From Niabella aurantiaca DSM 17617 (GTDB lineage Bacteria > Bacteroidota > Bacteroidia > Chitinophagales > Chitinophagaceae), in assembly GCF_000374125.1 (NCBI RefSeq), contig NZ_KB893648.1, positions 124,001 to 188,000 of the forward strand: 64,000 nucleotides of DNA, read 5' to 3'. A model generated the notes under the pieces. That model worked only from the letters and a program-made list of their open reading frames with translations. It was not told the origin of the DNA and made no database searches. The translations under genes were made by a program, and so were the position numbers. Shown in pieces: positions 1-64,000 of this stretch (positions within the stretch are counted from its first letter, which is position 1; every line of letters begins with the position of its first letter).

Positions 1-2
1 TG

Positions 3-545
3 CTGGCGCAGTCGGCAGCAACGGCCGCTTCCATGGCAATTGACGAAAAAAGAAGTGTGCAGATCGTAAATGTCGGGGCGCTGCAGCAACAACTGCGAGC
101 GGATCCGTTGGCTGATGGAAGCACTGCTGAGATCCTTATAGATGATGTGGATGCGCAGATCATTACCGGGCAATGGGAAAGAAAAGGTGCCGGAGGATAT
201 GGACCTTCTTTTCTATTGAATCGTACCGCACCGGCCGCCCGTGTCCGTTTTGAGCCGGACATCAAAAAGCCCGGCAGCTACGAGATCTATTTTTATTATC
301 CGGGACTGCGCAATGCGTCGGATGTACTGCAAATTAAAGTATATGATGGAAAGCGTCCGGTATTGAAGACCATCCGGAGTGCAGAAGTAAAAGCAGCCGG
401 CCAAACCTCAGGCGAATGGGTCGCGCTTGGGGAATATATATTGAATAAAGGGCGGAAAGCCTATGTTGAGCTGTCGAACCAAAATACGCACGGTGCTATT
501 GCAGCAGATGCGGTATTGTTTGTGCCGGTGGACCAACGACAATAA
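3..545 (+). CDS. FAD-dependent oxidoreductase, C-terminal part (partial)
   Basis: The reading frame is already open at the window edge, so only the last ~180 residues of a longer protein are present. The first visible residues (LAQSAATAASMAIDE) match the closing helix of FAD-dependent oxidoreductases of the pfam12831 kind found in polysaccharide loci. The following ~130 residues form a beta-rich module with 'YEIYFYYPGL' and a 'GEWVALGEYIL...AYVELSNQNTHG.IAADAVLF' pattern, which is typical of golvesin/xanthan-lyase C-terminal-like carbohydrate-binding domains. The family redox reaction is not defined in most members, so no substrate is assigned. It ends 10 nt before the next start, so it likely shares an operon with the SGNH, GH2 and GH130 genes. 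Family assignment is fairly firm for the C-terminal module and less so for the missing FAD domain. Confidence 0.65.
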   Translation: MAQSAATAASMAIDEKRSVQIVNVGALQQQLRADPLADGSTAEILIDDVDAQIITGQWERKGAGGYGPSFLLNRTAPAARVRFEPDIKKPGSYEIYFYYPGLRNASDVLQIKVYDGKRPVLKTIRSAEVKAAGQTSGEWVALGEYILNKGRKAYVELSNQNTHGAIAADAVLFVPVDQRQ

Positions 546-555
546 ATTTGTAGCA

Positions 556-873
556 ATGGATCATTCAAGAAGGTACTTTCTGGAAAAAGGGGTTGCCTGT
601 GTTACCGGGCTTGTCGCCGGAACCTCCCTGGCGAAGGCAGGGCCACCGGAAGTAAAGAAGCTGGCAACAATCTGGCCGGCAAAGCTGCCTGCGCTCAACA
701 GGGGTATCGGCGGAAACAATACCATGGCGCTTTCGGTATTTGATTGTATACGCTGCAATGGCCTTCCCACAGAACAGATCGTGTGCTTTGGAGACAGTAT
801 CACCAGGGGCGACGGATCGAATGACCGGGAAAGCTATCCCGGGTATCTGAATAAATTATTAACCACAGGCTGA
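556..873 (+). pseudogene. SGNH/GDSL hydrolase relic, internally deleted
   Basis: This 105-residue frame starts with a twin-arginine-like export signal (SRRYFLEKG, then a hydrophobic stretch to ~A27). It carries two SGNH-hydrolase signatures: a block-II-like GIGGNNT (residues 50-56) and the GDSIT block (79-83) followed by ESYPGYLNKLL. Complete SGNH hydrolases run to 200 residues or more and need a C-terminal DxxH catalytic block, which is absent. The glycine/asparagine block also lies before the GDSIT block, the reverse of the usual order. The simplest reading is an in-frame internal deletion joining the N-terminal part to a C-terminal GDSIT-bearing segment. The gene is in tight tandem with its neighbours and would have encoded a carbohydrate esterase. 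The product is probably not catalytic. Confidence 0.6.
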
Positions 874-922
874 GGTATCTGTGATCATTGCATTTATGAT
901 GTTTCAGCGTGTATCTGTTTTT

Positions 923-3619
923 ATGTTAAGATCCAATCGGTTATTCTTTACGGTAATTGTTGCCCTGCAATGGCTGCAGGCAACTGCGCAGCAGGCCGGG
1001 CATGAAATGAACCCCTCTGCGGTGCGGTCCGTTTTTTTAAGTTCGGGACCTGCCTGGTATATGCAAAAAGCGAGTCAGGCTGCTTCCGGGGAAGTGGTCT
1101 CTTCTGTAGCGTATCAGCCGGATGGCTGGCTGCCGGCGATCGTGCCCGGAACGGTTTTGAACAGTTTGGTTCATAACAACGTATATCCGGACCCTTACTA
1201 TGGAGATAATAACCGCCGCTCACGCCGCCTGATCCCGGATCTGCAGGAGGCCGGCAGGGAGTTTTATCATTACTGGTTCAGGACAACCTTTCGAGTTCCT
1301 CCTTCACTAAAGGGTAAGCGGTTATGGCTAAAGCTGCATGGAATCAACTACCGGGCGGCCATTTGGCTGAACGGGCAAAAGCTGGGCACGATGGCCGGCA
1401 TGTTTGAGGCTGGGAATTTTGATATTACCAGTGTTGTAAACAGGACCGGCAACAACGTTTTGGCGGTGGATGTATTGCCGGTTGATGTTCCGGGCGACGT
1501 ATATCGAAATAGTAAAAAAAGAACCGGGGCCGTCGGTGAAAATAATAATGGCGGCGACGGCACGATCGGTAAAAATGTAACCATGCTGATGTCGGTTGGA
1601 TGGGATTTTACCGCACCGGACGGCATCCGCGACCGCAATACCGGCATCTGGAGGGATGTGGAGCTATACACTACCGGAAATGTGGTGTTGCAGGATCCTT
1701 TTGTACAAACCCGGCTACCTCTGCCGGATACCAGCTTTTCCCTGCAAACTGTGTCGGTGGAGGTGAAAAATACAACAGACACCCGGCAAAAAGGAACACT
1801 TACGGGGGTGATTGCGGGTACCAGCATCCGCTTTGGGACCGATGTGGAGCTGCAGTCGGGAGAGACCCGGCAGATCGTTTTTCGCCCGGATAATTATCCC
1901 CAGCTTAAAATGAAGCACCCTAAATTATGGTGGCCGCTTTATAAGGGAGATCAGCATCGGTACTCCCTGAAGTTGCAGTTCCGGCAGGGAAGGGAGGTGG
2001 CGCATGAGCTGACCACCCGTTTTGGTGTACGCCAGATCCGGACCGACCGGAATACGCCGGACCGGTCCCGCAGGTTTATAGTGAACGGACATCCGGTATT
2101 CATCAGGGGCACCAACTGGATACCGGAGGCCATGCTGCGCGGCTCAGCAGAAAGGACAAGGACCGAACTGCGCTATACAAAGCAATCCGGCTTTAACCTG
2201 CTGCGTCTCTGGGCCGGTGGAATAGCGGAGTCGGATGCGTTTTACCAGGCTTGTGATGAATTGGGGCTGCTGGTATGGAATGAATTCTGGATTACCGGTG
2301 ATACCCGTTTTCCCCAGGACACGGCGCTGTATTTTCAAAATCTCCGGGCAACGGTCCGGCGCATCCGTTCGCATCCTTCGGTAGCCTACTATGTTGCCTC
2401 CAATGAGTCCAAAGAGCTTCCCGGAACAAAGGCCGTGATCCATGAACTGGATTCAACGATCGGCTACCAGGAGCAATCTGAATGTTGCGGCATACATGAT
2501 GGCAGTCCCTATAAATATGAGAATCCCATGCAGTATTTTGAAAACACGGCGTCTCAGAGGGGCAGCCGCGTAGACGGGTTCAATCCCGAATACGGTACTC
2601 CCTGCCTGCCGCTGGTGGAATCATTGCGTCAAATGATGCCTGGGAAAGACCTTTGGCCCATCAACGATTCTGTATGGAATTACCTGGACGGCAACGGCTT
2701 TCACAATATGAATACCAAATACAGGGAAGCCGTGAGCCAGTTTGGAAGATCAGCCTCTATTGAAGAATATGCGCAAAAGGCACAACTGGTTGGGGCAATG
2801 AACTACCGGGCCATTTGTGAAGTATGGAATGCCAATAAATTTTACTGGGGCGACCGGTTCGCCTCCGGTTTCCTTTTCTGGTATCACAACAGCCCGTTAC
2901 CACAAACGGCCAGCCGGATGTACGACTGGTACCTGCGTCCTACCGCCGCGCTTTATTATGCGCAGAACGGATTAGCCCCCTTGCACCCCCAGTTTGATTA
3001 TTATAAGAATACGGTATCGGTGTATAATGATTACCGGAAGGCTTTTCCCGGTTATACGGTGGAAGCAAAATTATACGACTTTAACTCAACGCTGGTACGG
3101 GCCTGGTCAAAGCAAATCAATATTCCGGCCGACGGGTTGGTAAAAGATGCATTGAAGCTGGATTTTAATGACGCCCTCACACAGGTGCATTTTATTAAGC
3201 TGGTGCTCCGATCTTCTGCGGGAAAGGAAGTGGCCGAGGCCTTTTACTGGCGGTCGCGGGATACCTACAAAGGCGCCTGGACGATGACCGGTCCCGCTGT
3301 ATCGGGTTTTTCAGACATAAACCGGCTTCCCCCGGCAACGCTGAGCGGCAAGGCAAAAAAAAGAGTGGTAAACGGGAAAATATTTCTGGATCTTCGTGTA
3401 AGAAATACATCCGGTAAGATCGCCTTCTTTACCCAGGTCCGGTTAATGGATAAGGATGGTGCCCTGTTGCCGGCAACGTTCTATTCTGATAATTTCTTTT
3501 CGCTGCTGGCGGGTGAAGAGCGGAACATCACAATAGAAGTAACAAAGGAGTTATGGAGCGGAGCAAAACGGTTCACGGTTGCTGCTTTGAACACCGGTGA
3601 AACAGAAGTGAAATTTTAG
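923..3619 (+). CDS. Secreted GH2-family beta-mannosidase-like glycosidase
   Basis: This is a large (~900 residue) glycoside hydrolase family 2 protein with an N-terminal jelly-roll sugar-binding domain, immunoglobulin-like domains and a TIM barrel. Catalytic signatures are visible: acid/base Glu in ASNESKE (E495 counting from the ATG at 923) and a candidate nucleophile in FNPEYGTP (about E556). LLRLWAGG and WNEFW barrel motifs resemble exo-glucosaminidases and mannosylglycoprotein endo-beta-mannosidases. ATG 923 is preferred because it gives a clean signal peptide (MLRSNRLFFTVIVALQ... ending near ATAQQ). In-frame starts at 881 (GTG), 896 and 899 are possible. The GH130 gene just downstream supports activity on a beta-mannosyl linkage, for example in N-glycan cores. 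The exact substrate is inferred. Confidence 0.82.
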   Translation: MLRSNRLFFTVIVALQWLQATAQQAGHEMNPSAVRSVFLSSGPAWYMQKASQAASGEVVSSVAYQPDGWLPAIVPGTVLNSLVHNNVYPDPYYGDNNRRSRRLIPDLQEAGREFYHYWFRTTFRVPPSLKGKRLWLKLHGINYRAAIWLNGQKLGTMAGMFEAGNFDITSVVNRTGNNVLAVDVLPVDVPGDVYRNSKKRTGAVGENNNGGDGTIGKNVTMLMSVGWDFTAPDGIRDRNTGIWRDVELYTTGNVVLQDPFVQTRLPLPDTSFSLQTVSVEVKNTTDTRQKGTLTGVIAGTSIRFGTDVELQSGETRQIVFRPDNYPQLKMKHPKLWWPLYKGDQHRYSLKLQFRQGREVAHELTTRFGVRQIRTDRNTPDRSRRFIVNGHPVFIRGTNWIPEAMLRGSAERTRTELRYTKQSGFNLLRLWAGGIAESDAFYQACDELGLLVWNEFWITGDTRFPQDTALYFQNLRATVRRIRSHPSVAYYVASNESKELPGTKAVIHELDSTIGYQEQSECCGIHDGSPYKYENPMQYFENTASQRGSRVDGFNPEYGTPCLPLVESLRQMMPGKDLWPINDSVWNYLDGNGFHNMNTKYREAVSQFGRSASIEEYAQKAQLVGAMNYRAICEVWNANKFYWGDRFASGFLFWYHNSPLPQTASRMYDWYLRPTAALYYAQNGLAPLHPQFDYYKNTVSVYNDYRKAFPGYTVEAKLYDFNSTLVRAWSKQINIPADGLVKDALKLDFNDALTQVHFIKLVLRSSAGKEVAEAFYWRSRDTYKGAWTMTGPAVSGFSDINRLPPATLSGKAKKRVVNGKIFLDLRVRNTSGKIAFFTQVRLMDKDGALLPATFYSDNFFSLLAGEERNITIEVTKELWSGAKRFTVAALNTGETEVKF

Positions 3620-3726
3620 CGCATATGGAATGCCTGCGATGGGCGCTGATACGGGAGCATGTATGGGCATTCCATCCGGCAAATAAGGACCGCGCCGCTG
3701 AGGCGGACAAAACAAAGAACACACAA

Positions 3727-4854
3727 ATGAATGGTATCGTTTTAAGGTTGCTGTTGGTTATCGTTGCGCTTCCCGTTGCCTTTTTTGCAACAGCGCAGCA
3801 CCCGCTCCCGGATTGGGCCCTGGGTCCGTTTATACGGCCGGCCCATGTAAATCCTGTCCTTTCCCCGGATACGCAAAGCGTATTCCTCGATCCGATGAGT
3901 AAAAAAAAGCTGGCCTGGGAGGCCGGGGACGTGTTCAACCCGGCAGCGGCCGTAAAGAACGGGAAACTGTATGTGCTGTATCGTGCGGAAGACCAATCCG
4001 GGAAGGGGATCGGCAAGCGGACTTCCCGCCTGGGGATCGCAGAAAGCAGGGATGGTATTAAAATGAAGAGAGGGCCGGAACCGGTCTTTTATCCCGATGA
4101 AGATGCACAAAAGGAATATGAATGGCCGGGCGGCTGCGAGGATCCGCGCATTGCGGTTACGGAAGAGGGGCTGTATGTGCTATTCTATACGCAATGGAAC
4201 CGCAAAGTAGCGCGCCTGGCAGTGGCCACTTCAAAAGATCTGAAAAACTGGACGAAACACGGCCCGGCGTTCCTGAAAGCGTATAACGGCCGGTTTAAAG
4301 ACCTGTTCTGCAAATCGGCTTCCATCGTTACAAAAATAGAAAATGGCAAACAGGTAATTGTTAAGATAAAAGGAAAGTATATGATGTACTGGGGCGAACG
4401 GTTTATGAATATCGCCACCTCGGACGACCTGGTGAACTGGAAGCCCGCCGTGGATGAAAGCGGCAAACTGGAACTCGTAGTAAGGCCCCGGCGCGGGTAT
4501 TTTGACAGTGACCTGACGGAGTGCGGACCTCCTGCAATTGTTACGGATAAAGGCATCCTGGTTTTGTACAATGGAAAAAATAAAGGAGGCGCCGGCAGGG
4601 ATACCAACTACACGGCCAATACGTATGCGGCAGGGCAGGTATTGTTTGACCTGGATGACCCTGCCAGGGTCATCGGCCGCCTGGATCAACCTTTTTTTGT
4701 CCCTACCGAGCCTTTTGAAAAAAGCGGCCAGTACCCGGCGGGCACCGTCTTTATCGAAGGACTCGTTTATTTCAAAAGCAAATGGTTCCTGTACTACGGC
4801 TGCGCCGACAGCAGGGTGGGCGTAGCCATTTATGATCCCCGGGTTGATCAGTGA
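3727..4854 (+). CDS. Secreted GH130 family beta-mannoside-active enzyme
   Basis: This is a five-bladed propeller glycosidase/phosphorylase of family GH130. The diagnostic GGCEDPRI stretch is present, preceded by FNPAAAV, VLYRAED and SRLGIAES. The start is placed at ATG 3727 because it creates a signal peptide (MNGIVLRLLLVIVALPVAF...TAQ); the 34-residue upstream extension from 3625 is charged and has no export logic. GH130 contains cytosolic beta-1,4-mannosyl-Glc/GlcNAc phosphorylases and also exported hydrolases acting on beta-1,2-mannosides. An exported copy has no obvious phosphate/sugar-phosphate coupling, so hydrolysis is the more likely reaction (inference). It converges with the AraC response regulator, with 17 nt between stop codons. 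It likely works with the GH2 enzyme upstream on mannose-containing glycans. Confidence 0.85.
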   Translation: MNGIVLRLLLVIVALPVAFFATAQHPLPDWALGPFIRPAHVNPVLSPDTQSVFLDPMSKKKLAWEAGDVFNPAAAVKNGKLYVLYRAEDQSGKGIGKRTSRLGIAESRDGIKMKRGPEPVFYPDEDAQKEYEWPGGCEDPRIAVTEEGLYVLFYTQWNRKVARLAVATSKDLKNWTKHGPAFLKAYNGRFKDLFCKSASIVTKIENGKQVIVKIKGKYMMYWGERFMNIATSDDLVNWKPAVDESGKLELVVRPRRGYFDSDLTECGPPAIVTDKGILVLYNGKNKGGAGRDTNYTANTYAAGQVLFDLDDPARVIGRLDQPFFVPTEPFEKSGQYPAGTVFIEGLVYFKSKWFLYYGCADSRVGVAIYDPRVDQ

Positions 4855-4871
4855 CGCAATGCGAAAGGAGC

Positions 4872-5636
4872 TTATGCTTTTGGAAGAGAGTTGAAATATT
4901 CCGTAGGCGACATTTTAAAATGCTTCTGAAAGTTGCGGCTGAAAAGACTTTGTGAGCTATAGCCGACCATTTTTGAGATCTCGTATAACAGGAATTCTTT
5001 TTCAGCGATCAGGCTGGCTGCCTTTTTCAGACGGGTGATATCAATGAGTTCTTTGGGAGACAATGATGAAAGTGATTTGATCTTGCGATAAAGGGTGGTA
5101 CGGCTCATGAACATATGCTCGGCAAGCATGTCGATGTCAATATTGGGCTCTTTAATATTGCTTTGGATGTATTCGTCCAGTTTTTTCAAAAAAGCCTCAT
5201 CCGTCTTTGAATGTGCCATTACCCGTACATCCTCAAAGGGGGAGCTGGCAAAATGATCTTTTATTTTTCTCCGGTTCCTGAGCAGGTTGACGATCTGCAC
5301 CTGCAATAATTCTGATGAAAAGGGCTTTTGAATATAGGCATCGGCTCCCACCTCCAGCCCCTCGATATGTGCCTTATATGTGTTTTTCGACGTTAGCAAA
5401 ATGATGGGGATGTGACAGTATTCGACATTTGACTTAATAAGGCTGCAAAGCTCAAATCCATCGATGCCGGGCATCATGATATCTGAAATGATCAGGTGAA
5501 TGATCTCTTTGTCTAAAATAGTCTGCGCAATTTCCCCGTTGGCTGCAAGATGCAGCTTGTAAGTGTCGCCTAAAATTACAGATAAGAACTCCAGGATATC
5601 TTCATTGTCATCAATAATAAGAATGCTTTCTGTCAT
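4872..5636 (-). CDS. Response regulator with AraC-type DNA-binding domain
   Basis: The 254-residue protein has a receiver domain (residues 1-~120) with the acidic pair D9/D10, phosphoacceptor D52 in SDIMMPG and the conserved Lys in QKPF. After a linker comes a C-terminal AraC/XylS double helix-turn-helix (~150-254; DMLAEHMFMSRTTLYRKIKSL and VGYSSQSLFSRNFQKHFKMSP). In Bacteroidota this module is normally the C-terminal third of a one-piece hybrid two-component system. Here the ATG follows the kinase stop codon after one base (TAG-C-ATG), so the regulator is a free protein, shifted by one base relative to the kinase frame and probably translationally coupled. It is expected to activate the mannoside-type locus on the opposite strand. 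Confidence 0.92.
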   Translation of the reverse strand: MTESILIIDDNEDILEFLSVILGDTYKLHLAANGEIAQTILDKEIIHLIISDIMMPGIDGFELCSLIKSNVEYCHIPIILLTSKNTYKAHIEGLEVGADAYIQKPFSSELLQVQIVNLLRNRRKIKDHFASSPFEDVRVMAHSKTDEAFLKKLDEYIQSNIKEPNIDIDMLAEHMFMSRTTLYRKIKSLSSLSPKELIDITRLKKAASLIAEKEFLLYEISKMVGYSSQSLFSRNFQKHFKMSPTEYFNSLPKA

Positions 5637-5637
5637 G

Positions 5638-8600
5638 CTATTTTATCTTTTTCCAACTGCTTAATTGAAATTCAATTTCCTGATGTATGGGCAGCCGCAG
5701 CTCAAAAATAATTAAATCCTGCTCACCGGAGACCAGTTGCAACGTTCCATTGTGCAGCTCAGTAAGCGATTTTGCAAGCGATAGCCCGATGCCGGTTCCC
5801 GGTTTATTGTTGGCACGCACCCTGAAAAAGGGCTCAAAGAGCTGCCCCCTGAATTCTTCGGGAATGCCTTTGCCGTCATTGTCAAAACAGATCGTGAAGT
5901 ATGCATCGGCATCTGTTACCGTTCCGATACGCACGGTGGCCCGGGTGTCGGCATATTTAACGGCGTTCGATACCAGGTTGGTACATATTTTAATAAAGGC
6001 TTCCCTGTCTACAAAGGCCATAAAGGGGCTTTCCGGCAATTCCACATTCAGCCGGATCCTGTTGCCCGTGGCCTGCTCTTTAAAACCGGCTACCAGGTCA
6101 GCGATCAGCGCAACAATATCTGTTTTTACAAAATTTAAACTGAACTGGTTGGCCTCGGTCTTCCGGAAGTCGAGCAGCTGGCTGGTTAATGCCACCAGGC
6201 GCCGGGTGTTTTTTTCTGCGATCGTCAGGCTTTTCCTTATGCCGGGGTCCTTATCAAATTTTTTGCTCAGCCACTCAATGGGCCCGGCAATCAGCGTAAG
6301 CGGGGTCTGTATCTCATGGGTGATATTGGTAAAGAATTCGATCTTCGCCTGGTAGATCTCTTTTTCCTTTTCGTGTTCAAAAAGTTGCAGCTTCCGGAGG
6401 TTTTTCCGTTCCAGGTATTGACGGTATAAGCGGGTGGCGGTAAAGACTCCTGTAGCCAGCAGCAACAGGTAGCACAGGTATGCTGCGTTGCTTTTCCAGA
6501 AGGGGGGAAGGATCCGGATATAGAGCCGGCGTTGCCTGCCTGTCCAGCTTCCGGTATTGCTTTCGGCCTGTACGATAAATTCATACTTTCCTGGTGCCAG
6601 ATCGGTAAAATAGGCGTTGCGATTGGTGTTGAGATAGGTCCACGATTGATCGATGCCTTTCATCTGGTACTTGTACCGGGTTGCTTCGGGGGCAGAAAAG
6701 TTCAATGCCGCAAACTCAATACTGAAATTGTTTTGATCGTATTTCAACAGAACGGTGTCGGTGTATAAAATGGACCTGGAAAGTGGGCTGTGATCTCCAT
6801 TGGGCTCCACTTCTTTATTATTGATCTGGAAACCGGTAATGTAGGTTGGCGGGCTGGGCTCCTTTTGATCAAACAGAGCCGGATCAAAAGCGATCATTCC
6901 TTTAACGGAGCCGAAATACATTTTGCCATCGGTATGTTTATAAGCAGAATTATAATTGAACTGGTCCGTCATCAGTCCGTTGGCCCGGGTGTAAACTTCA
7001 ATCTTTTCTGTAGCGATGTTTAAACGGATAAGACCCTTGAGCGAGCTGATCCATAAATTTTTGGAGCCGTCCTCCAGGATGCTGTATACTACATTGCTGG
7101 GCAAACCGTTTACGGTCGTGTACCGTTTCATGGTCTTCCGGTCGGCGCTTAGTTTTATAAGCCCGCAGCCGATCGTGGCAAACCATAAAGCATGATTGCT
7201 GTCCTCAAAAATATTGTACACGGGAAATTCGTTGATCGTCCGGCCTTTGGTGGTATCGCCAAACTGTAAATTACCATGCTGGCCGGTTTTGGGGTTGTAG
7301 TAAAAGGCGCCCTCCTTTACACTGCCCGTCCAGATATTCCCCTCCGAATCTTCGAAAATATCATAAACATAGGTATTAAAAGGGATCTGGTGAATCCGTC
7401 TGAATGTTTTTTGTCTGGTATTGTACTCAAATAGCCCGCCGTTGCGATACGCGGTGCCTACCAGCAGCTTGTTGTCTTTTGTCCGGTAGATCGAAATTAC
7501 AAAATCACTTACCGGTCCGTTTTGATCACGGATGAGCTTGAACCGGTCGGTAATCGAACCGGTGCGCATATCCATGATCTCCATGCCCTGTAGAAAGGGA
7601 CCGATGAATAATTCGTTTCCCCATGCCAGCAGGCCATGTATATTGGGATAGGAAATGCTTCCTTTTTTTTCGGTAGCCGTATAGTTTGTAAAGACCCCGG
7701 TTTCCAAATTCAGTTTACTGATGCCTGCATCTTCGGTACCGATCCATAAATGGCCCCGGTTATCAGAGCAGATCTCCCGCACCGCATTTCCTGAAATGGA
7801 ATTGACACCGGACAACGGATAGTATTTTTCAAACCGGGCATTGTCTTTTGAGTAATAATTCAACCCTCCGAAAAAAGTGCCGGCCCACATGCCCCCCTGC
7901 CTGTCCCTGCATATCGCATAGACGGCATTATCCGCCAGGGCATAGGGGTCGCCCGTACGTTTCCTAAGGTTGATGGCTGTATTGGCGGCCAAGTTGTAAA
8001 TATAAATCCCCGATTCGGTAGCGATCCAGTATTGCCCGTTGTTGCCCATGGCGATGTCCCGGACAAATATGTCGCTATTTTCATGCGTATCCAGGGGTAA
8101 AGATCGGACGATGCCGGTTCTTGTATCATAGCTTTTTAACCCCTGCTTAAAGCAGCCTATCAGCAGCTGGTTATTATGGATGGGATATATTTTGCTGATG
8201 GACCGGGCATTTGCGGGCAGGTTCTTATTAACGATTCTTATCCGGGTGCCGGTCTTTTTCTGAGGATCGTAAATATGAATATTGCCATCGTCGTCTCCCA
8301 TCCACAGGTTCCTGTTTGCATCCAGGGCAATGCAGGACGCCGGTGTTTTTAGATCCTCAACTCTGTTCTCCGCCTGTATGTATTTGTACAGGGAAAATTG
8401 CGTAAGAAACCACAGGTTATTGTCATTGTCGATAACAAGGTTGTTGGTATATTCTTTCGGGGCGGCCTCCAGTTGGATCAGCACTTCTTTATATGGGTCA
8501 TATTTAAAAAGGCCTTTTCCGGTGCCGATCCAGATCATCCGGTTCTTATCTTCAACGATGCTGTTGATCACATCGTTTCCCAGGCTGCCGAATTTGTCTT

Positions 8601-8820
8601 TATTGTTTTTATAGGTTTTGAAGGAGTACCCGTCAAAGCGGTTCAGGCCGCCACGGGTCCCGATCCATATCAACCCTTTACTATCCTGTATAACGGCGGT
8701 TACCGCATTATGGACCAACCCGTCATCTACCTGGTAATGTTTAAAATAATATTGCCCGGAGCATATTGAAGCGGCAAGCTGCAGCAGCAGGCATAATGGA
8801 ACACGGTAGGAAAAGTTCAT
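5638..8820 (-). CDS. Reg_prop/Y_Y_Y sensor histidine kinase (split HTCS kinase half)
   Basis: The 1060-residue membrane sensor starts with a signal/anchor (MNFSYRVPLCLLLQLAAS), then ~14 two-component propeller repeats of the type 'IWIGTRGGLNRFD', a Y_Y_Y domain (YKYQMKGIDQSW...PGKYEFIVQA) and one transmembrane helix (SNAAYLCYLLLLATGVF). The cytoplasmic part is a HisKA phosphoacceptor domain with H835 in NITHEIQTPL, then an HATPase with N box NLVSNAVKYAD and G boxes GKGIP and GTGIGLSLAK. The periplasmic propellers sense a glycan or oligosaccharide in characterised relatives. No receiver or AraC domain is fused; both are in the adjacent gene. ATG 8820 is preferred over an in-frame TTG at 8835 because TATATTTG at 8833-8840 overlaps the latter and fits a -7 promoter element. 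Confidence 0.92.
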   Translation of the reverse strand: MNFSYRVPLCLLLQLAASICSGQYYFKHYQVDDGLVHNAVTAVIQDSKGLIWIGTRGGLNRFDGYSFKTYKNNKDKFGSLGNDVINSIVEDKNRMIWIGTGKGLFKYDPYKEVLIQLEAAPKEYTNNLVIDNDNNLWFLTQFSLYKYIQAENRVEDLKTPASCIALDANRNLWMGDDDGNIHIYDPQKKTGTRIRIVNKNLPANARSISKIYPIHNNQLLIGCFKQGLKSYDTRTGIVRSLPLDTHENSDIFVRDIAMGNNGQYWIATESGIYIYNLAANTAINLRKRTGDPYALADNAVYAICRDRQGGMWAGTFFGGLNYYSKDNARFEKYYPLSGVNSISGNAVREICSDNRGHLWIGTEDAGISKLNLETGVFTNYTATEKKGSISYPNIHGLLAWGNELFIGPFLQGMEIMDMRTGSITDRFKLIRDQNGPVSDFVISIYRTKDNKLLVGTAYRNGGLFEYNTRQKTFRRIHQIPFNTYVYDIFEDSEGNIWTGSVKEGAFYYNPKTGQHGNLQFGDTTKGRTINEFPVYNIFEDSNHALWFATIGCGLIKLSADRKTMKRYTTVNGLPSNVVYSILEDGSKNLWISSLKGLIRLNIATEKIEVYTRANGLMTDQFNYNSAYKHTDGKMYFGSVKGMIAFDPALFDQKEPSPPTYITGFQINNKEVEPNGDHSPLSRSILYTDTVLLKYDQNNFSIEFAALNFSAPEATRYKYQMKGIDQSWTYLNTNRNAYFTDLAPGKYEFIVQAESNTGSWTGRQRRLYIRILPPFWKSNAAYLCYLLLLATGVFTATRLYRQYLERKNLRKLQLFEHEKEKEIYQAKIEFFTNITHEIQTPLTLIAGPIEWLSKKFDKDPGIRKSLTIAEKNTRRLVALTSQLLDFRKTEANQFSLNFVKTDIVALIADLVAGFKEQATGNRIRLNVELPESPFMAFVDREAFIKICTNLVSNAVKYADTRATVRIGTVTDADAYFTICFDNDGKGIPEEFRGQLFEPFFRVRANNKPGTGIGLSLAKSLTELHNGTLQLVSGEQDLIIFELRLPIHQEIEFQLSSWKKIK

Positions 8821-8832
8821 GATTCGTTGGTT

Positions 8833-8840
8833 CAAATATA
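8833..8840 (-). promoter_or_regulatory. Probable -7 element (TATATTTG) of the split HTCS operon
   Basis: TATATTTG on the - strand matches the Bacteroidota TAnnTTTG element and sits 12 nt before ATG 8820. A TTTA lies about 18 nt further upstream, where TTTG would be expected at -33. If used, the mRNA leader is under 10 nt, close to leaderless. Confidence 0.45.
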
Positions 8841-9071
8841 GATATAAAATGGCGTGTATAAACAGGGTGTAGGCATAACATTTTTATTCCCGGGTTGGCG
8901 CGTAAATGCGAACTACGGCGGGGTGCCCTGATCCGGGGCTTTACGGATCAGAAAAGCGGTGCAGCTGGAACAGAATAGCATACTGATCCCGGTGGAAGCA
9001 TTTTTGGGATGTGGTCCCGCCGGATTCGGTCCGGAGGCCTGTTCAGGCGTTTCTCTTAAAGCAGGATGCCG

Positions 9072-9695
9072 TTACTGGTCTTCATATGCTTCAAATACAT
9101 AGCAGGGCCAGGTAACATTGTTTTCGTACAGGCCTTTGAGGCCCCAGGGACGGAAGGTGGCGGTTAAGTATAGGCTTATGCCGGGGTATTTTCCAGAAAT
9201 ATACTGTTGTTGCTTGCTTTTCAGGCCAAGATAATAGCCTTCGCCGGCCAGTTGAAAGCCAAAGCTTTTAAACTCGTCCAACAGGCGTTCGCCCTGCTCT
9301 TTTGTATGAACGGTGTGCGCCGCCCGCCAGCTGGCCTGCGGGTTGGTATCTACATAAAAAGTGGATGCCGGCAGGGTCAGTTCGTTGCCGGATGTGTCTG
9401 CAATGGTGATACGCTGCTGTGCCGCCCATTCGCCTTTTCTAAGATAAATAAAATCGGGTGAAAGATTTTTCATGTACTGTTCAATACAATTCAGATCTTT
9501 ACAGCCAGCCAGTGCTATCAGTTCTCCGGCCCTGAGTGTATTCCGCTTCGCGGTGGCGGCTGCTAATTCTTTGTTGTGCTGTGCTTGTACACTGTCCAAT
9601 GCCTCCGGATCGATACCTTTTTTTGAAGTGGGGTTGCCACAGGCGATCATTCCGGTTAAAGCGAGAAAGCACAGGGACTGGGTCAGTTGCTGCAT
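9072..9695 (-). CDS. Putative lipoprotein of unknown function
   Basis: The 207-residue protein begins with a lipoprotein-type signal (hydrophobic run ending GMIAC, Cys19), followed by a charged spacer rich in Ala, Lys and Gln. Two cysteines (ALAGCKDLNCIEQY, ~64 and 69) lie close together and may pair. I do not recognise a family. It is the last gene of a tight four-gene - strand operon: AAA+ ATPase, tail-anchored protein, membrane-anchored lipocalin-like protein, then this one. The gap to the upstream gene is 11 nt. The position suggests an envelope component used with the ATPase operon, but no function can be assigned. Confidence 0.7.
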   Translation of the reverse strand: MQQLTQSLCFLALTGMIACGNPTSKKGIDPEALDSVQAQHNKELAAATAKRNTLRAGELIALAGCKDLNCIEQYMKNLSPDFIYLRKGEWAAQQRITIADTSGNELTLPASTFYVDTNPQASWRAAHTVHTKEQGERLLDEFKSFGFQLAGEGYYLGLKSKQQQYISGKYPGISLYLTATFRPWGLKGLYENNVTWPCYVFEAYEDQ

Positions 9696-9706
9696 ATGGA
9701 CTGTTT

Positions 9707-10210
9707 TTATTGATTCAATCTGAAAAATGTATATCCCGTTGTATCCGCTTTTCCATTCACCGATAACTCCATGCGGTCGGTTTTGTCTGTTTTAGAATCG
9801 TAGGGTGTAATGTAGGCAACAAAATAGTTGAAGATCGTATCTCCGCTGGCATCACGGGCAATGATACGCGGATAGTCGTTGATGCTGCGGGCATCCCTCA
9901 GCGGCAGCCATTCGTATTGCCCGGTGGTGATGACCGTATCTTTTTGGGAAGCTTCCTTTATCCTGAATGTGAATGCACCGTTCCGGTGTAAACGGAAAAT
10001 GATGAAGGCGGCGTCTGACCGGTTGCCCCAGGTGCCAAGGTACTCTTCGCCCTCACGAACAATTTCAGTATCCTGCTCCCTTTCTGTTCGCCGGTCTGCC
10101 CATTTGCGGATGCCCAGGTAACTGCCTGCGATCATAAACAATAGTAGAGCGCCCCGTATATACGGTGATGCAAGGAGGCGTGCAATAACGGCAAGAATGA
10201 GTTTGGGCAT
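9707..10210 (-). CDS. Membrane-anchored lipocalin-like protein, unknown function
   Basis: The 167-residue protein has one N-terminal transmembrane helix (~18-34, YIRGALLLFMIAGSYLGI), a basic/acidic linker (KWADRRTEREQD) and a C-terminal beta-rich domain. That domain opens with YLGTWGN and continues AAFIIFRLHRNGAFTF...GQYEW, a pattern like the GxW strand of lipocalin-like domains; this is only a structural resemblance. Its ATG directly abuts the stop codon of the upstream gene (10211), so translation is probably coupled. It belongs to the AAA+ ATPase operon. The stalk topology suggests the beta domain lies outside the cytoplasmic membrane. Confidence 0.72.
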   Translation of the reverse strand: MPKLILAVIARLLASPYIRGALLLFMIAGSYLGIRKWADRRTEREQDTEIVREGEEYLGTWGNRSDAAFIIFRLHRNGAFTFRIKEASQKDTVITTGQYEWLPLRDARSINDYPRIIARDASGDTIFNYFVAYITPYDSKTDKTDRMELSVNGKADTTGYTFFRLNQ

Positions 10211-10705
10211 TTAAGGACGGATTATTTTAAGAATAATAAAAACGAAGGCGATCAGGACCGGTATGCCGATCAGCAATATCAGGAACAGGCCTAAGGTTTT
10301 CTTTGCAGAGGCTGCCCCGATCTGTTCGAGGGCTTGTTCGGGTGGAAGATGGAGCAGGCTGGCATCAGGCCGTTTTCTTTCCAGCTCGTTGAGCACCTCG
10401 GCAAAAGAAACGTCCCGGCTGTTTACAAAGACCCGTTTGTTTTTTATTTTCTGACCCTCCCGGTACGAGAAAATAAATTCCGAATCATAAGAGTAGTCGC
10501 CCGCATTGCGAAAATTACTTAGGTTTTGGGCTTTGACAGTTGCCACAAGGCAAAAGTGCCCGAGGTTTGATAAAAGGATATCAATATGCCTGGGCTTATC
10601 CAAAGCGCCCTTTCCCTGTGTTTCGACAATGAACTGCCCATCGGTTACGGTTAAACTGACTTTTGCGGTGGCATGGTCCAAGAAATAATGAATAGATTCC
10701 TGCAT
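10211..10705 (-). CDS. Tail-anchored protein of unknown function beside AAA+ ATPase
   Basis: The 164-residue protein has a soluble N-terminal alpha/beta domain (residues 1-~125) without a signal peptide. At the extreme C-terminus is a single hydrophobic helix (LGLFLILLIGIPVLIAFVFIILKII), a tail-anchor arrangement with the domain in the cytosol. It lies 33 nt after the AAA+ ATPase and abuts the next gene. A cytosolic domain tethered to the membrane next to a CbxX-like ATPase could be an adaptor or substrate that brings the ATPase to the membrane; this is inference from order and topology only. No family is recognised. Confidence 0.72.
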   Translation of the reverse strand: MQESIHYFLDHATAKVSLTVTDGQFIVETQGKGALDKPRHIDILLSNLGHFCLVATVKAQNLSNFRNAGDYSYDSEFIFSYREGQKIKNKRVFVNSRDVSFAEVLNELERKRPDASLLHLPPEQALEQIGAASAKKTLGLFLILLIGIPVLIAFVFIILKIIRP

Positions 10706-10738
10706 TTGTTTAAAATTTAAAATGGTCCTGATTCGATT

Positions 10739-12523
10739 TTAAGTGGCAGATTGCCTGAACCCGATCCTGTTGGGGCGCCTGTCTTCGCCCCATCGATCCG
10801 GTTCATTGATGTCAAACTCTTTTACATCGTCCAAAATAATAGTGCTCAGCATTTCGGCAGTGCGGCTTTCTTTAGGTATTACTGCCAATCGCAGGTTTTG
10901 ATTTTTTACACATTCAGCTGCGATGTTCCTTACAGTTCGCGCATTGCCGAAATTTTCGTCCCTGTTCTCAAACAACCACTTCAAATAATTTTTCAGGTGC
11001 AGCGATGCGGCTTCATCCGGCGATACTTTTTCGCTGTCAAACATTAATCGGGCAATGCTCCACAGTTCTTCAGGAGTGTAATCCATAAATGGAAAGTATT
11101 TATCAAAGCGGCTGCGCAAGCCGGGATTGCTTTCTATAAACGCCTGCATGTTGTGTGGGTATCCGGCTACTATGATCCCGATTTTGCCACGGTTGTCTTC
11201 CATGTATTTCAGAATGGTAGCAATGGCTTCGCTGCCAAAATCATTATCTGAAAGCTCTGTTCCGGCCAGTGAATAGGCCTCATCGATAAATAAAATACCG
11301 CCCAGCGCTTCGTCTAATTTCGCTTTTGTTTTAATAGCCGTTTGTCCGATAAAGCCTGCCACAAGCGTTTCCCGGTCCACTTCTACAAGGTGTCCTTTTT
11401 CTAAAATGCCCAGCGCATTGTAAATGCTTGCAAGCAGCCTTGCCACCGTGGTTTTGCCCGTGCCCGGATTGCCGGTAAACACGGAGTGCAACGAAAATTT
11501 ATTGAGAAAGTCCCTGCCGGTTTCCCGGTAAAATTTTACCAGTGTTACTATCTCATTTACATCGATTTTAATATTTGCGAGACCGGTCAGTGCATTGAGC
11601 TCGGCAAGGCGCTCCTGTAAAATGGTTTGCGGCTCCTGAAATGTGCCATCGCTTTGTATTGCCGGCGGCGGCTTTGCAGCCCCGGCGCCTGGTTGACCGG
11701 AATCGGTTTCATTCCATTCCACCCATTGCTCACCCATCTGAAATGCCCGGCTGGCTAACCGCGTTTCCATAAAATAAACTTCCAGGCTGTATTCGTGACT
11801 GTTCCACATACCGGGCGTATTGTTGCCCCATCCGCTGGTAACGGTGTAGGGTTGGCCTGGTGTGCCCGGCTTTACATAAACCAGCTCTGATGATTTGCCT
11901 TTGAGGAGCCCGGCATTATCCAGGTAATGAAAGAACAGCTCGGCATAAAACCCTTTTTCGCTCCGGTTCCGGAATATCACTTCTGCGCATACATAGCGGG
12001 TTTCGGCTCTTTTAAATACCTTGTAATTTTTTCTTCCGGCACCTTCTTTTATGTCGGCTTCGCTTTCAAATAACTTTACAGATTCAACCGCCAGGTATGC
12101 ATTCCGGGCCAGCGCGTCCGGTCCCAGGTCTTCTACATGAAAAACAGTTTCGGCCGCCACCGTATTATCGATGATCACATCCCAGCGAAAATCGCCCATC
12201 TTCCAAAAATCACCGGGCACGGGACTACCCCAGCTTTCGCGGATATAAACAATGTTTTCTGTTTTGCTCACTTTGCGGGTTTGCGGCAGGCTGCACAGCT
12301 TAATGGGGTTGGTGGTTTTTACAGTACATTCCAGGGTAAGGTTTATTTCCCAGTCTTCTTCGTCAAACAGCTTGTTGAAAAAAGAGAACTCCACATAAAT
12401 AAAACGAAGTTCATAGCGGTCAAATACACGCCGGTATTTTTTAGTGCCATCGGCCATCCATTCATCGCTGCAGTGCACTTTCAGATCTCGTACTACCAAT
12501 TTTGATTGCGTTGCTTTTTCCAT
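10739..12523 (-). CDS. CbxX/CfxQ (SpoVK-like) AAA+ ATPase with duplicated N-terminal domain
   Basis: The 594-residue protein has a C-terminal AAA+ module of the CbxX/CfxQ type: Walker A GNPGTGKTT, Walker B GGILFIDEAY, sensor-1 region GIIVAGYPHNM, arginine-finger region LRSRFDKYFPF and the lid domain NFGNARTVRN. The first ~260 residues contain two copies of one beta-sandwich-like unit. Copy 1 has RYELRFIYVEFSFFNK and WGSPVPGDFWKMGDFRWDV; copy 2 has RAETRYVCAEVIFRNR and WGNNTPGMWNSHEYSLEV. CbxX ATPases remodel protein complexes, such as RuBisCO in the founding member, or act in secretion systems. Here no RuBisCO or secretion core is nearby. The duplicated domain probably recognises the substrate. 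It is the first gene of a four-gene operon. Confidence 0.88.
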   Translation of the reverse strand: MEKATQSKLVVRDLKVHCSDEWMADGTKKYRRVFDRYELRFIYVEFSFFNKLFDEEDWEINLTLECTVKTTNPIKLCSLPQTRKVSKTENIVYIRESWGSPVPGDFWKMGDFRWDVIIDNTVAAETVFHVEDLGPDALARNAYLAVESVKLFESEADIKEGAGRKNYKVFKRAETRYVCAEVIFRNRSEKGFYAELFFHYLDNAGLLKGKSSELVYVKPGTPGQPYTVTSGWGNNTPGMWNSHEYSLEVYFMETRLASRAFQMGEQWVEWNETDSGQPGAGAAKPPPAIQSDGTFQEPQTILQERLAELNALTGLANIKIDVNEIVTLVKFYRETGRDFLNKFSLHSVFTGNPGTGKTTVARLLASIYNALGILEKGHLVEVDRETLVAGFIGQTAIKTKAKLDEALGGILFIDEAYSLAGTELSDNDFGSEAIATILKYMEDNRGKIGIIVAGYPHNMQAFIESNPGLRSRFDKYFPFMDYTPEELWSIARLMFDSEKVSPDEAASLHLKNYLKWLFENRDENFGNARTVRNIAAECVKNQNLRLAVIPKESRTAEMLSTIILDDVKEFDINEPDRWGEDRRPNRIGFRQSAT

Positions 12524-12748
12524 TATAACAGATAATTGCGATCGTTTAGTTACTAAAATTTATTTTTCTTTTTAAGGCTTGCTCCATTTGTCGATTATAG
12601 CCGCCCGGCAGCGGGGGGATAGCATAGGGCCCCGGGACGATGCCCGAAACAGCAGGTTAATCGTACACCCATAACTTTTTAATTGTTCTTGTCCCTCCGG
12701 TAAAAAAGATCCGTATTTTTTTCCCGGGCCGCAATAAATACCCGCGCT

Positions 12749-13111
12749 TTAGCCGGGGGATATTTCCCATGTTGCATCAGCGCATTCAAGCGCCAGCATT
12801 TGATAATTTATGCGAAACCCTTTGTAGCGCTTCTTCTCTACGATGATTAACACACCCTCATATTTGCGGTTCCAGGTGAAGATGTCTTTAATGATCTTTA
12901 CCAGGTGCCTGACGCTGTCGCAGGCCAGCCAGCCGGCGACCAGGAGGGAAAACAGCTGAAAGGCCGTATTCGCAAAGGCACCCTCTTTGGCCGTGTTCCA
13001 GGCGGGCAGCGGTAAACCGCGAACCCCTGATATGGATGCGATCGCCATTAATAAACAACCTACAAATAGAATGGCGAAACAGGTCATCCCGATGGTTTCT
13101 AAAACGCCCAT
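12749..13111 (-). CDS. Small membrane protein, possibly frameshifted at its N-terminus
   Basis: The 120-residue product starting MGVLETIGMT has two hydrophobic segments (~8-27 and ~48-63), then a basic cytoplasmic-looking tail (TWNRKYEGVLIIVEKKRYKGF). No family is recognised. Immediately upstream, in another frame, a second open stretch starts at ATG 13178 with a natural-looking N-terminus (MENRTLTDRWVLVYKRGLGG). The two frames meet at a run of seven G on the - strand (13119-13125). A one-base change in that run would fuse them into one ~143-residue protein. A real disruption, a sequencing slip or phase variation are all possible. A start at GTG 13132 is also open in the main frame. Confidence 0.5.
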   Translation of the reverse strand: MGVLETIGMTCFAILFVGCLLMAIASISGVRGLPLPAWNTAKEGAFANTAFQLFSLLVAGWLACDSVRHLVKIIKDIFTWNRKYEGVLIIVEKKRYKGFRINYQMLALECADATWEISPG

Positions 13112-13279
13112 ACACCTGCCCCCCCAAGCCACGCTTATAAACGAGCACCCATCGATCTGTTAAAGTTCTGTTCTCCATACCCGCTCATTTTGTTCCTGTA
13201 AATGTTTGATCACTATGCGTTGTTGGAACAGCAGGTTTCACGGTTTGGGATTTTTTGTTCTGCATTACAATGAGGTGTT

Positions 13280-13678
13280 TTAATGTGCGGTTCTTATATT
13301 GTTTTTTTCTATTTTCCCTTCTGGCAGATCGTTGCAATCAATTTTATAGCATTTACTGATCCCGCCGGGAACCTGAATACATGCAAAGCATTCTGCAGCT
13401 TTTGTAGTATACGTTACGGGAATTTTATGTCCCTTTGTATCCATAGCATAATAACCTGTTATCCTCCTGTTTTTATAGGATGCGTAAAGGGTGTATTTAC
13501 CAGGCTCAGTACGCAGCCTGGCGTTGCCGGTAATTGTTTTTGTACGTTTTAGTGACCCCGATAAATCATGCCAGGTGGTATCGGTGCCTCCTTTTAAATA
13601 ATCTTTGCTTCTTTTTAATTGTGCATGAACGATTGCAAAGAGAAATACGGCGATTGCCGTCAGCATTATTTTTTTCAT
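13280..13678 (-). CDS. Small secreted protein, unknown function
   Basis: The 132-residue protein has a clear signal peptide (MKKIMLTAIAVFLFAIVHAQ). The mature part is basic and beta-rich (GKYTLYASYKNRRITGYYAMDTKGHKIPVTY), with four cysteines near the end (ECFACIQVPGG, KCYKIDC) that could form two disulfides outside the cytoplasm. No family is recognised. Its start lies inside the 3' end of the preceding small secreted-protein gene as currently readable. Both belong to the - strand island of exported proteins. Confidence 0.65.
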   Translation of the reverse strand: MKKIMLTAIAVFLFAIVHAQLKRSKDYLKGGTDTTWHDLSGSLKRTKTITGNARLRTEPGKYTLYASYKNRRITGYYAMDTKGHKIPVTYTTKAAECFACIQVPGGISKCYKIDCNDLPEGKIEKNNIRTAH

Positions 13679-13925
13679 AATTGATAATTTTAAAAGTGGT
13701 TACGTAGTATATCATTTTGCAGGTAGGGCGACCTCGGTAACCCGTTTCCTGATAATTTCTGTTTTTAAACTCGGTTCCTTCGGGGAGTTTGGTGGTAGCA
13801 GCATATACTACTTCCTGGTTCGCATATTTATCGTGCGTATCCCGTACAACTGATCTGTGCGGCGACTGCGCGTTGGTCGCGGCGGAAATGGTTATTGCGA
13901 ACATAAATAGTATTACTTTTTTCAT
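13566..13925 (-). CDS. Small secreted protein with suspicious 113-nt overlap downstream
   Basis: The frame starts with a good signal peptide (MKKVILFMFAITISAATNAQ) and a short mature region to about residue 80 (TKLPEGTEFKNRNYQETGYRG). The remaining ~38 residues (after YVTTFKIINYEK) read through the next gene's signal-peptide coding region in another frame and look like a shadow. One base less before the TTTTAAAA stretch near 13690 would put a TAA in frame just before the next ATG. The gene is therefore real, but its true stop was probably lost by an indel or is misread. Function unknown. Confidence 0.5.
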   Translation of the reverse strand: MKKVILFMFAITISAATNAQSPHRSVVRDTHDKYANQEVVYAATTKLPEGTEFKNRNYQETGYRGRPTCKMIYYVTTFKIINYEKNNADGNRRISLCNRSCTIKKKQRLFKRRHRYHLA

Positions 13926-14041
13926 ATTGCTTTTTTTGGGAGTGAATAAAGCGGTTGGGTTTGAAGGTCCTGATTCCGGGACTCAGGCGTTTGCTTTCAT
14001 AACCCGCCGCGCACAGTAACCTGAGCCTTTACGACGTGGGT

Positions 14042-15661
14042 TCAGGGCGTTAACTCTATAGCGGCACCGAAGTTGTCACGTTTATATAATGTCCAGTTCT
14101 TGGCATTGGCAGCGCCTATTTCGGATGCAGCGGGCATCGTATTGCCGTTGATGACCAGATCTTCGAAAATGTAGGCTGTAGCACCGGTGGTGCTTACCGG
14201 CAGGCTGGTGATGAGTGCTGTCATCTGCGTATTTTTAATTTGATTGCCGGAACAGTCAAGAGTGGCCAAAGCTGTGTTTTGGGAAACATCAAGACTACTG
14301 AGCTTATTGGTGTAACAATATAGTGTCGTTAAAGCGATATTTTTTGAAACATCGAGGCCGGTAAGCTGATTGCCCGCGCAAGACAGGTGGGTTAAAGCGG
14401 TATTTTGAGAAACATTGAGGTTGCTGAGTTGATTGTAGGAGCAGCCGAGCAGGGTTAACGCCGTGTTTTTTGAAACGTCGAGATTGCCGAGGGGATTGGT
14501 GGAGCAATCAAGCAGGATCAATGCTGTATTCTTGGAAACATCAAGGCTGCCGAGGTGATTGGCGTAGCAGTACAGGTAATCTAAAGCGATATTCTTGGAA
14601 ACATCGAGGCTGGTGAGCTGATTGCCTATGCAGGACAGTTTGGTCAGGGCGTTGTTTTGGGAAACATCCAGATGGCTGAGCTTGTTGGCGTCGCAAACCA
14701 GGCGGGTGATTTTTCCATAAATTGTAATGGTTTGTGTAACATTCAGTGGATAATGTTCTATAAAGTCTCCACCGAACTCATTTATTTTTTCCCCGGGATC
14801 CTGCTTTTCATCATTGTTCAGGTCGATCCATACGCCCGAACGGTCGGCCGGCGCTGCATCTACGAGGATATTTAATGATTCGCTTAACGATTTTGTTGTA
14901 ACCAGCACTATTTTATAAAGTCCGGGGGAAGCGGCACTTTTTGGAAAAGTATAGCTGACGCCCATATAGGTAATTGCAATTGCTTCGTCCGTTTCGATGA
15001 TGGTAAAACCGGACACGCCTTCGGGGCCTTGCGGGCCTGTGGCACCGGGCTGTCCTTCAGGGCCCTGTGGACCTGTGGCCGGAACAGGGGTGCCATTACT
15101 GTCTTTTACTGTATTCCAGTTAATGCCCTGATCATAGCTGATCATCCATTGGTTGGTACCGGTATCTACCTGCAGCAGCGGTGTGACGCCATCGGTTCCA
15201 TCAGTGCCGTTGGTGCCGTCCATACCCATGGTCGGAAGTTTTTGCCCGTTTTGCAGTAACCAGTTGCCGCCCAGTGTCCAGTAATACCGGCCATCGGTAT
15301 CCTGCTTTGCGCCTATTTGCGGGGCATTGGCGCCGTCCCTGCCATCCTTACCGTCCCTGCCATTCGTGCCGTTTGTGCCATTGACGCCATTTTTCAGCTC
15401 AATGCTGCAGCCGTCGCTCATGGTGAGCAGGTAGCCGGTGGAAGTAGCCGTGTAGTTTTTTACGCTGATATTCTTTTGCAATGCAGCTGTAAGCAACTGC
15501 AGGGCTTTTACGTCGGCATTCAGAGTGCCCGAAAGGGCTTCCAATTGGGCAATGCGGTCTTTTTGCTCATCCAGATCGCGGCGTAGTGCATCCAGATCTT
15601 TTTTCTGGCAGGCAAATAACGATGTCAGGATAAATAGCGAAAAGAGTAATTTAAGCTTCAT
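14042..15661 (-). CDS. Lipoprotein: coiled coil, collagen-like triplets and leucine-rich repeats
   Basis: The 539-residue surface-type lipoprotein (LTSLFACQ, Cys20) has modules in this order: a coiled coil ~20-60 (LDALRRDLDEQKDRIAQLE) with a DUF4988-like segment ending YLLTMSDGCSIEL; a Gly-X-Y tract (NGTNGTNGRDGKDGRDG); an aromatic sugar-binding-like piece (YYWTLGGNWLLQNG); a second collagen-like tract (GPQGPEGQPGATGPQGPEG); and a calcium-loop-like WIDLNNDEKQDPGE. Seven or more 21-residue repeats of the form LxxLxCxxNxLxxLDVSKNxA (internalin/BspA style) follow, then a C-terminal cap. ATG 15661 is chosen for the signal peptide; the frame upstream has none. Such proteins commonly mediate adhesion or binding, which is inferred here. 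The repeat DNA may vary in copy number. Confidence 0.85.
   Translation of the reverse strand: MKLKLLFSLFILTSLFACQKKDLDALRRDLDEQKDRIAQLEALSGTLNADVKALQLLTAALQKNISVKNYTATSTGYLLTMSDGCSIELKNGVNGTNGTNGRDGKDGRDGANAPQIGAKQDTDGRYYWTLGGNWLLQNGQKLPTMGMDGTNGTDGTDGVTPLLQVDTGTNQWMISYDQGINWNTVKDSNGTPVPATGPQGPEGQPGATGPQGPEGVSGFTIIETDEAIAITYMGVSYTFPKSAASPGLYKIVLVTTKSLSESLNILVDAAPADRSGVWIDLNNDEKQDPGEKINEFGGDFIEHYPLNVTQTITIYGKITRLVCDANKLSHLDVSQNNALTKLSCIGNQLTSLDVSKNIALDYLYCYANHLGSLDVSKNTALILLDCSTNPLGNLDVSKNTALTLLGCSYNQLSNLNVSQNTALTHLSCAGNQLTGLDVSKNIALTTLYCYTNKLSSLDVSQNTALATLDCSGNQIKNTQMTALITSLPVSTTGATAYIFEDLVINGNTMPAASEIGAANAKNWTLYKRDNFGAAIELTP
14275..14715. repeat. Seven tandem 63-bp units within the leucine-rich-repeat gene
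   Basis: A near-identical segment (consensus tttttgGAAACATC on the + strand) recurs at about 14275, 14338, 14401, 14464, 14527, 14590 and 14653, exactly 63 bp apart. Each unit encodes one 21-residue leucine-rich repeat. The similarity at DNA level makes slippage or recombination between units plausible. Confidence 0.85.
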
Positions 15662-15859
15662 AGTGGTTGTTTTTAGTTGTGTGAAACAAAGGAACTGAGG
15701 TCCTCTTTGCCTAAATGCCGTTTCCACGTTCCCTGCCCGGCGCCCTTCTGCGAAATCATTCCGGCGGAGATGGAATAAATTCCGGTAACGGCACCAGGCT
15801 CCCGGAATAAAACTCCACAGGAAGCGGCCCACGGACCATCCTCCGTTCAAAACGCTTTT

Positions 15860-16903
15860 TTATTTTACCAGGATGTCCCGGAAATAGCTTTCCGTATTTA
15901 AGGAATACAAAAGGCTGCCGTTTTTCCAGCATCTTGCCATTGCTTCCACGCTTGTTCCTGCTTCGCCACCTACGACGTACACGTCATTTCCCTGCACGGC
16001 AATTGCGCCGGCGGAAGTGGTCTTTTGAGCGCCGGAAACCGGATTGTCAATCCCGTTTTTCCAGTATCGGACATTATTGGCCGTACTGGGATTGCGTTCG
16101 GAACCGGCTATGTAAATTGTATTGTTGCGGATCACAATACCGTTTGCATAACCATTGTATTGCTGGTTGGTAAGGGAAACAGGCGTTCCGTTCTTCCAAT
16201 ACCTGGCCACATATACTCCGGAGGTAAGCCCTTGTTCATAACCGGTAACATAAATATCATTACCATCTACAACCAGGTCGGTGGTATAGGCATCCCTGTT
16301 ACCATCAGTAAGTACAATTTCGGCTCCGTTCTTCCAGTATTTGGCGACGCTTTTGCCGGTAATGTTGCTTTTTTCGTTACCCGCTACATAAACGGTTCCG
16401 TTTGCGATTTTGATGGCATTGGCATAAGCATTGTTCTGGCCATTGGTAAGGGCTACCGGCGTTCCGTTCTTCCAGTATTTTGCAATATAAGCGCCGTTAA
16501 CACTGTTTTGCTCATGGCCTGCCACATATACATCCCGGCCGTCGGTCACCACACCATACGCATACGCATTTCTGTTGCCCTCGTTCAATGAAACGGACGT
16601 TCCATTCTTCCAGTATTTGGCCACAGAATGGGTATTGTCGAATTCGTATCCTGCTACGTAAATATCGCCTGCGTCCGATATGCCAATAGCAGTGGCAAAG
16701 GCATTGTAGGAACCGTTCGTCAGGGCTGTTGCTTTGCCGTCTTTCCAGTACTTGGCAATATAGGTATCGGTGGCGCTGTTCAGCTCATTGCCTGCTATAT
16801 AAACGCCGGAGGCGGTATTGTTATCTGCTGTATCAGCATGCTTTTTTTTACATGCGCATACTGCGGAAAGCAGGATGAGTAGCAGTATGTACTTTTTTAT
16901 CAT
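15860..16903 (-). CDS. Lipoprotein with seven WKNG repeats, likely beta-propeller
   Basis: The 347-residue lipoprotein (LLSAVCACKKK) is built almost wholly from seven repeats of ~45 residues. Each repeat has the order [IV]Y[VI]AG.E, then [AV][KR]YWKNG, then a polar LTNG-type turn, then NAYA..I...G. Copy 6 is shortened and copy 7 ends the protein with the first strands only. Seven four-stranded units fit a seven-bladed beta-propeller. No catalytic residues stand out. ATG 16903 is chosen because it begins the signal peptide; the 18 residues before it are not export-like. It lies between the leucine-rich-repeat lipoprotein and the YD-repeat-like paralogues. A binding or scaffold role at the cell surface is inference. 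Confidence 0.8.
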   Translation of the reverse strand: MIKKYILLLILLSAVCACKKKHADTADNNTASGVYIAGNELNSATDTYIAKYWKDGKATALTNGSYNAFATAIGISDAGDIYVAGYEFDNTHSVAKYWKNGTSVSLNEGNRNAYAYGVVTDGRDVYVAGHEQNSVNGAYIAKYWKNGTPVALTNGQNNAYANAIKIANGTVYVAGNEKSNITGKSVAKYWKNGAEIVLTDGNRDAYTTDLVVDGNDIYVTGYEQGLTSGVYVARYWKNGTPVSLTNQQYNGYANGIVIRNNTIYIAGSERNPSTANNVRYWKNGIDNPVSGAQKTTSAGAIAVQGNDVYVVGGEAGTSVEAMARCWKNGSLLYSLNTESYFRDILVK

Positions 16904-16929
16904 AAGAACGTTTTTATCATTACATGCGA

Positions 16930-17664
16930 TCAGCCGCATTGGTATTCGTAATGCCATGTTTTACTGCTGTTGCCGGTTGTTTTTGTCATGGAAATAATTT
17001 TTCCATCTTTATCAAACTGGTAACTGATCGTTATGATGCCGTTCTCAGACCGGATGCTTTTAAGCAGATTTTTATTCCGGTACAGTTTATCTCCCCTGCC
17101 CAAAGTGGGCAATAGATTGATATACCAGTAGTCTCCGGGTTGCACCAGCTTGTCAGTATAGTATTCATAGCGGTAGCCGTTGTCCAGTTCCCTTTTCACG
17201 TCATTCGATGTTTCAGAAATAAAATTGCCGTTGTTCCAGGTAAGTGTAGCCTGTATGGGCGCTGCGCCGGATGAAAGAACGGTCGTGATCCCCGTCAATG
17301 CCGTTCCGCTGAACGTATAGGATCTGAACGCCCAGCTGGTGATCCCTCCGTGCCAGGTTTCCTCAAACAGGTTACTCATCATTCCGTTGCATCCCAATGT
17401 CATTACACGTTTATACAAAAGAGAGTCATTTCTGGTTTCCGTTGCAACGATCGTATTGCTGCAGTAATCGAAGCGGGTAAAATATCCATTCCGCCCGGTG
17501 ATGCGTTGTACCCTGCCTTTGGCATCATATAAAAAGCGAAGGGTGTCTTCCGCATCGCTGGTCATCCCGGTGATCCGGCATCCCGGTAAAGGGGCAGGAG
17601 TCGTTGCAGGACCGGAGAGTCCAGCGATAAAAGCAAGAACGGGCAGAAAGTATGCGGATGTCAT
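16930..17664 (-). CDS. Secreted YD-repeat-like protein (paralogue 2 of 3)
   Basis: The 244-residue exported protein from ATG 17664 has a hydrophobic N-terminus (MTSAYFLPVLAFIAGLSG). The mature part resembles DUF4595/RHS-style beta sheets, with repeating 'FLYDAKGRVQRITG', 'LTWNNGNFISET', 'YEYYTDK' and 'YQFDKDGKIISM'. It shares with two neighbours (17676-18419 and 21149-21868) the order N-terminal Cys (GCRI), PGDYW, NKNLLKSI, GKIISM and a terminal Cys followed by one residue (YEYQCG). The paired end cysteines could lock the first and last strands. No enzymatic motif is visible. An in-frame TTG at 17685 would overlap the upstream gene and is less likely. Function unknown. Confidence 0.75.
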   Translation of the reverse strand: MTSAYFLPVLAFIAGLSGPATTPAPLPGCRITGMTSDAEDTLRFLYDAKGRVQRITGRNGYFTRFDYCSNTIVATETRNDSLLYKRVMTLGCNGMMSNLFEETWHGGITSWAFRSYTFSGTALTGITTVLSSGAAPIQATLTWNNGNFISETSNDVKRELDNGYRYEYYTDKLVQPGDYWYINLLPTLGRGDKLYRNKNLLKSIRSENGIITISYQFDKDGKIISMTKTTGNSSKTWHYEYQCG

Positions 17665-17675
17665 GTTAACGGGAT

Positions 17676-18419
17676 TTAATTGCAATGGTATTCGTAAGTA
17701 TAAGTAGATGGATTGCTGTTGTTTTGATCGGTTACGGTCATGGAAATAATTTTTCCATTGCTGTCAAAAGCGTAATTATAGTTGCTGATCTCCGTTTCCG
17801 GAACGCCGGGAGTGGAACTTCCGGGATTGTTGTCAATATATATGCTGGTTCGTTTCTTTACCAGGTTTTTATTGCGGATCGTTTCTACACCGTTTTCTAA
17901 TAGATCCCACGAGAAATAATCACCCGGGCTGTAAGGTTTGCCGGTATCATATTCATACGATGTGCTTTGGCTGTAGTCGGCCCCCTGTATCTGCTCCGTG
18001 ATCATATTGCCATTGCTCCAGGTGTATGTCCGTATATTATTTCCGGAGTATTTGTTAACGGTTGATCGTTTCAGTTTTGTTCCATCATATTCGTAGGTTC
18101 TTTTTTCCCACTGCGTGCCGCTGTTGTTGTATTCCCTTCTTTCAAAGGCCAGCAGGCCATTGCTGTTGAGGGCATATACGGATTTCCAGGTGCCTTCTTT
18201 TATGATCGAGTCGCCAACGTATCGGAAGCTTGTAGCCCAACTGCCGTAGTCCACAGTCAGTATTCTTCCTTTTGCATCGTAACTGAATACTTCGGTATTG
18301 CTCAATGGCTCAGTGATTTTTATAATGCGGCAGTCGGGCTTATTGCCGGAATCGTCTTTTTTACAACCGGTGAAACTGAAGATGCAGAAGGTTGCCGCAA
18401 GAAAAATACAGAATTTCAT
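17676..18419 (-). CDS. YD-repeat-like lipoprotein (paralogue 1 of 3)
   Basis: The 247-residue protein has a lipoprotein signal (MKFCIFLAATFCIFSFTGCKK). Its beta-rich body carries repeated FSYDAKGRI, YEYDGTKL, YTWSNGNMI, YEYDTGKPYSPGDYF and YAFDSNGKIISM, and ends in YEYHCN. The DCRI cysteine near the mature N-terminus and the penultimate Cys are conserved in both paralogues. The resemblance is to DUF4595 and RHS/YD repeats, here free-standing rather than as a toxin shell. The gene ends 11 nt before paralogue 2, so these two look like a tandem duplication within one transcript. Only this copy is clearly lipidated. No ligand or partner can be named. Confidence 0.77.
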   Translation of the reverse strand: MKFCIFLAATFCIFSFTGCKKDDSGNKPDCRIIKITEPLSNTEVFSYDAKGRILTVDYGSWATSFRYVGDSIIKEGTWKSVYALNSNGLLAFERREYNNSGTQWEKRTYEYDGTKLKRSTVNKYSGNNIRTYTWSNGNMITEQIQGADYSQSTSYEYDTGKPYSPGDYFSWDLLENGVETIRNKNLVKKRTSIYIDNNPGSSTPGVPETEISNYNYAFDSNGKIISMTVTDQNNSNPSTYTYEYHCN

Positions 18420-18443
18420 GTCAGTAGATTTATCTTTTTTTGT

Positions 18444-18860
18444 TTAATTGGTGCCGTTTCCGCCGGGTGCGTCCGTACTGCTGTAGAACTTGTTTTTCCA
18501 CAAAAACACAGCCGTTGCAGTTTCCGTTATGGCAAAAAATTTTACAGGCCAGTTATAGTCCCATCCACTTAATGGAGCCAACACCAGAAACAGCAATGCG
18601 CCCACAGCCGCTATTTCCATCATCAGGTACCGGGCAGCCCGGCCTTCCAGCCCCTTTGCAATGCGCTCCATTCCCGAACCAAAGCAGCAGACTGCCGAGA
18701 ACACGCCTGCCACGGCAAAGGAAACAATCGTAAGGGCGCGGGAAGAAGACCGGAACATCAATGCGGATAGTAGAATATCCAGGACTGCTGCGGCTGCCAG
18801 CAACAGCAGGTTGATCCCCAGGCAACGCAGCAAAACCCCTATATTCCTTTTTAAACTCAT
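18444..18860 (-). CDS. Four-helix integral membrane protein, unknown function
   Basis: The 138-residue protein has four predicted transmembrane segments (~7-30, 42-62, 80-97, 105-120) separated by short loops. One loop has a basic patch (ERIAKGLEGRAARYLMM) that is probably cytoplasmic. No recognised family or catalytic residue is present. Its ATG overlaps the stop codon of the upstream lipoprotein gene by four bases (18857-18860), so the two are almost certainly co-translated. It belongs to the envelope-directed island. Confidence 0.7.
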   Translation of the reverse strand: MSLKRNIGVLLRCLGINLLLLAAAAVLDILLSALMFRSSSRALTIVSFAVAGVFSAVCCFGSGMERIAKGLEGRAARYLMMEIAAVGALLFLVLAPLSGWDYNWPVKFFAITETATAVFLWKNKFYSSTDAPGGNGTN

Positions 18861-19441
18861 TGGTTGCTGTGCTTAAATCGTACTTCTTTTTCCATGCATG
18901 GCTTTATTAAATTAAAGATGGAATCTCTTCTTTCCGCATTGTTTTGGTAACTGTCCTCCATATTGTGCTCAAACATTGTTTTGGCGGCTACAATTGTCTT
19001 CAACTCGTCGTCCGTTCCGTTTTTTGCGGCGGCAATAACCTGATCGGTCAATGCGCAATAGGTCTTTGCAACGGTAGCGGCATCACTGTATGCCAACGGC
19101 AACATGGCCGGCAAATCGCTTTCGCCGGCTGCGGCTTTTGCAGGTGTTGCGGTTTCCATGCTGTTGGAAGGCGCTTCATCGCATTTTTTCATTCCGTCCA
19201 TAATGAGTTGATAGGTTTTGTTGTCTTTAAAATATTTGCTGTCCACTTCTTTCTCATAGGCTTTCTTTTCCGCTGATGCCGCCTCTTTTTCAGCGCCGCC
19301 GGCGGCGTTGTGCTCTTTTGTATTCAGTTCGCAATATTTGTCAATCACTTTTTGCACATCGTTATCCTTACTGCCGCATGATGCGCTGAATACAAATATG
19401 GATATGGTGATTGTTTTTAAGATGATGTTGTACTTTTTCAT
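18857..19441 (-). CDS. Putative lipoprotein, two similar Cys-containing helical halves
   Basis: The 194-residue protein has a lipoprotein-type signal (IFVFSASCGS). The mature protein is mostly helical and Ala/Lys/Glu-rich. The halves look alike: VQKVIDKYCELNTKEHNAA...KKC in the first and VAKTYCALTDQVIAAAKNG...KPC in the second. Each has a YC[EA]L motif and a later (M/L)..C, which suggests an internal duplication with one disulfide per half. No family is recognised. It overlaps the downstream four-helix membrane protein by 4 nt. A periplasmic helical binding protein is the most that can be said. Confidence 0.7.
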   Translation of the reverse strand: MKKYNIILKTITISIFVFSASCGSKDNDVQKVIDKYCELNTKEHNAAGGAEKEAASAEKKAYEKEVDSKYFKDNKTYQLIMDGMKKCDEAPSNSMETATPAKAAAGESDLPAMLPLAYSDAATVAKTYCALTDQVIAAAKNGTDDELKTIVAAKTMFEHNMEDSYQNNAERRDSIFNLIKPCMEKEVRFKHSNQ

Positions 19442-19478
19442 GCGCTGTTTTATTTATATATTTTTAAACCCTGTTACA

Positions 19479-20753
19479 CTATTTTATAGCACTGCACTCA
19501 ATAAACGTATCGTTCCACAATCCTTTTAGATAAGGGGAACCGTAAGTGCCTCCGCCGGCGTAGCTTTCATCAATGGTAACTGAAGCAATATGACAGGTGC
19601 CATCTTTTTCTTTATATAACAGGTAGATCTCCGCATTTGACCTGCGCGATACCGGGAAACCGGTTTGACTGTCTGTATAAATTGTCCACCCGGTGGCGCT
19701 GTAAGGATAAATTTTGTGGCTGATGTAGGTAAGCCCCCACTGGCTGATATAAGATTTGATCATTGGGGTAAGCCTTGCGGAGCTCAGCATGGCGTCGCCG
19801 GAAGTAAAGGGCTTGTTCCACCAGTCCGGAAGCCTGTTCAGCTTTGCTTTCATCATTTCTTTCATCTCAAGCGCTTCATAGCGCTTTTTTGTATTGCCCA
19901 TAAGTGTGGCACCGTCTTTTGCACTGAATTGATAATCCAGCGTACCCAGCGCTATTATATTCTTTTCGCTTTCCAGCGGTTTTCCCCAATCGTCAAAGGA
20001 ATAATTCCATAGCACCAGCTGCACAGCATAGGTTCCGTTGGCGGGAAAATATTGCCTAATATTGATCTCACTGGTATAGTTATCCATCCCCGCCGCAAAT
20101 TTGAGCTCGCTGATTTTCTCCGGCAGCTCCGTGGTTCCCTGTAGCGTGGATATTTTGGAGGGCTCCGGCAGTACATCGAAATTGAACGCCGTATTTTTTT
20201 CTTCCCCCTCCCTTATTAAAATCGGGCGGCTTCTGTTATAAACGGTGTATTTGATCGTCTGATCGTAATTGAGCTGGTCTGGGCTTTTCCCTTTCGGTGT
20301 GATCAGTATGCCATAATTCAGATAGTGAAAACCCTTGGCCGGCTGTGCGTCTAATTTGAATGCCTCGGAAAGGGTTTTGTCGCTAAGTTCTAATCTTCCG
20401 TAAATAAAATCCCCGGAGGTAAAGCTTGTTTTTGCCCCGGCATTGCTGTTGGTAAACGGTTGGGTGGAAAAGTAAAACTTTACATCCGGTAATACGATAA
20501 AGGGATATTCCATTTTGGTGTTGTTTGATGTGGATGAAGAGGCCGTGGCTCCGGCGTTATTGGATGTCGGCACGGGCGCTGTTGAGCTGCCGGATCCGGT
20601 TGCAGTGGCGGCGGATCCCGAGCTCTGTGGATTTGAAGTTGTCGCTTTATTAACGGCCGATGCGGCTTTTTGCTTTAGCTTATTTAATAGCTGGGCATAA
20701 CCGGGCATTGAAAAAGCAACGCTTAAAAAGAGAAGGAATGAAACGGTTTTCAT
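19479..20753 (-). CDS. Secreted protein with Ser/Thr/Ala linker, unknown function
   Basis: The 424-residue protein has a signal peptide (MKTVSFLLFLSVAFSMPGYAQ), a short amphipathic helix (LLNKLKQKAASAVNKA) and a ~50-residue low-complexity Ser/Thr/Ala/Gly linker. The globular ~340-residue domain contains FYFSTQPFTNSNAG, a central ALEMKEMMKAKLNRLPDWW and a beta-rich end (YLLYKEKDGTCHIASVTIDESYAGGG). I recognise no family. The next gene downstream is the 194-residue lipoprotein (37 nt away). The linker is typical of proteins that extend a domain away from the membrane, but no anchor is seen. Confidence 0.72.
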   Translation of the reverse strand: MKTVSFLLFLSVAFSMPGYAQLLNKLKQKAASAVNKATTSNPQSSGSAATATGSGSSTAPVPTSNNAGATASSSTSNNTKMEYPFIVLPDVKFYFSTQPFTNSNAGAKTSFTSGDFIYGRLELSDKTLSEAFKLDAQPAKGFHYLNYGILITPKGKSPDQLNYDQTIKYTVYNRSRPILIREGEEKNTAFNFDVLPEPSKISTLQGTTELPEKISELKFAAGMDNYTSEINIRQYFPANGTYAVQLVLWNYSFDDWGKPLESEKNIIALGTLDYQFSAKDGATLMGNTKKRYEALEMKEMMKAKLNRLPDWWNKPFTSGDAMLSSARLTPMIKSYISQWGLTYISHKIYPYSATGWTIYTDSQTGFPVSRRSNAEIYLLYKEKDGTCHIASVTIDESYAGGGTYGSPYLKGLWNDTFIECSAIK

Positions 20754-20786
20754 ATCAAATATTTTTAGATAACGGAAATGTGCTGG

Positions 20787-21119
20787 CTAGTCGTTTTGAA
20801 TGGCGGCCACTAATTTGTCAATACTCATCACCCCATAATTGAACGTGTGCACAGATTGATCCGACATGGTTACCAGCACTTTTTTTGAAAGAAAGTTCTT
20901 TTGGGTATTCACCTCTCGTATCTCCATTTTATTAAATGTCAGCAGACCCTCGCGGTTGTAAACGGATAAAGAAAATGAGTGGTCGTCATGTTGTGGCAGG
21001 AACAGCAACCGTTGATTGGTGACCGTGAGTTTGCCTGCCACCGGTTTGCCATTCGGTGGAATGTAGTAAATGGCCCAGGTATCAGTGATTGCTTCTGCGG
21101 GTTGGAGTGCTATCTTCAT
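20787..21119 (-). CDS. Small GRAM/PH-like domain protein
   Basis: The 110-residue protein without signal peptide is taken from ATG 21119; the frame extends upstream to 21176 but that part is Gln/Leu-rich and overlaps the preceding gene. The core GKLTVTNQRLLFLP followed by a 'LLTFNKMEIREVN' strand and KKVLVTMSDQSVHTF resembles the GRAM/bacterial PH fold, which binds lipids or peptides at the inner face of membranes. It is one of two apparently cytosolic products of the island, the other being the AAA+ ATPase. It lies between YD-like paralogue 3 and the 424-residue secreted protein. Function beyond the fold is not assignable. Confidence 0.68.
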   Translation of the reverse strand: MKIALQPAEAITDTWAIYYIPPNGKPVAGKLTVTNQRLLFLPQHDDHSFSLSVYNREGLLTFNKMEIREVNTQKNFLSKKVLVTMSDQSVHTFNYGVMSIDKLVAAIQND

Positions 21120-21148
21120 ACATTTATTTTTTAAGTTTTTTAATTGGA

Positions 21149-21868
21149 TCAGTTGCATTTGTATTGATACATGCATGTACGGGTATCCCAGTCCTCTGCC
21201 TCCTTCATGCCTGTTATTTTTCCCTTGCTGTCAAAGACATAGCTGATCCGTGTTGTTTCTGGCCCGCTGATGCTTTTCAGCAGGTTTTTGGGTTGCAGGG
21301 ATCTCATGCCTGTTAACAAAGCGGTTTCGCTCCAGTAATCGCCCGGGCGCGACGCCTGATCTTCGTAATATTGAAAGGTGTTTACCCCATCCGGTTTTTT
21401 ACGGGCGTCATAGTAGGCGATCTTTACGGGGTTGCCGTTACGCCATGTATATACTTCGTAGGAGGTATATGCGGCACCCAGATAGTCGGTATGGGTAACC
21501 TTACGGAGTTGCATGCCATCGTACTCGAAAATGCGGATATGCCAGGTACTGCCGTCTGTTTTTCCTTCTCTTGCCCAGGTTACCAGCCCGTTCCGGTTGA
21601 TCACGTAGATCGTTTTTTCATCTGCGAGCCCGTCAATGAAGCTTTCTGCTATCACAGTATCTCCCCGGTATAGGAACCGGTTGATGAAATTTCCCTGCAA
21701 CCGGGTTACAGTCTCCAGTCTTCCAATCGTATCGTAGTCCAGCCGGTACGCATCGCCGAAGGAATAGCGCAGATTGACAATACAGCAGGCAGGCTGGCGG
21801 GATGAAGTATGTTGCTTCCATCCTGAAGGGAGCACAAACCATAGTAAAAAAGTATACAGGAAGCTCAT
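21149..21868 (-). CDS. Secreted YD-repeat-like protein (paralogue 3 of 3)
   Basis: The 239-residue protein has a hydrophobic N-terminus (MSFLYTFLLWFVLP) as likely signal. It has the same layout as the two paralogues at 16.9-18.4 kb: an early Cys pair (ACCIV), YDTIGRLETV, FEYDGMQLRKV, YTWRNGNPVKI, then PGDYW, PKNLLKSI, FDSKGKITGM and a C-terminal YKCN. It is the first gene of the - strand island and the one nearest the divergent LytS/LytTR pair. Distance and divergence from the other two copies suggest an older duplication. Function unknown. Confidence 0.72.
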   Translation of the reverse strand: MSFLYTFLLWFVLPSGWKQHTSSRQPACCIVNLRYSFGDAYRLDYDTIGRLETVTRLQGNFINRFLYRGDTVIAESFIDGLADEKTIYVINRNGLVTWAREGKTDGSTWHIRIFEYDGMQLRKVTHTDYLGAAYTSYEVYTWRNGNPVKIAYYDARKKPDGVNTFQYYEDQASRPGDYWSETALLTGMRSLQPKNLLKSISGPETTRISYVFDSKGKITGMKEAEDWDTRTCMYQYKCN

Positions 21869-22305
21869 TCTATTTCATTTTTTAAGCAATATTAGAGATG
21901 CCACCGGCGCAGGTCAACCGGCGTTTTGTTTCTGGCGGGTTTGGTTTCACGGGTGGCGGTGTTTCCCGAACGTTGATTCATCCGGATTGTGCTAATTTTA
22001 TACTGAAGTTGTCTGATCTTTTCAGCAGGTCGCCCCGGTGGGCCAGCCCGGTAAGGGCATTATACCGGTAAGATGGATCAACGGAACAGCATATGGCCCC
22101 ATCGGAGAGACCTGGTTGCTGCAATCCGAAAAGCTTAAACAACTCTGTAGTTAAACGGCGAAAAATAAATATGCGGTCAGGATTTTTTTAGTGGCGGGCG
22201 GGAAACCATTAACGGCGGGTGCCCGTTTGCAGATGGCCGGGATCAATCGGCCCTGATGTTTCAGCTGTTCTTTTTAAGCGTTCACCAGCTAACTTTATAG
22301 TAATT
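21869..22305. other. Divergent intergenic region between the island and the LytS-type kinase
   Basis: These 437 bp separate the - strand island from the + strand sensor and contain no convincing gene. Two loose copies of TTAA(A)CGGCG (about 22151 and 22209) are visible, but their 58-bp spacing does not fit paired LytTR sites. CTAACTTTA close to ATG 22306 only weakly resembles a -7 element. Promoters for both directions should lie here. Confidence 0.5.
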
Positions 22306-25300
22306 ATGCGTGCTGTACTGCTACTGATATTATTGGGTAAGGTTGCTATGGCCTGCAGCCAACCGCTATTGTTTGAAAATTATTCGTCCAGACACGGGCT
22401 TTCGCAAAACAGCTGTTTCAGCATTGCGCAGGATGCCGATGGCTATATGTGGTTTGGCACACAGGACGGGCTGAACCGGTACGATGGAAGAGAGTTTAAA
22501 GTATATCTGCCACAAACATCCGAAGGTGAAAAGCTTCCATCCAATTATATTTCTTCCTTATTTTTCAGCGAAAGCGAAAATTTGTTATGGATCGCCACTA
22601 TGGGAGGGGTCTGTCTTTATGTGCCTGCCGGTGATTCACTGGCCGCCATAGACGAGTTATTTCCATTTGCGAAGCCTTTAAAAACGGTCGCGGTAAAAAA
22701 AATAACGTCCTTTACTCCTGATGAGTATTGGGTAGTGACCTTCAATAAAGGACTGATTTATCTGAATGTGAAGACCAGGACACTGCGCACATATTTTGCC
22801 CAGAATTCTTACAGGCATCAGGTGAGCAGCGTTGTCTCCCACCGGGGTAAAATCATTGCTGCCACGCAGCATACGCTTTTTGAGCTTCGGCGGGCCGGTG
22901 ACGATTTTCAACCGGAACCACTACTGCCCGCTTATCATTTTCCGGAAATAAAAGATCTGTATTCTTTTAATAGTTCGTTATGGGTCGGAACGTTAACGGG
23001 AGGCTGCTATTATATCGAAGCGCCTATGGCGCAAGTGTCCAATATCAAACATTTTGAAACGGGGGCCGGGGGTATCGGTTGTTTTGCCGCAGATGCCGAA
23101 GGCAATTTGTGGATCGGTTCCCGCGGCTTTGGCATTATGCGCTATTCGCCGGCCGCTGGCCGGCTTATTAAAGCCGTACATAATCCGTATGATAACCGGT
23201 CGCCGGGCAAAAACTTTGTTTTGTCGCTTTATAAAGGCAGGGAAGGAATCATATGGTGCGGGCTTAGTGGTTCCGGACTGGCTAAGTACGACCCGCTCAA
23301 GTACCAGATCCACACGATCCAGAACGAGGCGAAGGAGCCTGCCTCGCTTCCGGATAATATGGTATTTGATATTTTTAAAAGCAGCGGCGGCGTTTACTAT
23401 GCCGGTACGCAGAATAAAGGAATTGTGCAGTGGGACAGGAAAAAAGGGACGTTCTCTCAATTCCCGGGTACTTCCGTATTTGGAACATCTGCAAATACCA
23501 TTTACGACATTACTGAAGATAAGCAAAAAAGCTTATGGATCGCGAGCTGGGCCGGATTGATGGAACTCAATCCAAAAACGCGGAAAATTGTTTATCACAC
23601 CGGCGATAAAAACCTGCCTTCGGAAAAATTTTACGCCGTGGCGAAGCTTAGAAATGCAGACAGTTTGTTTTTAACCGGTGAGGATGGTGCGGTATTTTTT
23701 TCGTTGAAAAACCATCGCTGGTTACCCTGCCCCGGTCAGATTTTCCAGAATAATTTATTCATTGGCCGGTATATCTATGAAGACAGCGCCAACGTACTGT
23801 GGATATGCACTACGGGTGCCGGACTTATTAAATATGATATCAATGCGCAGTCTTTTGAGATAGCAGAGCCTGTACGGCAGATATCGGTGAATGCGCGTCA
23901 TCTGTTACCGGATGGCGGGCTTTTCTGGATAGCGACAGATAATGGCGTGGTTGTTTATGACAGGGAACATAAAAAAGCGGTTGCCCACATCCTCCCCGGC
24001 AGTAAAAATTCCTCCAAAGTTTGCTATGCTGTACAAAAAGATAAGAACGGAGCAGTTTGGGTGAGTGCCAATACGGGGCTGTACAGGATCAATCCCTATA
24101 CTTTTCGCGTAGAAAAAAATTACAACCTCGGTAACGGGCTTAGCTTTCTTGAATACAATACCGCCTGCGCCGTTACCGGGGAGGATGGAATGCTTCTTTT
24201 TGGCGGTATCGGTGGCATCACTGAGTTTAACCCATTATTATTAAAAGAAAATACGTTTAGCCCGGCACCGATTATTACCGGCATTAAAATAAATGAGATG
24301 CCCCTGCATGCCCTAAAATCAAGTATAGATCCGGGGTTGGTGCTTAAGTACAATGAAAACTTCATAACCATTAGTTTTGCTGCCACTAACTTCTCCAACG
24401 AAGCAAACAATCTTTTTTCCTGGCGCCTGGAAGGTCTGAATGATAATTGGAGCACCCCTGCACCCACCAATTACGCTACGTTTTCCAGCCTGCCTTCTGG
24501 TGACTACAGGTTTGAACTCCGTTCTGCGAACAGTGATGGTAAATGGGCCGCTGCGGTTACATCCATACCCATAACCATACATCCGCCATGGTGGCAAACC
24601 TGGGCTTTCAGGATAGCGGTGGCTGTGCTGTGTGCCGGCTTTATATTTTTCCTTGTTAACAGGAGGGCCAGGGTCATCCGCAGGGATGCGGCATTGAAGC
24701 AGCAGTTGGCAGAGCTGGAAATGAAAGGGCTTCATGCGCAGATGAACCCGCATTTTATCTTCAATTCGCTCAACAGTATTAAAGAAATGATATGGAATGA
24801 TGATAAGACAAGCGCCAGCCGTTACCTCAGCAAATTTGCCCAGCTGATCCGCACGAGCCTGGAGCACTCGCGACAGACGTTTATTACGGTGGAACAATGT
24901 GTAGAGCACCTGCAGCAATACCTTGAGATGGAAAAACTACGATTTGACGAATTTTCCTATTCTATCAGCGTAGATGAAAAACTGGATGCGAATGAAGCGA
25001 AGATAGCGCCCATGCTTGTGCAGCCGCTGGTAGAAAATGCTATCTGGCACGGTTTGCGCGGAAAAGAGGGCGACCGGTTGCTTTTTATTCGTTTTTTTGG
25101 CAATAGCCATAAGCTCGTCTGCGAAATTGAAGACAACGGGATCGGCATCAAACAGGCAATGAAACGGCGGCAGCATACTATCCGGTCTCATCGATCGCTG
25201 GGTATTATCAATATTAAAGAAAGACTGGAGGTACTGAACGAAAAGTATAACATGAAGTGCACGTTAACGATATCGGACAAATCGGAGCTTACGGATGAGA

Positions 25301-25341
25301 ACCGTAACGGAACGCTTGCCGTTTTTCAATTAATCAATTAA
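22306..25341 (+). CDS. Reg_prop/Y_Y_Y sensor kinase of the LytS (His_kinase) type
   Basis: The 1011-residue sensor starts with a signal segment (MRAVLLLILLGKVAMACSQ), then periplasmic two-component propeller repeats beginning FENYSSRHGLSQNS and MWFGTQDGLNRYDG, a Y_Y_Y domain (FSWRLEGLNDNWS...PSGDYRFELRSAN) and one transmembrane helix (WAFRIAVAVLCAGFIFFLVN). The kinase is the PF06580 type: QMNPHFIFNSLNSIKEMIW with phosphoacceptor H816, and an HATPase with PLVENAIWHGL and EDNGIGI. Such kinases pair with LytTR regulators, and one follows 12 nt downstream. ATG 22306 is preferred because 29 non-export-like residues precede it in the longer frame. It is divergent from the accessory island and may control it (inference). 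Confidence 0.9.
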   Translation: MRAVLLLILLGKVAMACSQPLLFENYSSRHGLSQNSCFSIAQDADGYMWFGTQDGLNRYDGREFKVYLPQTSEGEKLPSNYISSLFFSESENLLWIATMGGVCLYVPAGDSLAAIDELFPFAKPLKTVAVKKITSFTPDEYWVVTFNKGLIYLNVKTRTLRTYFAQNSYRHQVSSVVSHRGKIIAATQHTLFELRRAGDDFQPEPLLPAYHFPEIKDLYSFNSSLWVGTLTGGCYYIEAPMAQVSNIKHFETGAGGIGCFAADAEGNLWIGSRGFGIMRYSPAAGRLIKAVHNPYDNRSPGKNFVLSLYKGREGIIWCGLSGSGLAKYDPLKYQIHTIQNEAKEPASLPDNMVFDIFKSSGGVYYAGTQNKGIVQWDRKKGTFSQFPGTSVFGTSANTIYDITEDKQKSLWIASWAGLMELNPKTRKIVYHTGDKNLPSEKFYAVAKLRNADSLFLTGEDGAVFFSLKNHRWLPCPGQIFQNNLFIGRYIYEDSANVLWICTTGAGLIKYDINAQSFEIAEPVRQISVNARHLLPDGGLFWIATDNGVVVYDREHKKAVAHILPGSKNSSKVCYAVQKDKNGAVWVSANTGLYRINPYTFRVEKNYNLGNGLSFLEYNTACAVTGEDGMLLFGGIGGITEFNPLLLKENTFSPAPIITGIKINEMPLHALKSSIDPGLVLKYNENFITISFAATNFSNEANNLFSWRLEGLNDNWSTPAPTNYATFSSLPSGDYRFELRSANSDGKWAAAVTSIPITIHPPWWQTWAFRIAVAVLCAGFIFFLVNRRARVIRRDAALKQQLAELEMKGLHAQMNPHFIFNSLNSIKEMIWNDDKTSASRYLSKFAQLIRTSLEHSRQTFITVEQCVEHLQQYLEMEKLRFDEFSYSISVDEKLDANEAKIAPMLVQPLVENAIWHGLRGKEGDRLLFIRFFGNSHKLVCEIEDNGIGIKQAMKRRQHTIRSHRSLGIINIKERLEVLNEKYNMKCTLTISDKSELTDENRNGTLAVFQLIN

Positions 25342-25353
25342 ACAGGATAGAAA

Positions 25354-26112
25354 GTGATACGTACCATATTAATAGACGACGAACCGAGAGGTCTTAGTGC
25401 CTTAAGCAGTATGTTACAGGCGTATTGTCCGGAGCTGGAGATCATTGCAGCCTGCTCGGAGGTTACCGATGCAAAAGAAAAAACGAAAACACTTGATCCC
25501 CAGCTGGTGTTTCTTGATATTTCTTTGCGGGACAAAACCGGCTTTGACCTGCTGGCGGAACTGGATCCTGTTAACTTCGAAATCATCTTTGTTACCGCTC
25601 ATAATCAATATACGTTGCGGGCTTTTCAGTACAGCGCTACCGATTATCTTTTAAAACCCATTGATGAAGATTTGCTGGTAAAGGCCGTGAAGAGGGCGGT
25701 GAAGCGTATTGAAGCCAGTGCATCCAACAATGTTTCCACGCTTCTTTATAACCTGAACAGGCTACACGCACAAAAAGAAATGAAGTTGTGCGTGCCTTCG
25801 CTGAAAGGGTTTGATGTGATAGATATTCAGGATATACTTTATTGTGAAGCGGGTGGCGTTTATACAAATATTCATTTCGCAAACCGTGCACAGATCTGCT
25901 CCTCAAAAGGACTTTCCGAATACGAAAAGCTGCTCACCGACTCCGGTTTTGTAAGGCCGCACAATTCATTCCTTGTTAACCTGCTCCATATTAAGCAATA
26001 TATAAAAGGTGAAGGGGGTTCCCTTATCCTGTCTAACAATAAGGAAATCGTGGTAAGCCGGCGGCGTAAAGAAAGCATTATTAAAAGCATGAAGGAGATT
26101 TATAAATTTTAA
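25354..26112 (+). CDS. LytTR-family response regulator
   Basis: The 252-residue protein has a receiver domain with D8/D9 (ILIDDEPRG), phosphoacceptor Asp in LVFLDISL (~D52-54) and Lys in YLLKPID (~103). The C-terminal LytTR domain carries ILYCEAGGVYTNIHF, GFVRPHNSFLVNLLHIKQY and a final SRRRKESI, the normal order for direct-repeat DNA binding. The start is a GTG at 25354 (gtg ata cgt acc), with no upstream ATG in frame. It follows the LytS-type kinase by 12 nt, so the pair forms one operon. Characterised LytTR regulators activate nearby genes, so the divergent island is a candidate regulon. Confidence 0.92.
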   Translation: MIRTILIDDEPRGLSALSSMLQAYCPELEIIAACSEVTDAKEKTKTLDPQLVFLDISLRDKTGFDLLAELDPVNFEIIFVTAHNQYTLRAFQYSATDYLLKPIDEDLLVKAVKRAVKRIEASASNNVSTLLYNLNRLHAQKEMKLCVPSLKGFDVIDIQDILYCEAGGVYTNIHFANRAQICSSKGLSEYEKLLTDSGFVRPHNSFLVNLLHIKQYIKGEGGSLILSNNKEIVVSRRRKESIIKSMKEIYKF

Positions 26113-26135
26113 GACCGATTTTACCGATATCCCGC

Positions 26136-26528
26136 ATGAACGGTAATGGAGCCGTTGCAAAGCCGGCAGCGTTGCGTCAAAAATACTGCAGCCCGGTTAC
26201 CGTTGCAGGAGACCTGTCTTCGATAGAAAAGAGTTTTCCTAAAAAAGTACGCGCGGCCATTGAGCAAGACCTGGTCAACGACCGGCTGAGCACAGACCTG
26301 CCGGGGCAGAAAATTGGCCTGAGCCGCACACAGCTTCACCGGAAGGTACCTGATCGGGTAAATCCCGGTGAGTCGATCAGGAGCATCCGCATGCAGCGTG
26401 CCATGACCTGCTGCAGCAACGTGTGTCCACGGTGGCCGAAGCGCCAGGTGGGATATACCAGTCCTGCTAACTTTTCCATGATCTTTTTCAAATATTTTGG
26501 CTACCCACCCGGTGCGGCTCCGGAGTGA
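26136..26528 (+). pseudogene. Decayed AraC-type DNA-binding domain fragment
   Basis: Readable frames contain the remains of an AraC double HTH of the sort ending hybrid two-component regulators: FPKKVRAAIEQDL, IGLSRTQLHRKV, SIRSIRMQRAM and then VGYTSPANFSMIFFKYFGYPPGAAPE. Between about 26403 and 26448 the matching sequence (LLQQRVSTVAEA) continues in a different frame before returning, so two compensating indels are present. The kinase and receiver parts are gone. A helix is also damaged (KVPDRVNPGES where family members have a longer linker). It is a relic just downstream of the LytTR gene, probably left after loss of an HTCS gene. Confidence 0.72.
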
Positions 26529-26647
26529 AAAACCGGCTCCTGGGGATAGCGGCGCTCGCGATCGTGTTATGTGCTGGTCCGCGGCGGGTAAAAGTCCGGT
26601 AAATACCGTTGTTTGCGGCACTTGTTGCTCAATGGCGGTAAAGCGGA

Positions 26648-27241
26648 TCAGTTCTTTTTTAAAAACCCTTTTTCCACGCTGTCATTGATCAGGTGCTCTG
26701 CAAAATGCCACAGGGCATCAGATCCTTTTTGGATGATCTTTTTCTTCTCATACACTTTATGGTAGTCCACCCCGTATTCCTTCCAGGTGCCCCCGTGGTT
26801 GGAGGCGTTCTGAAGCAAGGGCTCCAGCCGGTCCATGGCCCTTGCAAATTTGGCCTCCTCCGTTTCCCCGGCTTCAAATTCTTCCCAAAGAGCCACCAGG
26901 TCTTCTGCCTGCTGCTGGGGCAAGATTCCAAAGATCCGTTGCGCGGCCAGCCGTTCTTCCGTTGTATTGGAATGATCTTTTTGGGTGTCGTAGATGAATG
27001 TATCGCCGGCATCAATTTCGACAATATCGTGTATCAAAAGCATTTTAACGACTTTCAGAAGATCGATAGGCGCATTTGCATGTTCTGCTAAAACAACGGC
27101 CATCAACGCTAAGTGCCAGCTGTGCTCTGCATCGTTCTCGTTCCTGTTGCTATTGAATAACTTTGTTTTTCTGACGATATACTTAACCTTGTCGATCTCC
27201 TTTATAAATTCGATTTGTTTAAGTAGCTGCTCTGAAGACAT
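26648..27241 (-). CDS. HD-domain phosphohydrolase (YfbR/HDDC2-like)
   Basis: The 197-residue cytosolic protein has the HD-superfamily metal ligands: His in DAEHSWHLALM (~40), the HD pair in LLIHDIVEIDAGD and a later Asp in FARAMDRLEPLLQN. The layout and length match the HD_3 group, which includes 5'-deoxynucleotidase YfbR and human HDDC2. Nucleoside 5'-monophosphate hydrolysis is the family activity, but substrate is not proven by sequence. ATG 27241 (MSSEQLLKQIEFI) is chosen; the preceding 22 residues are not conserved-looking. It is monocistronic, with no relation to the flanking sugar loci evident. Confidence 0.87.
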   Translation of the reverse strand: MSSEQLLKQIEFIKEIDKVKYIVRKTKLFNSNRNENDAEHSWHLALMAVVLAEHANAPIDLLKVVKMLLIHDIVEIDAGDTFIYDTQKDHSNTTEERLAAQRIFGILPQQQAEDLVALWEEFEAGETEEAKFARAMDRLEPLLQNASNHGGTWKEYGVDYHKVYEKKKIIQKGSDALWHFAEHLINDSVEKGFLKKN

Positions 27242-27711
27242 TTCTATTGCGGTAGTGGATGAGAAAATGTTGTTAACCCGAAAACGCCGGATGCCGGTGC
27301 AGGACATTCAGCACAGGCATGACCGGCGGATCCTTACCGGCAAACATAGTAAAAAAAGCGTCCCGGATTGTTGACGGTAGGGTGCGCCCTGGCAAACGCA
27401 TGTAAAATTGTAGAACCGGCGGTATAGCCACGATATTACCTGATAAGCGGTTGTTCGGAAAAATACCCTCCCCGGCTATATAATATGGATCATTCCCTAA
27501 GGTCCCCTGCGGAAGACCTTGGGGGAAGGCGAACCTGCGACGATCGGTTCTCCGGCAGGTGATCGATTATTATGATGACCCGGACGGAGCCCGGTAAACA
27601 GGGACACACTGTTGGCGAGCCCCCTGAACCTGTCGGAACAGGACAAGCAGGATTTTGAAATTTTCTTTGCTTCCTTACCAGCGTATTGCTTGTAAAAGCG
27701 GCCGGAGGATC

Positions 27712-27737
27712 AAAAATACCCTGAAGTGGGTATTTTT
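27712..27737. promoter_or_regulatory. 10-bp-arm inverted repeat AAAAATACCC-N6-GGGTATTTTT
   Basis: The arms at 27712-27721 and 27728-27737 are perfectly complementary around TGAAGT. The 3' T-run merges with TTTG (27736-27739), which sits 17 nt before TACTTTG (27757-27763), a plausible -33/-7 pair. It is therefore an operator candidate overlapping a promoter, though a bidirectional terminator would look similar. Confidence 0.45.
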
Positions 27738-27886
27738 TGGAAGTCGCAGATAGGATTACTTTGTGTCTGGAAAGCAGCACTAAGCTGGTGTTTTTCGGCG
27801 GGTCTGCCCACCCCGTCGACGGTTCCGGAAAATTTTCCCCATCATATTTCCCTTGATGCATTTATTTGCATAAATACCAAAACCCG

Positions 27887-27905
27887 GGTATCCCAGGGAT
27901 ACCCC
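27887..27905. promoter_or_regulatory. Inverted repeat GGGTATCCC-A-GGGATACCC
   Basis: Perfect 9-bp arms flank one base, 150 bp downstream of the AATACCC palindrome and sharing its GGGTAT core. The one-base spacer is too short for a hairpin loop, so a dimeric protein-binding site is more likely than an RNA structure. Confidence 0.4.
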
Positions 27906-28124
27906 CGGCTTTATACCGCAGTTGAACGGTGTGAAAACGATTGCACGAAAGGACCGGATATTTTCAGAAAATCTTGTATTATATTTGGAGAGAACAGATT
28001 GTAGAGCGGCTCCCTTCTGCCCTGAAACAACATGTGGATGTTTGGGCAACGGGAATGATGCTGTATGAAGATAAAGGTTTCCGGAGAAGGTCTTCCTGTT
28101 CGTTTATTTAAACCAGTGTGCTTT

Positions 28125-28670
28125 ATGTCGCAGCAGCAGGACACTTTATTGGTATTGAGATTAAAGGAGAATGACATTGCTGCATTTGATGAATTGTACC
28201 TGAAATATTTTAAGGTTCTGTGCGCGAATGCTTTTTTCTTTTTAAGGAATGAAAGCGAGGCCAAGGACCTTGTGCAGACATTGTTCCTGGATATATGGGA
28301 GAAAAAGATATACGAACATTTTCATAAAGATGTAAAGGGTTATCTTTTTTTGGCCGTGAAGAACCGCTGTTTGAATAGTATCAAAAGTAGCAAGGTAAAG
28401 GATGCCCGGGTGGAGCAGTTCAGCCGGTATTATGGCGATCAGATGCAGGGACAACAAGATACTGGTGATCTTCCGGATTACCAGGACCGGCTCGAAGCCT
28501 TGCTTTCTGATATGAAAGGACAGAAAAAGGCGGCCCTCAATATGGTTTACTTTAAGGATAAGAAATACAGTGAGGCCGCCCGGGAACTGGGCATTGGTGT
28601 GAACTCGCTGAAAACACATCTAAAAAGCGCGTTAAAAACATTAAGATTAGGGATGAACGGTAAAAAATAA
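28125..28670 (+). CDS. ECF-family RNA polymerase sigma factor
   Basis: The 181-residue sigma-70 family protein has region 2 (AFDELYLKYFKVLCANAFFFLRNESEAKDLVQ..FLDIWEK) and region 4 (YFKDKKYSEAARELGIGVNSLKTHLKSALKTLR), the latter an HTH for -35 recognition. ATG 28125 is preferred over 28065 because it begins directly before sigma region 2. The next gene is a FecR-type anti-sigma factor (36 nt), and the downstream SusC has an STN domain. This is the standard trans-envelope chain in which substrate-loaded transporter relieves FecR and frees the sigma factor to transcribe the PUL. TATATTTG at 27980-27987 may be its own promoter. Confidence 0.93.
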   Translation: MSQQQDTLLVLRLKENDIAAFDELYLKYFKVLCANAFFFLRNESEAKDLVQTLFLDIWEKKIYEHFHKDVKGYLFLAVKNRCLNSIKSSKVKDARVEQFSRYYGDQMQGQQDTGDLPDYQDRLEALLSDMKGQKKAALNMVYFKDKKYSEAARELGIGVNSLKTHLKSALKTLRLGMNGKK

Positions 28671-28706
28671 TTAACCCGGTTTGGGTTTTTGTTGTATTTA
28701 TTGAAA

Positions 28707-29840
28707 ATGACTCTTGATTACGATAAGATATTTGTGCTTTATCTGGAAAGCCTGACGGGGACCATTAGTCCCGAAGACGCAGTCCTGCTCCGTCAGCAAC
28801 TCCGTACGGACGGATCTGTACGAAAGATATGGGAGCAATTGGAGCGGGAGGGGCAAACACCGGAGATGCAGCAGTTCCTGGACCGGCTGGATCCCGAAGC
28901 GGAACTTCGCCGGCTAAAAGAAAAAATACAACTGGCTAACAACAAGGCTCCGCTTCGGATAGGGCGCATGATCGCGGTGGCGGCAGCGGTCCTGGCACTT
29001 GTTTTTGCCGGTTATTTCCTGTTTAAAGAACGGAAGATCACCGATACAGGGGCTATCGCCGCGCGGATCCGGGAAAATAAAGGATCCATCCATCTCCGGT
29101 TGGCCTCCGGTGAATCGATTGACCTGAACCGCTCGAACGAACAGCTGACCTTGGGCCATACCACCCTGAACCTGGATTCCAGCGGCCTGGATTTCAGCTC
29201 TTCCGACACGGCCTCCAACCTGCTGTCCATTCCCAGGGGGGAGACCTATACGCTCACTTTGTCAGACGGGACCGTGGTTACCCTGAATGCAGACTCAAAG
29301 CTCCGCTTCCCTTTCCGCTTTGGCAGTCATACCCGCGATGTATATCTTGAAGGAGAGGCCTATTTCAAAGTGGCAAAGGACAGCCGGCATCCGTTCATAG
29401 TACGCACGCCGCTCACAGAGATCGAAGTGGTGGGTACCGAGTTCAATGTGAATACCTATAAAACCGGAACCGTTTCTACGGCACTGATAGAAGGAAAAGT
29501 GCTTACCGGTGTTCCTGGTGGAGCAGACCAGCCGCTGCAGCCCGGTTATGCGGCCATATACAACACTTCGGGGGGATTTAAGATCGAAGAAGTCGATACG
29601 GATGATATTGTGGCCTGGGTAAAAGGGGTCTATTATTTTCATAACCTGCCCTTTCATGACCTGGTAACGATGATGGAGCGGTCTTACGGTGTTGCCATTA
29701 CAACGGACAGTCCCGCGCTTGCCAACAAAACGGTATCGGGCCTGATGGATAAGAATAACCTCCCCGAACTACTGGAAGATCTTAAGACAACGCTTGGGAT
29801 CAAATATCATTATTCTGGGCACACATTGCATATTTATTAG
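28707..29840 (+). CDS. FecR-family anti-sigma factor
   Basis: The 377-residue inner-membrane protein has a cytoplasmic N-terminal sigma-binding region (~1-85), a single transmembrane helix (MIAVAAAVLALVFAGYFLF) and a periplasmic FecR domain (IPRGETYTLTLSDGTVVTLNADSKLRFP and VYLEGEAYFKVAKDSRHPFIV..TEIEVVGTEFNV). The C-terminal DUF4974-type domain (FHDLVTMMERSYGVAI...LPELLEDLKTTL) contacts the STN domain of the transporter in known systems. ATG 28707 is chosen over an in-frame TTG at 28689. It is paired with the ECF sigma gene immediately upstream. Confidence 0.94.
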   Translation: MTLDYDKIFVLYLESLTGTISPEDAVLLRQQLRTDGSVRKIWEQLEREGQTPEMQQFLDRLDPEAELRRLKEKIQLANNKAPLRIGRMIAVAAAVLALVFAGYFLFKERKITDTGAIAARIRENKGSIHLRLASGESIDLNRSNEQLTLGHTTLNLDSSGLDFSSSDTASNLLSIPRGETYTLTLSDGTVVTLNADSKLRFPFRFGSHTRDVYLEGEAYFKVAKDSRHPFIVRTPLTEIEVVGTEFNVNTYKTGTVSTALIEGKVLTGVPGGADQPLQPGYAAIYNTSGGFKIEEVDTDDIVAWVKGVYYFHNLPFHDLVTMMERSYGVAITTDSPALANKTVSGLMDKNNLPELLEDLKTTLGIKYHYSGHTLHIY

Positions 29841-29958
29841 GAGGTGTTTTTGGATCTTGTCATCTGAAATTTTAAAATTGTATTTGAAAAATTCACCCGG
29901 TTTTTAAAAAAGTTGTTGCCTGGTAGGAGCGATATGTCTTCCATATGAATCTTACAAA

Positions 29959-31518
29959 ATGCAACGAGTAAAAAAAACGAGCGGATTGTTATTGATCCTG
30001 CTGACGATCGTTTGGACAGCCTGCGGTAAGCCTGCTTACCAGGATATAGTAAAAACAAAAGAACCGCTGGGGCATACCTATTATGTTGCCACGAACGGCA
30101 ATGATGCTGCCGGCGGAAGTTTGAAAGCACCTTGGCAAAGCATCAACAATGCGCTGGCAAAGGCAATGGCGGGAGATACGATTCTGGTGCGGGCGGGGGT
30201 GTATTATGAAAAGATCAGCTTTACGCGTTCTGGGATACCGGGAAAGCCGATCGTACTAAAGGCATTTGAGGGCGAACGGCCGGTTATCGATGGCAGCAGG
30301 ATCAGCGTAACCGGATGGGAAGCCCTGGTAACAATGACCAATGTGCAATACATCGTTCTGGATGGCTTTGATATCCGCAACCTGACCACTCCGGTCAAAG
30401 GTGCGGACCCGGAAGGGATCGTTGTCAATGGAAATGCCCGTCAGATCACCATTCAGCATTGCAATATCTATAATATAAAGAATACGGCTACACTGGAAAA
30501 TGGGCGCAGCGGTCACGCCATCCTGGTGGTGGGTAACGGAACCCAGCCCATCACTGGTGTCGAAATTATGGGTTGTACGGTGCACAATACGCAAACCGGC
30601 ACCAGCGAGAATATTACCCTGGCAGGTAATGTAGACGGATTTAAGATCACACACAATAAAGTATACGATACGGAAAATATCGGCATCATTATAGCGGATG
30701 GAGGCGGGCTGAACCCCGGAGGAAGCACGGCGACCAATTTTGCCCGCAATGGTGTGGTCAGCGATAACGAGCTGTACAACGTAAGTATGGCAAATAGCAC
30801 CGATATATGGGGTATTAACAACTATGGCGCCATCGCAATTTATATATGCGGCGGAACAAACACGGTTGTGGAGCGGAACCGCGTGTACAACTGCGACCGG
30901 GGCATTGGGCTGGTGAGCGAAAACAATGCCTACCCGACCAAAAATGTGATCGTCCGGAATAATTTTGTGTACGACAACTGGCGTACAGGCATTTATATGG
31001 GCGACTACCTGAACTTTACCACAGCGGGCACTTATGACAGCTATGTGGTGAACAATACCCTTTACCGGAACAACAGGACCACGGGCGCCTTTGGTGAGAT
31101 CGAAGGCGAGATCCGGCTTACGGAGCGTTGTTTTAATAATGTGATCCGCAATAATATCATTTATGCCGGGCCGGAAGATGTGTTCATTCATAAGTACACA
31201 ACCACGGGAGCGGGTAATATAATCGACAATAACCTGTATTACACCCGTGGAACGCCGCAGTGGATCTGGAACAGCGTTGATGGTGCTTCGCTGAAAACTA
31301 TGGATGACTGGAAAGCCGCCAGTGGCAGTGATGCGCAGTCTGTTTATGGGGTGGATCCGCTGCTGCTGGATCTTACGGTACCGGATCTGCATCTGCAGGC
31401 CGGTTCGCCGGCACGGAATGCGGGCGTTGTGATCGATGCGTCAATCCACGGGCTTACGGATATTGATGGTAAGCCGCGCATCGTCGATAACCGCATCAGC
31501 AAAGGAGCGCAGCAGTAA
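29959..31518 (+). CDS. Right-handed parallel beta-helix lipoprotein (polysaccharide lyase/hydrolase-like)
   Basis: The 519-residue lipoprotein (LTIVWTACGKP, Cys22) begins with the module typical of secreted beta-helix proteins (YYVATNGNDAAGGSLKAPWQSINNAL...AGDTILVRAGVYYEKI). Pectate-lyase/PbH1-type coils rich in Asn follow (QITIQHCNIYNIKN, FKITHNKVYDTENIG, TVVERNRVYNCDRGIG, VIVRNNFVYDNWRTGIYM). The fold is shared by several polysaccharide lyase families and some hydrolases, so the glycan cannot be named. Its place between fecR and the STN-containing susC suggests it degrades the polysaccharide that this PUL imports. No calcium-site signature clear enough to choose a family was seen. Confidence 0.82.
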   Translation: MQRVKKTSGLLLILLTIVWTACGKPAYQDIVKTKEPLGHTYYVATNGNDAAGGSLKAPWQSINNALAKAMAGDTILVRAGVYYEKISFTRSGIPGKPIVLKAFEGERPVIDGSRISVTGWEALVTMTNVQYIVLDGFDIRNLTTPVKGADPEGIVVNGNARQITIQHCNIYNIKNTATLENGRSGHAILVVGNGTQPITGVEIMGCTVHNTQTGTSENITLAGNVDGFKITHNKVYDTENIGIIIADGGGLNPGGSTATNFARNGVVSDNELYNVSMANSTDIWGINNYGAIAIYICGGTNTVVERNRVYNCDRGIGLVSENNAYPTKNVIVRNNFVYDNWRTGIYMGDYLNFTTAGTYDSYVVNNTLYRNNRTTGAFGEIEGEIRLTERCFNNVIRNNIIYAGPEDVFIHKYTTTGAGNIIDNNLYYTRGTPQWIWNSVDGASLKTMDDWKAASGSDAQSVYGVDPLLLDLTVPDLHLQAGSPARNAGVVIDASIHGLTDIDGKPRIVDNRISKGAQQ

Positions 31519-31636
31519 ATAATTTGTAGCGAATAAAATTTTATTTTCTTTCCTTCACCCGGTTCGCCTGGCTTGTTGTATTAAACAAAGAGGAATGCTT
31601 GTCCACCTCTTTTCTTAAATCGAGATAAACTATTTT

Positions 31637-34600
31637 ATGGGTAAAAAATGTATTAAAGATCGCTTTGTCCGGATGTCTTTTCTGAGATTGCTGCTATGCT
31701 GTTATGGCTGCTTCCATATCGGTGCCGGTATTCATGCGCAAAAAGGAACCCTGCAGTCGACGGTTACCATCCGGCAGCAGAACGGCTCCCTCTACCAGCT
31801 ATTCCGGTCGATAAAAAAACAAACAGGGTTTGTGTTCTTTTACAGTAACCAGGTATTGAATGACCGGGAAAAAGTGAGCCTGAATGTACAGAACGCCCGG
31901 CTGGAGAAGGTGCTGGACGATCTGTTCCGGAACCGGGATGTCTCTTACCAGGTGCGGGGACAGAAGATCCTGCTGAGCGAAAAAAAGAAAGAGCCTGAAA
32001 AGATCATCGAAAAGCCGGCAAAGACCGTTCGCCGTGATAACGACAGTACATGGGTGAAGGGTACGGTGATGGATGCAGACGGGGCACCCATGGCTGGCGC
32101 ATCGGTAATGCCCCGGGGAGTAGAAGGCAGAGGGGTTGTTACCAATGAAATGGGCATTTTTACTATTGATGCCCGGCCCGGGGATGTGCTGGATGTGTCC
32201 ATGGTGGGCATGACACCCCAGGAAGTGATCGTGCCCAATAAAGGCATAATGAAGGTGACGCTTACAGTAAAGACCGATGCGATGAAAGATGTGGTGGTGG
32301 TAGGTTATGGAAAACAAACAAAGATCACGGTTACGGGCTCCGTGGCTTCGGTGAACATGGACGATATGCGCACGCCTGTTCCCAATCTTACCAACGCGCT
32401 GGCTGGGAAAGTAGCCGGGATCATTTCCGTACAGTCGAGCGGGGAGCCGGGCTATGATAATTCGACCTTTACGATCAGGGGGGTGGGGAGCTTTACGGGT
32501 AATACTTCCCCGCTGATCATTGTGGATGGAGTGCAGCGCGATGATGTAAACAGTACTTACGGTGGAGCGTTTAATAATATCGATCCGGAAGATGTAGCCA
32601 GTATTACGCTGCTGAAAGATGCATCATCCACAGCGATGTATGGTGCCAAAGGTGCCAACGGGGTGCTGATCATTACTACCAAAAGAGGGGTGGCCGGCAA
32701 GCCCAGGATCTCGCTGAAAGCAGAAACGGGCCTTACGGGTTTTACCAGGCGGCCGGAGATGCTGGATGGTATCAGCTATATGGAGCTTTACAACGAAGCC
32801 CGCACCAATATGGGGCTGGATGTGTTTTACAGCCAGGATCGGATCGACAAAACGGCCAGTGGACTGGATCCCTACCTGTATCCCAATGTGAGCTGGATGG
32901 ACGCAGTGTATAAAAAATATGCTTCGCTCACCAATGTAAACCTGAATGTATCCGGTGGCGGTGAAACCGTAAGGTATTTTGTATCCGGTTCTTTTTATAA
33001 CCAGGTGGGGCCTTACAAGGTGCAAAAGCTTAATGATTTTAATCCCAATCTTTCATTTAAGCGGTACGACTTCCGGACCAACCTGGATGTAAACCTTACC
33101 CCCTCTACCATATTGCAGATGAACCTGGGTGCTATGCTGGTGAATGCGCGGTATCCCGGCATTTCTGCAGGCGCTCTGTGGTACCAGACCTATGCCACTA
33201 CGCCCGTTGCCTTTCCTACCCGGTACCCGGACGGGAAATGGGCCGGCCCTACCAGTAACGGCGGCAGCAACCCGCTCAACGAAGTGCAGAACAACGGGTA
33301 TTCCACCGAGTTCCGGCCTACCGTACAATCGGTTTTCACGCTTACACAAAAGCTGGATGCCATTACCAAAGGGCTTTCGGCCTATGGCCGTTTTTCTTTC
33401 GACAGCTACGGGGAGTTTGACAACCGGCGTAAGGGCCTCAATGACCTGTACCTGGCAACGGGCAGGGATGATAACGGGGAACTGGTATATGTACAGAACC
33501 GCATCGGTCAGCAATTCCTGGGTTACGAGCGATCGGCAACCGGTGAGCGCACCATGTACCTGGAAGGGAACCTGAACTACGACCGGCACTTTGGAGCACA
33601 CCGTATCGGCGCTATGGTATTGTTCAATATGCGCAACCGGCTTGTAAGTACGGCCGGCGATGTGATCGGTTCCATTCCTTACCGCAACCAGAGCCTGGCC
33701 GGGAGGATCAACTATGGTTACCTGGACCGGTACCTGCTGGAATTGAATGCCGGTTATACCGGTTCGGAGAATTTTGAAAAAAGAAAGAAATTCGGCTTTT
33801 TCCCTTCCGTTTCTGCGGGTTGGGTGGTTTCAAAAGAAAAATTCTTTGAAGGACTGAGCGATGCCATTTCGCTTTTAAAATTCCGGGCATCTTATGGCAT
33901 CGTAGGCAATGATAATATACTGGGTTCCCGCTTTCCCTACCTGACCCAATTGGGAGAGGGTGGTGCAACCGGCTTTGGGCTGAATGGCGGATGGGCAGGC
34001 GGCATCACCGAAAAGATCATCGGGGTGGAGAACCTGACCTGGGAGCGCTCTTATAAGACCAATCTGGGCATCGAGATCGGGCTGTTTAGAAAACTGAACA
34101 TTACGGCCGACTATTTTGTGGACAACCGGAAAAATATCCTCGTACAAAGAGGAACGGTATCTTCAATTGCGGGATACAATACCGGCAACACACAAATATT
34201 TGCCAACCTGGGTGAGGGGCGTAACGCAGGCATTGATGGAAATATTGAATATAATGACCAGGTGGGCAAGGTAGGACTGCGCATCTTTGGCAATGTTACC
34301 TATGCCGTTAATAAAATAAAGTTCCGGGACGAGCCGGCACGGCAATATGCCTACCAGCGAGCCACAGGCCACATGTTTGGCGAGTTTACCGGGTATATAG
34401 CAGATGGATTGTTTATCGATCCGGATGATATCAGCAGCCGGCCGGTGCAGCAGTTTGGTGTAGTGGCGCCTGGGGATGTGCGTTATGCAGACCTGAATGA
34501 CGATAAGGTGATCAATGCGGGCGACTGGACCTTCCTGGGAAAGTCCTGGTTCCCGAAATGGCTTTATGGAACAGGTTTTACCGTCAGCTATCACAATTTT

Positions 34601-35077
34601 GACCTGTCTGCACTGTTCCAGGGTATTGCCGATGTAGGCATTATGGCCAATGGAACGGAGATCCGCGGCAATGGTGCCGGCGTGGATGGGGTAGGAGTGA
34701 TCCCCTTCTCCGGGCTGGGTCAGTATCCCAATAACGCAATGAGCATTGTAAAAGATCGCTGGACGGCGGAAGATCCCCGGCAGGACGCTTATTACCCGCG
34801 CCTTACCGTGGCCGGAGTAACGGATAACAATTATATGAACAGCTCCCGGTGGTTGAAGGATGGCTCTTATCTGCGGTTGAAGCAGGCCTCAATGGGGTAC
34901 AATATCGCTTCCGAAAAAATGAAGCGCTATGGCTTCAATTCCCTGTATGTCTACCTGTCTGGTCAAAACCTGCTGACCTTTTCCAAATTTAAATTATGGG
35001 ATCCGGAGCTAGGATCCAATGGCGCTAAATACCCCATTACAAAGATGTACACATTCGGGATCAGGGCCCAGTTTTAA
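31637..35077 (+). CDS. SusC/RagA-type TonB-dependent transporter with STN domain
   Basis: The 1146-residue outer-membrane transporter has a signal peptide, then an STN signalling domain (~45-115; LYQLFRSIKKQTGFVFFYSNQVL, LDDLFRNRDVSYQV), a CarboxypepD_reg-like domain (VKGTVMDADGAPMAGASV) and a plug with the SusC motif (PNLTNALAGKVAGIISVQSSGEPGYDN...LIIVDGVQRDD, LKDASSTAMYGAKGANGVLIITTKRG). A 22-strand barrel ends in a C-terminal aromatic (TFGIRAQF). The STN domain is what distinguishes this transporter from the other complete one in the window and ties it to the FecR/ECF pair upstream. It imports oligosaccharides across the outer membrane together with the SusD lid encoded 23 nt downstream. 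Confidence 0.96.
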   Translation: MGKKCIKDRFVRMSFLRLLLCCYGCFHIGAGIHAQKGTLQSTVTIRQQNGSLYQLFRSIKKQTGFVFFYSNQVLNDREKVSLNVQNARLEKVLDDLFRNRDVSYQVRGQKILLSEKKKEPEKIIEKPAKTVRRDNDSTWVKGTVMDADGAPMAGASVMPRGVEGRGVVTNEMGIFTIDARPGDVLDVSMVGMTPQEVIVPNKGIMKVTLTVKTDAMKDVVVVGYGKQTKITVTGSVASVNMDDMRTPVPNLTNALAGKVAGIISVQSSGEPGYDNSTFTIRGVGSFTGNTSPLIIVDGVQRDDVNSTYGGAFNNIDPEDVASITLLKDASSTAMYGAKGANGVLIITTKRGVAGKPRISLKAETGLTGFTRRPEMLDGISYMELYNEARTNMGLDVFYSQDRIDKTASGLDPYLYPNVSWMDAVYKKYASLTNVNLNVSGGGETVRYFVSGSFYNQVGPYKVQKLNDFNPNLSFKRYDFRTNLDVNLTPSTILQMNLGAMLVNARYPGISAGALWYQTYATTPVAFPTRYPDGKWAGPTSNGGSNPLNEVQNNGYSTEFRPTVQSVFTLTQKLDAITKGLSAYGRFSFDSYGEFDNRRKGLNDLYLATGRDDNGELVYVQNRIGQQFLGYERSATGERTMYLEGNLNYDRHFGAHRIGAMVLFNMRNRLVSTAGDVIGSIPYRNQSLAGRINYGYLDRYLLELNAGYTGSENFEKRKKFGFFPSVSAGWVVSKEKFFEGLSDAISLLKFRASYGIVGNDNILGSRFPYLTQLGEGGATGFGLNGGWAGGITEKIIGVENLTWERSYKTNLGIEIGLFRKLNITADYFVDNRKNILVQRGTVSSIAGYNTGNTQIFANLGEGRNAGIDGNIEYNDQVGKVGLRIFGNVTYAVNKIKFRDEPARQYAYQRATGHMFGEFTGYIADGLFIDPDDISSRPVQQFGVVAPGDVRYADLNDDKVINAGDWTFLGKSWFPKWLYGTGFTVSYHNFDLSALFQGIADVGIMANGTEIRGNGAGVDGVGVIPFSGLGQYPNNAMSIVKDRWTAEDPRQDAYYPRLTVAGVTDNNYMNSSRWLKDGSYLRLKQASMGYNIASEKMKRYGFNSLYVYLSGQNLLTFSKFKLWDPELGSNGAKYPITKMYTFGIRAQF

Positions 35078-35100
35078 ATCACTACTAATTTAATTTTAAG

Positions 35101-36966
35101 ATGCATAAAGTTTTTACATACAGTCTTTCTCTCTGCTGCGCGGCGCTTTTCTTCAGCAGTTGTTCAAAGTACCTCGACAAGAAGCCGGATAACCTGCTTA
35201 CCTCCGAGATCGTTTGGCAAAAGCGGTCTACGGCGGAGTCCTATCTGAACCAGGTATACAGCCATATACAGGTCACTACCGATGATTATAAGGGGCTGGG
35301 GGCCAGTGACGAAACTTCCTGCAGTATTGCCGGAGTACCGGTGCGCAAAATGATCACGGGCAACTGGAGCCCGCAAAGCGACTACTGGTACCACTGGCCC
35401 ATTTATTATGAAGGCATCCGGCAGTCGCTCGTTTTTGAACAGAATATTGATAAAGTGCCACCCGGGGAAATGGGAGCGGAGCTGAAGGTGCAATACAAAA
35501 GCGAGGCCCGTTTTTTAAGGGGCTGGTTCTACTGGAACGTCCTGCGGCAGTATGGCCCCTTTGTATTGCTCCGGAACACCCTCGGGTTGAATGAGGACTT
35601 TAGCCAGTATACCCGTGCGCCTTTCGATTCCTGTGTGGCAGAGATCGGCCGGTTAATGGACGAGGCTGCGGCCGGGCTGCCCCGGACATGGGACCGGTCT
35701 TCTGATTACGGAAGACCTACAAAGGGAACCTGCCTGGCGGTAAAAGCGCAGGTTGCATTGCTGGCTGCAAGCCCGCTGTGGAATGGCAATACCGCGTTCA
35801 ACGGCTTTAAGAATGCCGATGGCACGGTGCTGGCACCCCAGGTTTATGATGCCAATAAGTGGAAGATCGCAGCGGATGCAGCAAAGGCGGTCATTGATCT
35901 GAATGCGTACAAGCTTTATGTAAATACCGATGATGGCGATGCGGTATTTGATCCCCTGATATCTTACCGGAATGTGTTCATCTCCAACTGGAACAAGGAA
36001 ATTATCTTCTCCTCCAATCTTGCAGGCGCCTATTGGTACTGGGCGCATGAAAAGCGCTGTGCGCCGGGCCCGGGCGGCATCAATATGCAGAATGCCACCC
36101 AGAACATCGTAGATGCGTTTTATATGCGGAACGGCCGTACCATCGACGATCCCGGTTCGGGCTATGTGGAAGAGGGTTTTGCACAGCAGGATGACCCGGC
36201 GCAATGGGGACTGGCAAAAGATGGCATCAACCGGGGCTACATAAAGGGCAACAGCAATATGTATGTAAACCGGGAAGCCCGTTTTTATGCAGCGGTTTCC
36301 TATAACGGAAAGCCGGTATTGTCTGCCCCGACCATGGACGACCGGAACTTTTTTTCTTCGGATCAGAACAAAGATGGCCGGGGCCGGACTGAGTTTTACT
36401 ACTCCGGAAAATCCGGCTCCGTGGCAGTAAACAGCAGGGATATTACCGGCTATAATGTACAGAAATCGGTGAGCCCGGCTACCAATATCCGGAACGATCA
36501 GGCGGCTTATCGCCCGTTTATCCACATCCGTTATGCGGAGATCCTGCTGGACTATGTGGAAGCGCTGAATGAAATCGATCCCGGCAACCCGGATATTCTT
36601 CAGTACTTAAACGCCATAAGGATCCGGGCGGGCCTCCCGGGGCTGGAGACGGTATATCCCGCGGTAGTAGCCGATAAGGATGAGATGCGGAAGGCCATCC
36701 TCCGCGAACGGCAGATTGAGCTTTGTTTTGAAGGCGACCGTTATCTGACCCTGGTTCGCCGCCTGATGATGAACGATCCTAAAGTGCTCAATATTTACCG
36801 GATGAATGTGAACGCTAACGACAATAACCAGGGCTTCGGATTTGCCGGCTTTTACGACCGGAATCTTTTGGAGACCCGGTTCTGGGCCAACCGGATGTAC
36901 CTGTTCCCGATCTACCAGGATGACCTGGATAAAACCAGCGGAATGGTGCAGAACCCCGGCTGGTAA
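35101..36966 (+). CDS. SusD/RagB-family nutrient-binding lipoprotein
   Basis: The 621-residue protein has lipobox LFFSSC (Cys21) followed by SKYLDKKPDNLL, the usual SusD N-terminus. Helical TPR-like segments (YKSEARFLRGWFYWNVLRQYGPFVLL, TKGTCLAVKAQVALLAASPLWNG) and the C-terminal SusD signature (FIHIRYAEILLDYVEALNEI, LRERQIELCFEGDRYLTLVRR) are present. It ends NPGW, typical of the family. It forms the hinged lid of the SusC barrel at 31.6-35.1 kb and binds the glycan at the surface. It is co-transcribed with that gene, 23 nt apart. Confidence 0.96.
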   Translation: MHKVFTYSLSLCCAALFFSSCSKYLDKKPDNLLTSEIVWQKRSTAESYLNQVYSHIQVTTDDYKGLGASDETSCSIAGVPVRKMITGNWSPQSDYWYHWPIYYEGIRQSLVFEQNIDKVPPGEMGAELKVQYKSEARFLRGWFYWNVLRQYGPFVLLRNTLGLNEDFSQYTRAPFDSCVAEIGRLMDEAAAGLPRTWDRSSDYGRPTKGTCLAVKAQVALLAASPLWNGNTAFNGFKNADGTVLAPQVYDANKWKIAADAAKAVIDLNAYKLYVNTDDGDAVFDPLISYRNVFISNWNKEIIFSSNLAGAYWYWAHEKRCAPGPGGINMQNATQNIVDAFYMRNGRTIDDPGSGYVEEGFAQQDDPAQWGLAKDGINRGYIKGNSNMYVNREARFYAAVSYNGKPVLSAPTMDDRNFFSSDQNKDGRGRTEFYYSGKSGSVAVNSRDITGYNVQKSVSPATNIRNDQAAYRPFIHIRYAEILLDYVEALNEIDPGNPDILQYLNAIRIRAGLPGLETVYPAVVADKDEMRKAILRERQIELCFEGDRYLTLVRRLMMNDPKVLNIYRMNVNANDNNQGFGFAGFYDRNLLETRFWANRMYLFPIYQDDLDKTSGMVQNPGW

Positions 36967-37008
36967 TGGACTTCAAACCAATTGATGATTGCTTTAAATA
37001 AATATACA

Positions 37009-38325
37009 ATGCAAAAAAGACTTTTCTTTTCCATCCTATCGGGATGTCTGCTGACGGTTGTTTTGCTGGTGGCCTGTAAAAAAGATTCCGGTGACGTGGA
37101 GACCTCCGGCGCGCCCGCCATTGAAAGTTTTACACCCACGCGGGGAGCAGGCAGAACGGAGATCCTTATCAACGGAAAAAATTTCTCAGGGGATACTTCT
37201 GAGATATCCGTATCGATCAACGGAAAACCGCTGAAGATCATCGGCGCCAATGCCCGCCAGATCATGGCCCTGGTTCCGAAAAAAACCGGCTCCGGCCCGC
37301 TGACGGTCACCATCGGCGGACAAACTGCCACCAGTGCGGATCTCTTTACGTATCAGTTTATGCGCACCGTAACCACTTTTGCCGGAGGGGGGGTGCCCGG
37401 TTATTATAACGGCAAGGGTACCGATGCGCAGTTTCACTTTTCGGATCCCGTAAATAACTGGTACCGGAGTATGGGGATCGTTGTGGATAAAGACCTGAAC
37501 ATTTATGTTGCCGATCCGGGTAATCATTGCATCCGGAAGATCGACCCCGAAGGAAATGTGACGCTCTTTGCGGGCGCCCCCGGTGTATCGGGTTATGCAG
37601 ACGGAAAAGGCGCCGAAGCCCGGTTCAGCCTGCCTTACGGCCTGGCGATCGATGCGGATGATAATGTTTATTGTGTGGACCCCGGCAACTGGGATATCCG
37701 GAAGATCAGCCCGGACGGAACAGCCACCACGCTGGGATTTGCGCCCGGCAGTCCCTGGGGGATCGCGGTAAATAAAGTCACGGGGATTCTTTATTATACC
37801 TGCACGGATGCAGGGAGTATCTATAGCATTCCGGTAGCCGGTGGCTCCAGCACCAAAGTTGCAGAAGGATTGTCGTACCCCGCGGGTATTGCCGTAGATG
37901 AGAGCGGAAACCTGTATGCGGCTATCAGCGGAGAGCAGGTGATCCGGAAATTTACCGCCGGCAGCTGGGCCTCTGCCGTCATTGCAGGAACCCCCAATGT
38001 GGCGGGATATGCCAACGGGGCAGGGGATAAAGCAATGTTTGCCTATCCCTGGGGGCTGGCTATTGATGAGGGTGGAAATCTTTATGTAGGCACCAATGGT
38101 ACCTGGAATGGAGATCCCTCTGTTGGCGATCAGTCGGTGCGAATGATCCGGGCCAATACGTGGGAGGTAGATCCCTTTGCCGGAAGCGATGTTTCCGGGT
38201 ATGCTGATGCGATCGGCACCAACGCAAAATTCTCGGCACCCATTGGCGTGACGGCAGATAAGAACGGGACCGTGTATGTGATGGACAAGAATAACAATGC
38301 GGTGCGGAAGATTGTTTCGGAATAA
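37009..38325 (+). CDS. IPT/TIG and NHL-repeat surface lipoprotein
   Basis: The 438-residue lipoprotein (LTVVLLVACKKD, Cys23) has one IPT/TIG immunoglobulin-like domain (~35-120; PAIESFTPTRGAGRTEILINGKNFS...VPKKTGSGPLTVTIGG). The rest is NHL-type beta-propeller blades (GIVVDKDLNIYVADPGNHCIRKID, GLAIDADDNVYCVDPGNWDIRKIS, GVTADKNGTVYVMDKNNNAVRKI). In Bacteroidota PULs, IPT-containing lipoproteins after SusD act as surface glycan-binding proteins, the likely role here. ATG 37009 is chosen because it begins the signal peptide. It is the last gene before a bidirectional terminator. Confidence 0.88.
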   Translation: MQKRLFFSILSGCLLTVVLLVACKKDSGDVETSGAPAIESFTPTRGAGRTEILINGKNFSGDTSEISVSINGKPLKIIGANARQIMALVPKKTGSGPLTVTIGGQTATSADLFTYQFMRTVTTFAGGGVPGYYNGKGTDAQFHFSDPVNNWYRSMGIVVDKDLNIYVADPGNHCIRKIDPEGNVTLFAGAPGVSGYADGKGAEARFSLPYGLAIDADDNVYCVDPGNWDIRKISPDGTATTLGFAPGSPWGIAVNKVTGILYYTCTDAGSIYSIPVAGGSSTKVAEGLSYPAGIAVDESGNLYAAISGEQVIRKFTAGSWASAVIAGTPNVAGYANGAGDKAMFAYPWGLAIDEGGNLYVGTNGTWNGDPSVGDQSVRMIRANTWEVDPFAGSDVSGYADAIGTNAKFSAPIGVTADKNGTVYVMDKNNNAVRKIVSE

Positions 38326-38426
38326 CCGTGCTCCTTAGCGTTCCCTTGCTCCTTGCGGTTTAATGGTTACTCGACGTGCGCGGAGGTTCACAAAGATCAA
38401 ATTGCATTCTCTTAGGTTCCCTGCAT

Positions 38427-38455
38427 AAAAAAGGCTGGCAAGCGCCAGCCTTTTT
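38427..38455. terminator. Bidirectional rho-independent terminator
   Basis: Perfect 7-bp arms GGCTGGC (38433-38439) and GCCAGCC (38444-38450) surround a 4-nt loop. An A-run precedes the stem and a T-run follows it, so it can stop both the + strand PUL and the - strand glnN transcript that converge here. Confidence 0.88.
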
Positions 38456-38473
38456 GTTCCCGTTGGGGAAAAA

Positions 38474-40663
38474 TTATCGCATGAACAGCAGTTCCCTGTA
38501 TTTAGGCAGGTACCATTCTTTATCGTCTACCAAAAGTTCCAGCTTATCTACATGATAACGGATCTGGTCGAAGAACGCTGCTTTTACCTGGCTTTCATAT
38601 GCGATGGCCTTGGTACGCGTGTCTTCGATCGCATTGCATATTTTACGTGCTTCGATCATTTGCTCAACCAGGTCGCTGGCCTTGTTAATGTGCTCAGAGA
38701 TCTTATCCAGGATCTGTTTCTGATTGGCGTAAGCTTCCTCCGGAAGACCCGCATCTTTCAGACCGCGGATATTATTGGCCAGGAGCGTCTGGTAGCGGAT
38801 CGACGGCGGCAGGATAACGCTGGTAGCCATTTCGCCCATGATACGGCCTTCGATCTGTACTTTCTTGATGTATTTTTCCAGCTCGATCTCGTGTCTTGCT
38901 TCTAATTCAGACAGGGAATAGATGCCGTTGTCTACAAACAGTTTTTTGTTCTTGTCGGTAACCATAGCATCCAGTGCCAGCGGGGTTGTTTTCAGGTTGG
39001 GCAACCCTCTTTTTTCCGCTTCTTTTTCCCATGCCTCGCTGTAGCCGTCGCCTTCGAAATGAACTTTTTCGCTGGCCACAATGTATTCGCGGATCACCTG
39101 CATGATGGCGATCTCTTTTTTCTCGCCTTTTTCGATCAGGGTATCTACTTCCTTTTTAAACTGTTTCAGGGTTTGCGCCATGATGGTATTCAATACAGTC
39201 ATGGGGTTGGCACAGTTTGCAGTAGAACCTACGGCACGGAACTCGAATTTATTACCGGTAAAGGCAAAGGGAGAGGTCCGGTTCCGGTCGGTATTGTCCA
39301 TAAACAATTCCGGGATGGTTTTGTGAATGTCCAGTTTCAGCATGCTCTCATCCTGCTCGTCCATTTTTTCAGAAACGCGCTCTTTTACCTCTTCCAGCAC
39401 GCGCGACAGGTATTTCCCGATAAATACGGAGATGATCGCGGGAGGCGCTTCATTGGCACCCAAACGGTGGTCGTTGGGAGCAGAAGCAATAGAGGCCCTT
39501 AAGATATCTGCATAGTCGTGCACCGCCTTAATGGTATTCACAAAGAAGGTGAGGAACATTAAATTGGTCTTGGGGGTCTTGCCCGGGGCCAGCAGGTTGA
39601 TGCCGGTGTCTGTGGCAAGGCTCCAGTTGTTGTGCTTACCGCTTCCGTTGATACCGGCAAATGGTTTTTCGTGGAACAGGACCTTCAGCCCATGCCGGGG
39701 TGCGATCCGGCTCATGGTATCCATTAACAAAGTATTGTGGTCTACCGCCAGGTTGATCTCTTCGTAGATCGGTGCGCACTCGAACTGTGCAGGTGCTACC
39801 TCATTGTGACGGGTGCGCAGCGGAATGCCCAGTTTGTAGCACTCATTTTCAAAATCGCGCATAAAGGCATACACACGTTCTGGTATGGCTCCAAAATAAT
39901 GGTCTTCCAGCTGCTGGTTCTTGGCAGAGTTATGACCATAAACGGTGCGACCGGTCATCACCAGGTCCGGACGTGCGTTGAACAACCCCTCATCCACCAC
40001 AAAATATTCCTGTTCCCAGCCCAGGGTGCCGGTTACTTTCTGAACATTGCGGTCGAAATAATTACAAACATCAACTGCCGCTTTATTTAAGGCTTCGATG
40101 GACTTCAGCAGGGGTGCTTTATAATCCAGTGATTCACCGGTATAGGAAATAAAAATGGTAGGGATGCACAGGGTTCTGCCATAGCCGATCTCCACGATAA
40201 AGGGAGGGGAAGAAGGATCCCAGGCCGTATAACCTCTTGCTTCAAAAGTAGCCCTCAATCCGCCATTGGGGAAGGAGGAAGCATCCGGCTCCTGTTGGAT
40301 CAGGGCGGCGCTGTCAAATTCTTCAATGGGTGTGCCATCACCTTTAAGGGTAAAAAACGAATCATGTTTTTCCGCAGTGGTTCCGGTCAAAGGCTGAAAC
40401 CAGTGGGTATAGTGCGTAACGCCCTTGGTTTCTGCCCACGCTCTCATACCTGTTGCGATCTGGCTGGCTACATTGCGGTCGATCTTCTGACCGGCATTGA
40501 TAGACGCTTTCAGGCTTTTATACGCCTCATCGCTTAAAAACTTTCTTGCAGTGGCTAAGTTAAACACATGCGATCCAAAAACCTCAGTGATCTTTGGAGT
40601 GATCTTGCCTACATCCGTATTGTAGGTATGTAGCTCGGAAATTGCGTTGAATCTTAATGACAT
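38474..40663 (-). CDS. glnN: Glutamine synthetase type III
   Basis: The 729-residue enzyme makes glutamine from glutamate, ammonia and ATP. Length and sequence fit the GSIII class (GlnN), common in Bacteroidota, which are far larger than the ~450-residue GSI. Visible hallmarks are ITGTLGWEQEYFVVDE, RHNEVAPAQFECAP (substrate/metal site), INGSGKHNNWSLAT and NRTSPFAFTGNKFEFRAVGS. The N-terminal ISELHTYNTDVGKITPKITEVFGSHVF and long helical C-terminus are class-specific. It is alone in its transcript. The ~150 bp upstream are very AT-rich, with TATTTTTG (40680-40687) as a close -7 element. Confidence 0.97.
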   Translation of the reverse strand: MSLRFNAISELHTYNTDVGKITPKITEVFGSHVFNLATARKFLSDEAYKSLKASINAGQKIDRNVASQIATGMRAWAETKGVTHYTHWFQPLTGTTAEKHDSFFTLKGDGTPIEEFDSAALIQQEPDASSFPNGGLRATFEARGYTAWDPSSPPFIVEIGYGRTLCIPTIFISYTGESLDYKAPLLKSIEALNKAAVDVCNYFDRNVQKVTGTLGWEQEYFVVDEGLFNARPDLVMTGRTVYGHNSAKNQQLEDHYFGAIPERVYAFMRDFENECYKLGIPLRTRHNEVAPAQFECAPIYEEINLAVDHNTLLMDTMSRIAPRHGLKVLFHEKPFAGINGSGKHNNWSLATDTGINLLAPGKTPKTNLMFLTFFVNTIKAVHDYADILRASIASAPNDHRLGANEAPPAIISVFIGKYLSRVLEEVKERVSEKMDEQDESMLKLDIHKTIPELFMDNTDRNRTSPFAFTGNKFEFRAVGSTANCANPMTVLNTIMAQTLKQFKKEVDTLIEKGEKKEIAIMQVIREYIVASEKVHFEGDGYSEAWEKEAEKRGLPNLKTTPLALDAMVTDKNKKLFVDNGIYSLSELEARHEIELEKYIKKVQIEGRIMGEMATSVILPPSIRYQTLLANNIRGLKDAGLPEEAYANQKQILDKISEHINKASDLVEQMIEARKICNAIEDTRTKAIAYESQVKAAFFDQIRYHVDKLELLVDDKEWYLPKYRELLFMR

Positions 40664-40679
40664 TGAAAAATAATTTTTG

Positions 40680-40687
40680 CAAAAATA
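40680..40687 (-). promoter_or_regulatory. Probable -7 element (TATTTTTG) of glnN
   Basis: A TAnnTTTG match on the - strand lies 16 nt before the glnN ATG, inside an extremely AT-rich spacer (40664-40814). A short leader of about 10 nt would follow. No clear -33 TTTG is seen at the right distance. Confidence 0.4.
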
Positions 40688-40814
40688 AAAGGAAAAAATG
40701 GTTTATATGCTAAAATTTTTCTATTTTTTAAATAAATTTCTATTCTTTTTTTGTTTTATGCCTAATAAAAAGATGCTTTTGTATTGAAAATAAAATATTA
40801 ATAAATTTTATTAT

Positions 40815-42065
40815 TTATTTTTTGAACAGTTGCTTCCAGCAGATCCCCATAAGAACGGGGGGAAGCAACAGGGGAAAAAGAATGGACCGGTAGCGGACAA
40901 TGGCGCCCAGGTTGTTGACCGTATATCCGATCATCAGTGCCACACTCATAGTGAATGCCAGCAAGAACAGGCTGAAGGGACGGAATGCAGGTTTCCGTTT
41001 GGGAAAGAGAAAGAAGAGCAATATGCAGATCCAGACAAGCACTACCTCCAGGAACGCGGGAAAGATGATGGCTTTTTTTACATCAGATGCAAGAGGGCGG
41101 AAGAGCACGAGGCCGGCAGACTGGGGCAACTGTTGTACAAAACCGGTAATATCCGGTCGCAGCCGGTGCACGGGTACGGTGGAGCTGCCGCCTTCGATAT
41201 GGAGAAACGCTTCCTGTTTGCTGGCAACGATCGCCGGGAAATCCAGCGACGGGTGCAGGTATTTGGCGGTAAAGAAGAAAAGGATGGCCAGGCCATAGAT
41301 GCCGGCAAAAAGTCCTGCCCGGTGCAACGGGAAGCGCCGCGCCAGGATCCAGCAAACCAGGGCGGGCAGGAGCACCAGCAGCACATGGTTCCGGAGAACA
41401 AACAGCAGCAGTAGTGCCGCAGACAGCAGCAGATAACCTGCAACGGGTTTGCTCGCCGTTTTCCGGAAATAAATAATATAGATCACCGTACCCAGGGCCA
41501 GGAAGGTAAGTCCGTCCTTATGAAGCCCGCTGGTCCAGTATAAGAAAGAAGGCGCCAGGAAACAGGCAATGATCAGGAGCAGGCTGTTTCCTTCAAGGTG
41601 CCGGCGCATGACCCGGTAAAGGGCAACCACGCCAAAATAAGTAAGGAACACATAAAAAATGATGTTGATGAAATAGCTGCCAAAGCTGAAACAGTTAAAG
41701 ACCGATTCGATGCGGATATAGCTTTCGTTTTTCAGGTTGTTCCAGTAGGACGCGCTGGAAGCAAAAAAGCTTCCAAAACTGTTGGTGTACGGGTTGTAAA
41801 AAAAACTGGTGATGTAACTTACGGGACTGGTAAGCAGGATCTTTGTTTCTTTCAGGCTTTCGGCATGGAGCGTCCAGGTATCTGTTTTCCCCGGGCCCAG
41901 ATCCGAGTACCAGTTGATCCAGCCATAGGCGATGCCCATGCCCACCTTCAAAAGAAAAAGGGCCACCAGCTGAAACCGGGAGAGCCCGCTGTTCCGGAAA
42001 AAACGGATCTGCGTGATGCACCAGGAAAACAGCAGCAGGTAAATACTAAAAAGAAAAACTTCCAT
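40815..42065 (-). CDS. Polytopic membrane protein, unknown function
   Basis: This ~416-residue protein has about ten transmembrane helices. Recognisable features are a long loop after TM2 with aromatic residues and an SDLGPGKTDTWTLHAESL stretch, SGLHKDGLTFLALGTVIYI between helices, and VRYRSILFPLLLP near the end. The general plan (acidic residue in an early loop, LHKD motif, late RYR motif) recalls GT-C-like glycosyltransferases or O-antigen polymerase-like proteins, but no family is secure. ATG 42065 starts directly at TM1; ATG 42110 in the same frame would add 15 residues. It lies alone between glnN and the divergent purL. Confidence 0.72.
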   Translation of the reverse strand: MEVFLFSIYLLLFSWCITQIRFFRNSGLSRFQLVALFLLKVGMGIAYGWINWYSDLGPGKTDTWTLHAESLKETKILLTSPVSYITSFFYNPYTNSFGSFFASSASYWNNLKNESYIRIESVFNCFSFGSYFINIIFYVFLTYFGVVALYRVMRRHLEGNSLLLIIACFLAPSFLYWTSGLHKDGLTFLALGTVIYIIYFRKTASKPVAGYLLLSAALLLLFVLRNHVLLVLLPALVCWILARRFPLHRAGLFAGIYGLAILFFFTAKYLHPSLDFPAIVASKQEAFLHIEGGSSTVPVHRLRPDITGFVQQLPQSAGLVLFRPLASDVKKAIIFPAFLEVVLVWICILLFFLFPKRKPAFRPFSLFLLAFTMSVALMIGYTVNNLGAIVRYRSILFPLLLPPVLMGICWKQLFKK

Positions 42066-42389
42066 TCTTAACAGGTACAATGATAATTCAATAATTGCAG
42101 AATTTGCCATGGATACCGTTGATTTGAAAATTTGAAAATGTGGGAATACCGGAATGCGGAAACGGGTATCTGGCCCCAAGCCGGTTCTCTAACATTGAAC
42201 TTTAAACGAACGCAGGCAGCAGGAACACTGAATTGTGTCCGGTGTTTCGGCGTTCCGGACCTTCCGGACCATGTCAAATCCGCAGCCTGCCATCTGACCA
42301 GGGGAAGGTTTCTCCTTTAGAATGACGGTAGTTTTGTAATTTCGCTGCGATTTTTAGATGCTACAATTTAAATCAGCTATAATTATATA
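42066..42389. other. Divergent intergenic region upstream of purL
   Basis: No gene is seen. It contains an A/T-rich TTTGAAAATTTGAAAA motif (42123-42138), a type of sequence seen again reversed at 49655-49675, a GC-rich stretch around 42240-42270, and the purL promoter candidate. Confidence 0.5.
42329..42336 (+). promoter_or_regulatory. Probable -7 element (TAGTTTTG) of purL
   Basis: A perfect TAnnTTTG match 53 nt before the purL ATG predicts a leader of roughly 45 nt. A T-rich GGTTTC lies about 20 nt upstream in place of the -33 TTTG. Confidence 0.45.
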
Positions 42390-44618
42390 ATGGAAATTAC
42401 GGTAAAGACCGCAGAGCAGCTGCGTTTGACAAAAGAAGAATTTGAACTGATCAAAGAAAAACTGGGCCGTACGCCCAATTTTAATGAATTATGCGCCTTT
42501 TCCGCCATGTGGAGCGAGCATTGCAGTTATAAGAATTCCATTAAATGGCTAAAAACACTTCCGCGCGATGGTGGCCGCATGCTGGTGGCCGCCGGCGAGG
42601 AAAATGCAGGGTTAATGGATATTGGCGATGGGCTGGGTGTGGTGTTTAAGATCGAATCCCACAATCACCCTTCCGCGCTGGAGCCCTTCCAGGGAGCAGC
42701 AACCGGTGTAGGAGGCATCCACCGCGATATATTTACCATGGGGGCACGCCCCATTGCGGCGTTGAACTCACTGCGTTTTGGAAAGCTGAACGAGGCAAAG
42801 ACCCAACACCTGTTAGCCGGTGTGGTACACGGCATCGGCCATTACGGCAACTGTTTTGGGGTACCGACCGTAGGTGGTGAAATTTATTTTGATCCCTGTT
42901 ATCATACCAACCCGCTGGTAAATGCCATGAGCGTGGGTATTGTAAAGGCCGGTGAAACGGTATCGGCAACAGCGGAGGGTACCGGCAATCCTGTGATCTT
43001 TGTAGGCAGCGCTACCGGTAAGGACGGCATCGGCGGTGCTTCTTTTGCATCGGCGGATATTACATCGGAGAGTGTGCAGGAACTGCCCGCCGTACAGGTA
43101 GGCGATCCGTTCCAGGAGAAGAAGCTGCTGGAAGCCTGCCTGGAAGTGATCCAGACCGGTGCGGTAGTGGGGATGCAGGATATGGGCGCTGCGGGGATCA
43201 TCTGTTCTACAGCAGAGATGAGCGCCAAAGGCGGGGTCGGCATGCGCATCGACCTGGAAAAAGTGCCTACCCGTCAGAAAGATATGAAAGTATGGGAGCT
43301 CCTGCTGAGCGAAAGCCAGGAGCGGATGCTGCTGGTGGCACAGAAAGGCCGGGAAGCAGAAGTTATTGCAGTATTTGAAAAATGGGATCTGCCGGCGGCC
43401 GTGATCGGCGAGGTAACCGATGACGGGTTGCTTGATTTTTATATGCATGGCCAGCTGGAAGCCTCGGTACCTGCTGAAGAGCTGGTATTGGGTGGCGGTG
43501 CACCGCAATACGACCGGGAATATAAGGAGCCGGCATACCTGCAGGCATTGAATGCATTTGACAGCGGCACCATTGCGGTACCTGCTGATCTGAAAGCAGT
43601 GGCCGAACAGATCATAACATTGCCCTCCATTGCTTCCAAACGCTGGATCTATAACCAGTACGACAGTATGGTGGGAACCGTAAATACCTCCACTAATGCA
43701 CCTTCTGATGCTGCGGTGGTGACCATTAAAGGAACAAAGAAAGGATTGGGTGTTACCACGGATTGCAACAGCCGCTATGTATATGCAGATCCCTGTAGGG
43801 GAGCGATGATCGCGGTAAGTGAGGCTGCCCGCAACCTGGTTTGCAGCGGGGCATTGCCGCTGGGAGTGACCAACTGTCTGAACTTTGGCAACCCTTACGA
43901 TCCTGAAGTATATTACCAGTTTGTAAACGCCATCAAAGGGATGGGCGATGCCTGCCGTAAGTTTGATACACCGGTTACCGGTGGTAACGTTAGCTTTTAC
44001 AATCAGAACCCCGATGGGCCTGTAAATCCTACGCCAACCATCGGTATGGTGGGCCTGCTGGAGGATATTGATCAGAAAATGACCCTCGACTTTAAACAGG
44101 AAGGGGATGCGATCTACCTGCTGGGAAAACAGCCGGATGACCTGGGAAGCTCGGAGTACCTGTACCATGTTCATGGCGTTACCCATTCGCCGGCTCCTTA
44201 TTTTGAGCTGGAGGAAGAATTTGCCCTGCAGCAGGCACTGGCAAAACTGATCAGCAATAAAACCATTTCTGCGGCGCATGATGTAAGTGAAGGTGGATTG
44301 TTTGTAACGTTGGCGGAGAGCGGCTTTAACCGGGATCTTGGTTTTAATGTGCAAACCCATGCGGCGCTCCGTAAGGATGCGGCCTTGTTTGGCGAAGCGC
44401 AGAGCCGCGTGGTAGTGACCGTTGCGGCGGAAAAAGCGGCCGCATTTGAACAGGAGACGGATGTGCCTTTTGAAAAAATAGGAACGGTAACCTCCGGCGC
44501 AGTGGTGGTCAATGGTGAAGACTGGGGGGGGATCGGCTACTGGAAAGATCAATACGATACAGCTATAGAAGTATATCTGGCAAAGGAGTCTGCAGCGGAA
44601 GCTATGGGCGGACTATAA
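42390..44618 (+). CDS. purL: Phosphoribosylformylglycinamidine synthase subunit PurL
   Basis: The 742-residue enzyme catalyses the ATP-dependent amidation of FGAR to FGAM in purine synthesis. It is the small-type PurL, which needs separate PurS and PurQ for ammonia delivery, unlike the ~1,300-residue fused form. Visible signatures are NFNELCAFSAMWSEHCSYKNS, VFKIESHNHPSALEPFQGAATGVGGIHRD, GKDGIGGASFAS, GMQDMGAAGI, KGLGVTTDCNSRYVYADP and VTGGNVSFYNQ, spread over two AIRS-like halves. purS and purQ are not in this window. proC follows 36 nt downstream on the same strand. Confidence 0.97.
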   Translation: MEITVKTAEQLRLTKEEFELIKEKLGRTPNFNELCAFSAMWSEHCSYKNSIKWLKTLPRDGGRMLVAAGEENAGLMDIGDGLGVVFKIESHNHPSALEPFQGAATGVGGIHRDIFTMGARPIAALNSLRFGKLNEAKTQHLLAGVVHGIGHYGNCFGVPTVGGEIYFDPCYHTNPLVNAMSVGIVKAGETVSATAEGTGNPVIFVGSATGKDGIGGASFASADITSESVQELPAVQVGDPFQEKKLLEACLEVIQTGAVVGMQDMGAAGIICSTAEMSAKGGVGMRIDLEKVPTRQKDMKVWELLLSESQERMLLVAQKGREAEVIAVFEKWDLPAAVIGEVTDDGLLDFYMHGQLEASVPAEELVLGGGAPQYDREYKEPAYLQALNAFDSGTIAVPADLKAVAEQIITLPSIASKRWIYNQYDSMVGTVNTSTNAPSDAAVVTIKGTKKGLGVTTDCNSRYVYADPCRGAMIAVSEAARNLVCSGALPLGVTNCLNFGNPYDPEVYYQFVNAIKGMGDACRKFDTPVTGGNVSFYNQNPDGPVNPTPTIGMVGLLEDIDQKMTLDFKQEGDAIYLLGKQPDDLGSSEYLYHVHGVTHSPAPYFELEEEFALQQALAKLISNKTISAAHDVSEGGLFVTLAESGFNRDLGFNVQTHAALRKDAALFGEAQSRVVVTVAAEKAAAFEQETDVPFEKIGTVTSGAVVVNGEDWGGIGYWKDQYDTAIEVYLAKESAAEAMGGL

Positions 44619-44654
44619 AATCAAATCTGAAATCTCAAGTCACAAAAAAGCAAA

Positions 44655-45443
44655 ATGAACATAGCAATCATAGGTGGGGGCAACCTGGGTACCGCCATTG
44701 CCGAAGGACTGATCAAAAGTAAATTCTGTAAGCCCGAGGCCATCACCATTACAAAACGCAATCCCTCTACTTTAAAGGAGCTGGAGAAGAAGGGGGTAAA
44801 AGTAAGTGCGGATAATGCGGCTGCGGTAAAGCAGTGCGAGCTGGTGATCCTGGCTGTAAAGCCGTTCCAGGTGGCTGCTGTGATCGAGGGCCTCAAAAAA
44901 CAACTGACCGCAAAACATACGGTAGTATCGGTGATCACCGGTGTTTCGCTGGCCGATCTGCAGGAGATGCTTAAAAAGCAGATCCCGGTTTTCCGGGCCA
45001 TGCCCAATACCGCCATCGCCATCCAGGAAAGCATTACCTGTATCAGTTATGTTCATGCTACCGAAAAGCAGGCGGCTTATGTGGTGGACATGTTCAATAC
45101 CCTGGGCAAAGTAGCGCTGATCGATGAAAAACTGATGGATGCAGCTACCGTGCTGGGAGCCTGTGGAACAGCTTTTGCATTGCGCTATATCCGCGCCAAT
45201 ATACAGGCAGGTATCGAGATCGGATTTGACGCCAAAACAGCGAACCTGATCGCTGCGCAAACAGCAAAGGGCGCCGCGGAGCTGCTGCTCAAGAACGGCA
45301 GTCACCCGGAGCAAGAGATCGACAAGGTAACCACACCTAAAGGCTGTACCATTGTAGGACTGAATGAAATGGAGCACCGTGGATTCAGCTCTTCACTGAT
45401 CCGGGGAGTGATCGCCAGCTATAAGAAGATCGCAAAAGACTGA
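44655..45443 (+). CDS. proC: Pyrroline-5-carboxylate reductase
   Basis: The 262-residue NAD(P)H-dependent enzyme performs the last step of proline synthesis. It opens with the Rossmann fold MNIAIIGGGNLGTAIAEGLI. It has the characteristic VILAVKPFQV, FRAMPNTAIAIQESITCI, and dimerisation domain with GACGTAFALRYIRA and PEQEIDKVTTPKGCTIVGLNEME (P5CR signature), ending with GFSSSLIRGVIASYKK. Length is normal for the family. It is placed 36 nt after purL, probably on the same mRNA. Confidence 0.96.
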   Translation: MNIAIIGGGNLGTAIAEGLIKSKFCKPEAITITKRNPSTLKELEKKGVKVSADNAAAVKQCELVILAVKPFQVAAVIEGLKKQLTAKHTVVSVITGVSLADLQEMLKKQIPVFRAMPNTAIAIQESITCISYVHATEKQAAYVVDMFNTLGKVALIDEKLMDAATVLGACGTAFALRYIRANIQAGIEIGFDAKTANLIAAQTAKGAAELLLKNGSHPEQEIDKVTTPKGCTIVGLNEMEHRGFSSSLIRGVIASYKKIAKD

Positions 45444-47441
<1,998 letters not shown>

Positions 47442-47467
47442 GCAGTTAAAAAATATAATGCAGATGG

Positions 47468-47496
47468 GTCGCCCGGTTTCCGGGCGACTTTTTTTT
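47468..47496 (+). terminator. Rho-independent terminator of pyrG
   Basis: Perfect 9-bp arms GTCGCCCGG (47468-47476) and CCGGGCGAC (47480-47488) enclose a TTT loop and are followed by eight T. It ends the pyrG transcript 27 nt after its stop codon. Confidence 0.92.
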
Positions 47497-47532
47497 AATG
47501 AAATCCTAAAAGGCAAATCCCCCGCTTTGTCT

Positions 47533-47540
47533 TATCTTTG
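47533..47540 (+). promoter_or_regulatory. Probable -7 element (TATCTTTG) of yidC
   Basis: A consensus TAnnTTTG lies 25 nt before the yidC ATG and downstream of the pyrG terminator. This gives an independent promoter with a leader under 20 nt. Confidence 0.5.
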
Positions 47541-47564
47541 CCCGCTCAAAAATAAACGTAACGA

Positions 47565-49409
47565 ATGAATTTTGACCGGAATACGATCATTGGGTTTGGA
47601 CTCTTGGCGGTGCTGTTTTTCTTCTACTTTTATTACAATAACCTGCAGCAGGGAGAACATCAGAAACAACAGGCCCGGAAGGACTCCATCGCCAATGCGT
47701 TAAAGCCAAAACTGGATACGGCAGCCATGCGGATCGACTCGCTCCGGGCCGACTCTCAGCGGCAGGCAACCAGCGCCGGCATGTTCCTGAACGCTGCAAA
47801 AGGCACGGAACAGCTGGTAACTGTGGAAAATGAAGTGTTCAGGATCGCCTTTACCAACAAAGGCGGACAGCCAAAATTTGTGGAGCTGAAGAAGTTTAAA
47901 AATGCGCTGGACAGCCACCATGTGCGGCTGGCGGCAACAGATTTTAACAAGATCAGTTACGCGATCAATACCGCAGCCAATCAAAGCGCACAAACCGGAG
48001 ACCTCTATTTCAGCAATGGTCGTGTAACACCGGGGCCTGATGGCTCCCAGGTAGTGACATTTGAGTTAAAGGAGGGCGACAGCGCTTCCGCAACCAGTTC
48101 CGTCACCCACCAGTTTATCATTCATCCGAACGAGTATAAGATCGATTTCAACATCAACCTGTCGCAGCCTGGCAGCCTGCTGTCTCAAGGTACCATGAAC
48201 ATGATCTGGCAGTATGATGCGGCCCAGCAGGAGTCCGACATCGAATTTGAAAAGCAGAATACACAGGTCGGCTATATGGAAAATGGCAACTTCGACTACC
48301 ACACCATTGGCAGAAAAGATCATGTCAACTTTGAAAAGAGTGTAAACTGGATCGGTGTACGTCAGCGCTTCTTCAATACCTTCCTGGTGGCAAAAGATAA
48401 TTTTACCGGAGGAAAGATCTCCTGGACCATTCCGCCCGATGCCAGCAAGGAAGTGGTAAAGAGCACGGCCAATATGCAGCTGAAAGTTCCGGCAGGCAAT
48501 GCGGCCACGGTGCCGTTGAGCATTTACTACGGTCCGGCAGATTACAATATTTTAAAAAAGTACGACAACGGGTTCAGCAAGCTGGTGAACCTGGGCCAGG
48601 GAATGTACGCATTTGTACGTCCGCTGAATCAATATGTGATCGTTCCCGTATTTGATTTCTTTAAAAGCATTGTGAGCAATTTTGGATTGGTGATCGCACT
48701 GCTGACGTTGGTGATCCGGTTGCTCATATCCCCGCTTACCTATAAAAGTTATTTGAGTGGTGCGAAGATGAAGGCGCTGCGCCCGGAGATCGCCACCCTT
48801 AAAGAAAAATTCGGCGGTGATCAGCAGGCAATGAGCATGGAGCAGATGAAGCTGTTCCGGGAAGCGGGTGTAAACCCGCTGGGAGGCTGTATTCCGGCGT
48901 TGTTCCAGATCCCGATCTTCTTTGCCCTGTATAGCTTCTTTAATGCCAGTGTAGACCTGCGGGGTGCAGATTTTCTTTGGGCCAGTGACCTCTCTGCCTT
49001 TGATGACCCCATTAAATTCGGGATTCATATACCGCTGCTGGGCAGTCACCTGAGCCTGTTTACCGTTACGGCCACCATTACCAGTTTGCTGATCTCGATC
49101 TACAGCATGAGCATGTCGCCGGATCAAAGCAATCCGATGATGAAGTACATGCCGTACATTTTCCCGGTGTTCCTGTTGTTCATCTTTAACCGGCTGCCAT
49201 CGGCACTTACCTGGTATTATACCGTGTCCAACCTCGTTACACTGGCTCTGCAGTTTGTGATACAGACGTATATTATTGATCATGACAAGATCCTGACAAG
49301 GATCCAGGAGAACCGAAAAAAGCCCAAGTCCAAATCCAAATGGCAGGAGCGGCTGGAGCAGATACAGGAACAGCAAAAGCAAGTGCAGGATCAGCGGAAG
49401 AAGAAATAG
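47565..49409 (+). CDS. yidC: Membrane protein insertase YidC
   Basis: The 614-residue inner-membrane insertase/chaperone has the Gram-negative layout: an N-terminal helix (NTIIGFGLLAVLFFFYFYY), a large periplasmic beta-sandwich (~60-360) and the conserved 60KD_IMP core. The core shows FFKSIVSNFGLVIALLTLVIRLLISPLTYKSYLSGAKM, MSMEQMKLFREAGVNPLGGCIPALFQIPIFFALYSFF, and the terminal helices ending in a Lys/Gln-rich basic tail (QERLEQIQEQQKQVQDQRKKK) that can contact ribosomes. The conserved hydrophilic-groove Arg is in VIRLLISPL. Confidence 0.97.
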   Translation: MNFDRNTIIGFGLLAVLFFFYFYYNNLQQGEHQKQQARKDSIANALKPKLDTAAMRIDSLRADSQRQATSAGMFLNAAKGTEQLVTVENEVFRIAFTNKGGQPKFVELKKFKNALDSHHVRLAATDFNKISYAINTAANQSAQTGDLYFSNGRVTPGPDGSQVVTFELKEGDSASATSSVTHQFIIHPNEYKIDFNINLSQPGSLLSQGTMNMIWQYDAAQQESDIEFEKQNTQVGYMENGNFDYHTIGRKDHVNFEKSVNWIGVRQRFFNTFLVAKDNFTGGKISWTIPPDASKEVVKSTANMQLKVPAGNAATVPLSIYYGPADYNILKKYDNGFSKLVNLGQGMYAFVRPLNQYVIVPVFDFFKSIVSNFGLVIALLTLVIRLLISPLTYKSYLSGAKMKALRPEIATLKEKFGGDQQAMSMEQMKLFREAGVNPLGGCIPALFQIPIFFALYSFFNASVDLRGADFLWASDLSAFDDPIKFGIHIPLLGSHLSLFTVTATITSLLISIYSMSMSPDQSNPMMKYMPYIFPVFLLFIFNRLPSALTWYYTVSNLVTLALQFVIQTYIIDHDKILTRIQENRKKPKSKSKWQERLEQIQEQQKQVQDQRKKK

Positions 49410-49680
49410 TGGTTAAATAGTTAATGGTGAATAGTCAATGGTCAGTGGGCCGTTGACTATTTACGTTTAAGGAGACCGGTTTGAGGGTTCGGTTCAGCGT
49501 TTCAGGTTTCTGGTCCGGGTTCCAGGTCGGATCCGTCTCTTGCTTGATGTAAGTATCAACGAACAGTAACGGCCTCCTTATTTCCAGATCTGACCGATCT
49601 ATTACCATCGGAGGGCAGATCACGGAGCAGGAACGGTATCTTTATTTCCACATTCCCAAATTTTCAAATTAAACGCAGCC
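49410..49680. other. Convergent yidC-dnaX intergenic region
   Basis: It contains AATAGTCAA (49430-49438) and TTGACTATT (49453-49461), a 9-bp inverted repeat with a 14-nt loop that could act as a weak terminator for yidC. An A/T motif (CCAAATTTTCAAATT) near the dnaX end resembles the one upstream of purL. No gene. Confidence 0.4.
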
Positions 49681-51453
49681 TCACCGGTCCAGCTCCATCT
49701 TCAGCTTTTCTTTCAGCTCCTTTACCAGGGGATATTTTTCGATCATCTTCTGGTATTGCTGCACAGCGGTCAGCGGCCTGGGCTCGCTGCTCTCCGCTAC
49801 CTCCCTGTTTTCCCGTTTAATGATATAGAACTGAAGCTGTGAATTTGACAGTTTTTTTTGAAGGAATTCTGAAGCCTGTGTTTTGCTGGTTTCTATAAAC
49901 CGGTATTCGATCGCATTGGCCGTATACACATAAAAGGAATTTCCATCCAGCACTTTTAGTTGGGCAAGGTCAAAACTTTGAGCAGCAGAATTCTTGCTTT
50001 CTTTTAGCAGAACAATAAAGGCGCTCCAGGCTTCTTCCAGCGCTTCCTGCGTGAGCGGGTGGTCTTCCAGCTCCACATGCGTTTCTTTAAATTGCTGTCT
50101 TAGTTTTTCCAGGCTGCCGATCTTCCTGGCTGCTGTGGCTGCCTTAGGTGGTGGCGGTGCTGCCGGTCTGGGGGCCGGCTCTTCAATGATCAGCCTGCTG
50201 CCCCGGGCTTCCGGCTCATGCCGGGCAACGACGTCATCCGGGGCAGTACCGGACGGTTGTTTTAGCAAAACCGGCTGTATGCGTTTAAAAGGAACAGATA
50301 CGGCTTTTTCAGCTATTTTTTTTTTAAGCAGCCCGGTATCGCCGGCCGTCAGTTCCATCGCTTGCTGCAGGTAACACAGTTTGATCAGTGTTAGTTCTAC
50401 ATGTAGCCGTTTGTTCCGGGCAGCGCGGTAATTGACCTCCGATTCGTTCAGGATATTCAGCGCACTGATCAGGAAAGATACCGGCGTTTTTTGAGCCGCC
50501 TCCAGGTATTTCTGCTTAAAGCTCTCTACCGTATCCAGCAGGGCCACCACTTTTTCATCTTTGCTTACGAGCAGGTTCCGGATAAAGGCCGCAAACCCGT
50601 TCAATACAAGATCCCCTTCAAAGCCTTTCCGGTTGATATCATCATACAGGAGCATGGCACCCGAAAGATCCTGTTGCAGCATATCCTCCAGCAGCTTAAA
50701 ATAGTAGTCTTCATCCAGAATGTTCAGGTGCTCCAGGGTATTGGTATAATTCAGCTCACCATTGGTAAAGCTTACGATCTTATCCATAATGCTGAGAGCG
50801 TCCCGCATACAGCCCTCGCTTTTTTGCGCAATGGTCTGTAAGGCGGCCTGTTCTGCCTTTACACCTTCTTTTTCGCAGATCGCCTCCAGGTGCGCTACCG
50901 TATCGCCGGTAGTGATGCGTTTGAAATCGAAGATCTGACAACGGCTGAGGATCGTTGGAAGTATTTTATGTTTCTCCGTTGTAGCCAGGATAAAGATGGC
51001 ATAAGGCGGCGGTTCCTCCAGTGTTTTCAGGAACGCGTTAAAAGCCGAAGAGCTCAGCATATGGACCTCATCGATGATATACACCTTGTAACGCCCGGCC
51101 TGTGGCGCAAAGCGTACCTGGTCTACCAGGGTGCGGATATCATCCACCGAGTTGTTGCTGGCCGCATCCAGCTCATGAATATTGAGCGAAGTGCCCTGGT
51201 TAAATGAAATGCAGGAAGGACATTCGTTGCAGGCTTCCCCATCTGCGGTCGAATGTTCGCAATTGATGGTTTTGGCAAGGATCCGCGCACAGGTGGTCTT
51301 TCCAACACCTCGGGGACCGCAAAACAGGAAGGCATGTGCCAGCTGGTTCTGCCGGATGGCGTTTTTTAATGTAGTGGTGATATGCGCCTGGCCCACAACC
51401 GTATCAAAGGTCTGGGGCCTGTATTTCCGTGCTGAAACAATGAATTTATCCAT
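49681..51453 (-). CDS. dnaX: DNA polymerase III subunits gamma/tau
   Basis: The 590-residue clamp-loader ATPase starts KYRPQTFDTVVGQAHITTTLKNA, with Walker A GPRGVGKTTCAR, a four-Cys zinc module (CEHSTADGEACNECPSC), DEXX-type Walker B VYIIDEVHMLSS and sensor region LATTEKHKILPTILSRCQIFDF. A Pro/Ala-rich linker (RPAAPPPPKAATAA) leads to a C-terminal domain like tau domain V that contacts the polymerase. The linker shows no obvious poly-A slippery site for gamma production. A strong AGGAGG Shine-Dalgarno precedes the ATG, and TACATTTG at 51477-51484 fits a -7 element. Confidence 0.96.
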   Translation of the reverse strand: MDKFIVSARKYRPQTFDTVVGQAHITTTLKNAIRQNQLAHAFLFCGPRGVGKTTCARILAKTINCEHSTADGEACNECPSCISFNQGTSLNIHELDAASNNSVDDIRTLVDQVRFAPQAGRYKVYIIDEVHMLSSSAFNAFLKTLEEPPPYAIFILATTEKHKILPTILSRCQIFDFKRITTGDTVAHLEAICEKEGVKAEQAALQTIAQKSEGCMRDALSIMDKIVSFTNGELNYTNTLEHLNILDEDYYFKLLEDMLQQDLSGAMLLYDDINRKGFEGDLVLNGFAAFIRNLLVSKDEKVVALLDTVESFKQKYLEAAQKTPVSFLISALNILNESEVNYRAARNKRLHVELTLIKLCYLQQAMELTAGDTGLLKKKIAEKAVSVPFKRIQPVLLKQPSGTAPDDVVARHEPEARGSRLIIEEPAPRPAAPPPPKAATAARKIGSLEKLRQQFKETHVELEDHPLTQEALEEAWSAFIVLLKESKNSAAQSFDLAQLKVLDGNSFYVYTANAIEYRFIETSKTQASEFLQKKLSNSQLQFYIIKRENREVAESSEPRPLTAVQQYQKMIEKYPLVKELKEKLKMELDR

Positions 51454-52117
51454 GAAAACTCCTCCTGATTATCTGACAAATGTAACATAATTGAGGAAGG
51501 TTTTGTTGTCATGGAACGGGATGTGGAAAACTGTGGATGGAACATTTATCCGGTGGTCCTGAAAAGCCGGCCGCTTCATTTTTTCGGGACGAATGGGAGG
51601 CGCGAGCCGGTCCGCTGCTTCCTGAATGGTGTTTGACAGGAGGGTAGTACCGAAGGGACCGGGCAGCCCTGTCATTAACCTGTTACTCCCGCTTCAGATA
51701 GCAAGCGGATATTCAAGACAAATATTGATAAATAGCTTTTTTACCGGGTATAAAACTCTACTAAAATAGTCAGGGCCGGTTGCTTCATCCGCCCGCCCGC
51801 CTCAGAAAAACCGGCGTCAATAAACAATCCTTACACGTTCTTTAGTCGTGTAAAGTCCCTGATGCCAAAATTGCTTAGTAGATGGTTAATTTAATGCGTT
51901 GTGCAGTTGTCTTTGCGGCTTATCATTGCGCTATCTAACGTACGGATTCGATTGCTGCAGCTAAGCGATTGTTTGATGAGCATAAAATTACGGGCTTGCT
52001 ATTTCTGCTAATGGTCAATGATCGTTTCGACAAAGATTGGAATCATTTTACTGGATCAAATTTATAAGCTGCCTGAAGCAGCCGAAACAACCTTTTATTA
52101 ATAAAAAGCAATACTCA
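51454..52117. other. Divergent dnaX/susC intergenic region
   Basis: The 664 bp contain the dnaX promoter (TACATTTG, - strand, 51477-51484) and, toward the susC side, the conserved 33-nt element at 51858-51890. Short open frames in both directions (for example 51469-51675) lack coding character. A long untranslated leader for the + strand PUL is likely. Confidence 0.55.
51858..51890 (+). promoter_or_regulatory. 33-nt conserved PUL upstream element, copy 1
   Basis: It contains CCTGATGCCAAAAT, then TGCTTAGTAG and ATGGTTAAT. The copy at 63627-63659 is identical at 30 of 33 positions. Both precede SusC genes on the same strand and are absent before the ECF-linked SusC. Here it ends 228 nt before ATG 52118. 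It may be a regulator binding site or an alternative core promoter. Confidence 0.7.
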
Positions 52118-55100
52118 ATGGTGAAAATGACTTTTGCACACCCGGGATTTCTAAAAAAACTCAGATTGCTTATAGCAACAATGGGATTTCTATTTTTATC
52201 CCTTGCCGGCTTCTCGCAGGCTAAAATAACCGTCGTTGGTATGGTAGTGGATACGTCGGCTATACCACTGCAGAATATCAGCGTAACCGTTCAAAACGAA
52301 AAGACGGGTACGGCCACGGATGTAAATGGTAAGTTCGTTTTAGATGTGGCTCCGGGTAGCACGTTGATCTTTAGTGCGGTGACCTACAACAACGCTGCCT
52401 ATAAAGTACCAGCGGTGGCGGAAAAGGATCTCAGGATCACTTTAACGCCTAAGGAAGTGTCTGCTAATGAAGAAGTAATTGTGACCGCCTATGGCAAAAA
52501 AGTACGCCGGGAGTCTGTAACCGGTTCGGTAGCCACCATCAAGCCTGATCAGCTGAGAAGCCCGGCCTCCAACCTTACGGCCGCGCTGGCCGGCCAGGTA
52601 GCGGGTATTATCGGTTTTCAAAGCAGCGGCCAGCCAGGCTTTGATAATGCAGATTTCTTTGTTCGGGGCGTTACCACATTCGGATACCGGCAAAGCCCGC
52701 TGATCTTAATTGACAATATCGAATTGACCACGGATGATCTCGCCCGTTTGCAGGTAGATGATATTTCGGAGTTTTCGATCCTGAAGGATGCCAGTGCCAC
52801 GGCTTTGTACGGTTCTCGCGGGGCGAACGGTGTGATACTGGTAACAACCAAAAGAGGGCGGGTAGGCAAACCCAACTATAATGTCCGCTACGATAATTCC
52901 GTGTCTACACCTACCCAGACGCTGAAATTTGCGGACCCCATCACCTATATGCATCTGTACAATGAAGCACAGCTGACCCGGAATCCTTACCAGATCCCGA
53001 TGTTTGATGCAGACAAAATTTATTTTACCCAGAGAACGCTTGATGGCGCCCCGGATGGCAATCCCTATGTGTATCCGGCGGTGGATTGGGTAGACCTGAT
53101 GTTTAAAAAGTACTCGCACACCCAAAAACTAAATGCAAGCGTTTCCGGCGGTAGTGAATCTACACAGTATATGGTGTCCGGCTCATACAGCGATGACCGG
53201 GGGCTTCTGAGGCAAGGTGATCAGAGCATATTCGACGGGGGCATTAATTTCCGAAATTACCAGTTAAGGTCAAATGTGGATGTAAAGCTTACGCGGACCA
53301 CAAAGCTGAGCGTGGACCTGTGGGGTATTTTTAACGATTACAACGGGCCTATCACCAATGATGCAAGCGGTTTTGCTACGGACCTGTACTACTGGGCCAC
53401 CCATAGCAGCCCTGTACTGTTTCCCGCCTATTTTGAACCCGACGAGGCCAATGCATATACGCAGCACATATTGTTTGGAAATTTTAACGGGAACTCGCCG
53501 GACCGTAGTGGCGGCAATTTCCTGCCCTCGCTAGGTGTAGGGTATTCCAATCCTTATGCCCAAATGATGCGCGGCTACCGGACGCGGAATAATTCCCGCA
53601 TCAGCGCTACCGCCCGTTTGAACCAGGATCTGGATATGATCACCAAGGGCCTGAGCTTTAGCGGTTTCTTTACGACCAACCGTTTTGCCCAGGTACAGTA
53701 TACCATGACCTATAACCCTTTTTATTACACCGTAGATGCCTATGACAGGGCTACTGACCGTTACACCTTGTTTTGGCTGAATAGTAAATCCGGATTGCCT
53801 TTCAACGGGAATGGAGCTTCAGGCAACAATGCCGTGGCTACGGAATATTTGGCCATCTCCGCAGGCGACCGCGCGTCCAGCTCCTTTATCCAGATGCAGG
53901 GGATCTTAAATTATGACCGGAGCTTTGGAGATCATAGCCTGAATGGATCACTGGTAGTGAACCGGCAGCAGACGCTGGATCCGTCCGCAGTTAACGACTA
54001 TACGAAAGTATTGCCAACCCGCAATCTTACCTATGCCGGAAGCGCCCGCTACGGTTACCAGAACCGGTATAACCTTCAATTCGATTTCGGCTATAACGGG
54101 TCCGAACGCTTTGATCCTTTGCATCGTTTTGGTTTCTTTCCCAGCATATCCGGAGCCTGGAATCTAAGTAATGAAAATTTCTGGAAGAACGGCAAGCTGG
54201 GGGGGATTGTTACCCGGTTTAAACTACGGGCCAGCTACGGAAGATCGGGCAACGATGACATCGGCACGCAGCGTTTCTTTTATGTTTCGAACGTAAACCT
54301 AGATAACTCCGGCGCCGGTGCGGCTTTTGGAACCAACAACGAGTATAACAGACCCGGCGTTACCATATCAAGCTACCCGAACCCCGAGATCTCCTGGGAG
54401 ATCAGCCGGATCAGCAACTATGCAATTGAATTTACCTTATTCAATTCGCTGGATTTTATCGGGGAATACTGGACCCGGAAGACCACCGATATTTTGCAAA
54501 AAAGGCTCATACCCAATAGCATGGGACTGGAAGCCAACCTGAGCGGCAACCTGGGAAGGGCCACTTCCGAGGGGCTGGACCTTACATTAAACTATAAAAA
54601 AGCGTTTTCCAACGGGCTGAGCCTGGTGGTGATGTCGAACAGTACTTTCTCCAGGGCGCGGTATGACTACTATGAAGAGTCCGATTACGGTACAGAATAT
54701 TGGCGGCGGCAAACGGGCACCTATGTAGGCCAGCGGATGGGCTTTATAGCAGAGCGCCTGTTTGTTGATGATCAGGAGGCAGCAGCATCTCCCACACAGA
54801 TATTCGGTACTTCAGGAAAGGGCGCACAGGGCGGAGATATCAAGTACCGGGATATCAATGGTGATGGTGTGATCAACAATGCCGATAAGGTGCCCATTGG
54901 ACTACCAAACAGTCCGCAAATCACCTATGGTTTCGGCGCCAGCCTCAATTACAGCAGTTTTGACCTGAATTTCCGGTTTACCGGGCAGGCAAGAGCCACG
55001 CTTTATATGTACCCAAATACGATCAGTCCGTTTATTGGAGTTTCCGGTGGTTCTCCAACGCAGATATTACAGCAATTTGCAGATGACCATTGGTCAGAAA

Positions 55101-55435
55101 GCAACCAAAACCTGTATGCGCTTTATCCCAGGCTGGGTACAACAGAAGATGATATTGCTAACAATAAAGAGGTTAGCACCTGGTGGCTGAGGGACGGCAG
55201 CCTCCTGCGGTTAAAGTCTGCAGAGCTGGGGTACACCCTCCCGCAAAAATTGCTGAACCGGGTGTCTGTAAAAAATGCCCGGATCTATCTCAGTGGCATT
55301 AACCTGCTGCGCTTCAGCGACTTCGATCTGTGGGAGCCGGAACTGTCTTTTAATACCAATAACAATAATCCCAACAGCGCCTTTAACTATCCCTTATTGA
55401 AGCAATACAATTTAGGCATCAACATACAATTATAA
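52118..55435 (+). CDS. SusC/RagA-type TonB-dependent transporter
   Basis: This ~1,105-residue outer-membrane transporter without an STN domain has a signal peptide (LRLLIATMGFLFLSLAGFSQA), then CarboxypepD_reg-like (VVGMVVDTSAIPLQNISVTV). The plug follows, with the typical SNLTAALAGQVAGIIGFQSSGQPGFDN, LILIDNIELTTDDL and LKDASATALYGSRGANGVILVTTKRG, and a barrel ending in YNLGINIQL. ATG 52118 is preferred; the earlier frame from 52037 is not signal-like. Lack of STN and of a nearby ECF/FecR pair implies another control mode, perhaps through the 33-nt element. It pairs with the SusD 16 nt downstream. Confidence 0.95.
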   Translation: MVKMTFAHPGFLKKLRLLIATMGFLFLSLAGFSQAKITVVGMVVDTSAIPLQNISVTVQNEKTGTATDVNGKFVLDVAPGSTLIFSAVTYNNAAYKVPAVAEKDLRITLTPKEVSANEEVIVTAYGKKVRRESVTGSVATIKPDQLRSPASNLTAALAGQVAGIIGFQSSGQPGFDNADFFVRGVTTFGYRQSPLILIDNIELTTDDLARLQVDDISEFSILKDASATALYGSRGANGVILVTTKRGRVGKPNYNVRYDNSVSTPTQTLKFADPITYMHLYNEAQLTRNPYQIPMFDADKIYFTQRTLDGAPDGNPYVYPAVDWVDLMFKKYSHTQKLNASVSGGSESTQYMVSGSYSDDRGLLRQGDQSIFDGGINFRNYQLRSNVDVKLTRTTKLSVDLWGIFNDYNGPITNDASGFATDLYYWATHSSPVLFPAYFEPDEANAYTQHILFGNFNGNSPDRSGGNFLPSLGVGYSNPYAQMMRGYRTRNNSRISATARLNQDLDMITKGLSFSGFFTTNRFAQVQYTMTYNPFYYTVDAYDRATDRYTLFWLNSKSGLPFNGNGASGNNAVATEYLAISAGDRASSSFIQMQGILNYDRSFGDHSLNGSLVVNRQQTLDPSAVNDYTKVLPTRNLTYAGSARYGYQNRYNLQFDFGYNGSERFDPLHRFGFFPSISGAWNLSNENFWKNGKLGGIVTRFKLRASYGRSGNDDIGTQRFFYVSNVNLDNSGAGAAFGTNNEYNRPGVTISSYPNPEISWEISRISNYAIEFTLFNSLDFIGEYWTRKTTDILQKRLIPNSMGLEANLSGNLGRATSEGLDLTLNYKKAFSNGLSLVVMSNSTFSRARYDYYEESDYGTEYWRRQTGTYVGQRMGFIAERLFVDDQEAAASPTQIFGTSGKGAQGGDIKYRDINGDGVINNADKVPIGLPNSPQITYGFGASLNYSSFDLNFRFTGQARATLYMYPNTISPFIGVSGGSPTQILQQFADDHWSESNQNLYALYPRLGTTEDDIANNKEVSTWWLRDGSLLRLKSAELGYTLPQKLLNRVSVKNARIYLSGINLLRFSDFDLWEPELSFNTNNNNPNSAFNYPLLKQYNLGINIQL

Positions 55436-55451
55436 AACCAGGAGGAGTATC

Positions 55452-57377
55452 ATGAAAAAAAATAATATAATTATCGCCCTGATGGCTGTTGCGTTTGCAT
55501 TTAGCACGGCCGGTTGTAAAAAGTACCTGGATATTGTACCGCAGAATGTGGGCACACTGGAGTATGCGTTCCGGAACCGGAACGAGGCTGAAAAATATCT
55601 TTTTACCTGTTATAATACATTGCAGCAACGGTCGAATATGGTAAACGACCCCTGGTTTGCGACGGGCGGCGAGCTGATATTACCGCAGGAATTTCTGGGG
55701 CAAACAAATCTTACTGCTCCGGGTCTCCAGCTAGTGAAAGGAGGGGTACAGAACAAAGACAATCCGGTGCTGGATTACTGGGACGGCAGCGGTTCCGCAC
55801 CCAGCTATTTTGATGCGATCCGCCGCTGCAACACTTTCCTTGAAAATGTAGACAGGCCGATCGATCTGGATAACTTTGAAAAGGAAAGATGGACTGCCGA
55901 GGTAAAATTCCTGAAAGCCTATTATCATTTCTTCCTGGCCAAAATGTACGGACCCATTCCGCTCATGCGTGAGAATATACCGGTTACTGCAAATACGGAG
56001 GAAACCCGGCGACCCCGGGATCCGGTGGATTCTGTGTTCAATTATGTAGTACAGCTCCTGGATGAGGCGGCGCCGGGCCTGCCCGTACAGATTGACAACC
56101 CGGAGCAGGAGCTGGGCCGTATTACACGGGTCATTGCCCTGTCGTTAAAGGCCGAGGTGCTGGTAGCACAGGCCAGCCCGCTATTCAACGGGAACCCCGA
56201 TTATGCAGGAGTTAAAAACAAAGATGGTGCATCTCTTTTTTCAGCGGTAGCCGATCATACCTTGTGGGAAAAAGCAGCACAGGCCTGTAAGGACGCTATA
56301 GATCTTGCGGAGTCTGCCGGTCTGGGTTTGTACACCTATATAATCCCACCCAATGTTCCGGCCAGTCTTTCAGAACCTCTGGTAAAGGAAATGAATTTCC
56401 GGGCTGCAATTACAGAAGCCTGGGATAAAAATAAAGAACTGGTCTGGGCGCTGAATGGCTCCTTCGGGTGGCAACAGCAAATGTTTCCCAAATTAGTATC
56501 CGGCGCGGTGGTTACCCGCGGTCAGAACACGATTGCCTGTCCTTTCGGAGTTACGGATCTTTTTTACTCTAAGAACGGAGTTCCGATCGAAGAGGACAAG
56601 ACCTGGGATTATACGAACCGATTTACGGCCGCAACCGGGGATGCGGACCATGAGTTCTATATCAAAAAAGGATATGAAACGATTAAGAATAATTTTGACC
56701 GGGAGGTGCGCTATTATGCCAGCTTTGGTTTTGATGGCGGCATTTGGTTTGGTAACGCGGTGTATAGCCCTGCCAGCAGTTTGCTGAGCATCCAGGGAAA
56801 AGGCGCCAGCAGCATTTCGGGCGTTTCCAACGCAGAATCGGGAAACGTTTTTGGAATATGGCCCAAAAAACTATGTAATTATTTAACGGTAAATGATACA
56901 AAATCGTATTCGGCCTCCGGATACCGGCTGCCGTTGATCCGTATGGCAGATCTGTATTTATTATATGCAGAGTGCCTGAATGAGGCCGGCGGGCCTACAG
57001 ATGACGTGTACCATTATTTAGATATCGTACGTGCCCGTACCGGCTTGAAAGGCGTGGTGGAATCCTGGGCAGATTATTCCAATAACCCCGGCAAGCCCTT
57101 AACCAAAGACGGATTGCGGCAGATCATTCACCGGGAACGCCGTATTGAGCTCTGCATGGAAGGTAAAGCGGGCTGGGATCTGAGGCGCTGGAAAGAATAT
57201 CTTGAAGTAGCTACCCGGCCCATACAGGGGTGGACGGTAAGCCAGACAACGACCGGGGCCTATTATCAGCTGACTACCTTTTATGTACCGTCACTTTCGG
57301 TAAAAGATTACTTGTGGCCTATTTCCTCGAATGAGCTGTTGGTAAATCAGAACTTAGTGCAAAATCCATATTGGTAG
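55452..57377 (+). CDS. SusD/RagB-family nutrient-binding lipoprotein
   Basis: The 641-residue lipoprotein (AFSTAGCKKYLDIVPQN, Cys22) has the SusD helical scaffold: YEKY-like AEKYLFTCYNTLQQR, WTAEVKFLKAYYHFFLAKMYGPIPL, IALSLKAEVLVAQASPLFNG, and the C-terminal RMADLYLLYAECLNEAGG and IHRERRIELCMEGKAGWDLRRWK, ending NPYW. A strong Shine-Dalgarno (AGGAGG) precedes the ATG. It covers the SusC barrel encoded just upstream and captures oligosaccharide at the surface. The glycan is unknown, but the GH28-like gene nearby hints at a pectic polymer. Confidence 0.96.
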   Translation: MKKNNIIIALMAVAFAFSTAGCKKYLDIVPQNVGTLEYAFRNRNEAEKYLFTCYNTLQQRSNMVNDPWFATGGELILPQEFLGQTNLTAPGLQLVKGGVQNKDNPVLDYWDGSGSAPSYFDAIRRCNTFLENVDRPIDLDNFEKERWTAEVKFLKAYYHFFLAKMYGPIPLMRENIPVTANTEETRRPRDPVDSVFNYVVQLLDEAAPGLPVQIDNPEQELGRITRVIALSLKAEVLVAQASPLFNGNPDYAGVKNKDGASLFSAVADHTLWEKAAQACKDAIDLAESAGLGLYTYIIPPNVPASLSEPLVKEMNFRAAITEAWDKNKELVWALNGSFGWQQQMFPKLVSGAVVTRGQNTIACPFGVTDLFYSKNGVPIEEDKTWDYTNRFTAATGDADHEFYIKKGYETIKNNFDREVRYYASFGFDGGIWFGNAVYSPASSLLSIQGKGASSISGVSNAESGNVFGIWPKKLCNYLTVNDTKSYSASGYRLPLIRMADLYLLYAECLNEAGGPTDDVYHYLDIVRARTGLKGVVESWADYSNNPGKPLTKDGLRQIIHRERRIELCMEGKAGWDLRRWKEYLEVATRPIQGWTVSQTTTGAYYQLTTFYVPSLSVKDYLWPISSNELLVNQNLVQNPYW

Positions 57378-57409
57378 GTATAGCCATACTTGATAGTTAA
57401 TTTGAGCTG

Positions 57410-58675
57410 ATGACTAAAAAAATAAAAATGATACAGATGAAACGAAAGATATATCCATCGGGCGCTTTGACTGCTGTTGCTGCGGTCTTACTGTCTGTAA
57501 TAGCTGTTTCGTGCAGCCATAAGAACGAGTTTGTGGAAATGATCTCCACCGATAAAACAAAGCCGGCCCCGATACAGGAATATACTGTTGCTGATTTTAA
57601 CGGCGGCTCACATATTGTTTACGATCTGCCCAAAGTTGATAACATCCTTTATGTGAAAGCAAACTATGATCTGAACGGAAATGCTACAAGGCCGCAGGAA
57701 ACGCGGTCGAGCTATTTCTCCGACACCATCACAGTAGAAGGGTTTGCCTCTGCGAAAGAGTATGAGGTGAAGCTTACGGTGGTGAGCAGGGCAAATATTG
57801 AATCAGATCCTGTCGTTGTTAAAGTGCATCCTAAAACGCCGGTGTACCAGCTGGTGGCACAATCCCTTACAATGACGCCCGATTTCCAGGGGGTGCGGGT
57901 TCAGGCGCAAAATGCAGATAGTAAAACGGTAGGCATCGTTTTTTTGGATGATGCGATCGGAAAGCTGAGCATCCGCCAGCAGAATTTTACATCATTTCCG
58001 AATATCTCTTATGCGGTGCGGGGCTATGATACCATTCCGAAGCAGTATGCATCGTATGTTACCGATAAGTGGGGCAACAGGTCCGACACGATTTTTACTA
58101 CCGTAAAGCCGCTGTACGAAAAAACATTGGATAAGACGAAGTTTTCAAGCTACGCGTTGCCGAGTGAAACCCCAATTTATAGCAGTTCCTATCCGCTTAA
58201 TAAACTGTTTGACGGAAATTATTCCAATTTCTGGCATACGACACAGGCCACCAGCCAGCAGCTGCCCGTGTATGGAACCTTTAAGCTTGGAACCTATGTG
58301 AAGCTGAGCAGGTTTAAGCTTAAACCCCGGAATCCCAATTACGAATTCCGGCATGGCTGCCCGCGGGTCTTCAGCCTTTGGGGGTCGGATGTTGATAACC
58401 CGGCAGACTTTGAAGTACCGCTCTTTGCAGAGGTGGGAACGAAGATCGGTGACTGGGAAAATCTTGGCAATTATACCTGGCCCAATCCTCCTTCGGGATC
58501 GGCGCCTACTGCGCCCACGGCGGAAGATAAAGTATTTTTTAATGCCGGTGTAGAGTTTGAAATTCCCTTTGAGGCGCCTAAGGTTAAAGTACTGCGATTG
58601 GTGGTAAGCGAAACATGGGTGCCCGGAAATTTCACGCACGCAGCAGAGATTGATCTCTTTGGGGACGACCGGTAG
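57410..58675 (+). CDS. PUL surface lipoprotein, DUF4959/DUF5000 type
   Basis: This ~421-residue lipoprotein (LLSVIAVSCSHK) occupies the SusE position after SusD. The N-terminal part has a fibronectin-like DUF4959 feel (YTVADFNGGSHIVYDLP..NILYVKANYDLNG). A middle domain follows (AQNADSKTVGIVFLDDAIG), then a C-terminal discoidin-like DUF5000 domain (LFDGNYSNFWHTTQA, FKLGTYVKLSRFKLKPR, FSLWGSD, VKVLRLVVSETW). F5/8-type discoidin domains bind sugars, so a surface glycan-binding role is likely. Starts at 57410, 57428 and 57437 are all in frame; the last gives the tidiest signal peptide. Confidence 0.82.
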   Translation: MTKKIKMIQMKRKIYPSGALTAVAAVLLSVIAVSCSHKNEFVEMISTDKTKPAPIQEYTVADFNGGSHIVYDLPKVDNILYVKANYDLNGNATRPQETRSSYFSDTITVEGFASAKEYEVKLTVVSRANIESDPVVVKVHPKTPVYQLVAQSLTMTPDFQGVRVQAQNADSKTVGIVFLDDAIGKLSIRQQNFTSFPNISYAVRGYDTIPKQYASYVTDKWGNRSDTIFTTVKPLYEKTLDKTKFSSYALPSETPIYSSSYPLNKLFDGNYSNFWHTTQATSQQLPVYGTFKLGTYVKLSRFKLKPRNPNYEFRHGCPRVFSLWGSDVDNPADFEVPLFAEVGTKIGDWENLGNYTWPNPPSGSAPTAPTAEDKVFFNAGVEFEIPFEAPKVKVLRLVVSETWVPGNFTHAAEIDLFGDDR

Positions 58676-58769
58676 ATGGTCCTGTTATTAAAAGAGATTC
58701 CCGCTATTTTAATTTTCATAAGTGCCTGGAAGGTCAATGGACCCGGGAGCAAAAAATAAACTATTTAAA

Positions 58770-59447
58770 ATGAAATTCTTTATCAGTATTTTTATTCTCA
58801 GCCTCGTCCTCTTTGCCGGTTGCGAAAAAGATCAGTATGCGTATAAGAAATTTATCGGCGGCAGTGAGATCGCTTATGCCGGACTGGCGGAAGAGATCGC
58901 TACGAGAAGCGGTAACCTTCGTGTTCAGGTGGAATGGAAAAAAAGCATTGATCCTGCCGTGGTTTCCTATACACTTTACTGGAACAATAATCTGGATTCC
59001 GCCATCACACCAGCCACAGCCATTGACCCGGATGGAATATACCGGTACATTATTTCCGGGCTTCCTGAATATGTTCAGAGTTTCAGGATCGTGGCTGCAA
59101 ACGACCGTGGAGGCAGGTCCATTGGACAATCCATTAACAGCGTTAGGGTGTTTGGTCCCTATTACCGCTCTTCGCTGATCAATCAAAGGCTCCGCAGCCG
59201 GAAATTTTTTGGTACGGATTCGGTGCGGTTGTATTTTTTGCAAACAGATACAACGAAGCTCTTTTCTACCATCCGGTACACCCGCCTGGATGGCAACCCT
59301 GACAGCATCCGCTTTCAGCATGACTCTGTAACCGTATCTTCTTATCTGCCCGGCTCGAAGCCTGCCGTTCAATCCTATTATTTACCAACGGCAACGGCTA
59401 TTGATACGTTCAAAACAATAGCAGCGGACAGCCTGGAGGCTTTTTAA
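58770..59447 (+). CDS. DUF4998-type PUL lipoprotein
   Basis: The 225-residue lipoprotein (ILSLVLFAGCEKD, Cys18) resembles DUF4998. After YKKFIGGSEIAYAGLAEEI come two fibronectin-like units (NLRVQVEWKKSIDPAVVSYTLYWNNNLDS and GLPEYVQSFRIVAANDRGG). In Bacteroidota PULs this family follows the DUF5000 lipoprotein, as here (94 nt away), and probably helps bind or orient glycan on the cell surface. ATG 58770 is used; the 16-residue upstream extension is not signal-like. It is the last gene of this PUL transcript. Confidence 0.82.
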   Translation: MKFFISIFILSLVLFAGCEKDQYAYKKFIGGSEIAYAGLAEEIATRSGNLRVQVEWKKSIDPAVVSYTLYWNNNLDSAITPATAIDPDGIYRYIISGLPEYVQSFRIVAANDRGGRSIGQSINSVRVFGPYYRSSLINQRLRSRKFFGTDSVRLYFLQTDTTKLFSTIRYTRLDGNPDSIRFQHDSVTVSSYLPGSKPAVQSYYLPTATAIDTFKTIAADSLEAF

Positions 59448-59844
59448 AAATAAGTAATACCGATTTGGGGCTGACCAAAAAGGTTTAGACCTATTTGTTT
59501 TGGGTCAGCCCCATCCCGATAGGAGCTACCGGGAGCATTATACGGGGAAGTATCGGCCTAAATTATAATTCACTTTTGTATAAGCAGCATCCATACAGGA
59601 AAACGACCTACACGGTCAGGGAGAGAAAACGATTCACGTTGAGCTGTAGTACGTACAGGGTTGCCTGTTTTCATTTCCGGCAAACGATATGTGAAGACTC
59701 AGGGAGCGTTTCCGGTCGGGGAGCGCAAACTCCCATTCTCACGAATCCTTTCAGGCTTGTAGGCCAGCTGTTTCGGCAGAATTGATATTGCGCTGCTTCC
59801 TTCTTCGGGGTTTAAAATCCGGTATCTGCGGATCCCTTCCTGCA
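59448..59844. other. Convergent intergenic region with a long hairpin
   Basis: Apart from the hairpin at 59466-59513, this 397-bp gap between the PUL end and the convergent GH28-like gene shows no coding sequence with family-like features. Short frames are Arg/Ser/Cys-rich. Confidence 0.5.
59466..59513. repeat. Long inverted repeat, terminator-like or mobile-element relic
   Basis: TGGGGCTGACC (59466-59476) pairs with GGTCAGCCCCA (59503-59513). AAAA after the left arm and TTTT before the right arm extend the stem past one bulged G, leaving an ~18-nt loop. There is no T-run after the stem, so it is not a standard terminator. The arms look like transposon-type ends but no transposase is between them. 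Confidence 0.6.
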
Positions 59845-62691
59845 TTATTGTATGGTCAGCCCGGTTACATTCCGGTAACCCAATTGCTCCTTAAGAGCGG
59901 AGGGCGTCTGGATATGGATCAGCCGGGCATTTTGAACATCGTCCAGGTACAGCGCATAGCGGCCATCGGCCTTTTCAGTGGCGAATCCCGAATTTTTCAC
60001 CGTCAGGTTTTTGGCATGCCTTACCCAGAGCCCCCAGGAAGGCTGCAATTTCAGGTTGGAGGCATTGTATTGACCCACACCCAGTTCCGGCGGAACGGCA
60101 GCGGTGTCTGAAGCAGGATGCCCCCCTTTTACAAGCACATGAATGTCGTTAAAAACAATATGATTAATATAGCCGGTATGCAGGTCATTGGGCAAGCGGA
60201 AGGACAGGCCGCCCTCCACCTGCTTTGTATCGGGCAATTGGTAGCCGGCTACAATGGGGGTAGCGGTTCGTTGGGTACCGTTATAGGGGATCCAGCGGGT
60301 GCTGTTCCTGCCAAATGAGCTGCCTCCGTAGACCTCAGCAATATCCACACCGTTCAGGATGATGTTTTCGACCCGGCCAATATTGACGTTGGTCACCAGC
60401 AGCTCGTCGTGCTGCACATCATGTTCCCGGAACCGGAAACGCTTTGCCTCCGCACCCAGCACACGGCCCCTGTTGGAAATGGAGATAAAGAAAGGCGTGT
60501 AAGTGCGGTACATTCTGGAACGGTGGTGCAGCGGCCCGGTATGCCCGCAGTTGAGGTGGATGTTCTGAACATGGCCCCCGTCATTGGTGGAAATGGAGAA
60601 CCCGGCCTTGTTGGCGCCCAGTACGTAAATATTGTCCACACAGATATCGGTGATGTCGTCCGCCGTTTCGGAGCCGATCTGGAAAAGGTTGCAATTGGTG
60701 TCGCCTATGATATTGCGCACCCGATAGTTCTTTGCCGGTCTTGTAAATCCCAGTGAACAGTCAGACCCCGGTTTTACAATATCATCCGAACTGACTTTTG
60801 AATAGATATTGGTTACGGTAACATTGTTACATCCCATAAAATCATAAATATCGCGGGCATTGGCCGTATTGTTTTTGGCAAAATACGTATCGTGCACCCG
60901 GATCTGGTCCGTACCGGTTGCCAGCAATACAAAATGACCCGCGCGGTCAATATGAAGCATATTCCCGGTATCGAAATCTTTTCCTTTGCCCGGCAGGATA
61001 TAATAGGGGGCATCCTTTGCGGAGTCGTACCAGAGATCCTCACTGCGATGAATACCACCGATCTCCACGTTGGTGCAGAGCTTTAATGAGAACATCTTGT
61101 CGCTGCGGTTGTCTGGGGTATTGTTCATGACCTTGTCGCTGGTTACCAGGTTGCCATTACCGGTAATATACCCGTTGCCGATGATTTTGATGTTATCCGC
61201 CCGCTCACCAAAGAACATCGCATTTTTAAAAAAAGTATGTCCTACATCCTGCTTGGTAAGCCAGTTCTCAGGGTTTTCATAAGGACCCATATCGGTGGGC
61301 GACAAACCCGAACGGTATTTTTTATCGCTGAACCAGGTAGTTTCGGGGGCATCGCCACCTTTCAGCGCTTTTATCGTGGCGTCTTTGTCGAGGTAGAGCC
61401 ATACGTTGCTCAATAAATGCACGGTTCTTACCTGGTAAACCCCTTTGCTGAAGCGCAGGGTACCGCCCCCCGAAAGATGAAGTTGCCGGATGGCTTCATT
61501 GATCCGTCCGGTATCATCTTCTTCGCCATTACCGCTGACCCCGAAATCTTTGATATCCGTTTTTCCCGAATAAAAGGCCACACTGTTGGAAACGCCGCTG
61601 GCGCCGCCGCCGGTTGCCTGTATCCGGAATGCGTAATGGTTACCAGGCCGGATACCGGATATGGAAGCGGTCCCTCCGGCTACATCGACGGTTGCTTTTA
61701 CAGGGTGCCAGGTCTTCCCCGAATCGGATGATTGTTGCACCCTTACTCCGGACGCGGCCACAGGAGCCCACTTCAGCAAGACCCGGGTGTACAGACCGTT
61801 CTTTTCGGTATAAATACCGGCGGTATCGGGAACCCGGTGCAGGTCGGAAATGGTGCGGGTAGCATATACGATAACGCTGGCCCCGGTGCTGGACAAAATC
61901 TCCGGGGCCCGGGTGGTATAGCTGGCCCTGAAGCGATAGGCGCCGGGGGCCGCACATGAAATGCGGTGCAGGACCAGCACAAGGTCCGGGCCGTTGGCCG
62001 GGCGCAGGTCTAAATGCTCAAAGGTGATCCTGCGGCCATTGGCGGAGATGCGGACACGGCCGGTTCTGGAATATGGGTAGCCGGCTCCTGTTCTGCCAAT
62101 GGATTGTTGCTCAAGATCCTTCAGCAACACCAGGCCCCGTCCGATGATGTTCACAGAAGTGTTTTCCAGGGTGGCCCGGATGCCCTCGGGTAGATCGAAG
62201 TTTACGGTGGCATCCGGACTGCGTTGCCCGGCAGTATAATGCAATACCAGGTCGTTAAGCGTATGGACGGTGACGCTTTTTTGCAAGGCAACCAGTTGGC
62301 CTCCCGTTGCTTTCGGGATCAGCCGGATAAAAAAAGATCTTGATTGTCCACCAGGGCCCTGTTCTGTAAGTCGGTCCCCGGTAATGAGTGTTCCTGTTGT
62401 TTTTGGGATGCCGTTTTCAGACTGTATGGAATACCGGAAATTTTCCTGCTGCAGGTCTGCATATAACAGGGCTACCGAAGGCGTTGTAGCCACCAGGCCG
62501 CTGTCTTCCGGTGTATCCACACTAAAGGAATAGGTGCTGCCGGATGTCAGGTACAGGGTGTCCTTTTTTACCCCGGCCACATACCGGGTATTTTCGAACG
62601 GGCGCTGCTGCGCGTTGAGCCCGCTGCCCGCGCCGAACAGGAGCAATAAGAGGATGGGGATTGGTGAAGACCTCATAAAAAATAATTTCAT
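59845..62691 (-). CDS. Secreted GH28-like beta-helix glycosidase with fibronectin domain
   Basis: The 948-residue protein has a signal peptide (IPILLLLLFGAGSGLNAQ), ~250 residues of beta-sandwich, and a fibronectin type III domain (~300-375; LLKWAPVAASGVRVQQSSDSG...GNHYAFRIQATG). Next comes a parallel beta-helix of the GH28/pectate-lyase-like group starting KDFGVSGNGEEDDTGRINEAI and GGTLRFSKGVYQVRTVHL. The active-site region NIYSKVSSDDIVKPGSD matches the GH28 'DD' pattern, and HVQNIHLNCGHTGPLHHR follows. Galacturonan hydrolysis is the family's main activity, but substrate is uncertain. It starts 12 nt after the AraC gene, so the two share a transcript. It should work with one of the flanking SusC/D PULs. 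Confidence 0.8.
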   Translation of the reverse strand: MKLFFMRSSPIPILLLLLFGAGSGLNAQQRPFENTRYVAGVKKDTLYLTSGSTYSFSVDTPEDSGLVATTPSVALLYADLQQENFRYSIQSENGIPKTTGTLITGDRLTEQGPGGQSRSFFIRLIPKATGGQLVALQKSVTVHTLNDLVLHYTAGQRSPDATVNFDLPEGIRATLENTSVNIIGRGLVLLKDLEQQSIGRTGAGYPYSRTGRVRISANGRRITFEHLDLRPANGPDLVLVLHRISCAAPGAYRFRASYTTRAPEILSSTGASVIVYATRTISDLHRVPDTAGIYTEKNGLYTRVLLKWAPVAASGVRVQQSSDSGKTWHPVKATVDVAGGTASISGIRPGNHYAFRIQATGGGASGVSNSVAFYSGKTDIKDFGVSGNGEEDDTGRINEAIRQLHLSGGGTLRFSKGVYQVRTVHLLSNVWLYLDKDATIKALKGGDAPETTWFSDKKYRSGLSPTDMGPYENPENWLTKQDVGHTFFKNAMFFGERADNIKIIGNGYITGNGNLVTSDKVMNNTPDNRSDKMFSLKLCTNVEIGGIHRSEDLWYDSAKDAPYYILPGKGKDFDTGNMLHIDRAGHFVLLATGTDQIRVHDTYFAKNNTANARDIYDFMGCNNVTVTNIYSKVSSDDIVKPGSDCSLGFTRPAKNYRVRNIIGDTNCNLFQIGSETADDITDICVDNIYVLGANKAGFSISTNDGGHVQNIHLNCGHTGPLHHRSRMYRTYTPFFISISNRGRVLGAEAKRFRFREHDVQHDELLVTNVNIGRVENIILNGVDIAEVYGGSSFGRNSTRWIPYNGTQRTATPIVAGYQLPDTKQVEGGLSFRLPNDLHTGYINHIVFNDIHVLVKGGHPASDTAAVPPELGVGQYNASNLKLQPSWGLWVRHAKNLTVKNSGFATEKADGRYALYLDDVQNARLIHIQTPSALKEQLGYRNVTGLTIQ

Positions 62692-62703
62692 TTATTGGAA
62701 TAT

Positions 62704-63564
62704 TTATCCGGTTTTGTACTCTTTTTGATAAACGAGGGGGCTCATGCCTGTTATCTGTTTGAAGCATTTATGAAAGGAGGTGAAATTGTTAAAGCCGCTT
62801 TCGTAGCATAACCGCTTTATCGGCGTATCTGTTTCGACCAGCTGTTTGCAAACGTGCCCGATCCTTAATTCCGTAATGAACTGGGAGTATGTTTTTCTGG
62901 TCCTTAATTTAAAATACCTGCAAAAAGAGCTGGGGCTGATGCTGGCGACAGCGGCAATTTCACGGAGCTGTATTTTGCGCCTGAAATTCCTGATGGTGTA
63001 TTCGTAAACATCATTGATCCGTTCTTCTTCTGCTTTCCCCGCGTCCATTTGGATACGGACGGAAGACAGGTAGGTGATCTCCGCCCAGCCGGCAATTTTT
63101 GACAGCAGGGCAAGCAGGGAAATAATGCGGTATGGGCCATTGATGTTGAGCAGGTAATCGAATGAATGGATGAGGGCCCTGGTTTTTCCCTGGATCAGCA
63201 TTCCTCTTTTGACCCGCTCCAGCAGCAGCCGGATATTCTTGTTTTCCGGGAGGTCCAAAAACTTTTGTCCCCAGAAGGCTTCCTGGAAATGAATGGCAAT
63301 GACATCAATGGGCGCATCGGTGCGCTCATAATAGCGGTCGTCAAACCTCCAGTAGTGGGGGAGGCCGGATCCGATGAGGCACATGGTGCCGGGTGCAAAA
63401 TTGCGAACATGGTCCCCCACGAGCAGCGTGCCTGCGCCCTCGGCAATGTAGATCAGCTCCACTTCCTTATGACAGTGCCATCGGTTATTAACAGGTGTCC
63501 GGTCCCTCCTTACATCGAAGGAAACTCCGGGCATTGTTGCCATTTTTAATACATATGGTTTCAT
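62704..63564 (-). CDS. AraC-family transcriptional regulator with cupin sensor domain
   Basis: The 286-residue regulator has an N-terminal cupin-type ligand domain (NNRWHCHKEVELIYIAEGAGTLLVGD, FAPGTMCLIGSGLPHYWR) and a C-terminal AraC double HTH (IQLREIAAVASISPSSFCRYFKLRTRKTYSQFI, CYESGFNNFTSFHKCFKQITGMSPLVYQK). Such proteins usually sense a sugar and activate divergent or adjacent catabolic genes. It is divergent from the SusC gene at 63738 and upstream of the GH28-like gene in one operon. Candidate sites in the shared 173-bp intergenic region are the 33-nt element and a 16-bp palindrome. Confidence 0.92.
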   Translation of the reverse strand: MKPYVLKMATMPGVSFDVRRDRTPVNNRWHCHKEVELIYIAEGAGTLLVGDHVRNFAPGTMCLIGSGLPHYWRFDDRYYERTDAPIDVIAIHFQEAFWGQKFLDLPENKNIRLLLERVKRGMLIQGKTRALIHSFDYLLNINGPYRIISLLALLSKIAGWAEITYLSSVRIQMDAGKAEEERINDVYEYTIRNFRRKIQLREIAAVASISPSSFCRYFKLRTRKTYSQFITELRIGHVCKQLVETDTPIKRLCYESGFNNFTSFHKCFKQITGMSPLVYQKEYKTG

Positions 63565-63626
63565 TCAAAAGCTCGTTATAGGCAAATAGTAAACGAAATA
63601 TACACCAGAATCCGGTTGACAAATAG

Positions 63627-63659
63627 CCTGAAGCCAAAATAGCTTAGTAGTTGGTTAAT
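63627..63659 (+). promoter_or_regulatory. 33-nt conserved PUL upstream element, copy 2
   Basis: It is the same element as at 51858-51890 with three substitutions. Core blocks are GCCAAAAT, GCTTAGTAG and TGGTTAAT. The last block runs into TAATATTG (63656-63663), seven of eight matches in pattern to TAnnTTTG. It ends 78 nt before ATG 63738 and lies between the AraC gene and SusC. Confidence 0.7.
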
Positions 63660-63692
63660 ATTGAAAAATCAGATGCTCCAAAAACGTCTTTA

Positions 63693-63708
63693 TTTGCACA
63701 TGTGCAAA
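63693..63708. promoter_or_regulatory. Perfect 16-bp palindrome TTTGCACATGTGCAAA
   Basis: A fully self-complementary site lies 30 nt before the SusC start and downstream of the 33-nt element. Size and symmetry fit a dimeric LacI- or CRP-like repressor/activator rather than an RNA hairpin, as there is no loop. No equivalent precedes the SusC at 52118. Confidence 0.55.
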
Positions 63709-63737
63709 CGATTGAACAATTTTTAAAAAATTAAACT

Positions 63738-64000
63738 ATGACGTATTGCTTTGTGAAAAAAAGGAGGAGCGCCTTGAAACTGCTTGTCCTGTTTTCTGTT
63801 CTGTTTTCCTTTCCTGTTTTTTTGCGGGCGCAAAAAAATATCCAGGTACAGGGAACTGTTCAGGACGAAAAGGGAGATCCCGTTTCGCAGGCCTCGGTCC
63901 TGTTAAAAGATTCTGATCGCGGAACCAGTTCAGACTCTTCAGGACATTTCTCTATTATGGTTCCTGATGGAAAGGGCACGCTGGTTTTCTCGGCCGTTGG
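63738..64000 (+). CDS. SusC/RagA-type TonB-dependent transporter, N-terminal part (partial)
   Basis: The gene runs off the window end; 87 full codons are visible. They encode a basic N-terminus and signal peptide (KKRRSALKLLVLFSVLFSF..LRAQ), then the start of a CarboxypepD_reg-like domain (IQVQGTVQDEKGDPVSQASVLL, GTSSDSSGHFSI), the normal beginning of SusC proteins lacking an STN domain. It is divergent from the AraC gene and is likely the first gene of a third PUL. Confidence 0.85.
   Translation, partial: MTYCFVKKRRSALKLLVLFSVLFSFPVFLRAQKNIQVQGTVQDEKGDPVSQASVLLKDSDRGTSSDSSGHFSIMVPDGKGTLVFSAV

Follow-up and report, generated by a model that had tools for sequence, protein, structure and literature searches.

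Results

A 33-nt element present in two near-identical copies in 64,000 nt of the Niabella aurantiaca DSM 17617 genome (the window) is very probably the operator of an AraC-family regulator encoded at 62704-63564 on the reverse strand, as judged from comparisons across genomes. Copy 1 (51858-51890, forward; 27-nt core 51864-51890) lies 5′ of susC1 (52037-55435, TIGR04056), susD1 (55452-57377) and genes for a DUF4959/DUF5126/DUF5000 protein (57410-58675) and a DUF4998 protein (58722-59447), all on the forward strand. Copy 2 (63627-63659, forward; core 63633-63659) lies in the intergenic region from which araC and susC2 run in opposite directions, susC2 starting at 63738 on the forward strand and continuing beyond the window (63738-64000). 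Downstream of susC2 there follow, in order, susD, an unassigned gene, GH2, GH95, GH31, an alginate-lyase-family gene, GH29 and a GH88-like gene.

The initial annotation had reported both sites and their agreement at 30 of 33 positions over a distance of 11.8 kb, and a recount gave the same coordinates and the same figure; the flanks are unrelated, as it had also stated, both by eye and in an alignment of the next 41 nt. The core, GCCAAAATNGCTTAGTAGNTGGTTAAT, occurs in the window at these two places only, with 0 mismatches, and 100 dinucleotide shuffles gave no core match at ≤ 3 mismatches. In a window scan keeping the best pair per offset, the two copies ranked joint first among same-strand 33-mer pairs, and the five other pairs with at least 28 identities all start within 14275-17736. 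The copies score 41.5 and 39.2 against our matrix, and both are retained at orthologous places in three genomes (G005, G006 and G010). The element is real and not a product of chance. Equally sound was the description of the operons that carry or lack it: neither susC1 nor susC2 gives an STN hit, and the 500 nt before the susC at 31637, which encodes an STN domain and is preceded by sigma-70-type and FecR genes in keeping with ECF/FecR linkage, reach a best matrix score of -2.0.

At ≤ 3 mismatches, these two copies are the only ones in the own genome. A sequence-only model (E ≤ 0.05) gives a total of at least three sites, the third being a weaker one 46 kb away, which precedes a non-susC gene, is reversed relative to that gene and counts against an AraC operator. 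Such model counts are lower bounds, because only the best 129 or 150 of thousands of candidates were scored per genome, and one site in L202 (matrix score 23.9) was missed. With two copies and one weaker non-susC site, the earlier idea of an element serving a group of PULs is therefore too wide, and the genome-wide enrichment before susC genes that it had put forward as a check did not reveal a many-copy global susC motif. In other genomes, the element also precedes catabolic and fucosidase genes besides susC.

Association with an AraC clade

The AraC-family regulator is a one-component protein of 286 aa, with an N-terminal ligand-binding cupin/AraC_binding domain (PF02311, E = 1.3e-07; PF07883, E = 1e-06) and a C-terminal HTH_18 domain (PF12833, E = 1.8e-20, residues 203-281). 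Across 59 genomes, own included, a search at ≤ 3 mismatches found 12 sites in six genomes, all in the genus Niabella, while the reversed control pattern gave 0 sites in the same set. An AraC orthologue is present in all eight loci with these sites, of which eight lie in the AraC divergent region and four at about 9-12 kb. Every one of the 11 Niabella AraC orthologues found (59-100% identity; three of them outside the matrix training set) has a site scoring at least 18.0 in its divergent region, against a maximum of 13.7 in 220 simple shuffles. N. drilacis and N. pedocola are among the species with orthologous loci. An exact-pattern scan of named genomes gave 0 matches; it possibly left out the own genome, and the exact form is not shared by the sister species. 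The gene for a 948-aa protein (59845-62691, reverse), with weak partial matches to pectate-lyase-like beta-helix proteins, adjoins araC in five of the eight loci.

Outside Niabella, sites scoring at least 10 on the Niabella-trained matrix were found in 28 of 81 AraC-homologue regions, several near-identical Pedobacter loci included; the background rates were 54 of 1482 for windows at other places in these loci and 57 of 1620 for Markov shuffles. Orientation was the same in 28/28 cases at this score and in 37/38 at a score of at least 6 (sign test 7e-9). In the other 53 of the 81 regions, no site within 500 nt reached score 10, which counts against an AraC operator. When only the best 129 or 150 candidates were scored per genome, 13 of the 19 genomes that have an AraC homologue (E ≤ 1e-70) gave a model site (E ≤ 0.01), as did 0 of the 40 that have none (Fisher 7e-9); six AraC-positive genomes thus gave no model site at this cut-off among the candidates scored, and at E ≤ 0.05 a site also appeared in 4 of the 40 AraC-negative genomes, both of which count against the assignment. 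These p-values are too small, because the cut-offs were post hoc, the genomes share ancestry, as do the homologues, and part of the model's training came from the same genomes. Comparing domain conservation adds little weight, since the DNA-binding domain is the better conserved half also in homologues without a site (44% vs 32%). Near two susC1 orthologues that lie away from araC (G012 and G003; stretches L109 and L110), whose reading frames are broken up, we found no site above 8.0, so the element seems, at n = 2, to follow araC and not the susC1 genes. By this co-occurrence, the initial annotation appears to have been right both in proposing a common operator and in naming the protein encoded at 62704-63564 as its candidate binder.

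Motif architecture and promoter geometry

The motif is a direct repeat with a 21-bp period and a consensus of about GYYAAAATWGYTKARTAnTTGGnYAAT. Self-matching of its first 6-mer peaks at offset 21 (3.74 of 6), followed by offset 9 (3.44), as computed over offsets 5-21 in 27 hand-chosen sites and without a shuffled control. The sites used for the motif, the -7 spacing and the self-similarity were hand-picked from matrix hits, some of them from near-identical species, and the conservation seen in them is for that reason partly selection.

A candidate -7 box of the susC1 operon, TATCATTG (51921-51928, forward), starts 31 nt past the element, and TAACATTG stands at the same +31 distance in three orthologous copies of copy 1. 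With the candidate box of the susC2 operon, TTTATTTG (63689-63696, forward), at +30 from copy 2, the two copies share one common spacing; an apparent difference between them (TTTG at +22 vs +34) was dropped once the orthologues were lined up. On the other side of the element, 30 nt away, lies a candidate -7 box of the araC gene, TATATTTC (63595-63602, reverse). More broadly, -7-like boxes (TAnnTTTG, 5 of 6 letters) begin at +30 to +32 on the target side at 23 of 32 sites, and on the araC side a box begins at +31 in 12 of 13 regions (4 of 6 letters) or 11 of 13 (5 of 6), these being 13 of 28 regions, 11 of them from Niabella. In several non-Niabella genera, 120-430 nt separate the site from araC, so the two-sided geometry cannot hold there.

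We propose that the AraC protein binds the 21-bp-period direct repeat, with the edge of the repeat some 30 nt away from the -7 box, and that sugar binding by the cupin domain would enable the protein to assist initiation by RNA polymerase at weak promoters. In the own genome, it would thereby switch on both neighbouring SusCD operons and, via copy 2, would also act on its own divergent gene.

Candidate inducer

FucP equivalogs above cutoff stand beside sites in L131 and L128, and downstream of sites in four Mucilaginibacter loci and one Pedobacter locus there are GH29 genes. Together with a dehydratase, the GH95 and GH29 genes downstream of susC2 and the susC/D genes themselves, these neighbours suggest an L-fucose-type inducer. 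Two observations count against fucose: the hydrolase beside fucP has an L-rhamnonate-pathway model as its best match (370.7 vs a cutoff of 500), and the mutarotase is of RhaM type. In the own genome we found no site near the FucP homologue (35%) and no catabolic operon with a site. On balance, L-fucose or a related 6-deoxy-hexose is the likeliest inducer, though we hold this with only about even confidence. With belief and doubt again in roughly equal measure, we suggest that in Chitinophagaceae, Sphingobacteriaceae and relatives the use of L-fucose is under the control of a clade of one-component AraC-type regulators via one conserved operator, coupling SusCD uptake/fucosidase PULs with fucP/dehydratase operons in a fucose regulon unrelated to the GntR-type FucR of Bacteroides.

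Discussion

The competing explanation that fares best is that AraC, bound at the element, mainly represses susC and itself. AraC-type proteins can repress their own genes, and the element does lie between divergent promoters, but it is situated 5′ of the -7 boxes and clear of them, an arrangement more usual for an activator, and we consider predominant repression unlikely. Somewhat less probable still is that the element is the target of another regulator, an HTCS or an AraC paralogue, with the neighbouring araC gene present through linkage alone. HTCS regulators likewise have AraC-type domains, and their direct repeats also measure about 21 bp (PMC3878776); the own genome holds seven matches to this AraC at E ≤ 1e-40, and the region of one paralogue contains a similar but weaker site (L201:5863, score 12.8). 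Across genera, however, the element keeps company with this one AraC clade while other neighbours change.

The initial annotation had also considered the element an alternative promoter, and it might accordingly be an alternative sigma-factor site or an extended -7 that serves several SusC operons. Copy 2 does have at its 3′ end TAATATTG, which had been pointed out as -7-like and matches TAnnTTTG at 5 of 6 positions, but among the 11 Niabella orthologous sites just 2 reach 5 of 6 there, compared with 7 of 11 for the box at +30. Because there is a separate, conserved -7-like box some 30 nt further downstream, and another 30 nt away on the araC side in Niabella, where the element is equidistant from two divergent genes, and given that sites in the own genome at E ≤ 0.05 (at least three) are few for a promoter class, we regard this explanation as very improbable. 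A transcribed RNA element is likewise unlikely, since the element is upstream of the inferred start sites and nothing in the window matches Rfam at gathering scores, nor does the window hold a tRNA. That near-identical copies 11.8 kb apart are a functionless remnant of a recent duplication or mobile repeat would suit their likeness, but has next to no probability in view of the unrelated flanks and the orthologous retention of both copies.

As the operator of an AraC-type regulator, the element would have clear parallels. Tandem sites with a 21-bp period have been described for such regulators, for example RhaR of Bacteroides, in the available parts of PMC3870299 and PMC3878776. As far as those parts go, the present protein resembles AraC/XylS sugar regulators such as RhaR in its cupin and HTH_18 domains, its gene beside the targets, the 21-bp tandem site and the few targets per genome, and differs from them in its predicted targets, which comprise SusCD operons and fucose-type genes. 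A further difference is that in Niabella a single site would serve, at equal spacing, two promoters that diverge from it. According to the accessible portion of PMC3878776, the HTCS operators of Bacteroides PULs likewise combine an AraC-type DNA-binding domain with a direct repeat of about 21 bp, whereas the regulator here is no hybrid two-component protein. From the same portion, FucR of Bacteroides, a GntR-family protein, has the proposed control of L-fucose use in common with the present regulator, yet belongs to an unrelated regulator family, and the fucose link here would follow from gene neighbourhood. SusR-type operators, too, place direct repeats in PUL control regions, 67 or 77 bp apart in the part of PMC3878776 available, in contrast to the 21-bp period within a 27-nt core seen here.

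The pair would most likely be a switch of a familiar type whose target sequence we did not find described: the texts available on AraC, PULs, Niabella and fucose (logos in figures and additional files being outside this scope) contained no description of the motif, and a literature text search for motif strings gave, among the matches listed, only papers unrelated by title. Most known work on PUL control concerns gut Bacteroides and their HTCS, SusR and ECF systems. For soil Bacteroidota, our analysis offers a concrete candidate regulator-operator pair, with consensus, promoter geometry and a candidate inducer, and, if it is true, prediction of regulons for fucose-type glycans becomes possible across several families. 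A second conserved motif, TGTGCAAACGATTGAACA (63701-63718, forward), lies downstream of the susC2 -7 box, and we take it to resemble a LacI-type operator.

Element copies and their linkage to araC

The two 33-nt copies of the element (51858-51890 and 63627-63659, both on the forward strand) are identical at 30 of 33 positions, as the initial annotation had it. Its 27-nt core gave no chance matches at ≤3 mismatches in 100 shuffles, and at that threshold the 5.93-Mb genome holds just these two copies. A sequence-only model trained on 20 sites recovered both (30.0 and 28.2 bits) and added a third, scoring 23.9 bits and located 46 kb downstream in reversed orientation (G000:C24:233731-233757, L223:7732-7758 in the fetched locus); the next match scored 12.7 bits. 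This third site lies about 60 nt ahead of a 502-aa gene, reversed relative to it, and five other Niabella genomes have a model match at a similar place, ahead of a gene of 499-503 aa, the proteins being compared by length and place alone. The 502-aa protein has no Pfam match and matched a hyaluronate-lyase model at sub-threshold level only; its gene adjoins GH29, SASA-esterase and GH88 genes. Because the genome holds two copies and one further site, the element is a local regulatory element rather than a general PUL motif, and the annotated reading as a shared control site for a group of PULs is unsupported. Also as annotated, nothing resembling it precedes the susC at 31637, which has an STN domain and is preceded by sigma-70-type and FecR genes.

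Across 59 genomes, our own counted, ≤3 mismatches returned 12 sites in six, all Niabella (Chitinophagaceae), the window's own genus, and a reversed control pattern returned none. These sites fall in eight loci, all eight with an orthologue of the window's AraC-family regulator gene (araC, 62704-63564, reverse strand); eight of the 12 are located in the divergent region beside araC, the other four about 9-12 kb away, ahead of susC1 (52037-55435, forward strand). At two loci (G005:C44 and G010:C4) araC and the element are kept together and the genes beyond differ: a 465-aa gene without assignment, followed in G010 by a GH28-type gene. A matrix derived from 10 Niabella sites detects a site at all 11 Niabella AraC orthologues found (59-100% identity), three of them outside the training set; the lowest scored 18.0 versus a maximum of 13.7 among 220 simple shuffles. 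The susC1 genes between dnaX and araC (51454-62691) are present in G000 (our genome), G005, G006 and G010 and absent in G014 and G015, and so look to have been gained or lost beside araC. In G003 (72% complete; L110, L113 and L229) the PUL reading frames are broken, with a susD homologue in two pieces and an internal stop in the AraC homologue, which may be assembly error.

AraC paralogues at 42-45% identity occur in five Niabella genomes, in four beside a FucP homologue, and most have GnTAAAATAGTGTAGG... 42-47 nt from the gene on the same strand; since its scores (-5.7 to 3.5) fall inside the shuffle range, the likeness is only suggestive. Sites similar to the element adjoin Niabella paralogues at 52-54% identity, ahead of a GSDH-domain gene (L202:8207, 23.9; L201:5863, 12.8), so cross-talk between paralogues is possible.

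Beyond Niabella, we scanned 81 regions: 72 from the 80 named AraC homologues fetched (six were Niabella and two duplicates were dropped) and nine from other genomes. The Niabella-only matrix found a site in 28 of the 81 at a score ≥10, every one of them oriented alike with respect to araC, and in 38 at ≥6, 37 in that orientation; the other 53 of the 81 have no site at ≥10. Background at ≥10 was 54/1482 windows elsewhere in the same loci and 57/1620 Markov shuffles, and some of the former look real, being located ahead of SusC, GH29 or dehydratase genes. Among the 59 genomes, 13 of the 19 that carry an AraC homologue (E ≤ 1e-70) had model matches at E ≤ 0.01, versus none of the 40 that lack one; at E ≤ 0.05 the counts were 14 of 19 versus four of 40. 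The p-values come out too small, given post hoc cut-offs, related genomes and homologues, and training overlap; cleaner tests are provided by the shared orientation and by the three orthologues kept out of training.

Promoter geometry and motif structure

The Bacteroidota -7 consensus is TAnnTTTG. In 32 sites aligned on the element, a -7-like box (at least 5/6 letters) starts at +30 to +32 in 23; when positions +1 to +80 are binned by 5 nt, +26-30 holds seven sites, +31-35 holds 16 and every other bin at most four. By spacing, the candidate boxes are TATCATTG for susC1 (51921-51928, from copy 1) and, from copy 2, TTTATTTG for susC2 (63689-63696) and TATATTTC for araC (63602-63595). Toward araC, 12 of 13 regions (11 Niabella plus L038 and L174) have a -7-like box that begins precisely at +31 with ≥4/6 letters, and 11 of the 13 have one at 5/6. 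A single element in Niabella is thus 29-30 nt from both divergent boxes. Several other genera have the site 120-430 nt from araC, so there it would serve the other gene only or act differently on araC. As for the -7-like match annotated at the 3′ end of copy 2, just two of 11 orthologous sites have 5/6 letters there, and reading the element as an alternative promoter is unsupported.

Ten columns are invariant in 27 hand-chosen sites (G--AA-A--G-T-A-------G--AA). Over offsets 5-21 in these sites, taken with no shuffled control, the first 6-mer, GYYAAA, has its best self-match 21 nt on (GnYAAT; 3.74 of 6), offset 9 coming second (3.44). The AraC protein (286 aa) combines a cupin/AraC_binding domain with HTH_18. 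Outside Niabella, 12 element-linked homologues show 70% identity in the DNA-binding domain and 47% in the sensor, and eight Mucilaginibacter proteins show 63% and 49%; this weakly suggests a shared site, since remote homologues without one differ in the same direction (44% and 32%). The offset-21 peak is like the layout described, in the text of two papers, for AraC-family sugar regulators, 21-bp-period direct repeats, which HTCS sites also have on average (PMC3870299; PMC3878776). A local AraC regulon is an already known kind of system; the literature text searched, those papers included and logos in figures and additional files excepted, holds no description of this motif.

Proposed regulation and likely inducer

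The operator reading has held, with the window's AraC as the likely protein. AraC would bind the 21-bp direct repeat and, when sugar-bound, activate susC1 and susC2; at copy 2 it would additionally control its own gene. Activation is the favoured mode because the element is placed upstream of the -7 box.

susC2 is followed by susD, a gene without assignment, GH2, GH95, GH31, an alginate-lyase-family protein, GH29 and a GH88-like gene. In other genera, sites precede FucP in L131 and L128 (each scoring over the NCBIfam cutoff), galactarate/altronate-type dehydratase genes in L138, L156, L167, L176 and L186, a SusC-type receptor gene in L147, and, in L160, the beginning of a gene that is cut off and has a SusC-type N-terminal domain. 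A GH29 fucosidase gene follows the site at 27 nt in L192 and at about 425-434 nt in L134, L137, L139 and L158, and Niabella G015 has an additional site ahead of an unlinked SusC/SusD pair. FucP, mutarotase, the dehydratase, SDR and FAH-type hydrolase together resemble the non-phosphorylative L-fucose route. However, the model that fits the hydrolase best is one for the rhamnonate pathway, although the score is under that model's cutoff, and the neighbours also include GSDH-like, GH36 and sulfatase genes. L-fucose is therefore our best guess at the sensed sugar with only about even confidence, the alternative being L-rhamnose or another 6-deoxy sugar.

Past the susC2 -7 box, the conserved TGTGCAAACGATTGAACA (63701-63718; also 27930-27947), which resembles a LacI-type operator, may add a second regulatory layer. 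Each of the 11 araC-adjacent Niabella sites examined contains the motif's core, AACGATTG, and our genome has 20 matches at ≤3 mismatches (palindromic places counted twice) versus two for the reversed control; one lies ahead of the sigma-factor gene at 28065. Beneath the same control region, susC2 (63738 onward; L020, L013, L014, L015, L017 and L019) exists in two versions, one in G000, G010 and G014 and the other in G005, G006 and G015. G000 and G006 share 74-80% identity over the first ~150 aligned residues and 18-68% in later 50-column blocks, a pattern suggestive of the receptor barrel having been exchanged as a cassette.
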